Shown: piece by piece, positions 1-37,670 of the stretch
Layout of the letters: each line of letters opens with the position of its first letter
How positions within the stretch are numbered: the first letter of the stretch is position 1
DNA from: Arhodomonas aquaeolei DSM 8974
Lineage (GTDB): Bacteria > Pseudomonadota > Gammaproteobacteria > Nitrococcales > Nitrococcaceae
Assembly (NCBI RefSeq): GCF_000374645.1
Contig: NZ_KB894826.1
Coordinates: forward strand, 1 to 37,670
Length of the DNA: 37,670 nt
Reading direction: 5' to 3'
The notes under the pieces: generated by a model
What the model was told of the DNA's origin: nothing
The model's database searches: none
The model's input: only the letters and a program-made list of their open reading frames with translations
Made by a program: the position numbers and the translations under genes

Positions 1-412
1 CCAGGCACTTGATCGCCCGCCCGTCAGCGACACGGTCGAAGACGAAGTCCAGCGACCAGACCTCATTGGCGGCGCCCGGACGCACCAGCGGCTGACGATC
101 CGCCAACGGCACCTTCTTGCGCTTTCGACGCCGCACCTGAAGCCCCTCCGCGGCGTACAACCGCTCAACTCGCTTGTGGTTGACCGTCCAGCCCTGCTAG
201 CGCAGCTTCAGGTAGATCATCGCCGCGCCGTAGCGTCGATGACGGTGCGCCAGGCGCAGGATCTCTTCCCGCAACGCCCCGTTGCGATCGGCCGCCGGCC
301 GATAGCGCAGCGCGCTCGCACTCATGCCGATCACCGCCAGCGCGCGACGCTCGCTCAACCCGCGGCCTTTCATCTGACGCACCAGCTCGCGCCTCGCCGG
401 GGCGCTCACCAC
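1..412 (-). pseudogene. IS3-family transposase orfB, interrupted by an amber codon, partial
   Basis: This is the N-terminal part of the DDE transposase. The reading frame starts at the GTG at 412 (in the frameshifted product it would follow directly on orfA) and runs through a HTH_21-type region (GLSERRALAVIGMSASALRY) to YLKLR. It then meets TAG at 199-197. The same frame continues beyond it as QGWTVNHKRVERLY, then RRKRKKVPLADRQPLVRP and NEVWSLDFVFDR, which holds the first catalytic Asp, and runs open to the window edge. In homologues I remember the interrupted position is Gln, so a single CAG to TAG change explains it. No frameshift or deletion is seen. The remaining D and E residues are outside the window. 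Confidence 0.82.
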
Positions 413-675
413 TTTTTTCGCAGCGCCTCCCGGGTGACCTCGTTCTCCAGCATCGACTCGGCCAGCAGCCGCTTCAGTCGGGCGTTCTCCGCCTCCAACG
501 CCTTCAACCGCTTGGCGTCCGAGACGTCCATGCCGCCGAACTTGCTACGCCAGAGGTAGTAGCTCGCCTCGGAGAAACCGTGCCGCCGACACAGCTCCTT
601 GACCGGCACGCCGGCCTCGGCTTCCTTCAGGAAACCGATGATCTGCTCTTCGCTGTAGCGCTTCTTCATGCCCAA
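406..675 (-). CDS. IS3-family transposase orfA (HTH protein)
   Basis: An 89-residue protein of the HTH_8/Tnp_1 family that binds the IS ends and regulates transposition. It shows EEQIIGFLKEAEAGVPVKEL and CRRHGFSEASYYLWRSKFGG (helix-turn-helix), then a leucine-zipper-like stretch (LKALEAENARLKRLLAESML) that mediates OrfA/OrfAB oligomers. The length is normal for the family and the gene is intact. AGGAGA lies about 8 bases ahead of the ATG on the minus strand. The last codons contain the A_AAA_AAG slip site that would give OrfAB. With orfB interrupted, OrfA would be the only full product, and free OrfA usually inhibits transposition. Confidence 0.9.
   Translation of the reverse strand: MGMKKRYSEEQIIGFLKEAEAGVPVKELCRRHGFSEASYYLWRSKFGGMDVSDAKRLKALEAENARLKRLLAESMLENEVTREALRKKW
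412..418 (-). other. Programmed -1 frameshift site A_AAA_AAG of the IS3 transposase
   Basis: Read on the minus strand, orfA passes through CGA AAA AAG TGG TGA. The heptamer A AAA AAG is in the correct zero-frame phase for a -1 slip. Slipping gives AAA AAA GTG GTG AGC and joins orfA to orfB (KKVVSAPARR instead of KKW-stop). This is the classical IS3-family arrangement, and the signal is intact although orfB is broken. Confidence 0.75.
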
Positions 676-720
676 TCTCCTGACTTCCAGTGATTGGACT
701 CCAGATCGCCGTGCTACTCA

Positions 721-1094
721 ATCTCGGGGGGACGTCGGGCATAGCGCATGGTCATGCGAATTCCGGTGCCGTTGCACCACCAGGGTAGAGCCGCCCCGGG
801 ACATGCCATGGGTGGCAAATTGGTGTCACGAAGACGTGGGTGTTACCACCCGAACGGCCCAGGAACGGGCGAAAATCGGTCGGCACGCAGGTTTGGATTC
901 GGGCGACGGCGTAGACGAGGGTGATGTTAACGTGCGTACCGTCGGGGCGGATACGTTCACGATAATGCAGAGCCTGATAGAGGCTGCCGAGCAATAGGTT
1001 GTTTAGTCGTGGTCACGCGACGTTTAGGCGTTCCACATCTCCGCAGATTGGCAAACAGTGTGCAGCTTTTGCGCGGAGGGGGGCCTAGTGGCCA
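721..1094. other. Stretch without a recognisable gene between the IS and fic
   Basis: Short open frames exist on both strands (668-997 plus, 994-752 minus), but neither has recognisable motifs, a good ribosome site or a plausible composition. The base composition looks less GC-rich and less codon-structured than the EPS block. It could be a decayed gene or flanking sequence displaced by the insertion. I see no tRNA, repeat array or clear terminator. Confidence 0.5.
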
Positions 1095-1097
1095 CTA
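1086..1097. repeat. 12-bp perfect palindrome overlapping the fic stop codon
   Basis: TAGTGGCCACTA is its own reverse complement. Its right end supplies the TAG stop of the fic gene on the minus strand. It may be chance, a protein-binding site, or the core of a weak 3' hairpin. No T-tract follows on the minus strand. Confidence 0.45.
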
Positions 1098-2291
1098 TGA
1101 TGCCGGGGGCGACTCGCTACCGGTTGTTGCGGGCTCCCGCAGCTCCTCGTCGGGAGCAAGGATGCTCTGACGCTGGAAGAGGTCGACATAGGGCTGGTAG
1201 CGATAGCGTCGGTTGCGCTTTCGGCCCGTTATTTCCTTCAGAATGCCTTGGGCTTCCAGGTGTTCCACTGTCCGTTGGGCGGTAACATACGACGTGTTCA
1301 ACGCCCCTTCGACGGTACGGATCGACACGATGGGATGCTCATACAGGATGTCGAGCAGCTGTTGAGCCATCGCGTTGTCGCGAAGTTGCTCCCGGTGTTG
1401 TTCGCGGAGTGTCAGGATTTCGCGGGACGTGGTCGTGGCCGCTTGGCTGACTTCGAACACACCTTGCAGGAAGAATTTGATCCAACCTTCCCAGTCACCG
1501 TCGTGGCGGACGGCCATGAGTCGGTCATAGTACTGAGCACGGTGCGCCTTGAAATAGTAGCTGAGGTAGAGCAGCGGTTTGTGCAGTATGCCCCGCTCGC
1601 AAAGCAGCAGTGTGATCAGAAGGCGCCCAACACGACCGTTGCCGTCCAGGAATGGGTGAATGGTCTCGAACTGGGCATGCGCAATGGCGCAGTGTATGAG
1701 GTCCGGCAGGGTAGCGCGGTCGTGCAGGAACTCTTCGAGGTTGCCCAAGACCTCGTGCATGGTGTCCGGCGGTGGCGGTACAAATTCCGCGTCGTTGAGC
1801 GCTACACCGGCCGGGCCTATCCAGTTTTGACTATGACGGAACTCGCCGGGCCGCCGTTCGGCGCCGCGGACGTCGGTCAATAGCTTTGCGTGAATCTCGC
1901 GCAGAAGTCGGAGCGACAGCGGGAGCGTGTCGAGACGTGACAGGCCGTAGTTCATGGCCGCGACATAGTTGACGACTTCCTCAACATCCTGCGGCTGGTC
2001 GTTGATGGCGTGCTCGGCTTCATAACCCAACACGTCCTCGAGGGTGCTCTGGGTGCCTTCGATCTGGGAACTCAGAACGGCCTCGTGGCGAACGTACATG
2101 GCGACGAACAGTTCAGGGTTCGGTAACACGGAGGTAACACCGTCCAGTCGCCCTAGGGCTCGGTCGGCCTGCGAGAGGAGACGATCCAGCTCGTCGTTGC
2201 GCGTTACGGGCGGTTCGGGCGGCAGGGGTGCGGGGACGAAGGCCCGGTAGCCGCTCGGTTGCTTGATGTACCGTCCGGTTCGTGTACTCAT
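1095..2291 (-). CDS. Fic-domain protein (adenylyltransferase type, class II self-inhibited)
   Basis: A 398-residue Fic protein. Fic enzymes usually transfer AMP from ATP to a Ser, Thr or Tyr of a target protein. The catalytic loop HPFLDGNGRVGR is complete at residues 212-223, with His212 as catalytic base and Gly-Asn-Gly-Arg for phosphate binding. The N-terminal helix carries SSQIEG (residues 74-79), matching the [S/T]xxxE[G/N] inhibitory motif whose Glu blocks ATP binding, so this is a class II, internally restrained Fic. After the Fic core a C-terminal winged-helix-like segment (ISIRTVEGALNTSYVTAQR-like, about residues 320-365) suggests nucleic-acid or partner binding. No separate antitoxin gene adjoins it. 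It stands alone, between an IS remnant and the EPS block on the opposite strand, which suggests accessory DNA. The target cannot be inferred. Confidence 0.9.
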   Translation of the reverse strand: MSTRTGRYIKQPSGYRAFVPAPLPPEPPVTRNDELDRLLSQADRALGRLDGVTSVLPNPELFVAMYVRHEAVLSSQIEGTQSTLEDVLGYEAEHAINDQPQDVEEVVNYVAAMNYGLSRLDTLPLSLRLLREIHAKLLTDVRGAERRPGEFRHSQNWIGPAGVALNDAEFVPPPPDTMHEVLGNLEEFLHDRATLPDLIHCAIAHAQFETIHPFLDGNGRVGRLLITLLLCERGILHKPLLYLSYYFKAHRAQYYDRLMAVRHDGDWEGWIKFFLQGVFEVSQAATTTSREILTLREQHREQLRDNAMAQQLLDILYEHPIVSIRTVEGALNTSYVTAQRTVEHLEAQGILKEITGRKRNRRYRYQPYVDLFQRQSILAPDEELREPATTGSESPPAS

Positions 2292-2880
2292 GGGTTAGTT
2301 CACGTGAGTTGAATAGGTGGCCAAATCCTGGACTGGTATTTTACCGAAGTCGCTTTTTTTAAAATAGTGAGCTGCTGGTCCCCGTGGTGTTTTGCGCCGG
2401 TTTAACAGCGTGGCCGACTGGCCGGGGATGCGTGTCGCTTGAGCCGCGACAGCGCATTGTGCGGCCTGCGCTGCCCCGGCCCTCTGCGTACCCGCCGCGG
2501 GGCGGCGTCCCCTCCGCTTTTCCCGGTGCCGGCAGCGCCATTCTTCGGCGCCTTCCCCTTGTCGCTTCGAAGGCACGGTTGTGTCGTGAGCCCCCGCTGG
2601 TGGTACTGCCACCCGCTTGTCGTGCCTTTGCTACAGCTCGGCGGCATGGTCGTGACCCTCGTCCTCTCCATGGTGTCTTGGGGCGTCAATAAACGCTCGA
2701 ATAAACAATGAATTGCGGGGATTTCTTCGTCTCTGGGGGGCGCTTTGACGGCTTCTCTGCCGGTGCTATTCGGCGCCCCGGGAGGGGGCTAGTCTGCTGC
2801 TAGGGGCGTGCCGCGGGAGCGGGGCACGTGCGTCTCGTACGCCGGGCTGGTGCGGGTAACGCCGCTACCGGGAGAGGGGC
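2292..2880. other. Long intergenic region between fic and the EPS operon
   Basis: About 590 bases between divergent genes. Open frames on both strands (for example 2402-2689 minus and 2439-2711 plus) have low-complexity Pro/Arg/Gly-rich products, no recognisable domain and overlap each other, so I do not call them. A T7/A4 run lies at 2354-2364, and a TCACGTGA palindrome sits within 20 bases of the fic start. A candidate promoter for the plus-strand EPS block lies at 2745-2772. A leader of roughly 100 bases follows, ending with a GGGAGAGGGG ribosome site just before the ATG at 2881. Confidence 0.5.
2745..2772 (+). promoter_or_regulatory. Candidate sigma-70 promoter for the EPS operon, inside an inverted repeat
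   Basis: TTGACG (2745-2750), a 16-base spacer, then TATTCG (2767-2772). The -35 is good and the -10 is weak. The elements are bracketed by GGGGCGC (2737-2743) and GCGCCCC (2773-2779), a perfect 7-base inverted repeat, which could be an operator or simply GC-rich chance. It is the only reasonable -35 hexamer I find in the 190 bases before the first EPS gene. Confidence 0.35.
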
Positions 2881-4278
2881 ATGAAACGAATCAGCAGTCA
2901 TTACTATTACCGTATCTTCCTGGCGTTGCCCCTTCTTGAGGGGCTGGTGGTCGCAGCGGCGTTGCTGCTCGCCGGGCGGATGCTCACCGGAGGTGGCGAC
3001 CTCGTGAGCGGGGCGTTTCCCGCGGGCGTGGCGGGTGTACTGGCCGTTCTGGGCATGACCACGACCGGGCTGTACAACTACCGCCTGCGCGACCGTTTCG
3101 GCGGGGTGATGGTGCGGGCGCTGCTGGCCTTCGCGGGGGCGGCGCTGCTGGCTGCGGCGCTGTACTACCTCCTGCTTGGTCCCGGCCTCGACATGACGGT
3201 GCTCGCCTGGAGCTGGGCCCTCGCGTTCTCCCTGGTCCTCGTCCTGCGGGCCGGCTATTTCCGCTGGCTCGGTGCGGAGGGCATCAAGCGGCGGGTGCTG
3301 ATTCTCGGTGCGGGGCGCCGGGCCCAGCCCCTGTCACGGCTGAGGCGCCGCACCGACCTTCTGGGGCTGCGCGTCGTCGGCTTCGTGGCGCTGCCGAGCG
3401 ACGAGTCGCGGATCGTCGAGCCCGTGCGACTGGTGGAGCTCGACCGGGCGTTGCCGGAGTGGGTGGCGGCGAACGGGATCGATGAGATCGTCGTTGCCCT
3501 GGATGAACGCCGTCGCGGCCTCGGTGGCAGGGGGATGGACGTGGAGGCGCTGCTCGCCTGCCGCACCCAGGGGGTCGCGGTCACCGACGTCGCCTCGTTC
3601 GTGGAACGGGAGACGGGCAAGCTCCAGCTCGAGGCGCTCGACCCGAGCTGGCTGGTGTTCTCCCCCGGGTTCATCGCCCAGCGCGGTTCCGATCTGGTCA
3701 AGCGCGGGTTCGATCTGACGGTCTCTGCACTGGTGTTGCTGCTTGCCGGTCCGCTGCTGCTCCTCGCCGTGCTCGCCATCAAGCTCGAGGACGGCTGGCA
3801 TGCGCCGGTGCTCTACCGGCAGGCCCGGGTCGGCCAGGGCGGTCACGCCTTCGATGTGCTGAAGCTGCGGAGCATGACCACGGATGCGGAACGTCCCGGG
3901 GAGGCGCGCTGGGCCCAGCGTGATGATCCGCGGGTCACGCGGGTCGGCCGTGTGCTGCGCCGCTACCGTATCGACGAGCTGCCCCAGATCTGGAATATCG
4001 CGCGCGGCGAGATGAGCTTCGTCGGGCCGCGACCGGAGCGGCCCGCCTTCGTCGAGCAGCTCGCCGAACGTCTGCCTTACTACCGCGTTCGTCACGTGGT
4101 GCGCCCCGGGCTGACGGGGTGGGCTCAGATCAACTATGCCTACGCGGCCTCGGAGGAGGATGCCTTCGAGAAGCTGCGGTACGACCTTTTCTACATAAAA
4201 AACAGGAGCCTGAGGCTCGATCTCACAATTCTCCTGCAGACGGCCGAGGCGGTTTTCTGTGGTCGCGGCGTGCGCTGA
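2881..4278 (+). CDS. Initiating sugar-phosphate transferase, XrtA/PEP-CTERM-system type
   Basis: A polyisoprenyl-phosphate hexose-1-phosphate transferase of 465 residues. It would start the repeat unit by moving a sugar phosphate from a UDP-sugar onto undecaprenyl phosphate at the inner membrane. There are four hydrophobic helices in residues 11-125, a Rossmann-like CoA-binding region (RRVLILGAGRRAQ, about 138-149), and then the catalytic bacterial sugar-transferase domain from about 274, with its membrane helix (279-300), LKLRSM (328-332) and FVGPRPERP (380-388). The overall architecture matches the TIGR03013 family that accompanies exosortase A. GGGAGAGGGG precedes the ATG. It is the first gene of the block, and the next gene follows after a 158-base AT-rich gap. 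The exact sugar cannot be read from the sequence. Confidence 0.92.
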   Translation: MKRISSHYYYRIFLALPLLEGLVVAAALLLAGRMLTGGGDLVSGAFPAGVAGVLAVLGMTTTGLYNYRLRDRFGGVMVRALLAFAGAALLAAALYYLLLGPGLDMTVLAWSWALAFSLVLVLRAGYFRWLGAEGIKRRVLILGAGRRAQPLSRLRRRTDLLGLRVVGFVALPSDESRIVEPVRLVELDRALPEWVAANGIDEIVVALDERRRGLGGRGMDVEALLACRTQGVAVTDVASFVERETGKLQLEALDPSWLVFSPGFIAQRGSDLVKRGFDLTVSALVLLLAGPLLLLAVLAIKLEDGWHAPVLYRQARVGQGGHAFDVLKLRSMTTDAERPGEARWAQRDDPRVTRVGRVLRRYRIDELPQIWNIARGEMSFVGPRPERPAFVEQLAERLPYYRVRHVVRPGLTGWAQINYAYAASEEDAFEKLRYDLFYIKNRSLRLDLTILLQTAEAVFCGRGVR

Positions 4279-4295
4279 ATGCGACATGGATCTCG

Positions 4296-4341
4296 TTTTT
4301 ACTATGTTGATCCCTGTTTTTGCACAGTTGCGCACGTTTTT
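4296..4341 (+). repeat. Three phased T5 tracts (probable curved DNA)
   Basis: TTTTT occurs at 4296-4300, 4317-4321 and 4337-4341, each preceded by G, with starts 21 and 20 bases apart. That is two helical turns, so the bends would add up. The tracts sit in the only clearly AT-rich island inside the EPS block, just ahead of a candidate promoter. Curved DNA of this kind is a common place for H-NS-like proteins or for promoter activation. Confidence 0.5.
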
Positions 4342-4354
4342 AATGGCTGATAAT
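4328..4354 (+). promoter_or_regulatory. Candidate internal promoter ahead of the OPX export gene
   Basis: GATAAT (4349-4354) is a good -10. The best -35 is TTGCGC (4328-4333) with a short 15-base spacer, so an activator may be needed. It lies in the 158-base gap, the longest inside the first part of the block, and would transcribe the export, chain-length and downstream genes separately from the initiating transferase. Confidence 0.35.
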
Positions 4355-4378
4355 TTGAAATCATTGGCGCCATTTCAA
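4355..4378 (+). promoter_or_regulatory. Operator-like inverted repeat directly downstream of the candidate -10
   Basis: TTGAAAT (4355-4361) and ATTTCAA (4372-4378) are perfect 7-base inverted arms around a 10-base spacer that itself contains GGCGCC. The site begins at the base after the candidate -10 and would cover the transcription start, a typical repressor position. As RNA it could fold into a 5' hairpin about 60 bases ahead of the start codon. Confidence 0.4.
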
Positions 4379-4436
4379 CTTTAGGGAATGGAGCCGGTCA
4401 ACGGGTCGCAGAGGCTGCCAGCAGGAGGGCACTGCC

Positions 4437-5075
4437 ATGCGTCGGATCCTTCCCCTAGTGATCGCTATCGCGGCGTCCACGTCGCTTCTCGGGTGCGCTT
4501 CGCGGCCACCGACGCCCCCCACCAGTCCCGAGCAGGGCGAAGGCGCCCCGATGTCCTATGCCCCGGGCGAGCGCTATCACATCGGTCCGGATGACGAGCT
4601 CTCCGTCAACGTCTGGCGCAACCCCGATCTCTCCGTGGTCGTGCCCGTGCGTCCGGACGGGATGATATCGGTGCCCCTGGTCGGCGATGTTGCCGCCGGC
4701 GGGCACACCCCGGAGGAGGTCGCGAAGAGCATCCGCGAGGCCCTCGCCTACTACGTCCGCGAGCCGCAGGTGACGGTTGTGGTGACCGAGCTCAACAGCC
4801 ACGAGTACCTCTCACGGGTACGTGTCACCGGTGCCGTCGAAGAGCCTGCCTCGGTGCCCTGGCGCCAGGGAATGACGGTGCTCGATCTCGTCCTCGAGGC
4901 TGGGGGCATGACCGAGTTCGCCGCCCCCGGCCGGGCCATGCTCTACCGGCGCACCGGTGATCGTACCGAGGCCTTCGCCGTGCACCTCGACGACATCCTG
5001 GAGCGCGGCGATCTCACCACCAATGTCGCGCTCCAGCCCGGGGATGTGATCACCATTCCCGAGCGGGTCTTCTAA
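4437..5075 (+). CDS. Polysaccharide export lipoprotein, OPX (Wza-like) family
   Basis: A 212-residue outer-membrane polysaccharide export protein. The signal peptide ends in the lipobox LLGC with Cys20, so it is lipid-anchored. The poly-export domain follows (YHIGPDDELSVNVWRNPDLS onward, about residues 40-115), then one SLBB domain (about 120-195, from RVRVTGAVEEPASVPW through LQPGDVITIPE). It is shorter than E. coli Wza and lacks Wza's C-terminal amphipathic helix, the usual form of exosortase-A-linked export proteins (TIGR03027-like). A strong AGGAGGG lies 7 bases before the ATG. It works with the chain-length protein 37 bases downstream to form the trans-envelope export channel. Confidence 0.93.
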   Translation: MRRILPLVIAIAASTSLLGCASRPPTPPTSPEQGEGAPMSYAPGERYHIGPDDELSVNVWRNPDLSVVVPVRPDGMISVPLVGDVAAGGHTPEEVAKSIREALAYYVREPQVTVVVTELNSHEYLSRVRVTGAVEEPASVPWRQGMTVLDLVLEAGGMTEFAAPGRAMLYRRTGDRTEAFAVHLDDILERGDLTTNVALQPGDVITIPERVF

Positions 5076-5112
5076 CGGCTATCGCAGCCAGTCGCGCCGA
5101 GGGCGAACGACC

Positions 5113-6636
5113 ATGAACGGTCCCATCGACCAGATCCTCCGCCTGGTGCTCGCCGAGGGTGTGCGCCGCAAATGGGCGGTGCTCGCCGTCTTCCTCTCCC
5201 TGCTCGTGGTAGGCACGCTGGTCACGTTCGTGTGGCCGCGCTCCTTCACCTCGTCGGTGACTCTGTTTGTCGAGGAGCAGAGCATCATCGACCCCCTCAT
5301 GGAGGGGCGCGCGGTACGGCCCGATCTGACCTCCCAGGCACAGAACGCCCGAGAGGTGATATACGGCCGTACGCTGCTCACCCGCGTGCTCACCGATGCC
5401 GGCGAGGTGGGCGACGATACCCCGCCACTCGCCGTCGAGCAGGCGGCGGAGCGCCTGCGCGACCGTATCGAGGTCACGACGCCCGGCGAGAACCTGATTC
5501 GCATCGCCTACAGCGACCACGACGCCGAGCACGCCTTTCAGGTCACCAAGCTTATCGCCGAGGCCTTCCGCCAGGAGATGCTGGCGAACCAGCGCGCCGA
5601 GAGCAATGCGGCATTCCGGTTCATCGACGCCCAGGTCCGGCGTTACGAGGGGCAGCTGCGGACCACGCAGGAGCAGATCGACGCCCTGCGCAAGCGCTAC
5701 CCGGTGGTCGAGGTCAACGCCGCCGAGCAGGTCGGCGCGCGGATGGGTGAGCTTCGCCGCACCATCGACACCCTGGAACAGTCCCTGCGTGAGGCGATGG
5801 TGCGCGAGGCCTCGTTGCAGCGCCAGCTCAGCGGCGAGGTCCAGGTCTCCGCGGTTCTCTCCCGCGCGGACCAGTACCGTGCCCGCATCGCGGAGCTCGA
5901 GGGCCGGCTGGAGCAGCTGCGACTGAACTACCACGACACATACCCCGATATCGTCCAGCTCCGCGACCAGATCAGCGCCCTGCGAGCCAAGGCCCAGGAG
6001 GCCGCCGCCGAGTCGGAAGGGCAGCAGGGACCGAGCGTAAGCCTGCGTGGCAACCCGGTCTACCAAGAGCTGCAGCAGTCGCTCTACGAGGTGCGTACCG
6101 AGGCCGCCACTATCCGCGCCCGGCTTGCCGACGTGCGCCAACGCTACGCCGATGCCACTGGGCAGGCGGAAGAGGTCCAGGCCCTTCAGGGCCAGATGGA
6201 CCAGCTCACGCGGGATTACGCGGTGAACCAGGACATCTACCAGGATCTCCTCCGGCGCCGGGAGAACGCTCGTGTGTCGATGAACCTAGACAACCAGGGC
6301 GAGGGGCTGACCCTGCGCGTGCACGAGCCCGCCTTCCTGCCCCAGCGCCCGGATGGTCCGCGCACTCGGCACTTCACCGTGGCCACCGTGCTGGTCGGGG
6401 CGAGCGTTCCTGTCGGGCTGCTTCTGGTGTTGGTGGGCATGTCGCCGCGGGTTCACATGCCCGAACAGCTCCCGGAACTCTACCGCATGGCGGTGGTTGG
6501 ACGGCTGCCGCGCTATCGCACGGCGGCGGAACGGCGCCGCGGATTCCTCTCGCTTTCCATCGCGGGTTTGCTCGCCGTGCTCGGCGTAATCGCGCTCCTG
6601 GCGGTGATGCTGGTGCATGCCGAGGGAGGGTTGTGA
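5113..6636 (+). CDS. Polysaccharide chain-length determinant (PCP, Wzz-like), XrtA-system type
   Basis: A 507-residue inner-membrane polysaccharide co-polymerase that sets chain length and couples polymerisation to export. A membrane helix lies at about residues 21-40. A Wzz-type periplasmic part follows, then long coiled-coil stretches (about 170-240 and 300-390, rich in Glu, Gln, Leu and Arg), a second helix at about 421-443 and a third hydrophobic helix at about 480-502. The kinase-like protein is not fused but encoded one base downstream, so the PCP plus separate ATPase arrangement applies. Size and layout fit TIGR03007. The third C-terminal helix is worth noting because most Wzz proteins end after the second. 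Confidence 0.92.
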   Translation: MNGPIDQILRLVLAEGVRRKWAVLAVFLSLLVVGTLVTFVWPRSFTSSVTLFVEEQSIIDPLMEGRAVRPDLTSQAQNAREVIYGRTLLTRVLTDAGEVGDDTPPLAVEQAAERLRDRIEVTTPGENLIRIAYSDHDAEHAFQVTKLIAEAFRQEMLANQRAESNAAFRFIDAQVRRYEGQLRTTQEQIDALRKRYPVVEVNAAEQVGARMGELRRTIDTLEQSLREAMVREASLQRQLSGEVQVSAVLSRADQYRARIAELEGRLEQLRLNYHDTYPDIVQLRDQISALRAKAQEAAAESEGQQGPSVSLRGNPVYQELQQSLYEVRTEAATIRARLADVRQRYADATGQAEEVQALQGQMDQLTRDYAVNQDIYQDLLRRRENARVSMNLDNQGEGLTLRVHEPAFLPQRPDGPRTRHFTVATVLVGASVPVGLLLVLVGMSPRVHMPEQLPELYRMAVVGRLPRYRTAAERRRGFLSLSIAGLLAVLGVIALLAVMLVHAEGGL

Positions 6637-6637
6637 C

Positions 6638-7438
6638 ATGTCTGTCATTGAGAAGGCCATACAGCGCGGCGCCGGGGAGGAGGGATCGAGCAGTGCCCCG
6701 ATTCGTGCCAACGGTGATGCCCGGGCGCTCGACATCGCGCGCATGCGTATGCCGCCCGCCTGGCCGTCAACGGCCCTGGAGGCCCGGAGGCTCGTCTACC
6801 CCGGCATGAAGGACGTGCGCATGCTCAACGCCTTCCGGCTGCTGCGCACAAGACTGTTCTCGGTAGCTGGGGGCGGCCGACTAACCGTCGCGGTTACCGG
6901 GGTTTCCCGGGGCGGAGGGGCGAGCTTCTCCGCACGTAACCTTGCCGCCGCACTCGCCATGGACGCGATTCAGACCGTGCTACTGGTGGACGCCAACCTG
7001 CGCCGCCCTGGGCTCGACGACTTGCTCGCGGAACCCGGCGACGGTCCCGTCACCGGACTCACGGACTACCTCGCGGGCCGTGTCGATGACCCGGCAGCAA
7101 TCATTCACGCCACCGGTGTGCCGCGCCTGCGCCTGATCCCCGCGGGCACACTGCGGACGGACGCCGTGGAGTCCATGTCCATGACCCGGCTGCGCGAGCT
7201 GTTCAACCATCTGCGCGCGCGTTACCCGGACCGCAACCTGGTCCTCGACCTGCCGCCGATCCTCGACGAGGCGGATGCCCGGATCCTGGCTGGCCTGGCG
7301 GACACGGTGGTGCTCGCCGTGCGTTACGGGCGCGACGCGGCGCACCGCGTGGAGGTGGCGGCGGACGTCATTCCCTCGGAGCGGTTCGGAGGGATCGTAT
7401 TCAACGACGAGCCGGTTGCACCGGCGGCATGGGGGTGA
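6638..7438 (+). CDS. BY-kinase homologue with degenerate Walker A (XrtA-associated type)
   Basis: A 266-residue cytoplasmic partner of the preceding PCP. I start it at ATG 6638 because GGGAGGG lies 7 bases ahead and MSVIEKA matches the conserved beginning of TIGR03018-type kinases. The ATG at 6617 lies upstream of that ribosome site. Walker A' is clear (VLLVDANLRRPGL, about 114-126) and a Walker B-like LVLDLPP follows. The Walker A region, however, reads TGVSRGGGASFSARN (87-101): aligned with the usual PGEGKST, the essential Lys is Ala95. No C-terminal tyrosine cluster is present; the protein ends NDEPVAPAAWG. It is therefore likely a pseudokinase or weak ATP binder that regulates the PCP rather than a normal autokinase. 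Confidence 0.85.
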   Translation: MSVIEKAIQRGAGEEGSSSAPIRANGDARALDIARMRMPPAWPSTALEARRLVYPGMKDVRMLNAFRLLRTRLFSVAGGGRLTVAVTGVSRGGGASFSARNLAAALAMDAIQTVLLVDANLRRPGLDDLLAEPGDGPVTGLTDYLAGRVDDPAAIIHATGVPRLRLIPAGTLRTDAVESMSMTRLRELFNHLRARYPDRNLVLDLPPILDEADARILAGLADTVVLAVRYGRDAAHRVEVAADVIPSERFGGIVFNDEPVAPAAWG

Positions 7439-7444
7439 GGCGAT

Positions 7445-8755
7445 ATGCGTGCATGGGGGAAAGGGCGCTGGCCGTGTGCCAGCGCGTTGTGGCTGCTGTC
7501 CGGCGTGTGGGGGCTATGTGCCGTCGCGGCGGCGGCCCCGCGGGGTGATTACAACGTCTTCCTGGAGCAGACCTATACCGATAACGCCCCGCTCGAGGCG
7601 GACGCGCAGCCCGACTGGATCACGGTCCTCGGCGTGGAAGGCGTGCTCAGCGAGCATGGTGGTCGCCTCGACGCGGACCTGCGGGCCCGCGTCGCTCGCG
7701 AGGAGTACCACCGCGATACCGTCGAGGACGACACGGCACTGAGCCTGCTCGTGGACACCCGCTACTGGTTGCGTCCGCGCACGTTTTCCTGGGCATTCTA
7801 CGACCGCTTCGCCCGGGTCGGCGAAACCGTCGAGGACGCCGACCGGCCGGGCGCCCAGCAGAACGCCAACGTCGTGTGGACCGGCCCCGACGCCGCCGTC
7901 CACCTCGGGCCCGTCGATGACTGGCTCCTCGGCGCCCGAGTGGGCCATACCTATTTCGAGTCCGATGCCGACAGCGTGCGTTACGCGGCGAATACCGGCT
8001 GGCGGCATCGCACCAATGAGAACTCGGAGCTCAGCCTGATCGGCCGTGCCCAGCAGGTCGACTTCAAGGAGGAGGCCGCCGCGGCGATCGACTACGACCG
8101 CTACGACCTCTTCGCCGGCCATCAGCGCACCGGAGGTTCGCCGCTGCAATGGCGCGCCCAGCTCGGCATGAGCCGGGTAGAGCTCGACGGCCGCGACAGC
8201 GATGACGCCCTGCTGCTCGACTCCGAGATCACGTACCGGCGCTCGGCGCCGACCCTCGTCGGCGCGCGCATCGCCCACCAGTACACGGACGCCACCGGAC
8301 GACTGCTCGACACCTCCGGCATCCTCCGCGGCCTGGAGCCGGTCACCGACCTGTCGGTCGGCACCTCGCTGATCTACGAGCGCCGCTACGAGCTGTTTTT
8401 GCGCCGCGAGGCCCCGATCTGGACTGCGGAGGCCCGGGGCTACTACGTCGACGAGGACTTCAAGACCGAGGACAGCGACCGCGACATCTCCGGCCTGCGC
8501 TTCTACGGCAGCCGGTCACTGAGCGCCCGCACGGACCTCGGCGGCGAGGTCTACGGCGAGCGGATCCACTATCAGCTCTTCGAGCGCGAGGACAAGGACT
8601 ACGGCGCGAGCCTGAGCCTGACCTGGCGGCTTAGCAGGGAACTGCGCCTGCGCGGGGCGGTAGGCCACATCGTGCGTAACAGCGACGTGGATGCGGCGGA
8701 ATACGAGGAGAACCGGGTGTTTCTCGCCCTGGTCTACGGAGGGAGTCTCGACTGA
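7445..8755 (+). CDS. Outer-membrane beta-barrel protein of the EPS system
   Basis: A 436-residue secreted protein. Residues 1-31 form a signal peptide (hydrophobic core ALWLLSGVWGLCAVAAAA), followed by FLEQTYTDN, which resembles the ExTYTDN start of the TIGR03016 family linked to exosortase A. The remainder alternates polar and aromatic residues in beta-strand style with many Arg/Asp/Glu turns (WRHRTNENSELSLIGRAQQV, LRLRGAVGHIVRNSDV) and ends VFLALVYGGSLD, consistent with a barrel. Its likely job is at the outer membrane with the OPX protein, but the exact role in this family is unknown. GGGGGTGAGG precedes the ATG, and the last base of the stop overlaps the next ATG. Confidence 0.8.
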   Translation: MRAWGKGRWPCASALWLLSGVWGLCAVAAAAPRGDYNVFLEQTYTDNAPLEADAQPDWITVLGVEGVLSEHGGRLDADLRARVAREEYHRDTVEDDTALSLLVDTRYWLRPRTFSWAFYDRFARVGETVEDADRPGAQQNANVVWTGPDAAVHLGPVDDWLLGARVGHTYFESDADSVRYAANTGWRHRTNENSELSLIGRAQQVDFKEEAAAAIDYDRYDLFAGHQRTGGSPLQWRAQLGMSRVELDGRDSDDALLLDSEITYRRSAPTLVGARIAHQYTDATGRLLDTSGILRGLEPVTDLSVGTSLIYERRYELFLRREAPIWTAEARGYYVDEDFKTEDSDRDISGLRFYGSRSLSARTDLGGEVYGERIHYQLFEREDKDYGASLSLTWRLSRELRLRGAVGHIVRNSDVDAAEYEENRVFLALVYGGSLD

Positions 8756-9672
8756 TGACCAACCCGATTGCGCCTGGCCGCTCGCGGCCACCGCCGCTCA
8801 ACGCCATGACCATCGACGTGGAGGACTACTTCCAGGTCGCCGCCCTGTCCGGTGCCATCGCCCCGAAGGACTGGGAGCGCTGGCCGCGGCGGGTCGAGGC
8901 GAACACCCGACGGTTGCTGGATCTCGTCGAGCGTCACGGCGTGCGCACCACCTGTTTCGTGCTGGGCTGGATCGCCGAGCGCCACCCGGTTCTCGTTCGC
9001 GAGATCGCTGACCGCGGCCACGAGATCGCATGTCACGGCTACAGCCACCAGCTCGTCTACGACCAGACGCCGGAGCGTTTCCGCGAGGAGACCCATCGCG
9101 CCCGGGTGCTGCTGGAGGATCAGGTCCAGCGTCCGGTCGTCGGCTATCGCGCGGCGAGCTATTCCATCACCCCGGCCTCCCGCTGGGCCCTCGACGTGCT
9201 CGTCGAGGAGGGCTTCCGTTACGACTCGAGCATCTTCCCGATCCGCCACGACCGCTATGGCATGCCCGGCGCCCCGCGCTATCCCCACCGGCTGACCACG
9301 CCGGCGGGCGGCGAGATCGTCGAGTTCCCCCTGACCACCTGGCGGGTACTCGGCCAAAGCGTGCCGGTGGCCGGCGGCGGCTATTTCCGGCTCCTGCCGT
9401 ACCCGCTGATCGCCCGCGGGCTGCGTGCCGCCGCGGCGGGGGGGCAGCCGACCGTTTTCTATCTTCACCCCTGGGAGGTTGATCCGGAGCAGCCCCGGGT
9501 CCCGGGGCTCTCGTGGCGCTCGCGGCTGCGCCATTACCGCAACCTGCATCGTACCGGCGAGCGTCTGGAGCGGCTGCTGGGCGAGATGAGCTTCGCGCCC
9601 ATGGGCGAGGTCCTGGCCACGATGGGCCTGCTCACCGAGGCGGGAGGTGCCCCGTGCCGGGCGTCGGCGTGA
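8755..9672 (+). CDS. Polysaccharide deacetylase, XrtA-system (DUF3473) type
   Basis: A 305-residue NodB-fold deacetylase that would remove N-acetyl (or O-acetyl) groups from the polymer or its precursor. The family motif MTIDVEDYFQ (about 18-27) carries the catalytic Asp pair and HEIACHGYSHQ gives the metal-binding His residues. YRAASYSI and a C-terminal DUF3473 tail (TVFYLHPWEVDPEQPR...) are typical of TIGR03006. No signal peptide is seen, so it probably acts in the cytoplasm or at the membrane on lipid-linked precursors. The ATG overlaps the previous stop (TGATG). The next gene begins 18 bases before this one ends. Confidence 0.92.
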   Translation: MTNPIAPGRSRPPPLNAMTIDVEDYFQVAALSGAIAPKDWERWPRRVEANTRRLLDLVERHGVRTTCFVLGWIAERHPVLVREIADRGHEIACHGYSHQLVYDQTPERFREETHRARVLLEDQVQRPVVGYRAASYSITPASRWALDVLVEEGFRYDSSIFPIRHDRYGMPGAPRYPHRLTTPAGGEIVEFPLTTWRVLGQSVPVAGGGYFRLLPYPLIARGLRAAAAGGQPTVFYLHPWEVDPEQPRVPGLSWRSRLRHYRNLHRTGERLERLLGEMSFAPMGEVLATMGLLTEAGGAPCRASA

Positions 9673-10742
9673 GCGCGGGTACCGCGCCGGCCTTGGTGCC
9701 AGTGCGGGTCATGATGTCCGGCCCCGGGGAGCGCTGGGACAGCACCGGCTGGGATGACTACGTCCGGGGCCACCCGGCGGCGAGCCTTTATCACGAGGCG
9801 GTCTTCCGTGGTCTGCTCACCGACGTGCTTGGCCATCGCACCTACTACCTCACGGCGCTCACGGACCAGGGGACCGTGGCGGGCGTGTTGCCGCTGGCCC
9901 GGCTGCGCAGCCCGATGTTCGGTGACTTCCTCGTGTCGCTGCCTTGCTTCAACTACGGCGGTGCGCTGGCCGATGGCGGAGCGGTCACCGACCGTCTGAT
10001 GGCCGCGGCGGTGGACCTGGGTGGCCAGCTCGGCGTGGACCACGCCGAGTTCCGCGATCTCGCCCTGCTCGACGGTGACTGGCCCGTGCGCACGGACAAG
10101 GTCGTCATGCACCTGGCGTTGCCGGACGACCCGGACACGCTCTGGAAGACGTTCGGATCGAAGCTCCGGGCCCAGGTGCGGCGCCCGCTCAAGGGCGGGG
10201 CCAGCGTGCACAGCGGGGGCGTCGAACAGCTGGACGACTTTTACGCGGTATTCGCGCGCAACATGCGCGATCTCGGCACGCCGGTCTACCCGCGGCGCTG
10301 GTTCCGACGCCTTTGTGAGGGTCTCGGGGAACGTGCCCACATCCTCGTGGTGCGCGTCGACGGCGTGCCTGCCGCAGCGGGCCTGCTGCTGCGCCACCGC
10401 GGGGTCATGGAGATCCCCTGGGCCTCCTCGGACCGGCGTTACAACCACCTCGGCGTGAACATGCTCCTCTACTGGGAGGCGTTGCGCCTGTCCGTGGAGC
10501 AGGGGGCGCGGACCTTCGACTTCGGCCGTTCCACCGTGGATTCTGGGACGTACCGTTTCAAACGCCAGTGGGGTGCCGAGCCGGTACCGCTGTACTGGCA
10601 TTACTGGCTGCCCGAGGGCGGGACGCTGCCGGGCCTCAACCCGGACAACCCGCGGTTTCGGCGGGCCATCCGCCTGTGGCAGCGGCTGCCGTTACCCATG
10701 GCCAACTGGCTGGGGCCGCGCGTCGTGCGGTATCTGCCGTGA
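9654..10742 (+). CDS. FemAB-like aminoacyl/acyl transferase, XrtA-system type
   Basis: A 362-residue protein with two tandem GNAT-like lobes of the FemAB family. Relatives transfer amino acids from aminoacyl-tRNA onto peptidoglycan, and TIGR03019 members occur with exosortase A loci. Recognisable stretches are HPAASLYHEAVFRGLL, FGSKLRAQVRRPLKGGA and YWEALRLSVEQGARTFDFG, then FKRQWGAEPVPLYWHYWLP near the C-terminus. I choose GTG 9654 because GGGAGG stands 6 bases ahead; GTG 9669 (overlapping the stop of the deacetylase) and ATG 9711 are alternatives. In context it would modify amino groups freed by the deacetylase just upstream, which is inference. The real donor (aminoacyl-tRNA or acyl-CoA) is not visible. 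Confidence 0.85.
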   Translation: MPGVGVSAGTAPALVPVRVMMSGPGERWDSTGWDDYVRGHPAASLYHEAVFRGLLTDVLGHRTYYLTALTDQGTVAGVLPLARLRSPMFGDFLVSLPCFNYGGALADGGAVTDRLMAAAVDLGGQLGVDHAEFRDLALLDGDWPVRTDKVVMHLALPDDPDTLWKTFGSKLRAQVRRPLKGGASVHSGGVEQLDDFYAVFARNMRDLGTPVYPRRWFRRLCEGLGERAHILVVRVDGVPAAAGLLLRHRGVMEIPWASSDRRYNHLGVNMLLYWEALRLSVEQGARTFDFGRSTVDSGTYRFKRQWGAEPVPLYWHYWLPEGGTLPGLNPDNPRFRRAIRLWQRLPLPMANWLGPRVVRYLP

Positions 10743-10758
10743 GCGGGAGGGGCTGACG

Positions 10759-12750
10759 ATGTGCGGACTCTGCGGCATTCTCCGACTCACTGCCTCGGCA
10801 CCCCCGGTCGAGGCCGAGGTGCTCGCGGGCATGATCGCCCGGATCGGCCACCGCGGCCCGGACGAGCAGCGCCTGCGCATCGAACCGGAGATCGGGCTCG
10901 GCCACGCCCGGCTATCGATCATCGACCTCGCCACCGGCAGCCAGCCCATCCACAACGAGGATCGGCGTATCTGGGTGGTGTTTAACGGCGAGGTCTTCAA
11001 CTACCCGGAGCTGCGCCGCGCCCTCCAGGCGCAGGGCCACCGCTTTTACACCGATACCGATACCGAGGTGCTGGTCCACCTTTACGAGGAGTACGGCGAC
11101 GACTTCGTCGAGCACCTCAACGGCCAGTTCGCCATCGCGCTGTGGGATGGCCGGCACCGCAGGCTGGTGCTCGTGCGCGACCGCGTGGGCATCGCGCCGC
11201 TGTACTACGCCGAACGGGACGGGCGGTTGCTGTTCGCCTCCGAGGTCAAGGCCCTTTTGCCGGCCCTCGGTGAGGCCCCGCGCATGGATCCTGCCGGCCT
11301 GGACCAGCTGTTGACCTTCTGGGCGCCGGTGGCGCCGCGGACCCTGTTCGCCGGCATCAGCGAGCTGCCGCCCGGTGAGATGCTTATCGCCGAAGGCGGC
11401 CGTTGCCGGCGCCGGCGCTACTGGCAATGGCAGTACCCGGAACACCCGGACGGCTACCTGCGGGATACACCCGAGAGCCTTGCCGAGAGCCTTCACGACC
11501 TGCTTGCCGACGCGGTGCGCGTGCGCCTGCGTGCCGATGTGCCGGTCGGGGCGTACCTCTCCGGCGGCCTGGACTCGGCGGTGATCACCGCGCTCATCCA
11601 CCGCCGTGCGGACGTGCCCCTGCGCACCTTCTCCCTGCGTTTCACCGACCCGGGCCTCGACGAGTCCGCCTTCCAGAGGGCGATGGTCGAGCACCTGCGG
11701 GCCGCCCACACGGCGGTGCCGGTCACCGATGAGCTCGTCGCCAACGGGCTGCCGGCGGCGGTCTGGCACGCGGAGATGCCGATGCTGCGCGCCGCGCCGG
11801 TGCCCATGGCGGCGCTGTCGGCGGCGGTGCGCGGGGCCGGCTACCGCGTGGTGCTCACCGGCGAGGGTGCCGACGAGGTGCTCGGCGGCTACGACCTCTT
11901 CAAGGAGGCCAAGATCCGCGCCTTCTGGGCGCGACAGCCCGACTCGCGGCTGCGTCCGCGCCTGCTCCGCCGGCTCTATCCCTATCTGGACATGACCCGG
12001 GGGCAGGGGCAGGTATACCTGGAGCGGTTCTTCGGCATGGGGCTGGACGATCCCTCGGGCGCGTTCTTCTCCCACCTCCCGCGCTGGACCACCACGGCGC
12101 GGACCAAGCAGTTCCTGAGCCCGGCCTACGCTGGCGCGGCTGTCGACGGGGCCCTGGCCGGGCTTGCGGAGGCACTGCCGGCGGGGATGCGGCGCTGGCA
12201 GGGCCTGGAGCGCGCCCAGTACCTGGAGGCGCGGACCCTCATGGCCGGCTACCTGCTCTCCGCCCAGGGGGACCGCATGCTCATGGCCAACGGCGTGGAG
12301 GGGCGGTTCCCGTATCTCGACCATCGCGTCATCGAGTTCGCCAACCGCCTGGAGCCTCGGCTGAAGCTGCGGGTGCTGCGCGAGAAACACCTGCTGCGGG
12401 AGGCCATGGCCGGCTACCTGCCGGCCGCGCTCACGCACCGCCACAAGCAGCCCTATCGGGCCCCGGACGCTGCCGCGTTCTTTCGCGGTACCACGCCGGC
12501 GTTCGTTGACGAGCTGCTCGCCCCCGGGAAGCTGGCGGATTACGGCTACTTCGACCCGTCGCGGGTCTCGCGGCTGCTGGCCAAGGCCCGGCGCGGCGGC
12601 ATCACCGGTTTCGCGGACAACATGGCCTTCATGGCCGTGCTCTCCACCCAGCTCTGGCACCGGCAGTTCGTCGAGGATTACCACCGGCAATTCGTCCGCC
12701 TCCGGCCCGAGGGCCTGCGGCAGGCGGTCACAATCGAAGCGGAGGCTTGA
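10759..12750 (+). CDS. AsnB-type glutamine amidotransferase, exosortase A-associated type
   Basis: A 663-residue class II amidotransferase. The start at 10759 puts the nucleophile Cys at position 2 (MCGLCGIL), with GGGAGGGG ahead. The glutaminase half has HRGPDE (31-36) and FNGEVFNY (75-82). The synthetase half has SGGLDS (268-273), the ATP pyrophosphate loop, and TGEGADEVLGGY (367-378). It would activate a carboxylate with ATP and add ammonia from glutamine. It resembles TIGR03108, found with exosortase A, where amidation of a sugar acid is suspected rather than asparagine synthesis. It heads a tight run with a carrier protein (1 base later), an AMP ligase and a NadE-like gene. A second AsnB lies at 25174. 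Confidence 0.93.
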   Translation: MCGLCGILRLTASAPPVEAEVLAGMIARIGHRGPDEQRLRIEPEIGLGHARLSIIDLATGSQPIHNEDRRIWVVFNGEVFNYPELRRALQAQGHRFYTDTDTEVLVHLYEEYGDDFVEHLNGQFAIALWDGRHRRLVLVRDRVGIAPLYYAERDGRLLFASEVKALLPALGEAPRMDPAGLDQLLTFWAPVAPRTLFAGISELPPGEMLIAEGGRCRRRRYWQWQYPEHPDGYLRDTPESLAESLHDLLADAVRVRLRADVPVGAYLSGGLDSAVITALIHRRADVPLRTFSLRFTDPGLDESAFQRAMVEHLRAAHTAVPVTDELVANGLPAAVWHAEMPMLRAAPVPMAALSAAVRGAGYRVVLTGEGADEVLGGYDLFKEAKIRAFWARQPDSRLRPRLLRRLYPYLDMTRGQGQVYLERFFGMGLDDPSGAFFSHLPRWTTTARTKQFLSPAYAGAAVDGALAGLAEALPAGMRRWQGLERAQYLEARTLMAGYLLSAQGDRMLMANGVEGRFPYLDHRVIEFANRLEPRLKLRVLREKHLLREAMAGYLPAALTHRHKQPYRAPDAAAFFRGTTPAFVDELLAPGKLADYGYFDPSRVSRLLAKARRGGITGFADNMAFMAVLSTQLWHRQFVEDYHRQFVRLRPEGLRQAVTIEAEA

Positions 12751-12751
12751 T

Positions 12752-13003
12752 ATGACCCATCGGCAGCAGCTGCGCGACTACATCCTGGAGAACTACCTGT
12801 TCACCAGCGATGCCTCGGCGTTGGACGACGACGCCTCCTTCCTCGAGCGGGGGATCATCGACTCCACGGGGATCATGGAGGTGATCGATTTCCTTGAGGA
12901 ACGCTTCGGCGTTCAGGTGCGCGACGAGGAGATGATCCCGGAGAACCTCGACTCGGTGAACCGGATCTGCCGCTTCCTCGAGCGCAAGCGGGCCGCGGCA
13001 TGA
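12752..13003 (+). CDS. Acyl carrier protein
   Basis: An 83-residue acidic four-helix carrier protein. The phosphopantetheine site is in GIIDSTGIMEVIDFLEERFG with Ser38 (the usual DSL reads DST here). The N-terminal helix is QQLRDYILENYLF. The start at 12752 is one base after the preceding stop, and the ATG of the AMP ligase overlaps its end by four bases, so the three are translationally linked. It would carry an acyl or aminoacyl thioester loaded by the downstream ligase, as DltC does for DltA. It is too specialised in context to be the fatty-acid ACP. Confidence 0.93.
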   Translation: MTHRQQLRDYILENYLFTSDASALDDDASFLERGIIDSTGIMEVIDFLEERFGVQVRDEEMIPENLDSVNRICRFLERKRAAA

Positions 13004-14562
13004 TGGCCGGCCCCGTCCTGCCGCTCGCGTGGTTCACGGCGAGCGCGCAGTCCGCCCCGGGGGCGGCCGCGCTGGAGTGCGACGGCCGTGTCACCACCTA
13101 CGGGGAGCTCCTCGCGGGCGCGGCTGGGGTGGCGGCGTGGCTGCGCGAGCGGGACATTGCACCGGGCGACCGGGTAGGCCTGCTCCTCGACGATGCCCCC
13201 GCCTACGTAGCGGCGTACTACGGGACCCTCGCCGCCGGCGGCGTGGTCGTGGCGTTGAATACCGCGGCCCACGCCGACAGCCTCATCGCGTGGCTCGGCC
13301 ATGCCGGTGCCCGCTTCCTGATCGCCGGCCCCCACCCGGACCTCGGGGCGGTGCTCGACGGCCACGCCCCGGAACACCTGCTCTTCACCGGCCGCGACGG
13401 GGTCCCGGCGGTCGCGGAGCGCTGGGACGGTGCGGTGGAGGCGGATGCCGAGTGGCGGCCGGCGCCGGCCACGGAGCGAACACTGGCCAGCCTGATCTAC
13501 ACCTCCGGGACCACCGGTACGCCCAAGGGGGTGATGATCAGCCACGGCAACCTGGCCGCCAACGTCGCCGCCATCGTCGATTACCTCCGCCTCGGTCCGC
13601 AGGACCGGACCGCGAGTCCGCTGCCGTTCCACTACTCGTATGGCAATTCGGTGCTGCACACCCACATGGCCGCCGGCGCCTGTCTCGTGCGTCTCGGCTC
13701 CATGGCCTACCCGCAGCGGGTCCTGGAGGCCCTGGCGGGATCGGCTATCACCGGTTTCTCGGGGGTGGCGGCCACCTATGCGCTGCTGCTCGGGCGGCAT
13801 CGCCCCGACGGCATCGTGCTGCCCCGGCTGCGCTACCTCACCCATGCCGGCGGCCCGATGCCGGCGCCGCTGCTGCAGCGGCTGCGCGAGACCTTCCCCC
13901 GGGCGGAGGTCTTCGTGATGTACGGCCAGACCGAGGCCACGGCCCGCATCGCCTACCTCCCGCCGGAGCGCCTGGACGAGCGCGCTGGCTCCGTGGGCCG
14001 GCCGTTGCCCGGCGTGCGGGTGTCCGTGCGTGACCCGGAAGGTCGGGCATGCCCAACCGGCACGCGCGGCGAGGTGTGGGTCAGCGGACCCAACGTCATG
14101 CAGGGCTACTGGCGGGCCCCGGAGCTCACCGCCGGCGTGCTCCGGGACGGCTGGCTGCACACCGGTGACCTGGGCTGGCTCGATGACGACGGCTTTCTCT
14201 ACCTGGCCGGACGGATCGGCGACGAGATCAAGACCGGTGCCCACCGGGTCAGTCCGGAAGAGATCGAGGAGGTCCTCGCCGGCTGTCCGGGTGTGGTGGA
14301 GGCAGGGGTCGTGGGCGTGCCCGACGATCTCCTCGGCCAGGTCATCCGTGCCGTGGTCGTGTCTGGCAGTGGCCCCAACGTCTCGCCGCGGGCGGTGCTC
14401 GCCCACTGCCGTGAGCGGCTGCCGCCCTACAAGATTCCCAGGGAGGTGATCTGCGCGGCGGCGCTGCCGCGCACCGCCTCCGGCAAGCTCCAGCGTTTCC
14501 GCCTCGCAGCGGAGCCCCTACCGGTCCAGCAGCCCACAGCCCTTGCGGAGGGTGAGACATGA
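13000..14562 (+). CDS. Acyl-AMP ligase (ANL superfamily), exosortase A-associated type
   Basis: A 520-residue adenylate-forming enzyme. It activates a carboxylic acid with ATP and presumably loads it onto the carrier protein just upstream. Core motifs are all present: LIYTSGTTGTPKGVMISHGN (A3, about 166-185), YGQTEATAR (A5), HTGDLGWLDDDGFLYLAGR (A7/A8 region) and the C-terminal PRTASGKLQR with the catalytic Lys. It fits TIGR03098, seen with XrtA loci, where a PLP decarboxylase (TIGR03099) is a usual neighbour. That decarboxylase is absent here, and the next gene is instead a NadE-like enzyme overlapping by four bases. The substrate acid is unknown. Confidence 0.92.
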   Translation: MMAGPVLPLAWFTASAQSAPGAAALECDGRVTTYGELLAGAAGVAAWLRERDIAPGDRVGLLLDDAPAYVAAYYGTLAAGGVVVALNTAAHADSLIAWLGHAGARFLIAGPHPDLGAVLDGHAPEHLLFTGRDGVPAVAERWDGAVEADAEWRPAPATERTLASLIYTSGTTGTPKGVMISHGNLAANVAAIVDYLRLGPQDRTASPLPFHYSYGNSVLHTHMAAGACLVRLGSMAYPQRVLEALAGSAITGFSGVAATYALLLGRHRPDGIVLPRLRYLTHAGGPMPAPLLQRLRETFPRAEVFVMYGQTEATARIAYLPPERLDERAGSVGRPLPGVRVSVRDPEGRACPTGTRGEVWVSGPNVMQGYWRAPELTAGVLRDGWLHTGDLGWLDDDGFLYLAGRIGDEIKTGAHRVSPEEIEEVLAGCPGVVEAGVVGVPDDLLGQVIRAVVVSGSGPNVSPRAVLAHCRERLPPYKIPREVICAAALPRTASGKLQRFRLAAEPLPVQQPTALAEGET

Positions 14563-15572
14563 GCGTGACCCAACCCATTGCGCCCGCCGGCGGCGGGCTC
14601 CATCCCTGGCTGGCCCTGGACTGCGAGGCGGAGGCGGAGCGTATTGCCGCCGGCCTGCGTCGCCTGCTCGCCGAGCGTATCGGCCGTCGCGGCCTGGTCG
14701 TGGCGGTCTCCGGCGGCATCGACAGCGCCCTCTGTGCGGCCCTTGCGGTGCGTGCCGTGGGGCCGCGGCGGGTGTTCGCCCTGATGCTGCCGGAACGGGA
14801 CTCCGACCCGGAGACCCGGGTCCGGGCGCGGACACTGGTCGAGCAGCTCGGCGTGGGCCACCAGCAGGAGGACATCGCCCCCATGCTGGAGGCGGTGGGC
14901 TGCTATCGCTGGCGGGACGAGGCCATGCGAGCCGTCTTCCCTGACTACGACGCGGACTGGGCGAGCAAGATCGTCATCCGCGGTGGTCTGGAGGGGCGCT
15001 ACAACCACTTCGAGCTGGTGGTCCGCGCGCCCGGGGGGCGCCAGAGGCGCCGGCGGCTGGGTTACCAGGCCTACCTGCAAATCGTCGCCGCCACCAACTT
15101 CAAGCAGCGCGTGCGCAAGACCCTGGAGTACTTCCACGCGGACCGCCTGAACTACGCGGTGGTCGGTACACCGAACCGGCTCGAGTATGACCAGGGCTTC
15201 TTCGTGAAGGTCGGCGACGGGGCCGCGGACGTCAAGCCCATCGCCCACCTGTACAAGTCCCAGGTCTACGCGCTGGCACGCCATCTGGGGGTGCCGGAGT
15301 CCATCTGTACCGCGGCACCGACTACCGACACCTACAGCCTCCCCCAGGGCCAGGACGAGTTCTATTTCGCCCTGCCTTACGACCGTATGGACCTCGCGCT
15401 GTACGCGCACAACCAGCACATGCCCGCGGAGACCCTGGCAGAGGCGCTGGGTATGGCTGTCACCGAGGCCGAGCACATCTACCGCGACATCGACGTCAAA
15501 CGCCGCACGACCCGCTACCTCCACGAGTCGGGGCTGACCGTCGTGCCCGTACCGGAGGTCCCGCTGCCGTGA
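14559..15572 (+). CDS. NadE-like ATP-pyrophosphatase (NAD synthase family), EPS-linked
   Basis: A 337-residue N-type ATP pyrophosphatase resembling ammonia-dependent NAD synthase. The P-loop AVSGGIDSALCAALA (49-63) is intact, and VKVGDGAADVKPIAHLYKSQ matches the NadE block that binds magnesium and the acid substrate. Departures: the usual GTxNKSE is GTPNRLE, and there is an extra region of about 60 residues (about 125-185, containing DWASKIVIRGG and Arg-rich RQRRRRLGYQ). There is no nitrilase-type glutaminase domain, so ammonia must be free or supplied by a partner such as the AsnB upstream. Start and stop codons overlap both neighbours (ATGA, GTGA). A housekeeping NAD role is possible, but the position argues for adenylating and amidating a polymer-related acid, which is inference. 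Confidence 0.85.
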   Translation: MSVTQPIAPAGGGLHPWLALDCEAEAERIAAGLRRLLAERIGRRGLVVAVSGGIDSALCAALAVRAVGPRRVFALMLPERDSDPETRVRARTLVEQLGVGHQQEDIAPMLEAVGCYRWRDEAMRAVFPDYDADWASKIVIRGGLEGRYNHFELVVRAPGGRQRRRRLGYQAYLQIVAATNFKQRVRKTLEYFHADRLNYAVVGTPNRLEYDQGFFVKVGDGAADVKPIAHLYKSQVYALARHLGVPESICTAAPTTDTYSLPQGQDEFYFALPYDRMDLALYAHNQHMPAETLAEALGMAVTEAEHIYRDIDVKRRTTRYLHESGLTVVPVPEVPLP

Positions 15573-16744
15573 TCGGTAACGCCGCGGTGCGCGTGGTGCA
15601 CGTGGCCTCCGGCGACCTCTGGGCCGGCGCGGAGGTCCAGGTGTATGGCCTGATCACCGCGCAGCGGCGCGCCGGCATGGACGCCCGGGCGGTGCTGTTC
15701 AACGACGGCACGCTGTACCGGCGCCTGCACGCGGACGGCGTGCCGGTGACCCTGCTCGACGAGAGCCGGCTGGGCGCGCCACGGCTGCTGGCGGCGCTGT
15801 GGCGCGGCCTGCGCCGGGCGCGGCCGTCGGTGGTGCACACCCACCGGCGCAAGGAGCATGTGCTCGGCGCCCTGGCGGCGCGGGCCGCCGGCGTGCCGGT
15901 GTGCCTGCGTACCGTGCACGGGGCCGACGAGGCGCCGCCACCCGCGGTCTGGCAGCTCCACCGGCGTCTGGCCGCCAGGCTGGATGCCTGGTGCGAGCGC
16001 CGCCTGCAGAAGGTGACGGTGGCGGTATCCGGCGAGCTTGCCGAACGCCTCGCCGAACGGTCCGGGACGCGTCCGCCGCGGGTGGTGGAGAACGGTATCG
16101 ACGCCGCGGCCGTGCGCGCGGCGGCGGCCGCGCCGGTGGCCCTGCCCGGGCCGGCGGACGCCTTCCGGGTGGCGCTGGTCGGGCGGCTCGTGCCGGTCAA
16201 GGCGCCGGAGCGCTTCGTCGCCGCGGTTGCGGCGCTGCCGGTCGCGGCAGCGGGGCAGCCGGTGCACGGCTACGTCATCGGGGACGGCCCGCTGACGGCG
16301 GCGGTGACGGACGTGGCGGCACGCGCGGGCGTGGCGGATCGGCTGCACGTCATGGGCTTCCGGGATGACGTCCCGGCCTGCCTGCGGCGGATGGACGCGC
16401 TCATGGTCACCTCCGAGCACGAGGGGATGCCGACCAACGTACTGGAGGCGCTCGTCCTGGGGGTACCCGTGATCGCCCACGCCGTCGGCGGTCTGCCCGC
16501 CGCGCTGGGCGAGGGGCGCTACGGCGTGCTCGTCCGCGACCCGGACCCCGCCGCCTTCGCCGCGGCGCTATCGACCCTCGCCGCGGAGGGCGGAGCCGCG
16601 CGCCGACGGGCGGTAGCGGCGAGCGGCCGGGCCGCGGTGCGTTACGATTTTGCCCGGGTCGCGGCGGGGTATGCTCGGATCTATTCGGAGCTGCTGCGCG
16701 AGGCGCAGCCGGCCAGCGCGGCCACGGAGGTCCGCGAACCATGA
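15569..16744 (+). CDS. Glycosyltransferase family 4
   Basis: A 391-residue GT-B retaining glycosyltransferase that would add one sugar to the lipid-linked repeat at the cytoplasmic face. The acceptor-side domain begins VRVVHVASGDLWAGAEVQV with the Gly-rich GGAE-like loop. The donor domain contains VALVGRLVPVKAPERFV and the E-x7-E signature in SEHEGMPTNVLEALVLGVPV. I use GTG 15569, which overlaps the NadE-like stop by four bases. No nearby ATG fits as well. Donor and acceptor sugars cannot be read from the sequence. It overlaps the ATP-grasp gene by four bases. Confidence 0.92.
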   Translation: MIGNAAVRVVHVASGDLWAGAEVQVYGLITAQRRAGMDARAVLFNDGTLYRRLHADGVPVTLLDESRLGAPRLLAALWRGLRRARPSVVHTHRRKEHVLGALAARAAGVPVCLRTVHGADEAPPPAVWQLHRRLAARLDAWCERRLQKVTVAVSGELAERLAERSGTRPPRVVENGIDAAAVRAAAAAPVALPGPADAFRVALVGRLVPVKAPERFVAAVAALPVAAAGQPVHGYVIGDGPLTAAVTDVAARAGVADRLHVMGFRDDVPACLRRMDALMVTSEHEGMPTNVLEALVLGVPVIAHAVGGLPAALGEGRYGVLVRDPDPAAFAAALSTLAAEGGAARRRAVAASGRAAVRYDFARVAAGYARIYSELLREAQPASAATEVREP

Positions 16745-17922
16745 CCTACCGCGTGCTCGTTCTCGACGGTGCCCAGCGCAGTGCCCTGGCGGTGACCCGC
16801 TCGCTGGGCCGGGCGGGCATGCACGTCATCACCGCCGACGATCATCCGCGCACCCTCAGTGCCGCCTCGCGCTACTGCGCGGCGTCCCGGGTGTATCCCG
16901 CGCCTGGCGAGAACCCCGAGGCCTTCGTCGACGCGGTGGCGGCGCTGGTGGCAGAGGAGCGCGTGGACGTGCTCCTGCCTGTCGGCGATCTCACCACGGC
17001 GCTGGTGCTTGGCGGGTGCGAGCGTTTCGCCGGCGTCGGGCTGCCGTGCCCCCCGCGGGAGGCCTTCGAGACGGTGACGGACAAGGCCCGCCTTGCCGTC
17101 CTGGCCGCCGAGCGGGGCGTGCCGGTGCCCTCGACCCGTGCCTTCGACACCGGTGCCGCGGCGCTCGCCGCGTCGGACTCCCTGAGTTATCCGGTGGTGA
17201 TCAAGCCCGCCCGCTCCCAGACCGCGGTGGGCGGGCAATGGTTGGCGCTGCCTGTGGTCCATGCCGCGGACGCCGGGGAGCTCGCTGCACAGCTTGGTGC
17301 CGTCCCCGGCTATGCCGACGTCCCGGTGCTGGTCCAGCAGCGACTCACCGGCGAGGGCCGGGGCGTGTTCGCCCTCTACGACCGGGGCCGGGCGGTGACC
17401 TTCTTCGCCCATCGCCGGTTGCGCGAGCGCCCGCCGAGCGGCGGGGTCAGCGTGCTCAGTGAGAGCGTGCCCGCGGCGCCGGAGCTGGTGGACGCCGCGG
17501 ACCGGATCCTTTCGGCGGTGGGCTGGCACGGTGTCGCGATGGCGGAGTTCAAGCTGGACGCGGCCGGCCGGGCGCATCTGCTGGAGATCAACGGCCGCTT
17601 CTGGGGCTCGCTCCAGCTCGCCGTTGACGCCGGGGTCGACTTCCCGCTCATGGCCTGCCGGCTGGCGCTCGGCCAGGACCCCGCGCCGCCGGCGGGTTAC
17701 CGCACGGGCTGCCGCAGCCGCTGGCTGCTCGGCGACCTCGACAGCCTCTACCTCCGCTGGCGCGACGGCCGGCGCTGGGCGCGCCGCGGCGAGCTGGCCG
17801 GCGCGGCCGCGCGGTTCCTGCGGCTGTTCGAGCGGGGCACCCGCTACGACGTGAACCGCCTCGAGGACCTGGGCCCGTTTCTCCACGAATGCCGTTACTA
17901 CCTGCGGGGTGGGGCGAAATGA
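16741..17922 (+). CDS. ATP-grasp carboxylate-amine ligase
   Basis: A 393-residue ATP-grasp protein of the CPSase-L/PylC-like group. A preATP-grasp Rossmann part comes first (RVLVLDGAQRSALAVTRSLG). The ATP-binding lobe follows: DKARLAVLAAERGVPVPST, SYPVVIKPARSQTA (the Lys that binds ATP), VLVQQRLTGEGRGVFALYD, and the metal-binding AEFKLDAAGR plus HLLEINGRFWGS. Such enzymes form acyl phosphates and join carboxylates to amines, for example an amino acid to another molecule. It lies between two GT4 genes with four-base overlaps on both sides, so it almost certainly acts on the same polymer or its precursor, perhaps linking an amino acid to a uronic acid or amino sugar (inference). Confidence 0.88.
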   Translation: MTYRVLVLDGAQRSALAVTRSLGRAGMHVITADDHPRTLSAASRYCAASRVYPAPGENPEAFVDAVAALVAEERVDVLLPVGDLTTALVLGGCERFAGVGLPCPPREAFETVTDKARLAVLAAERGVPVPSTRAFDTGAAALAASDSLSYPVVIKPARSQTAVGGQWLALPVVHAADAGELAAQLGAVPGYADVPVLVQQRLTGEGRGVFALYDRGRAVTFFAHRRLRERPPSGGVSVLSESVPAAPELVDAADRILSAVGWHGVAMAEFKLDAAGRAHLLEINGRFWGSLQLAVDAGVDFPLMACRLALGQDPAPPAGYRTGCRSRWLLGDLDSLYLRWRDGRRWARRGELAGAAARFLRLFERGTRYDVNRLEDLGPFLHECRYYLRGGAK

Positions 17923-19091
17923 CGGCCAACGCCACGATCGGTGTACTGCACACCATCGATACCACCGGTCCGGGTGGGGCCGAGACGGTGTTCCGCCAGC
18001 TCGCAACGGGGCTGGACCCGGCGCGTTTCCGTTCGGTGGTGGCGATCACCGGCGAGGGCTGGCTGGCCGACGACCTGCGTGCCCACGGTGTGACGCCGGT
18101 GATGCTGCCCGGCGGACGCCGGCGCATGAGTGTGCGTTACCTGCGGGCACTGGTCGGGCTGATCCGCCGCGAGCGCATCGACGTGGTCCAGGCGCACCTG
18201 TTCGGGACCGCGGTCTACGCCAGCATTGCCGGGCTGCTGACCCGCCGGCCGGTGGTCGCGACCCTCCACGGCAGCGTCGACGTGGACCCGGCGGACCGGG
18301 TGCTGGCGCTGAAGTTCGCGCTGCTGCGCGCGGGCCTGAGCGCCGCGGTGTTCGTCTCCGACGCCCTGCGCGACGGGCTCGCCGCCGGTGGCGTGCTGCC
18401 GGCCGGGCGTTGCCGGCGGATCTACAACGGCGTGGACGTGGCCCGCTACCGCGGCATCGACCGCGCCTCGGCGCGTGAGCGCCTCGGCGCCGGGGATGGC
18501 GAGATCCTCCTCGGCGCGTTGGGCAACATCCGCCCCGCCAAGGACTACGGCCTGCTGCTCGAGGCCATGGCGCGGCTCGTCGACGGTCCCCAGGGCCACC
18601 GCTTCCGCCTCGTGATCGCTGGCCAGCCGGACCGTAACGGCCTTCACGAGACCCTGCTGCGCCGCCGCGAGGAGTTGGGCCTGGGCGAGTGGGTCGCGTT
18701 TACGGGTCACTGTGTCGACGTGCCCGGACTGCTCCGGGCGTTGGACGTGTTCGTGCTGAGTTCGGCCAGCGAGGGCCTGTCCATCGCTACCCTGGAGGCG
18801 ATGGCCGCCGGGGTGCCGGTGGTTGCCACGCGCTGCGGCGGGCCGGAGGAGATCGTCAGCCACGGCGAGTCCGGGTGGCTGGTGCCCGGCGGCGACGCGG
18901 CGGCCCTCGCCGCCGGGCTCGCGCGGGTGGCCGGCGATCCGGACCTGTCGACGCGGCTTTCCCGGGGCGGCCTCGCCCGGGTGCGTACCGGCTTCTCGCT
19001 GGAGGCGATGACGGGCGCCTATGCCGGTCTCTACGAGCAGGCGCTCGGGCGCAACGGTGCGGGTGCCCCGGCCCCGGGGTGGCTGCCATGA
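17919..19091 (+). CDS. Glycosyltransferase family 4
   Basis: A 390-residue GT-B glycosyltransferase. The start is ATG 17919, overlapping the ATP-grasp stop (ATGA), with GGGGTGGGG ahead. The N-terminal domain has VLHTIDTTGPGGAETVFRQL, where GGAE is the acceptor-side loop. The C-terminal domain has LGALGNIRPAKDYGLLLEAM and the E-x7-E motif SEGLSIATLEAMAAGVPVVA, followed by CGGPEEIVSHGESGWLVP. It is a second retaining transferase for the repeat unit, probably different in specificity from the 15569 product. The next gene begins four bases before its end. Confidence 0.92.
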   Translation: MTANATIGVLHTIDTTGPGGAETVFRQLATGLDPARFRSVVAITGEGWLADDLRAHGVTPVMLPGGRRRMSVRYLRALVGLIRRERIDVVQAHLFGTAVYASIAGLLTRRPVVATLHGSVDVDPADRVLALKFALLRAGLSAAVFVSDALRDGLAAGGVLPAGRCRRIYNGVDVARYRGIDRASARERLGAGDGEILLGALGNIRPAKDYGLLLEAMARLVDGPQGHRFRLVIAGQPDRNGLHETLLRRREELGLGEWVAFTGHCVDVPGLLRALDVFVLSSASEGLSIATLEAMAAGVPVVATRCGGPEEIVSHGESGWLVPGGDAAALAAGLARVAGDPDLSTRLSRGGLARVRTGFSLEAMTGAYAGLYEQALGRNGAGAPAPGWLP

Positions 19092-20437
19092 ATGGTGCAG
19101 GGGGCGCGTCGATGAGCGAGCTGCTCCGGCTGCGCGCCGGGGCCATCGCCCAGGTCCTGGTCGGCGAGGGGCCGGCGTTCGCGCTGGTGTGCCTGTACGT
19201 GTTCATCGAGTATGTCCGGCCCCAGAGCATCTACCCGGCGATCGACATCATCCCCTATGCCCAGGTCAGCATCCTGACGGCACTGGTGGCGAGGCTCGCG
19301 AGCCGCGAGCGCATCGATCTGGACAACCCGGTGACGCGGCTGCTGGCCGTCTTCCTGGTGGTCCTGCAGTTCTCCTGGTGGGGCGCCTGGGCGCCGATGT
19401 TCTCCGGCGAGCGGGTGGTGACCCACGTCGTCTGGGGCATCGTGTTCTTCCTGGTGGTGACCACCGTGACCACCCGCCAGCGGTTCTTCGTGTTCCTGTT
19501 CCTGTACCTGCTGTGGAACCTGAAGATGTCCCAGCACGGCTTCCGGAGCTGGGCGGCCCGGGGGTTCGGCTACGACAACTGGGGCGTCACCGGTGCGCCC
19601 GGCTGGTTCCAGAATTCCGGCGAGCTCGGCATCCAGATGTGCATCTTCCTGCCCCTGTCCCTGTACTTCATGGCCGCGGTGCGTCCGTGGTGCGCGCGCT
19701 GGAAGTGGCTGCTGCTCGCCTTCCTGCCGCTCTCCGCGGTAGCCACGATCATCGCCACCAATTCCCGCGGGGCCGTGGTCGGGGCGGCGGCGGCATTCGC
19801 CTGGATGGCGTTGACGAGCCGGCGGCGGGTGCGCATCGCGCTGCTCGCGATCGTCGTCGCCATCGCCGGCTATTCCGTGATGCCCGAGAAGACCCTGGAG
19901 CGGTTCGATGCGGCGGGGCAGGACGAGACCTCGCAGAACCGGCTGCTGCGCTGGCAGATCGGCTGGGAAATCATGCAGGAGCACCCGTGGCTCGGTATCG
20001 GCCCGGCCAACTGGGGGCCGTACTACCAGACCCACTACCCGCCCGAGGAGGGCCTGGAGCGTTACGGGCTGCCGCACAGCATCTTCGTCGACGCCGGTGC
20101 CGAGTACGGCTTTACCGGACTGGCGCTGTTCCTGCTGCTGATCCTGTATGCCTTCCTCAACAACCGCCGTACCCGTCGCATGGCGCGGGCGATGGATGAC
20201 CGGATGCTGGCGACGCTCGCCGGTGGCATGGACGCCGCGATGGTCGGGCTGCTGGCGTCCTCGGCGTTCATCTCGGTGTTCTTCTATCCATATTTCTGGG
20301 TGCATATCGCGTTCATCGTGGCCCTGAACAAGGTCGCGTCGGCGGCGTATGCCCACCACGAGGCGGCGGCCCCGGCCGCCGCCGGCGAGGGGGTCCGGGC
20401 GTTGACCACGGGAGGTCGGGCATGGCGAAGGGCATGA
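19088..20437 (+). CDS. O-antigen ligase/polymerase (Wzy-like) membrane protein
   Basis: A 449-residue polytopic protein with about ten hydrophobic helices and a large loop. It would polymerise flipped repeat units in the periplasm. The Wzy_C region shows ATNSRGAVVGAAAAFAWMAL and then a periplasmic loop with RWQIGWEIMQEHPWLGIGPANW and YGLPHSIFVDAGAEYGFTG, the conserved R...G.G..N and H.....E pattern of the ligase/polymerase family. The N-terminus FIEYVRPQSIYP is shared with many EPS-locus members. ATG 19088 overlaps the previous stop; ATG 19112 is an alternative with a purine-rich GCAGGGGG ahead of it. It is the only Wzy/ligase candidate in the block, so it is most simply the polymerase. Confidence 0.88.
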   Translation: MNGAGGASMSELLRLRAGAIAQVLVGEGPAFALVCLYVFIEYVRPQSIYPAIDIIPYAQVSILTALVARLASRERIDLDNPVTRLLAVFLVVLQFSWWGAWAPMFSGERVVTHVVWGIVFFLVVTTVTTRQRFFVFLFLYLLWNLKMSQHGFRSWAARGFGYDNWGVTGAPGWFQNSGELGIQMCIFLPLSLYFMAAVRPWCARWKWLLLAFLPLSAVATIIATNSRGAVVGAAAAFAWMALTSRRRVRIALLAIVVAIAGYSVMPEKTLERFDAAGQDETSQNRLLRWQIGWEIMQEHPWLGIGPANWGPYYQTHYPPEEGLERYGLPHSIFVDAGAEYGFTGLALFLLLILYAFLNNRRTRRMARAMDDRMLATLAGGMDAAMVGLLASSAFISVFFYPYFWVHIAFIVALNKVASAAYAHHEAAAPAAAGEGVRALTTGGRAWRRA

Positions 20438-21564
20438 CGGTAGCTGTCTGGGACGAGGCGGCGTTCGCCGCGGCCCGGCAGCCATGGGAGCGACTGGTGG
20501 CGGACTCGGACGCGGACCCGCTGTTCCTCGGCTGGGACTGGCTGCACGGCTGGTGGCAGCACTTCGGGGCACCGGGCGGTGCGACGCTGCGGTTGCTCGC
20601 GGTCCAGGACGGCGACGGTTCCCTCTGCGGCATCGCGCCCATGATGATCACCGCCGAACGCGTCCGCGGCGTTCTGCCGAGCCGGCGGCTGCAGCTCGTG
20701 GGCAACTTCTGGCATGGCGCCGAGACGCTGCCCACCGAGTACGCGGACTTCATCGTGCGCCGGGACTGCGCCGAGACGGCGGCGGATACGCTGCTGGACT
20801 ACCTGCTGGATCATGGTCACTGGGGTGAACTGGTGCTCGCCTGGGCCCGAGCGGACGGGCACGCGGTGCATGCACTGCGCCGCCGCGCCGCGGCGGAGGG
20901 GTTCTGGCTGCGTGACGCCGAGTACCGCACGAGCTACGCCGCCGAGACCACGGGTGGCTTCGAGGACTACCTGGCCGCGCTGAGCCGCAACACCCGGCCC
21001 AAGCTCTACAACCGCCGGGGCCAGCTCGCCCGGCATGGAGAAGTGCGCGTCGAGCGACTCGCCCGGCGTGCCGACGTGGCGCCCGGGCTGGCACTGGTCA
21101 ACGAACTGCACGCCCGGCGCTGGGGGGAGGCAGCCTACTCCGGTGCCGCGCTCGCGTTCCAGCAGGGGCTCGCGGAGGCGGTCGCCGCAAGCGGCGGACT
21201 CTGGCTCTCGGTGCTGCGGGTGGCGGGGCGGCCGGTTTCGGTGCTCTATAACTTGCGCGTGGGGGGGCGGCTCTACTACCTGCAGGGCGGTTTTGACGAG
21301 ACCTTCGACCGCCGGCTCAGCCTCGGACTGCTGCACCTGGGCTATCTCCTGGAGGCCGCGTTCGCGGACCCCCGGGTGCATGCCCTGGACCTGCTCGCGG
21401 GCGGCGGTCGGAAGCGGCAATACAAGGAGGCGCTTGCGCCGGTGCGCACGGCGCTGGTGGACGTCCAGGCGGTGCGCCAGCCGCTGCTCTCGCTGGCCTA
21501 CCGCGTCAGGGAACGGATCCGTGCGGACGCCGACGGTGCGGCGGGTGACGGGGTGACGGGGTGA
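20422..21564 (+). CDS. CelD/BioF2-like GNAT acyltransferase
   Basis: A 380-residue protein of the CelD-like, BioF2-like acetyltransferase family (PF13480), often found in EPS and cellulose loci. Typical stretches are LFLGWDWLHGWWQHFG near the N-terminus, the central LSRNTRPKLYNRRGQLAR, and the acyl-transfer lobe RPVSVLYNLRVGGRLYYLQG followed by FDETFDRRLSLGLLHLGYLL. GGGAGG stands 6 bases before ATG 20422, and the start overlaps the end of the polymerase gene by 16 bases. It would acylate amino or hydroxyl groups of the sugar chain. The last codons and the stop lie in an 8-bp tandem repeat, so its C-terminus could vary between strains. Confidence 0.87.
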   Translation: MAKGMTVAVWDEAAFAAARQPWERLVADSDADPLFLGWDWLHGWWQHFGAPGGATLRLLAVQDGDGSLCGIAPMMITAERVRGVLPSRRLQLVGNFWHGAETLPTEYADFIVRRDCAETAADTLLDYLLDHGHWGELVLAWARADGHAVHALRRRAAAEGFWLRDAEYRTSYAAETTGGFEDYLAALSRNTRPKLYNRRGQLARHGEVRVERLARRADVAPGLALVNELHARRWGEAAYSGAALAFQQGLAEAVAASGGLWLSVLRVAGRPVSVLYNLRVGGRLYYLQGGFDETFDRRLSLGLLHLGYLLEAAFADPRVHALDLLAGGGRKRQYKEALAPVRTALVDVQAVRQPLLSLAYRVRERIRADADGAAGDGVTG

Positions 21565-21573
21565 CGGGGTACG
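21543..21573 (+). repeat. Tandem 8-bp repeat GGGTGACG at the end of the acyltransferase gene
   Basis: GGGTGACG is repeated exactly three times (21543-21566) and followed by a degraded fourth copy GGGTACG (21567-21573). The stop codon TGA of the 20422 gene is in the third copy (21562-21564). Because the unit is not a multiple of three, slippage by one unit would change the reading frame and the C-terminal residues. Confidence 0.75.
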
Positions 21574-21592
21574 CGGGCGTGGAGGAACGGCG

Positions 21593-22354
21593 ATGAGCGA
21601 GTTGATATTCCCAGCGGGGTCGTCTTCTACGGAGGGACGCCAGCCATCCCGCCTGGCCCAACTGCGCGGCTATTGGACCGCCGGTGGGGCGGACTTGGTG
21701 CAGGAGGTGCTCTGCGTCAACGGTTACCTGCCACCGCGGCTGTATGACCTCGCCGAGATGCACGTGCTGCGCCTTACGGAGCTGAACGAACGCCCCATGC
21801 GGCGTGTGAGCGCGGCCTATGAGGGTGGCGAGGTGCGGGAGGCGGAGCTGCCGGTGGTCGCAGCGCTGGAGGACCCGGCCGGGGCGGTGGAGCGCGAGGC
21901 GGCCTACCGCGCCTACCTCGCGGCGGGGCAGCGCTGTCTGGTCGTGCGTCATAACGACGTGGTGGTGGCCTACGGTTGGGTCTTCCACGAGCGGTTCGAG
22001 GCGGGACGCGGCCCTGGGCGGGCGGCGGTCCACCTGCGCCTGCGTCCGGGTGACATGATGCTGGGCCACGGCTACGTGGTCCCCGGCCACCGGTTGCGAG
22101 GGGCCTTTCTCAGCCTCGCCGCCACCGCCGTGGCGAATGTGCCACGTGGCGGTGCCTGCTATGCGGTGGTGGACCGGCTGAACGTGCACTCGCGGCGCTC
22201 CCACGAGCGGCTTGGTTTCGTCCCGGTGGCCCGGCTGCGTGCACGACGTTGGCCCCTCGGCCGGTACCGCTGGCGGGGCGGACCGTGGTCCGGGGCGATG
22301 CACGCCATCGGCCAGGGGACACCCGAGGTAGGCCTGGACGCGTTGCTCGGGTGA
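21593..22354 (+). CDS. GNAT-like acetyltransferase of unknown substrate
   Basis: A 253-residue cytoplasmic protein. The second half looks like a GNAT fold: LVVRHNDVVVAYGWVFHE, then GHGYVVPGHRLRGAFLSLAA (an acetyl-CoA loop resembling R-G-x-G) and CYAVVDRLNVHSRRSHERLGFVPVARL, the typical N...S...LGF ending. The first 60 residues include NGYLPPRLYDLAEMHVLRL and match nothing I know. GGAGG lies 7 bases ahead of the ATG. It is preceded by another acyltransferase and followed by a deacetylase, so N-acyl exchange on an amino sugar is a sensible guess. Family assignment is moderately sure; the substrate is not known. Confidence 0.7.
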   Translation: MSELIFPAGSSSTEGRQPSRLAQLRGYWTAGGADLVQEVLCVNGYLPPRLYDLAEMHVLRLTELNERPMRRVSAAYEGGEVREAELPVVAALEDPAGAVEREAAYRAYLAAGQRCLVVRHNDVVVAYGWVFHERFEAGRGPGRAAVHLRLRPGDMMLGHGYVVPGHRLRGAFLSLAATAVANVPRGGACYAVVDRLNVHSRRSHERLGFVPVARLRARRWPLGRYRWRGGPWSGAMHAIGQGTPEVGLDALLG

Positions 22355-22382
22355 TCCGGGCCGGTATGGAGGAGGGGTGGCG

Positions 22383-23426
22383 ATGAAGGGGCTGATCAAG
22401 CGTGCCCTGGTTCACACAGCGGCGGCGCCGGCGGTGGCCCGCCTGTTCTCACCGCTGACCTCGGAGCGGGCGACGATCTTCATGCTGCACCGCTTCGAGG
22501 ACCCGGACACGGGGACGGCCGGGCATTCACCGCGGGCGGTGGCGGAGCTGCTTGGTGGTCTGCGGCGGCACGGGCACGTATTCCTGCCCCTTGGCGAGGT
22601 CTTCCGGCGCCTCGCCGATGGCGAGCCGGCACTCGGCAACGCGGTGGCGTTCACCATGGACGACGGCTTCGAGGATCAGCTGCGGGTCGGCCTGCCGGTG
22701 TTCCGGCGTTTCGACTGTCCGGTCACCGTGTTCCTGATCACCGACTTCGTCGACGGGGCGCTCTGGCCCTGGGATGCGCGCATCGACTATGCCTTTCGTA
22801 ATGCCACACGGCCGGCGTTCGAGCTGGAGTTCGGCGGGCGCCCGCTGCACTGCGCGCTGGAGACCCCGGAGCAGCGCCGGCATGCGGTCCGGGAGGTCCT
22901 GGCCGAGTGCAAGGACATGGATGGCGACCACGTGGAGTCGGTAGTCGCCGAGGTGGCCGCGCGGGCGGGCGTGCAATTGCCCGCCTCGCCGCCGCCGGGC
23001 TACCGCCCGCTTACCTGGTCCCAGGCGCGGGAGGCCGAGGCGGGCGGCGGGGTGCGCTTCGGCCCCCACGGACGGACCCACCGCGTGCTCTCGCGGCTCT
23101 CCGAGTGTGAGGTGCGTAGCGAGATCCTCGGAGCGTGGTCCCGCCTGACCGCCGAGCTGCGCGCCCCGCTGCCGGTGATGTGCTATCCGACCGGGCGCAG
23201 TAAGGATTTCGGCCAGCGCGAGCGCCGGCTGCTCGCGGCCAATGCCTTCGCCGGGGCGGTGACCGCCGAGCCGGGATACGCGGCGCAGAACGCCGGGTCG
23301 GAGGCGCGTTTCACCGTGGGCCGGTTTGCACTGCCGGACAACGTGGCCGACGCGCTGCAGTACTGTTCCTACATCGAGACGCTGAAGGACCGGCTGCTGC
23401 TGCGTCACAGCCTGTCCACCCACTGA
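22383..23426 (+). CDS. Polysaccharide deacetylase (NodB family)
   Basis: A 347-residue carbohydrate esterase family 4 protein. The catalytic block is VAFTMDDGFEDQLRVGLPVF (TFDDG as TMDDG), and FGPHGRTHRVLS supplies the second metal-binding pair of His. Then CYPTGRSKDFG is the usual YP motif. The domain starts late because an N-terminal segment (RATIFMLHRFEDPD) carries the 'LMYHR' type beginning seen in wall-less, cytoplasmic deacetylases. I start at ATG 22383, with GGAGGAGGGG just ahead. A GTG at 22377 falls inside that ribosome site and is unlikely. It is the second of three deacetylases in the block and lies 28 bases after the GNAT gene. Confidence 0.9.
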   Translation: MKGLIKRALVHTAAAPAVARLFSPLTSERATIFMLHRFEDPDTGTAGHSPRAVAELLGGLRRHGHVFLPLGEVFRRLADGEPALGNAVAFTMDDGFEDQLRVGLPVFRRFDCPVTVFLITDFVDGALWPWDARIDYAFRNATRPAFELEFGGRPLHCALETPEQRRHAVREVLAECKDMDGDHVESVVAEVAARAGVQLPASPPPGYRPLTWSQAREAEAGGGVRFGPHGRTHRVLSRLSECEVRSEILGAWSRLTAELRAPLPVMCYPTGRSKDFGQRERRLLAANAFAGAVTAEPGYAAQNAGSEARFTVGRFALPDNVADALQYCSYIETLKDRLLLRHSLSTH

Positions 23427-23448
23427 ACCCGAGGGAGGGTACCTCCGG

Positions 23449-24087
23449 ATGACCCGGCTACTATCGCGCACCACCGCCGCCCTGTGCGTGCGGCTCCGGC
23501 GTCTGAACAATCGAGCCGCCGCTTTCTGGCACGAGCGGCGGCCTCCTGTCGTCGACTGGCGACGTGTCGAGCGTCTCGTGGTGGTCTGTGCGGGCAACGT
23601 CTGCCGCAGTCCGTACGCGCAGACGCGCGCGCTGTCTCTGGGCATGCCATCCGTGTCCTTCGGTCTGGTTACTACCGGCGGCGTGCCCGCGGACGCCACC
23701 GCGCAGCTGGTGGCGCGGCGCCGCGGCCTGGCCCTGGAGCGCCACCGCTCGGTTCAGCCGTTCCAGATCGTCATCGGCGCCGGTGACCTGGTGCTGTGTA
23801 TGGAACCGGGCCAGCTCCGCGCGGTGCGCCGCCGGGTGCGCTCCGGGGGCGGGCAGGCCGCGCTCATCGGATTGTGGGCGAGCCCGCCCAGGGCAGTGAT
23901 CGAGGATCCCTACGGTCGCGGTGAGGCCTGCTTCGAGGCCTGCTTCAGCCAGCTCGATGACGCGCTGAACGCGCTGCAGGCGCAGTGGCAGGCGACGCTG
24001 GGGCGGGGCCAGGGTGGCGGTTCACGGGAACCGGGGGCGCCCGCCGCGACGGATGCCGACCCGGATAGGGTGATGTGGTTCCGGTGA
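23449..24087 (+). CDS. Low-molecular-weight protein-tyrosine phosphatase
   Basis: A 212-residue LMW-PTP, the Wzb/Etp-type enzyme that normally dephosphorylates the tyrosine autokinase of the same EPS locus. The P-loop is VVCAGNVCRSPYAQ with Cys47 and Arg53 (C-x5-R), and the catalytic Asp is in VIEDPYGRG. It is longer than usual (about 150) because of a roughly 40-residue basic N-terminal extension (RLRRLNNRAAAFWHERR) and a Gly/Pro-rich tail. GAGGGAGGG precedes the ATG. Odd point: the cognate kinase homologue (6638) lacks the Walker A lysine and any C-terminal tyrosine cluster, so its substrate here may be another protein, for example the initiating transferase. Confidence 0.92.
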   Translation: MTRLLSRTTAALCVRLRRLNNRAAAFWHERRPPVVDWRRVERLVVVCAGNVCRSPYAQTRALSLGMPSVSFGLVTTGGVPADATAQLVARRRGLALERHRSVQPFQIVIGAGDLVLCMEPGQLRAVRRRVRSGGGQAALIGLWASPPRAVIEDPYGRGEACFEACFSQLDDALNALQAQWQATLGRGQGGGSREPGAPAATDADPDRVMWFR

Positions 24088-24149
24088 TGGGGTTGATGGG
24101 GCTCGCAGATGGGTCCCTGTCTCGCTGATATCGTCTCGCCGCGATGGTG

Positions 24150-24170
24150 GCGCCCGTGTGATGCGGGCGC
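24150..24170 (+). terminator. Weak terminator-like hairpin after the phosphatase gene
   Basis: GCGCCCG (24150-24156) and CGGGCGC (24164-24170) form a perfect 7-bp GC stem with a 7-base loop, followed by GTCTGTTTGCC, a poor U-tract. It lies in the 115-base gap between the phosphatase and the secreted jelly-roll gene. It may attenuate transcription there, or be an mRNA-end structure. Confidence 0.4.
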
Positions 24171-24202
24171 GTCTGTTTGCCACAACGAGTGAGCGCAATC
24201 CC

Positions 24203-25009
24203 ATGAGTAAACGATGGATACCCGCGATCGCCCTGGCCTGCGCCGTCGGCACGGCGCATGGGGCAACGCTGTTCAACGACGGTTTCGAGAGCGGCGGTCT
24301 GAATCACAGCGAGGGCGGCATTTCCTGGGGGTACAGCACCAGCGCCTCGGTGAGCGCCAACAATGCCTACTCCGGCAGTCAGTCGCTCGCCTTCGTCTAT
24401 GATGGTGTGAGCGATGGCTCCGACTCCTTCGCCGAGCAGCGTCTGCAGCTCGGGCAGGCCTACCGCGAGCTGTGGTTCGGCTACGATCTCTACATCCCGG
24501 CCAACTATAACCACCGCAGCCAGAGCGGACCGAGCAACAACAAGTTCATCGCTATCTACCGTGATCCCTATACCAACCCCGGCTTCCAGGTGAACTTCTC
24601 GCTCAACGCCGACGGTAGTGGCGGCTCGACGCTTTCCGCCCACCGCTACGATTACGGCAGCGAGGCGAGCATCCTCAACGCGGGGCCGTTCATCGACAGC
24701 AGCGACGTCGGGCGCTGGCACAAGATCGTCGTTCACGTGAAGGTCCCCAGCAGCGGTTCGGCCAGCGACGGCGTCCTCCAGCTGTGGAAGGATGGCCAGC
24801 AGATGGCGGACTTCACGGGTGTCGCCATGTACGGTGGCGACGGGCAGAACTATTTCGATGAGGCCTACCTGCTGGGCTGGTCGAACTCCGGCTTCGACCA
24901 GCGCACGGTGTTCTACCTGGACAACCTCGTGGTCTCCGACACGCCGCTTAGCGGCGATGTCACCGCGCCGCCGGAGCCCCCGACGGTGATCGATACCCAG
25001 GTCCAGTAA
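24203..25009 (+). CDS. Secreted jelly-roll protein, possible polysaccharide lyase
   Basis: A 268-residue exported protein. The signal peptide is MSKRWIPAIALACAVGTAHG with cleavage after about residue 20. I start at ATG 24203 because the in-frame ATG upstream would put a non-signal leader before it. The mature part resembles concanavalin-like, heparin-lyase-I-type folds (PF14099): LFNDGFESGGLNHSEGG, ELWFGYDLYIPANYNHRSQS, FIAIYRDPY, WHKIVVHVKV and VFYLDNLVVSD at the end. The tail is a Pro-rich linker ending IDTQVQ, with no PEP-CTERM, sortase motif or anchor. In an EPS locus such an enzyme would trim or release the producer's own polymer in the periplasm. Lyase activity is inferred; a glucanase or lectin is also possible. 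It is flanked by hairpins, so it may be its own transcription unit. Confidence 0.7.
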   Translation: MSKRWIPAIALACAVGTAHGATLFNDGFESGGLNHSEGGISWGYSTSASVSANNAYSGSQSLAFVYDGVSDGSDSFAEQRLQLGQAYRELWFGYDLYIPANYNHRSQSGPSNNKFIAIYRDPYTNPGFQVNFSLNADGSGGSTLSAHRYDYGSEASILNAGPFIDSSDVGRWHKIVVHVKVPSSGSASDGVLQLWKDGQQMADFTGVAMYGGDGQNYFDEAYLLGWSNSGFDQRTVFYLDNLVVSDTPLSGDVTAPPEPPTVIDTQVQ

Positions 25010-25016
25010 CATTTGC

Positions 25017-25046
25017 CACCCGCCCCCGGGCACCGGGGCGCGGGTG
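25017..25046 (+). terminator. Strong GC hairpin downstream of the jelly-roll gene
   Basis: CACCCGCCCCCGG (25017-25029), loop GCA, then CCGGGG-C-GCGGGTG (25033-25046). This makes a 13-bp stem with a single bulged C. There is no T-tract after it, so it is not a canonical intrinsic terminator. It may act as an mRNA-stabilising or Rho-assisted element separating the jelly-roll gene from the second AsnB gene. Confidence 0.5.
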
Positions 25047-25173
25047 ATATCCCGCCCGTCCGTCGCCTCTTTTCGCCGAATTCATCACGTCCGTCATGTG
25101 ACGCTATCCAGCCCGTGCCCGCGGTGGTAAACGGAACGTGGGGCAAGCCGCTCTTCAACCCGGGTTACCGCCG

Positions 25174-27228
25174 ATGTGTGGCATCGCTGGTCTGTTGATC
25201 CCTGCGCAATCGCTTGCCGCGGCGCTGCTGACACAGCGGGCCCGCGGGATGGCATCCGCACTGGGCCACCGCGGCCCGGACGACAGCGGGGTTTGGCTGG
25301 ATGCCGACGCCGGCGTTGCGCTGGCGCATACCCGGCTCGCGATCCAGGATCTCAGCCCCGCCGGTGCCCAGCCCATGGCCTCGCCGGGCGGGCGTTACCG
25401 GGTGGTATTCAACGGTGAGATCTACAATTTCGCCGTGCTGCGCCGCGAACTCGAGGCGGCGGGCATGCCCTTCCGGGGCGGCTCCGATACCGAGGTGCTG
25501 GCCGCAGGGTTCGAGCACTGGGGCATCGAGGCGACCCTCGCGAAGGCCCGGGGCATGTTCGCCGTCGCCGTATGGGACGTCCGCGAGCGGCGGCTCCACC
25601 TCGCCCGCGACCCGCTGGGCGAGAAGCCCCTCTACTATGGCGCGGTTGCCGGTGTCGGGGTGCTGTTCGGCTCCGAGCTCAAGGCGTTGCGCGCGGTGCC
25701 GGGCATGACCACGGCCATCGACAGGCGGGCCCTTGCGGGCCTGCTCCAGTACGGCTACGTGCCGGGCCCCCTGTCCATTCATCGTGGCATCTACAAGCTG
25801 CCGCCGGGCACGCTGCTCAGCCTGGACTGTGCCCAGGGGCCGCCGGATGACGTCGCTCCCTGGGGCTGCCGCCGCGGCGTTCGCCTCACGCCATTCTGGC
25901 AACTGGCCGACGTCGCGGCGGCAGGGGTCGCGGATGCCGTGGCCGACGACGAGAGCGGCCAGATCGACGGTCTGGACGCAACCCTGCGCGGGGTGATCGC
26001 CGAGCAGCTGGTCGCCGATGTGCCGGTGGGCGCGTTCCTCTCCGCCGGGCTGGACTCGGTGACGGTCACCGCGATCGCCCAGGCCATCACTCCGCGGCCG
26101 CTGCGCACCTTCACGGTGGCATTCGATGATCCCCGCTACGACGAATCGGAGGCCGCGGCCGCCATCGCGGCGCACCTGGGCACCGAGCACACCACACTCT
26201 CGGTGACCGGCCGCGACGCCTTGGGCGTGATACCGGAGCTGCCGAGGATATACGACGAGCCGTTCGCCGATCCCTCCCAGGTGCCCACCTGCCTGATCGC
26301 ACGGCGGGCGCGTGAGCACGTCACCGTCTGTCTCTCCGGCGACGGCGGCGACGAGATCTTCGCCGGCTACAACCGCTACCTCTTCGCCGGCTCCGCCGCC
26401 GGCCTCGCCGCGCGTCTGCCTAGGCCGCTGGCCCGGCTGACGGGGCGCGGTGTGCTGGCGTTGCCGCCTGGGGGCTGGGACCGGATCGCCGGGGCCGCCG
26501 CCACGGTGGTGCCTCCGCTGCGGCGGCTGTGGCGGCCACGCATGGGCGAGAAGCTGCACAAGCTGGCGTCCGTGCTGGACGCGGGGAGCCCGGCCATGGT
26601 CTACGACGCGCTGATGTCGTACTGGCCCGGGCAGGCGCTGCCGCTGTGTGACGCGGCAGCGCCGCCGTCCTGGCCGCCTGCGCGCCTGGAGGGCGCACGG
26701 GCGCTGATCGACGAGTGCATGCTCTGGGACGGTTTGCGCTATCTCCCCGATGACAACCTGGTGAAGGTGGACCGGGCGAGCATGGCCGTGGCCCTGGAGA
26801 CACGGGTGCCGCTGCTCGACCGCCGGGTGGTGGAGTACGCCTGGCATCTGCCGCTGTCCATGAAGGTCCGCGACGGGCAGAGTAAGTGGATACTACGCCG
26901 GTTGCTAGACCGCTATGTGCCGCCGGCACTGATGGAGCGGCCCAAATCCGGTTTCTCCGTGCCGGTGGACGACTGGCTGCGTGGTCCGCTGCGTGAATGG
27001 GCCGATGCGCTGCTGGCGCCGGAGCGCCTTACCGGCGAGGGTCTGCTGGACGCGGGGGCGGTCTCGCGCCGGTGGCGCGAGCACCTGGGCGGGCGTCGCA
27101 ACCACGGCCTCGCGCTATGGTCGGTGCTCATGTTCGAGGCCTGGTACGAGGCCCTGCCGGCGGCGGAGGCCGTACCGGGGGCGTCGGCCTGGCAGGGCAG
27201 GGAGGCGATCGCCTGTGCCGAACGGTGA
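25174..27228 (+). CDS. asnB: Asparagine synthase (glutamine-hydrolysing) family protein, second copy
   Basis: A 684-residue class II amidotransferase. The start at 25174 gives the N-terminal nucleophile Cys2 (MCGIAGLL), although no clear ribosome site is seen ahead. The glutaminase half has LGHRGPDDSG, FNGEIYNF and GGSDTEV. The synthetase half has FLSAGLDS, where the usual SGGxDS loop has Ala for Gly, then LSGDGGDEIFAGYNRY and ETRVPLLDRR. The C-terminal region (RPKSGFSVPVDDWLRGPLRE) is the normal AsnB end. It closely resembles the AsnB proteins common in capsule loci, which may amidate sugar acids or simply make asparagine. It opens a second sub-block, overlapping the GT2 gene by 14 bases, after a 164-base gap. 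Confidence 0.92.
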   Translation: MCGIAGLLIPAQSLAAALLTQRARGMASALGHRGPDDSGVWLDADAGVALAHTRLAIQDLSPAGAQPMASPGGRYRVVFNGEIYNFAVLRRELEAAGMPFRGGSDTEVLAAGFEHWGIEATLAKARGMFAVAVWDVRERRLHLARDPLGEKPLYYGAVAGVGVLFGSELKALRAVPGMTTAIDRRALAGLLQYGYVPGPLSIHRGIYKLPPGTLLSLDCAQGPPDDVAPWGCRRGVRLTPFWQLADVAAAGVADAVADDESGQIDGLDATLRGVIAEQLVADVPVGAFLSAGLDSVTVTAIAQAITPRPLRTFTVAFDDPRYDESEAAAAIAAHLGTEHTTLSVTGRDALGVIPELPRIYDEPFADPSQVPTCLIARRAREHVTVCLSGDGGDEIFAGYNRYLFAGSAAGLAARLPRPLARLTGRGVLALPPGGWDRIAGAAATVVPPLRRLWRPRMGEKLHKLASVLDAGSPAMVYDALMSYWPGQALPLCDAAAPPSWPPARLEGARALIDECMLWDGLRYLPDDNLVKVDRASMAVALETRVPLLDRRVVEYAWHLPLSMKVRDGQSKWILRRLLDRYVPPALMERPKSGFSVPVDDWLRGPLREWADALLAPERLTGEGLLDAGAVSRRWREHLGGRRNHGLALWSVLMFEAWYEALPAAEAVPGASAWQGREAIACAER

Positions 27229-28192
27229 CCCGGGGGCGATCTCCCTGTCTTTCGTCATCCCCGCGCGCAACGAGGCGGCGATGATCGCTGCCACCATCGC
27301 GAGCATCCACCGCCACGCGGCGGGGTGGCACCACGAAGTGATCGTCGTCGACGATGCCTCCGGCGACGACACCGCGGCCCTTGCCCGTGAGGCCGGGGCG
27401 GTGGTGGTGGCCGGCACCGGCGCGGGCATCGGTGCCAACCGCAATGTCGGGGCGGCCTTGGCCAGCGGCCGGATCCTGGTGTTCCTGGACGCGGACGTGG
27501 AGCTCACCGCAGCCTGGCAGGCACGGATGCCCGCGGTGTGCACGGCGCTTGCCGGGGAGCCGAGGCTGATTACAGGCTCGCACTGCGACATCCCGGATCA
27601 GGCGGGCTGGCTGGAGCGTTACTGGTTCGCCGCCTTCGCGCGCGAGCGCGGCTCACGCCACGTGGGCAGCGGGCACATGGTGATCAACACGGCGTTCTTC
27701 CGCGAGCTCGGCGGCTTCGATCCGTCGCTGGAGACCGGGGAGGACTACGAGCTCTGCGCCCGGGCGCGCCGACAGGGAGCGGCGGTGGTCAACGACATCG
27801 CCCTGAGGGTGGTCCACAAGGGCTTCCCCCGGAGGCTCGGCGCGTTCATCCGGCGCGAGGCCTGGCACGGCCGCGGCGATTTCCGCTCCTGGCACGCCCT
27901 GATCCACTCCCGCGTGGCCGTGCTCACGGTGGTCTTCCTCGCCGCGCATCTCGCCGGCATCGCCGCGCTCTTCGCCGGTTGGGCCGGCGGGGTCGTGGCC
28001 GCCGTGGCGGTGGTGGCGGCGGTGCTGATTGCCTCGTCGATACGCAAGTATGCCGGCCAGCCGCTGCGGGTGCTCGCGGTGAACGCGCTGATCTTCTACT
28101 GCTACTACCTCGGCCGTGGCCTCGCCGCGTTGCGGCGCCTTGACCCGCGCGGGGCGCGCCATGCCCGGGTCGCCCAGGGGGTTCGGGGATGA
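27215..28192 (+). CDS. Glycosyltransferase family 2 with C-terminal membrane helices
   Basis: A 325-residue GT-A inverting transferase. The N-terminus LSFVIPARNEAAMIAATIAS and VIVVDDASGDDTAALA bind the nucleotide sugar. VFLDADVELT is the metal-binding DxD, and FDPSLETGEDYELCARARR carries the catalytic ED. Two hydrophobic segments (about 230-275) anchor it to the membrane. I use GTG 27215, with GGGAGG 9 bases ahead; the frame upstream of it is only a shadow of the AsnB gene. It overlaps AsnB by 14 bases and the flippase by four. It adds one residue to the repeat unit; the sugar is unknown. Confidence 0.9.
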   Translation: MPNGDPGAISLSFVIPARNEAAMIAATIASIHRHAAGWHHEVIVVDDASGDDTAALAREAGAVVVAGTGAGIGANRNVGAALASGRILVFLDADVELTAAWQARMPAVCTALAGEPRLITGSHCDIPDQAGWLERYWFAAFARERGSRHVGSGHMVINTAFFRELGGFDPSLETGEDYELCARARRQGAAVVNDIALRVVHKGFPRRLGAFIRREAWHGRGDFRSWHALIHSRVAVLTVVFLAAHLAGIAALFAGWAGGVVAAVAVVAAVLIASSIRKYAGQPLRVLAVNALIFYCYYLGRGLAALRRLDPRGARHARVAQGVRG

Positions 28193-29658
28193 CTGCGGAC
28201 GCGGCGCGGATGGTCTCGCACAGCGCGATCTACGGGACGGGGAACATAGCCCGGAAGATCGTGGCCTTCCTCATGCTGCCGATCTACACCCGCTACCTCA
28301 CCCCCGCCGACTACGGTGCGGTGGAGCTGTTCACGCTGCTGCTCAGCGTTGTCGAGGTGTTCTTCGGAATGCGCATGGGCCAGGCGCTGTTCCGCTACTA
28401 CTTTGCCGCGGACAGCAAGGCCGAGCGGGACGAGGTGGTCACCACGGTGCTGCTTGTCGGGGCCGGCGTGAGCGCGCTCGGGGCGATGGCGGTGGCGGGG
28501 TTCTCCGAGCCCCTGGCCCGGGTGCTCTTCGGGGAGGCCCTGTACGTCCAGCTCATCCCGGTGATCGGGCTCCTGCTGGTCACCCAGGGGGTGGAGGACT
28601 TCGGCCTGAACTTCATCCGGGCCCACCAGCGCCCGTGGCTGTTCCTGACCTTTAGCCTGGGCAAGCTCGTGCTGCAGGTCGCGCTCAATCTCTACCTGGT
28701 GGTGTGGCTGGAGCTCCACGTCGCCGGCGTGGTGCTCAGCAACTTGATTTCCTCCGGTGCCATCGCGCTGCTCGGCGTCGGCTATGCCATGCGTTACACG
28801 CGTTTGAGGCCCTCGCGCCGGCACCTGCGGGTGCTGATAGCGTTCAGCTATCCGTTCTGGATATCCGGGCTTTTCCAGATCTACATCAGTTTCGGCGACC
28901 GTTACTTCCTGCGGGTATTCACGGACATGGCGCAAGTCGGTATCTACGCGCTGGCCTACCGCTTCGGCTTCCTGCTGGTGGAGTTCACCTGGGGGACGTT
29001 CGCCAATATCTGGGACACCCAGCGTTACCGCATCCACGAGCGCAGCGATGCCCGCGAGGTCTACCAGATGACGTTCCAGTACTTTGCGCTGTTCACCATC
29101 CTCATGGGCCTGGGGATTGCGATGTTCGTCGGCGATGTCATTCACGTCATGGCCGCGCCGCCGTTCTGGCCCGCCGCCGACATCGCCCCGATCCTGGTTC
29201 TCGCCTACGTCCTCTACGTCTGGACGCTGTTCTCCAACTTCGGGCTGTTGCTCGCGGAGAAGACGCGCAAGCTCGCCATAGCCTCGGGGATCACGGCGGT
29301 GGTGATCAGCGTGGGCTACCTGGTGCTGATCCCGCCGCTGGGTGCCCTCGGTGCCGCGCTCGCCACGCTGGTTGCCCTGGCGGTGGAGCTTACATGGGTG
29401 CACACCCAGGCCCGCCGGGAATACGACATGGGCCTGCCATGGGCCCGGGTGCTCTCGGCGCTGGCACTGGCGGTGCTGCTCTACGCGATCGCCGAGGCGG
29501 GGCCGACGGATCTGGTCTGGTCGCTGCTGCTGCGGGTGGCCCTAGTGGGCGTGTTCCTGGTGGCGGTGCTGTTCTCGCCGCTGCTGCCCGCGGAGCAGCG
29601 CGGCCTAGTGCGCTCGCTGATCCGCCGTCCCGCGCGCCTGCGGGGGGTCGCCGGATGA
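28189..29658 (+). CDS. Wzx-type polysaccharide flippase (MOP superfamily)
   Basis: A 489-residue membrane protein with about 12-14 hydrophobic helices, which would move the lipid-linked repeat across the inner membrane. The first helices (SHSAIYGTGNIARKIVAFLM, PIYTRYLTPADYGAVELF) match the polysaccharide biosynthesis/MVF family. Later segments such as VALNLYLVVWLELHVAGVVL and SVGYLVLIPPLGALGAALAT are typical. It is the only flippase in the window and pairs with the Wzy-like protein at 19088. Its start overlaps the GT2 stop (ATGA) and its stop overlaps the deacetylase start. Confidence 0.93.
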   Translation: MTADAARMVSHSAIYGTGNIARKIVAFLMLPIYTRYLTPADYGAVELFTLLLSVVEVFFGMRMGQALFRYYFAADSKAERDEVVTTVLLVGAGVSALGAMAVAGFSEPLARVLFGEALYVQLIPVIGLLLVTQGVEDFGLNFIRAHQRPWLFLTFSLGKLVLQVALNLYLVVWLELHVAGVVLSNLISSGAIALLGVGYAMRYTRLRPSRRHLRVLIAFSYPFWISGLFQIYISFGDRYFLRVFTDMAQVGIYALAYRFGFLLVEFTWGTFANIWDTQRYRIHERSDAREVYQMTFQYFALFTILMGLGIAMFVGDVIHVMAAPPFWPAADIAPILVLAYVLYVWTLFSNFGLLLAEKTRKLAIASGITAVVISVGYLVLIPPLGALGAALATLVALAVELTWVHTQARREYDMGLPWARVLSALALAVLLYAIAEAGPTDLVWSLLLRVALVGVFLVAVLFSPLLPAEQRGLVRSLIRRPARLRGVAG

Positions 29659-30686
29659 GCGCGTCGCTGCGCAGGGCCAGGCAGGCGGCGCGGGCCGGGG
29701 TGTGCGCTGCTGCCCGGGCGGCCGGGACGATCGGCTGGCGCCGCCGGGCGCCGTCGCTACTGGTGCTCACCTACCACCGTGTCCTGCCCCGGGACGATCC
29801 GCGCTGGGCGGACGAGCAGCCGGGGATGCTGGTCTCGCCACAGACCCTGCGCATGCACCTGGCGGTGCTGGGGCGGCACTTCACACCCGTGCACCTCGCC
29901 GACTGGCTCGCGGCCCGTGCCCGTGGTGCGGTCGTGCCCCGAAGAGCGTGCGCTATCACCTTCGATGATGGCTGGCGGGACAACTACGAGTACGCCTACC
30001 CGGTGCTGCGAGAGATGGGCTGGCCCGCGACGGTGTTCCTGGTCTCTGACCTCATCGGCACCACCGAGGGCTTCTGGCCGGAGCGCCTGGCCGCCGTGCT
30101 GCGCCGGGCGGTGACGGCACCGGTTCGGGTATGGGATGGCGCGGCCTTTGGCTGGCTGGCTCGGCTCGGTGGCGCCGTGACGGCCTACCGGGCGGTGCCG
30201 GACGCCGACGCACTGGACGGTGTGATCGAGGCGGCCAAGGCGCTGTCGGACGCCGAGCTGCGCGAACGGGTCACGGCGATGGAGGCGGAGGTGGGCCTCG
30301 GCCCGGTTGAACCGGCACTCCTCGACTGGGCACAGGTGCGGGAGATGACCAGCGATGGGCTGGTGCAGCTCGGGGCCCACACGCGCACCCACACGCGGCT
30401 GCGCCCGGACGTGTCGCCGGCGGTGCTGGACGAGGAGGTCGCCGGCGCGCGCCGGGTGATCGAGGCCGCAGCGGGGGTGGCGGCGCCGCTGTTCTGCTAT
30501 CCGAATGGCGACGCCACCCCCGCCGCGGTGGCCCGCGTGCGGGACGCCTATGCGGGGGCCTGCACGACGGCCAACGGCTGGAACGCGGCGGACGCCGATC
30601 CGTACCGTCTCCGGCGGGTGGGGGTGCACGAGGATATCGCCGCCGCGCGGGGCGGTTTCATTGCCCGCGTGTCGGGCTGGCTCTGA
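29655..30686 (+). CDS. Polysaccharide deacetylase (NodB family), third in the block
   Basis: A 343-residue CE4 deacetylase. LLVLTYHRVLPRDDPRW is the usual beginning. CAITFDDGWRDNYEYAYPVL holds the catalytic Asp pair, LGAHTRTHTRL the metal His pair, and FCYPNGDATPAAV the conserved YPxG. An Arg-rich N-terminus (RRARQAARAG) rather than a cleavable signal suggests a cytoplasmic or membrane-associated protein. The start at 29655 overlaps the flippase stop. With TIGR03006-type (8755) and the 22383 product, three deacetylases of different subfamilies serve one locus, so either several N-acetylated sugars are present or they act at different stages. Confidence 0.9.
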   Translation: MSASLRRARQAARAGVCAAARAAGTIGWRRRAPSLLVLTYHRVLPRDDPRWADEQPGMLVSPQTLRMHLAVLGRHFTPVHLADWLAARARGAVVPRRACAITFDDGWRDNYEYAYPVLREMGWPATVFLVSDLIGTTEGFWPERLAAVLRRAVTAPVRVWDGAAFGWLARLGGAVTAYRAVPDADALDGVIEAAKALSDAELRERVTAMEAEVGLGPVEPALLDWAQVREMTSDGLVQLGAHTRTHTRLRPDVSPAVLDEEVAGARRVIEAAAGVAAPLFCYPNGDATPAAVARVRDAYAGACTTANGWNAADADPYRLRRVGVHEDIAAARGGFIARVSGWL

Positions 30687-30711
30687 GGGCGCTATCGCCC
30701 GGGGGGATGCG

Positions 30712-31866
30712 ATGGAGTGGGTGTTCTGGGTCGCGGCGGTGGGAGCGGTGTACAGCTACTTCCTGTATCCACTCGTGCTACTCGCGCTGCCGGTGCGCTG
30801 GCGGCCACCATCGGCGGCGGAAGGCATGGAGCCGGCCTCGGTGCCGACGCTGTCGATCATCATCACCGCCTACAATGCCGGCGCGCTACTGCGCACCAAG
30901 CTGGACAACACCCTGGCGCTGGACTACCCGGCGGGACGCCGGGAGGTGATCGTGGCCTCCGATGCCTCGGACGACGATACCGACGAGATCGCCCGCGCCT
31001 ATGCCGACCGCGGCGTGGTGCTGGTACGCGCGCCCGAGCGCCGGGGCAAGGAACACGCCCAGTGGCTGGCCGTGCAGCGGGCCCGCGGTGAGGTGCTGGT
31101 GTTCTCTGACGTCGCCACCGAGATCGACGGCGGCAGCCTGCGGCGGCTGGCCGCCCTGTTCGCGGATGCCTCGGTGGGCGCGGTCTCCAGCGAGGACCGT
31201 TTCGTCACCGCCGAGGGCGCACCGGTGGGTGAGGGGCTGTATGTCCGCTACGAGATGGCGCTGCGGCGTCTTGAAGCCTCCCGGGCGGGGCTGGTCGGGC
31301 TCAGCGGCTCGTTTTTCGCCGCCCGGGCGGTGGTGTGCCGGGACTGGGACAGCGATGCGCCCAGCGACTTCAACACGGCGCTCAACTGCGCCCGGCTCGG
31401 GCTGCGAGCGGTCTCCGACGCGGCGGTGATCGGGCGTTACCGGGCGATCAGCGACGACCGCCGGGAGTACCAGCGCAAGTACCGCACGGTGCTGCGCGGG
31501 ATTACGGGGTTGATGCGACATCCGGAGGTGCTGGACCCGCGTCGGAACGCCGGCTTCGCCCTGCAGGTGTGGAGTCACAAGCCAATGCGGTGGGGGGTGC
31601 CGTGGTGCCTGCTGGTGGCGCTGGCCGCCAACGTGGCACTGGTGGCACTTCCGGCGATCACACCGTTGTACGCCCTAACCATGGCGCTGCAGGCCCTGTT
31701 CTACGGCTGCGTCCTGCTGGGGGCGGTTTCGCCCGGGGCGCGGCGGCGTTGGTTCTGGGTGCGGGTGCCGTACTTCTTCTGCCAGGCGAACCTGGCCATC
31801 GCCCATGCGAGTCTCGCCTACGCGGCGGGTCGGCGGATGACGGTATGGCAGCCCTCGACGCGCTGA
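30712..31866 (+). CDS. Glycosyltransferase family 2, membrane anchored
   Basis: A 384-residue GT2 with an N-terminal membrane helix (WVFWVAAVGAVYSYFLYPLV), the catalytic domain (LSIIITAYNAGALLRTKLDN, VIVASDASDDDTDEIA, VLVFSDVATEIDGG, where the DxD region reads SDV) and a C-terminal helical region (about 300-375: LLVALAANVALVALPAITP and later). YQRKYRTVLRG is in the position of the QxxRW-like motif of processive synthases. This layout resembles cellulose/hyaluronan-synthase-like enzymes, but the length is that of capsule transferases. Start at ATG 30712 with GGGGGG just ahead. Its end overlaps the aminotransferase gene by 22 bases. Confidence 0.88.
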   Translation: MEWVFWVAAVGAVYSYFLYPLVLLALPVRWRPPSAAEGMEPASVPTLSIIITAYNAGALLRTKLDNTLALDYPAGRREVIVASDASDDDTDEIARAYADRGVVLVRAPERRGKEHAQWLAVQRARGEVLVFSDVATEIDGGSLRRLAALFADASVGAVSSEDRFVTAEGAPVGEGLYVRYEMALRRLEASRAGLVGLSGSFFAARAVVCRDWDSDAPSDFNTALNCARLGLRAVSDAAVIGRYRAISDDRREYQRKYRTVLRGITGLMRHPEVLDPRRNAGFALQVWSHKPMRWGVPWCLLVALAANVALVALPAITPLYALTMALQALFYGCVLLGAVSPGARRRWFWVRVPYFFCQANLAIAHASLAYAAGRRMTVWQPSTR

Positions 31867-33002
31867 TCCACGGCCGCCTGCCCCCCGCGGGCGACCCCGT
31901 CCCATGGCGGGGCGCGGCGCGTGGGGCGCCGGTGATCCTGCCGGGCTACGGCATGCGGCTGTACGGCTCGGGGACCATGGCCCTCGCGGTCGCCCTGGCA
32001 GCCGCCGCGGCGGTCCGTGCCGAGCGCGATCCGCAGGTCCTGCTGCCGGCCTACGGCTGTCCGGACCTGGTCGCCGCGGCGGTGTACGCTGGCCTGGAGC
32101 CGGTGCTGGTGGACATCGCTCCGGATCGGCCCTGGCTGGACCTGGACGCCCTGGTGGCCGTTCAGGCGCCGCGGTGCGTGGCCGTCGTCGCCGTCGATCT
32201 GCTCGGGTTGGGTGAGCGCATCGCCGCGCTCTCGGCCTTTGCCCGTGCCCGCGGGCTGTGTCTGATCGAGGACCGGGCCCAGGCCTTCCCGGTGGTGGGC
32301 GACGACCGGGAGCACGGTGATTACGTGATCCTGAGCTTCGGCCGAGGCAAACCGCTCAGCCTGCTCGGCGGGGGCGCGGTGCTGGCGCGCACCTCCGCGC
32401 TCGCTGCCGCCTTGGCGCGCCCGTCCCAGCCGCCCGGCGGGATGGCGGCGGCGCTGCGCTATGCGCTGGCAGCGGGGGTCTACAACGTGATGCGCCGGCG
32501 TCGGGCCTACTGGCTGCCGAGCGCCCTGCCGTGGCTGCACCTCGGGGCGACGGCCTATGAGCCCCTCACCGGGATCACCGGTATGGACCCGGTGCGTCGG
32601 AGCCGTCTGCCCGCCGCGGTGGCGCGTTTCCGCGCCGTGCCTACTCGGGCGCAGCGGCGGCTCGCCGAAGCGCTCCGGGCAGAGTGCCTGCCCGGGATCA
32701 CGGACCTCCCCAGGGCCTGTCCCGGCACTGCCGCGGCCACGCGGCTGCTGCGCTATCCACTCCTGGCCGCGGATCGCGGTCACCGCGATCGCCTGCTCGC
32801 GCGGCTCAACGCCCAGGGGCTGGGGGCAACCGCCCTCTATGGTGCGCCGCTGGGGGCGATTCCCGGTGTTCCGGCGCCCGTGGCGGCGACGGCCACGCCC
32901 GCGGCCGCGGCGTTCGCGGACCGCCTGCTGACCCTGCCGACCCACTCCGGGGTGACCGACGCGGACGTCACCCGCATGTGCCGCTCGCTCGCCGCTGGCT
33001 GA
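31845..33002 (+). CDS. Divergent DegT/DnrJ/EryC1/StrS-type aminotransferase
   Basis: A 385-residue PLP-fold protein. It would transaminate a keto sugar to an amino sugar, or act as a regulator. Features: [20 protein letters not shown] and [20 protein letters not shown] in the substrate region, [13 protein letters not shown] (the EDxAQ-like cofactor motif), and [18 protein letters not shown], where Lys would be the Schiff-base residue of the SxxKxL...GGA block. It is shorter around the C-terminus than typical family members and the motifs are loose, so catalytic status is likely but not certain. I start at ATG 31845, inside the end of the GT2 gene. No nucleotide-sugar dehydratase or dehydrogenase lies nearby, so its keto-sugar donor must come from elsewhere. 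Confidence 0.82.
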
Positions 33003-33005
33003 CGG

Positions 33006-35189
33006 TTACACGTCGCCATCCAGCCGGATGGGCAGCTCCCGCACCCGGCGGCCCGTGAGGGCGGATACCGCGTTGGCCACCGCCGGCGCCAGCGGAGGTA
33101 CGCCGGGCTCTCCGACGCCGCCGGGGGCCTCGCGGGAGTGCACGATGTGGGTGTCTACCCGGGGCATCTGTGAGAAGCGCAAGAGCGGGAAGTCGTGGAA
33201 GTTGCTCTGCACCGTGCCGTCGGTGCTGCGGGTAATGCGGCTGTACAGGGTCGCGGAAAGCGCGAAGGCGATCGCGCCCTCCATCTGTGCGGCGACGGTG
33301 TCCGGGTGCACGGCGATGCCGCAGTCGACCGCACAGACGACCCGGTGAACCCGTGCCGAGCCGTCGTTGTCCAGCGAGACCTCCGCGACCTGGGCCACGT
33401 AACTGCCGAAACAGGCGTGCGCTGCGATCCCCAGCGCGCGCCCGGGCCGGGGGCTGCCCCAGCCGGCCCGGGCCGCGGCGAGCTCGACCACTGCGGCCAG
33501 CCGCGGGGCGTCGCCGAGCAGTCGCAGGCGGTAGTCCACCGGGTCGACGCCGGCCTGCGCGGCGAGCTCGTCGATAAAGCATTCCACTGCGAAGGCGTTG
33601 TAGGAGTGGCCGACGGAGCGCCACATGCCGACGGGCACGCCCACATCGCGCATGGCGTAGCCCACCTCCGCCCGCGGGACGGCATAGGGCAAGGCGACGG
33701 CCCCCTCGACCGCGAGGGGATCGAGGCCGTCGGTGACGCTTCCCGGCCAGAGCGACTCCACGACCGAGGGCGCGGCGATCCGGTGGCGCCATGATCGCGG
33801 CAGACCGTCCGCGCCGAGACGGGCCTCCAGGCGGTGATGGCTCGGAGGCCGGTAGACATCGTGCCGTAGGTCCTCCTCGCGGGACCAGATGACCTTGACA
33901 GGTGCCCCAACGGTGCGGCTCAGGGCCACGGCCTCGGAGACATAATCCTGTTCCAGCCGGCGCCCGAAGCCACCGCCGATCAGTGTGCCGTGCACGGTGA
34001 CATCGTTCCCGGTGACGAGACCCAGGCGGCCCGCGACCCGGGCGAGAAGGGCGCCGGGCCCCCCGCCCCGCGCCGCGGCGATGGCGGCGTCGCGCGCACG
34101 GCTGCGGGACTGGGTGCCCGCCCAGACATCGGTCTCGCCGTCGCCCACGGAGGCGGTGGCGTTGGGTGGCTCAAGGCAGGCATGCGCCTGTATCGGGAGC
34201 CGGTAACGTGCGCTTACGAGGGGGGCACCGGCGGCGTTGCCGCGGTCGGCGTCGCCGCGCCGCCAGGCCGTGGGCATGTCCCCGTCCAGTGCCTCCTCCA
34301 GGATCGCGGCGATCGCCGCGTCGTCCGGCAGCCCGGCCGATGGCCATTCCGGGGCCAGGGCGTCGAGGCCGCGTCGGGCGGCCCAGTAGCCGTCGGCGAC
34401 TACGGCCACGGTGCCACCGGGCAGGCCGACGACATCTTGAACCCCCGCGACGGCGCGGGCGGCGGCGGTGTCCATCCGGGCAGGTTCCCGGCCGGGGCCC
34501 GGCGGGTGGGCGACAGTGGCGACCAGCGCGCCCGGGCGCTCGACGTCGATTCCGAACACCGCTGCCCCGGTGAGCTTCTCCGGGACGTCCCGCCGGGGCG
34601 GGGACCGGCCGATCCAGCGCCATCGGGCCGGTTCGGTGAGCGGGACATTCCCGGGCGGCTGGAGTCCGGCGGCGTCGACGGCAAGGGCGCCGTAGGCCAG
34701 GCTGCGGCCGCTGGGGTCATGATGAACGCGGCCGTCCGCGGCCCGGCAGGCCGTGCCGTCGACGCCCCAGCGGGCCGCGGCGGCGGCGATCAGCTGCACC
34801 CGTGCCGTGGCCGCGCTTCGGCGCAGCACGGGCCACGCCTCCCGGATGCTGGTGCTGCCACCGGTCGTCTGCTCGCCGTAGACCGGGGTGAGGGGGGCCG
34901 GTGCGAGCTCGACGGTGTCCGGGGCGACGGCGAGCTCCTCGGCGACGAGGACGGGCAGTGATGTGGTCACGCCCTGGCCCATCTCGGCCTCCGTAAGGCG
35001 CAGGACGATGCGCCCGTCGGTACGGACCTCCACCCAGGCATCGGCGTAGCCGGCATCATCCGCGGTGCCGGCCGGCGGGCTCGTGTCCCGCGAGCCCGCG
35101 AGGCGAGTGGCGACGTAAAGGCCGGCGCCGGCGGCAAGGGCGCCGATGACCAGGCGCCGCCGCATGGGGCTGAACGTCCGCTCAGCCAT
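33006..35189 (-). CDS. Molybdenum hydroxylase large subunit (isoquinoline 1-oxidoreductase beta/aldehyde oxidase type)
   Basis: A 727-residue Mo-cofactor catalytic subunit of the xanthine oxidase family, IorB-like. The N-terminus [29 protein letters not shown] resembles a Tat signal with consecutive Arg, so it probably works in the periplasm. Catalytic and cofactor regions visible: [66 protein letters not shown] and the Glu-containing [18 protein letters not shown] near the C-terminus. It hydroxylates a carbon centre of an aldehyde or N-heterocycle using water. The 2Fe-2S subunit gene lies upstream, overlapping by 8 bases. It converges with the EPS block with only three bases between the stop codons. 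Confidence 0.9.
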
Positions 35190-35643
35190 TGTCGTGTCCG
35201 CCGGTGAGCGCGGCGAGGGCTTGCCGCGCCCGCTGGTAGGTGCCGCAGCGGCACAGCACCCGGTCCATGGCCGCCTCGGTCTGCGCGGGAGTGGGCCGCG
35301 GCGTGGTCCGCAGCAGGGCGGTGGCGGCGATCACCTGGCCGGGCTGGCAGTAGCCGCACTGGGGGACCTGGGCGTCGCGCCAGGCGGCGATGACCGGGTC
35401 GTCCCCTGCGGCGAGTCCCTCGATGGTGGTGACGGCCGCGCCGTCCAGGCTGCCCATCGGGGTGCGGCAGGCGGGCGCCGCGGTGTCACCGAGCAGTACC
35501 AGGCACGCACCGCAGAGCGCGATGCCGCAGCCGAACTTGGCCCCGGTGAGGCCCAGGTCCTCGCGCAGATACCACAGTAGCGGCCGCTCTGTCGGTCCAT
35601 CGTAGCGCCGGGCGACGCCGTTTACGTCAAGGTTGATGGCCAT
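35182..35643 (-). CDS. 2Fe-2S subunit of the molybdenum hydroxylase (IorA-like)
   Basis: A 153-residue electron-transfer subunit of the IorA/CoxS family. The plant-type cluster ligands are CGIALCGACLVLLGDTAAPAC (C-x4-C-x2-C-x11-C), and the helical C-terminal domain has CGYCQPG and VLCRCGTYQRARQA for the second cluster. GGGAGGC stands about 10 bases before the ATG. The stop overlaps the start of the large subunit, so they are made in equal amounts. It carries electrons from the Mo site to an acceptor that is not encoded here, and no cytochrome subunit or CoxF/XdhC-type maturation gene is in the window. Confidence 0.93.
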   Translation of the reverse strand: MAINLDVNGVARRYDGPTERPLLWYLREDLGLTGAKFGCGIALCGACLVLLGDTAAPACRTPMGSLDGAAVTTIEGLAAGDDPVIAAWRDAQVPQCGYCQPGQVIAATALLRTTPRPTPAQTEAAMDRVLCRCGTYQRARQALAALTGGHDNG

Positions 35644-35699
35644 GGCGGTGGCGCCTCCCAGTGCCGTCTCGCGGCCGGTGGGTGCGCCGCCATGCGGCG

Positions 35700-36818
35700 T
35701 TAGCCCGGGGGCCGATAGTCGATATGATAGACCGCGCCGTGGTAATCGTCGGAGACCAGCAGGGCACCGCTCGGCAGGACCTGGACGTCCACCGGTCGGC
35801 CCCAGATCTCGCCGCTGTCCATCAGCCAGCCGGTGACGAACGGGCGATAGGCGTTATCCGCCCCGGCGAGGGCCGCCTCGGGGTCGACCCGCGTGATGCG
35901 GTAGCCGATGCGCTCGCTGCGGTTCCAGGAGCCGTGCTCGGCGATCAGGATGTCGCCGCGGTAGTCGGCGGGGAAGGCGGTGCCGTCGTAGAAGCGCATG
36001 CCGAGCGCGGCGACATGGGGGCTCAGGCGCTGCACTGGCGGGACGTAGCGGTCACAGGCGTCCCGTGAGCCGTACTCCGGGTCGGGGATGTCGCCACCGT
36101 GACAGTACGGGAAGCCGAAGTGGTCCCCGTCGCCGCTGAGGCGGTTGAGCTCGTCCGGGGGGCGGTTGTCGCCGAGCAGGTCCCGGCCGTTGTCGGTGAA
36201 CCAGAGGGTGCCGGTCTGAGGTGACCAGTCGAAACCCACCGTGTTGCGCACGCCCCGCGCGACCACTTTGTGTTCGCCGTTGCCCGGGTCCACCCGCCAG
36301 ATCTCGCCATAGCGCTCGCAGACGTTGCAGGGCGCGCCCATGCCCACGTAGAGCGCGCCGTCGGGTCCGGCCGCAAGGTAGCGCCAGCCGTGGTGGTCGT
36401 AGCGGGGGAGCCGGGCCACGGTCCGCGGGGCGGGCGGGTCTTCGAGCCGCGACTCGATGGCCGGCAGGCGGGCGATGCGGTCCGTGAAGGCCACGTAGAG
36501 GTCGCCGTCGAGAAACGCCACCCCGTTGGGGGAGTCGGGCGAGCCCTCGACGAGGAGGTAACGGCGGTCGGCGCGGCCGTCGCCGTCCGTGTCGCGCAGG
36601 GCATAGACATTGCCCGCGGCGCGGGAGCCGACGAAGACCGTGCCCTCCGAGCCCAGCGCGAGGCTGCGGGCCCCGGGTACATCGGCACTGTAGACGCGGG
36701 CGGTGAAGCCCTCGGGGAGGTCCAGGCGGCTGAGGTCGTGCTCGGTTGCACTCTGGCAGGCCTGGGTCATGGCGGTGACCGCCGCGAGGGCCACGATGCG
36801 CAGGAGGCGGTACGACAT
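35700..36818 (-). CDS. PQQ-dependent sugar/sorbosone-dehydrogenase-like protein
   Basis: A 372-residue exported beta-propeller of the glucose/sorbosone dehydrogenase family (GSDH, PF07995). N-terminal signal peptide MSYRLLRIVALAAVTAMTQACQS; a Cys follows at position 21, so it may be a lipoprotein, although TQAC is not a canonical lipobox. Recognisable blades: FVGSRAAGNVYALRDTDGDG (calcium-like DxDGDG), RYDHHGWRYLAAGPDGALYV with the central HHG motif, NTVGFDWSPQTGTLWFTDNG, and LIAEHGSWNRSERIGYRIT at the end. It would oxidise a sugar or aldose in the periplasm with PQQ. Such proteins are often hypothetical. AGAGGA precedes the ATG. The adjacent Mo hydroxylase makes a joint periplasmic oxidation role conceivable. 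Confidence 0.88.
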   Translation of the reverse strand: MSYRLLRIVALAAVTAMTQACQSATEHDLSRLDLPEGFTARVYSADVPGARSLALGSEGTVFVGSRAAGNVYALRDTDGDGRADRRYLLVEGSPDSPNGVAFLDGDLYVAFTDRIARLPAIESRLEDPPAPRTVARLPRYDHHGWRYLAAGPDGALYVGMGAPCNVCERYGEIWRVDPGNGEHKVVARGVRNTVGFDWSPQTGTLWFTDNGRDLLGDNRPPDELNRLSGDGDHFGFPYCHGGDIPDPEYGSRDACDRYVPPVQRLSPHVAALGMRFYDGTAFPADYRGDILIAEHGSWNRSERIGYRITRVDPEAALAGADNAYRPFVTGWLMDSGEIWGRPVDVQVLPSGALLVSDDYHGAVYHIDYRPPG

Positions 36819-36854
36819 ATCGCGATCCTCTTCGCCCGGTTACTCGACCGGGGG

Positions 36855-36882
36855 TTGACGCTATCCGCCCAGTATGTAGAAT
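36855..36882 (+). promoter_or_regulatory. Strong sigma-70 promoter of the tRNA-tuf operon
   Basis: TTGACG (36855-36860), a 16-base spacer, then TAGAAT (36877-36882), both close to consensus. Downstream there is a GC-rich discriminator (TTCGCGACCTGTCGCGA) as expected for a stringently controlled stable-RNA promoter. TCGCGA occurs twice 10 bases apart (36884 and 36894), one helical turn, possibly a protein-binding site. Transcription would begin near 36889, about 50 bases before tRNA-Tyr. Confidence 0.7.
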
Positions 36883-36941
36883 TTCGCGACCTGTCGCGAT
36901 GATTCCGCCCAGGCGGCCCACGCGACAGGGAGTGACGATCT

Positions 36942-37026
36942 GGAGGGATACCCAAGCGGTCAACGGGGGCAGACTGTAAATCTGCTGGCTCAGCCTTCGG
37001 AGGTTCGAATCCTCCTCCCTCCACCA
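36942..37026 (+). tRNA. tRNA-Tyr(GTA)
   Basis: 85 bases including encoded CCA. The acceptor stem GGAGGGA pairs with TCCCTCC, and the anticodon GTA is at 36976-36978. The long variable arm of class II tRNAs is present, as expected for bacterial tRNA-Tyr, and the T arm contains GGTTCGAATCC. Confidence 0.96.
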
Positions 37027-37058
37027 GACAATCTGGCGCGGGATGCAGCGGGTTCCAG

Positions 37059-37132
<74 letters not shown>

Positions 37133-37168
37133 GTGTTCGGTCCCGCGACAGGACGATTCGGTTGTCAT

Positions 37169-37243
37169 GCCCATGTAGCTCAGGGGTAGAGCACACCCTT
37201 GGTAAGGGTGAGGTCGGCGGTTCAAATCCGCCCATGGGCTCCA
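37169..37243 (+). tRNA. tRNA-Thr(GGT)
   Basis: 75 bases including encoded CCA. The acceptor stem GCCCATG pairs with CATGGGC. The anticodon stem CACCC/GGGTG encloses TTGGTAA, giving anticodon GGT at 37201-37203. The T arm has CGGTTCAAATCCG. It is 36 bases after tRNA-Gly and 89 bases before tuf, the E. coli thrT position. Confidence 0.97.
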
Positions 37244-37332
37244 TCTACCGATCTTTCCGTAGTCCGTAGAGAGCCCCCTTTAGTAAGTCCGACGCCTGTT
37301 CAACAGCTCGCGAGCCAACGGGAGAAAACGCC

Positions 37333-37670
<338 letters not shown>

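What the first reader, a model, noticed from the sequence alone, without database searches (positions are those of the whole stretch)
10759..15572. AsnB - carrier protein - AMP ligase - NadE-like cassette: candidate new amidation or aminoacylation pathway
Four genes are joined by 1-base gaps or 4-base overlaps: an AsnB-type amidotransferase, a carrier protein with a DST phosphopantetheine site, an adenylating ligase with all core motifs, and a NAD-synthase-like ATP pyrophosphatase. Three of the four activate carboxylates with ATP. The exosortase-A-linked set I know pairs the ligase with a PLP decarboxylase, which is missing here, while NadE is present instead. A reading that fits: the ligase loads an acid on the carrier, the AsnB supplies ammonia, and the NadE-like enzyme amidates a second acid or uses the AsnB ammonia, giving an amidated polymer. 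The four-gene combination itself is what I have not met.
Basis: partly seen in the sequence, partly recalled or inferred. Interest (0 to 1): 0.75.

Follow-up and report, generated by a model that had tools for sequence, protein, structure and literature searches.

The report
Carrier-protein amidation cassette with NadE paralogue
Four neighbouring genes (an amidotransferase, a carrier protein, an acid-activating ligase and a NAD-synthase look-alike) form a gene set that recurs in several bacterial phyla and probably builds an amide-bearing acyl unit, but its product is unknown and the same four genes also occur in a rhizobium where two of them have been studied.

Summary
AsnB (10759-12750), carrier (12752-13003), AMP-ligase (13000-14562) and NadE-like protein (14559-15572) are real and tightly coupled. 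They are a recurrent module: in samples drawn without regard to context, 39 of 51 NadE-like loci (three phyla) have all three partners within 6 kb, against 0 of 18 canonical NadE loci of carrier genomes. The cassette is not confined to this genome, and the genome has a separate 560-aa NAD synthase, although the NadE-like catalytic residues are normal. The protein belongs to NCBI subfamily NF002048 and carries a conserved insert of about 50 residues. Corrections: it is not the exosortase-A set (AsnB and ligase far below TIGR03108/TIGR03098, no exosortase found in the genome), and the combination is not unmet: the same genes lie on Sinorhizobium meliloti pSymB, almost certainly SMb20652-SMb20649, where the ligase acylates the carrier. 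New here: the ligase slot has switched between two types at least 11 times, while AsnB, carrier and NadE-like sequences covary better. Best reading: carrier-based acid activation with one or two ATP-dependent amidations, often beside surface-polysaccharide genes. The substrate is undetermined.

The parts
10759..12750 (+). AsnB-type glutamine-dependent amidotransferase (663 aa); N-terminal Cys glutaminase plus PP-loop synthetase SGGLDS
   Evidence: TIGR01536 479 bits over cut-off 267, TIGR03108 402 below cut-off 817; C2-G3, SGGLDS, R344, TGEG-DE and KQPYRAP kept in at least 90% of 78 cassette AsnBs, Met1 in 60-90%
12752..13003 (+). dedicated carrier protein (83 aa), phosphopantetheine site GIIDSTG
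   Evidence: PF00550 25.4 bits over cut-off 20.8; best solved match is a peptidyl carrier protein, 2my5, E 1.7e-10; PltL, PigG, a D-alanyl carrier and ordinary acyl carriers follow
13000..14562 (+). AMP-forming acyl ligase (520 aa), type A of two ligase types found in this slot
   Evidence: PF00501 270 bits; TIGR03098 344 below cut-off 592; type split
14559..15572 (+). NadE-like ATP pyrophosphatase (337 aa), no glutaminase domain, subfamily NF002048/PRK00876
   Evidence: 479 bits over cut-off 313; AlphaFold model pLDDT 88; Z 27.6 to NAD synthetase 2e18
14904..15062 (+). subfamily insert of the NadE-like protein (about residues 116-168), modelled mainly as a helix and three strands just before the helix that carries N180 and R184
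   Evidence: 66 residues between aligned blocks against 14 in 2e18; conserved in 101 relatives; several of its columns empty in 18 canonical NadE; model
9708..10742 (+). FemAB/GNAT-type gene directly upstream (start chosen by me), possible acceptor-side acyltransferase
   Evidence: TIGR03019 379 bits over cut-off 260; relatives in 7 of 85 loci, within 6.5 kb of NadE in 6
8755..9672 (+). polysaccharide deacetylase (XrtA type), context
   Evidence: TIGR03006 390 bits over cut-off 276
15569..16744 (+). GT4 glycosyltransferase overlapping the end of the NadE-like gene by 4 bases, context
   Evidence: PF13692 92 bits over cut-off 27

Best explanation
The four genes are a conserved, patchily distributed biosynthetic module that makes an amide-bearing acyl unit on a dedicated carrier protein. 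Step 1 (reported for the S. meliloti relatives, inferred here): the AMP-ligase activates a carboxylic acid and loads it on the carrier. Step 2 (inferred from family and intact motifs): AsnB uses glutamine to amidate a carboxylate of the building block. Step 3 (inferred): the NadE-like enzyme adenylates a carboxylate with ATP and makes an amide from ammonia, possibly on the carrier-bound acid, whose phosphopantetheine arm could enter the solvent-exposed deamido-NAD pocket at the dimer interface; the subfamily insert comes just before the helix that holds two of the pocket residues. Step 4 (inferred): variable neighbours (FemAB/GNAT or hexapeptide-type acyltransferases, GDSL-like proteins, a methyltransferase, or an AMP-binding/thioesterase protein) pass the unit on, often to a surface polysaccharide. 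The ligase is exchangeable, so the acid may vary while the amidation chemistry stays.
For: Linkage with control: 39 of 51 against 0 of 18. The carrier is the commonest partner (46 of 51; ligase 43, AsnB 42). Pairwise identities correlate AsnB-NadE 0.64, ACP-NadE 0.43, Lig-NadE 0.26 over 100 complete loci. Two ligase types change at least 11 times on the NadE-like tree (200 shuffles: mean 32.6, minimum 26). Every carrier genome tested has another NAD synthase match: 18 of 19 at 192-216 bits in frames of 540-766 aa, the 19th (G094) at 67 bits; three further genomes at 165-240 bits. Ligase SMb20650 acylates carrier SMb20651 in E. coli and does not replace FadD (PMC7232532, abstract and passages). 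AsnB glutaminase and synthetase motifs are kept in at least 90% of 78 relatives, Met1 in 60-90%. Polysaccharide-gene relatives in 20 of 51 stretches, 0 of 19 controls.
Against: No step of the window's cassette has been assayed and no product is known. The S. meliloti ligase is type B, the window's type A, so the acylation result transfers only by analogy. The NadE-like enzyme keeps the P-loop, N180, R184, R186, N206, E209, D220, K233, K314 and R315 of canonical NadE, which would fit ordinary deamido-NAD amidation. By presence AsnB is no steadier than the ligase (42 and 43 of 51): ligase is absent but AsnB kept in L105, L107 and L147, and AsnB absent but ligase kept in L106 (contig end), L121, L134 and L140; L111 has only the carrier, and L114 (broken gene), L131, L132 and L146 have no partner. 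No fusion of any two of the four proteins was seen in 135 loci. Most members of one phylum sample and S. meliloti lack polysaccharide neighbours.
Confidence: 0.4

Rival explanations
1. The NadE-like protein is a true ammonia-dependent NAD synthase kept as a spare or as a local NAD source, and the other three genes make a fatty-acyl or asparagine-containing product on their own.
For: Over the NAD synthase cut-offs TIGR00552 (147 bits, cut-off 64) and NF002048; NadE fold, Z 27.6; catalytic and several deamido-NAD-site residues conserved (roles recalled); annotated records name it NAD(+) synthase.
Against: All 22 carrier genomes tested have another NAD synthase match. Canonical NadE loci are not next to these genes (0 of 18). 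A spare NAD synthase gives no obvious reason for a carrier protein beside it in 46 of 51 loci. Subfamily-wide insert with conserved positions.
Confidence: 0.25
2. AsnB and/or the NadE-like enzyme join the activated acid to an amine (amide or lactam ligation, as in beta-lactam synthetase or lasso cyclase) instead of to ammonia, giving N-acyl or cyclised products.
For: AsnB scores 217 bits with the lasso cyclase model NF033535 (below its cut-off 525) and 79 with beta-lactam synthetase 1jgt; GNAT/FemAB neighbours.
Against: The cassette AsnB keeps its N-terminal Cys and a full glutaminase domain, as ammonia donors do; it passes the asparagine synthase model TIGR01536.
Confidence: 0.15
3. The cassette is part of the exosortase-A/PEP-CTERM protein-sorting system.
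For: Upstream genes between 2881 and 10742 pass five XrtA-associated models (TIGR03013, 03027, 03007, 03006, 03019).
Against: No exosortase match in the genome (PF09721; rated 100% complete); AsnB and ligase far below TIGR03108/TIGR03098 cut-offs; module present without such neighbours in S. meliloti and in 14 of 15 of one phylum sample.
Confidence: 0.03

Closest known systems
Sinorhizobium meliloti pSymB genes, almost certainly SMb20652-SMb20649 (Ramos-Vega et al. 2009; its abstract recalled as naming asparagine synthetase, carrier, ligase and ammonium-dependent NAD synthetase; paper not held)
   Same: Same four families in the same order; NadE-like 56% identical; SMb20650 acylates SMb20651 in E. 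coli (PMC7232532)
   Different: Ligase of type B, not A; beside minCDE and sugar transport genes, no polysaccharide cluster within 9 kb; to my knowledge function unknown there too
NAD(+) synthase subfamily NF002048 / PRK00876
   Same: NadE-like protein is a member, 479 bits over cut-off 313
   Different: I know of no assay behind the name; members usually travel with a carrier protein and coexist with another NAD synthase
OxyD-type amidotransferase for the malonamate starter unit of oxytetracycline (PMC6164072, passages; AsnB-family assignment and carrier step recalled)
   Same: Amidotransferase presumed to supply an amide-bearing starter acid
   Different: No NadE-like enzyme that I know of, and a polyketide synthase follows; only an analogy
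Exosortase-A set with TIGR03108 amidotransferase and TIGR03098 ligase
   Same: Similar families, and XrtA-type EPS neighbours in this window
   Different: Both proteins below the curated cut-offs, no exosortase found
Francisella 'NMN synthetase' (3fiu)
   Same: NadE-fold protein whose entry is named for another substrate, Z 27.5 to the model
   Different: No such gene context known to me; shows only that NadE specificity can shift

Membership tests
NF002048/PRK00876 NAD(+) synthase subfamily | score over curated cut-off 313 bits | tested here: met
   479.4 bits, residues 18-329 of 337
NAD(+) synthetase (function) | NadE fold and PP-loop active site | tested here: met
   Z 27.6, 252 residues, rmsd 3.5 to 2e18; SGGxDS, N180, R184, E209, D220, K233 conserved
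NAD(+) synthetase (function) | the organism's only NAD synthase | tested here: not met
   separate 560-aa NadE at G000:C17, 250 bits on PF02540; 22 of 22 carrier genomes have another match, one of them weak (67 bits) and one at a contig end
NAD(+) synthetase (function) | amidates deamido-NAD | not testable with these tools
   needs an enzyme assay
Asparagine synthase TIGR01536 | score over cut-off 267 and intact glutaminase and synthetase motifs | tested here: met
   479 bits; motifs conserved
Exosortase-A associated amidotransferase TIGR03108 | score over cut-off 816.9 | tested here: not met
   402.5 bits
Exosortase-A associated ligase TIGR03098 | score over cut-off 592.35 | tested here: not met
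   344 bits
Exosortase-A system | exosortase gene in the genome | tested here: not met
   PF09721: no match at E <= 0.001 in 48 contigs
Exosortase-A system | PLP decarboxylase TIGR03099 beside the ligase | tested here: inconclusive
   no hit among the 20 window proteins scanned with NCBIfam (long lists cut at 25); not all window genes were scanned
S. meliloti SMb20652-SMb20649 operon | the same four families in the same order | tested here: met
   NadE-like 56% identical; the SMb gene numbers rest on recall plus PMC7232532
Ornithine-lipid carrier NF052616 | score over cut-off 130 | tested here: not met
   55 bits

The most novel reading that the evidence does not exclude
A bacterial pathway spread over at least three phyla in which a NAD-synthetase paralogue has been recruited to amidate a carrier-protein-bound carboxylate, giving amide-bearing acyl groups for surface polysaccharides and other products; probably hundreds of genes now called 'NAD(+) synthase' would be misnamed.
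Probability: 0.3. Interest if true: 0.75.

Novelty: new variant of a known kind. Interest (0 to 1): 0.55.

Why it matters
Its usual company, a dedicated carrier protein and an AsnB, suggests that it does something else. Knowing what would correct a broad annotation, assign a function to genes left open in S. meliloti, and possibly show how amide-bearing acyl groups are put on exopolysaccharides.

Tried and rejected
Exosortase-A link: rejected for this genome. Sole NAD synthase: rejected. A chance cluster: rejected. Fusions as direct evidence of contact: none in 135 loci. Amino-acid code of the AMP-binding/thioesterase protein of L115: read by eye, the usual Asp for an amino group is not at its place; not pursued. 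Literature: full-text searches for the families together found no paper; that library holds only open-licence papers, so absence proves little. Searches for NadE structure papers: (none); PMC3376133 searched for context terms, none found. PMC12794305 and PMC9386255 hold SMb20651 only in a reference list. A first ligase split into two clusters isolated only three rows and was replaced by three clusters. PF00550 does not detect the S. meliloti cassette carrier; the two other carrier-like genes it found on pSymB have no ligase in the fetched stretches, so the SMb20650/20651 pair is taken to be the cassette. The archaeal control was not followed.

Caveats on counts: the 80 loci are the best of 557 and favour near relatives. 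The 51 context-unselected loci (hits; fetched) overlap them in part (for example L100/L041, L104/L039, L142/L026, L141/L072, L146/L092). Left out of the 51: the window itself, G094 in its second appearance, and G769 and G770, whose loci were L021 (all three partners) and L032 (carrier and ligase; AsnB not seen, contig end). Eleven of the 51 and four of the 18 controls have under 6 kb on at least one side, and partners not seen there count as absent. The 135 loci contain duplicates. In one search each locus is typed by the ligase nearest NadE; the three rows set aside (L115, L120, L122) were typed on the AMP-binding/thioesterase-type protein. One search counts only relatives of this window's genes, and the control stretches are somewhat shorter, so other polysaccharide genes are missed.
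Full report
What is there. Searches confirm four coupled genes: AsnB 10759-12750, carrier 12752-13003, AMP-ligase 13000-14562 and NadE-like 14559-15572, all on the + strand, with a FemAB-type gene 16 bases upstream (ends 10742) and a GT4 glycosyltransferase overlapping downstream (15569). Family scans give Asn_synthase/TIGR01536, PP-binding, AMP-binding and NF002048 (PRK00876, 'NAD(+) synthase', 479 bits over a cut-off of 313). The cassette sits in an exopolysaccharide locus in which five upstream genes pass XrtA-associated models (TIGR03013, 03027, 03007, 03006, 03019). AsnB and ligase, however, fail TIGR03108 and TIGR03098 by a wide margin, and the genome, rated 100% complete, has no exosortase match.

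Not the only NAD synthase. The genome has a separate 560-aa NadE. All 19 carrier genomes tested have another TIGR00552 match: 18 at 192-216 bits in frames of 540-766 aa, one (G094) at 67 bits in an 826-aa frame, just over the cut-off. Three more genomes have a stronger PF02540 match elsewhere, one of them at a contig end.

Is the linkage real? I drew genomes without regard to context with NF002048: family 3 of 23 over the cut-off, class 16 of 369 plus one partial, phylum 15 of 398, the phylum of a locus titled Myxococcota 17 of 188, and the phylum of a locus titled Planctomycetes 7 of 246. Neighbourhoods of 51 hits (class 16, phylum 13, 15 and 7) were scored with one set of profiles. All three partners lie within 6 kb in 39 of 51 (11/16, 12/13, 11/15, 5/7); the carrier in 46, ligase in 43, AsnB in 42, none in 4 (L114, a broken gene; L131; L132; L146). 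As a control, the canonical NadE loci of carrier genomes gave 0 of 18 with any partner (the 19th was not located). Of the 51, 29 come from the window's own class and phylum, but both other phyla show the linkage. Among 101 loci that include the best 80 of 557 scan loci, 45 of the 53 with 6 kb on both sides have all three.

Architecture. Among 135 loci, 100 have all four; 65 of these show the window's order AsnB-ACP-Lig-NadE on one strand, 10 AsnB-Lig-ACP-NadE, 7 NadE-AsnB-Lig-ACP, 18 others. Rearranged order with kept company argues for joint function. Pairwise identities correlate best for AsnB-NadE (0.64), then ACP-NadE (0.43) and AsnB-ACP (0.39), and least for pairs with the ligase (0.14-0.26). 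The ligases fall into two types of 46 and 51 loci (47% identity within, 34% between; three rows set aside); the type changes at least 11 times on the NadE-like tree, 14 on the AsnB tree and 13 on the carrier tree, far fewer than shuffled labels (about 32.5) but many (FastTree). So the ligase slot is exchangeable. By presence, though, AsnB is missing as often as the ligase: ligase absent and AsnB kept in L105, L107 and L147; AsnB absent and ligase kept in L106 (contig end), L121, L134 and L140; only the carrier in L111.

The NadE-like protein. The AlphaFold model (33 sequences, pLDDT 88) matches NAD synthetases (2e18 Z 27.6; Francisella entry named NMN synthetase, 3fiu, Z 27.5; human NAD synthetase 6ofb Z 23.4). 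Residues kept in at least 90% of both families include the SGGxDS loop, N180, R184, R186, N206, E209, G213, G219, D220, K233, P254, K314 and R315 (76 relatives against 18 canonical, glutamine-dependent-length NadE). Many other positions differ from those 18, but several agree with the shorter enzyme 2e18. By recalled NadE structures several of the kept residues contact ATP, Mg or deamido-NAD. Against 2e18 the subfamily has about 50 extra residues (around 116-168) with strongly conserved positions (GCY, RD, W..K, N.F, P.G), modelled mainly as a helix and three strands before the helix with N180 and R184. [quoted passage not shown] This leaves open both ordinary deamido-NAD amidation and amidation of a carrier-bound acid; the gene context favours something other than plain NAD synthesis.

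Carrier, ligase, AsnB. The carrier's best solved matches are peptidyl carrier proteins (2my5, then PltL and PigG, with D-alanyl and ordinary acyl carriers below). The ligase's best are a fatty-acyl/feruloyl-CoA synthetase and malonyl- and succinylbenzoyl-CoA ligases, and at the place of the amino-acid-binding Asp it has His (by eye, motif recalled), so an amino acid is not the obvious substrate. AsnB keeps Cys2, the PP-loop, Arg344 aligned with E. coli Arg325 (E. coli number recalled), GEG-DE and the Lys of KQPY.

Known before. The same four genes lie on S. meliloti pSymB (strain 1021: 1450582-1455388; annotated as asnB, acyl carrier protein, acyl-CoA ligase, nadE in strain RCAM1115), next to minCDE. 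PMC7232532 (abstract and passages) states that ligase SMb20650 is cotranscribed with carrier SMb20651, acylates it in E. coli, and does not replace FadD. PMC10315480 (one passage) lists smb20650 among genes down-regulated under attack by Myxococcus. From memory, Ramos-Vega et al. 2009 list the operon as SMb20652 asparagine synthetase, SMb20651 carrier, SMb20650 ligase and SMb20649 ammonium-dependent NAD synthetase; the paper is not held. pSymB of strain GR4 has one NadE locus, and its two other PF00550 genes have no ligase in the stretches fetched, so the identification is strong though not read from a label.

Context and function. Relatives of this window's polysaccharide export, priming or deacetylase genes lie in 20 of 51 sampled stretches (9/16, 6/13, 1/15, 4/7; some matches weak) and 0 of 19 controls, whose stretches are somewhat shorter. 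The link is frequent, not general. Recurrent neighbours are GNAT proteins (17 loci), hexapeptide transferases, GDSL-like proteins (below Pfam's cut-off), a methyltransferase (12 loci; 9 of 9 typed ones with ligase type B, some of them close kin) and, in three loci of one unnamed genus, a protein of about 915 aa with AMP-binding profile matches just upstream of NadE; the one scanned (L115) has AMP-binding and thioesterase domains. These are mostly acyl-handling families, which fits an acyl unit built on the carrier and passed on. The amidation steps are inference from AsnB and NadE chemistry; OxyD, presumed to make the malonamate starter of oxytetracycline (PMC6164072, passages), is a precedent for an amidotransferase in such a setting.

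Verdict. A real, conserved module of patchy distribution with unknown product, two of whose proteins were studied in one rhizobium. Transfer between phyla is suggested (the window's nearest NadE-like row by path is titled Myxococcota), but no supported branch holds the window row. Mechanism as stated: about 0.4; a plain spare NAD synthase: about 0.25.

Noticed in passing
window 2881-10742: Five XrtA-type exopolysaccharide genes above model cut-offs in a genome without an exosortase match (PF09721), so the 'XrtA' label is not diagnostic here.
   Followed up: partly
window 25138-27228: A second AsnB-type protein, closer to TIGR03108 (500 bits, below cut-off 817) than the cassette AsnB.
   Followed up: no
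window 21593-22354: 253-aa protein without Pfam or NCBIfam match; a relative (116 bits) lies beside the NadE-like gene of L020. It recalls N-acyl amino acid synthases of PEP-CTERM loci (from memory).
   Followed up: no
L115:2359-5112, L120:9962-12754, L122:6669-9413: Proteins of about 915 aa with AMP-binding profile matches directly upstream of NadE-AsnB-Lig-ACP in three genomes of one unnamed genus; the one scanned (L115) has AMP-binding and thioesterase domains.
   Followed up: partly
L019, L029, L052, L060, L067, L069, L075, L087, L089: Methyltransferase gene (MTS family) in or beside the module, in all nine typed loci with ligase type B.
   Followed up: partly
control genome Methanosarcina acetivorans: The only one of 14 controls over the NF002048 cut-off and the only archaeal control that rings for the carrier family PF00550; an archaeal copy of the module is possible, linkage not checked.
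   Followed up: no
L020, L039, L053, L054, L081; window 33006-35643: One gene family near the module in five loci; the member scanned (L053) is a molybdopterin-binding hydroxylase type. A similar-looking pair lies about 18 kb downstream in the window (by eye).
   Followed up: no
L006:4143-5252, L007:4077-5189, L174:4167-5243: Hypothetical protein of about 360-370 aa directly upstream of asnB in Shinella, Nitratireductor and Roseateles plasmids; the first two have no Pfam match, the third was not scanned, and similarity among the three was not tested.
   Followed up: partly
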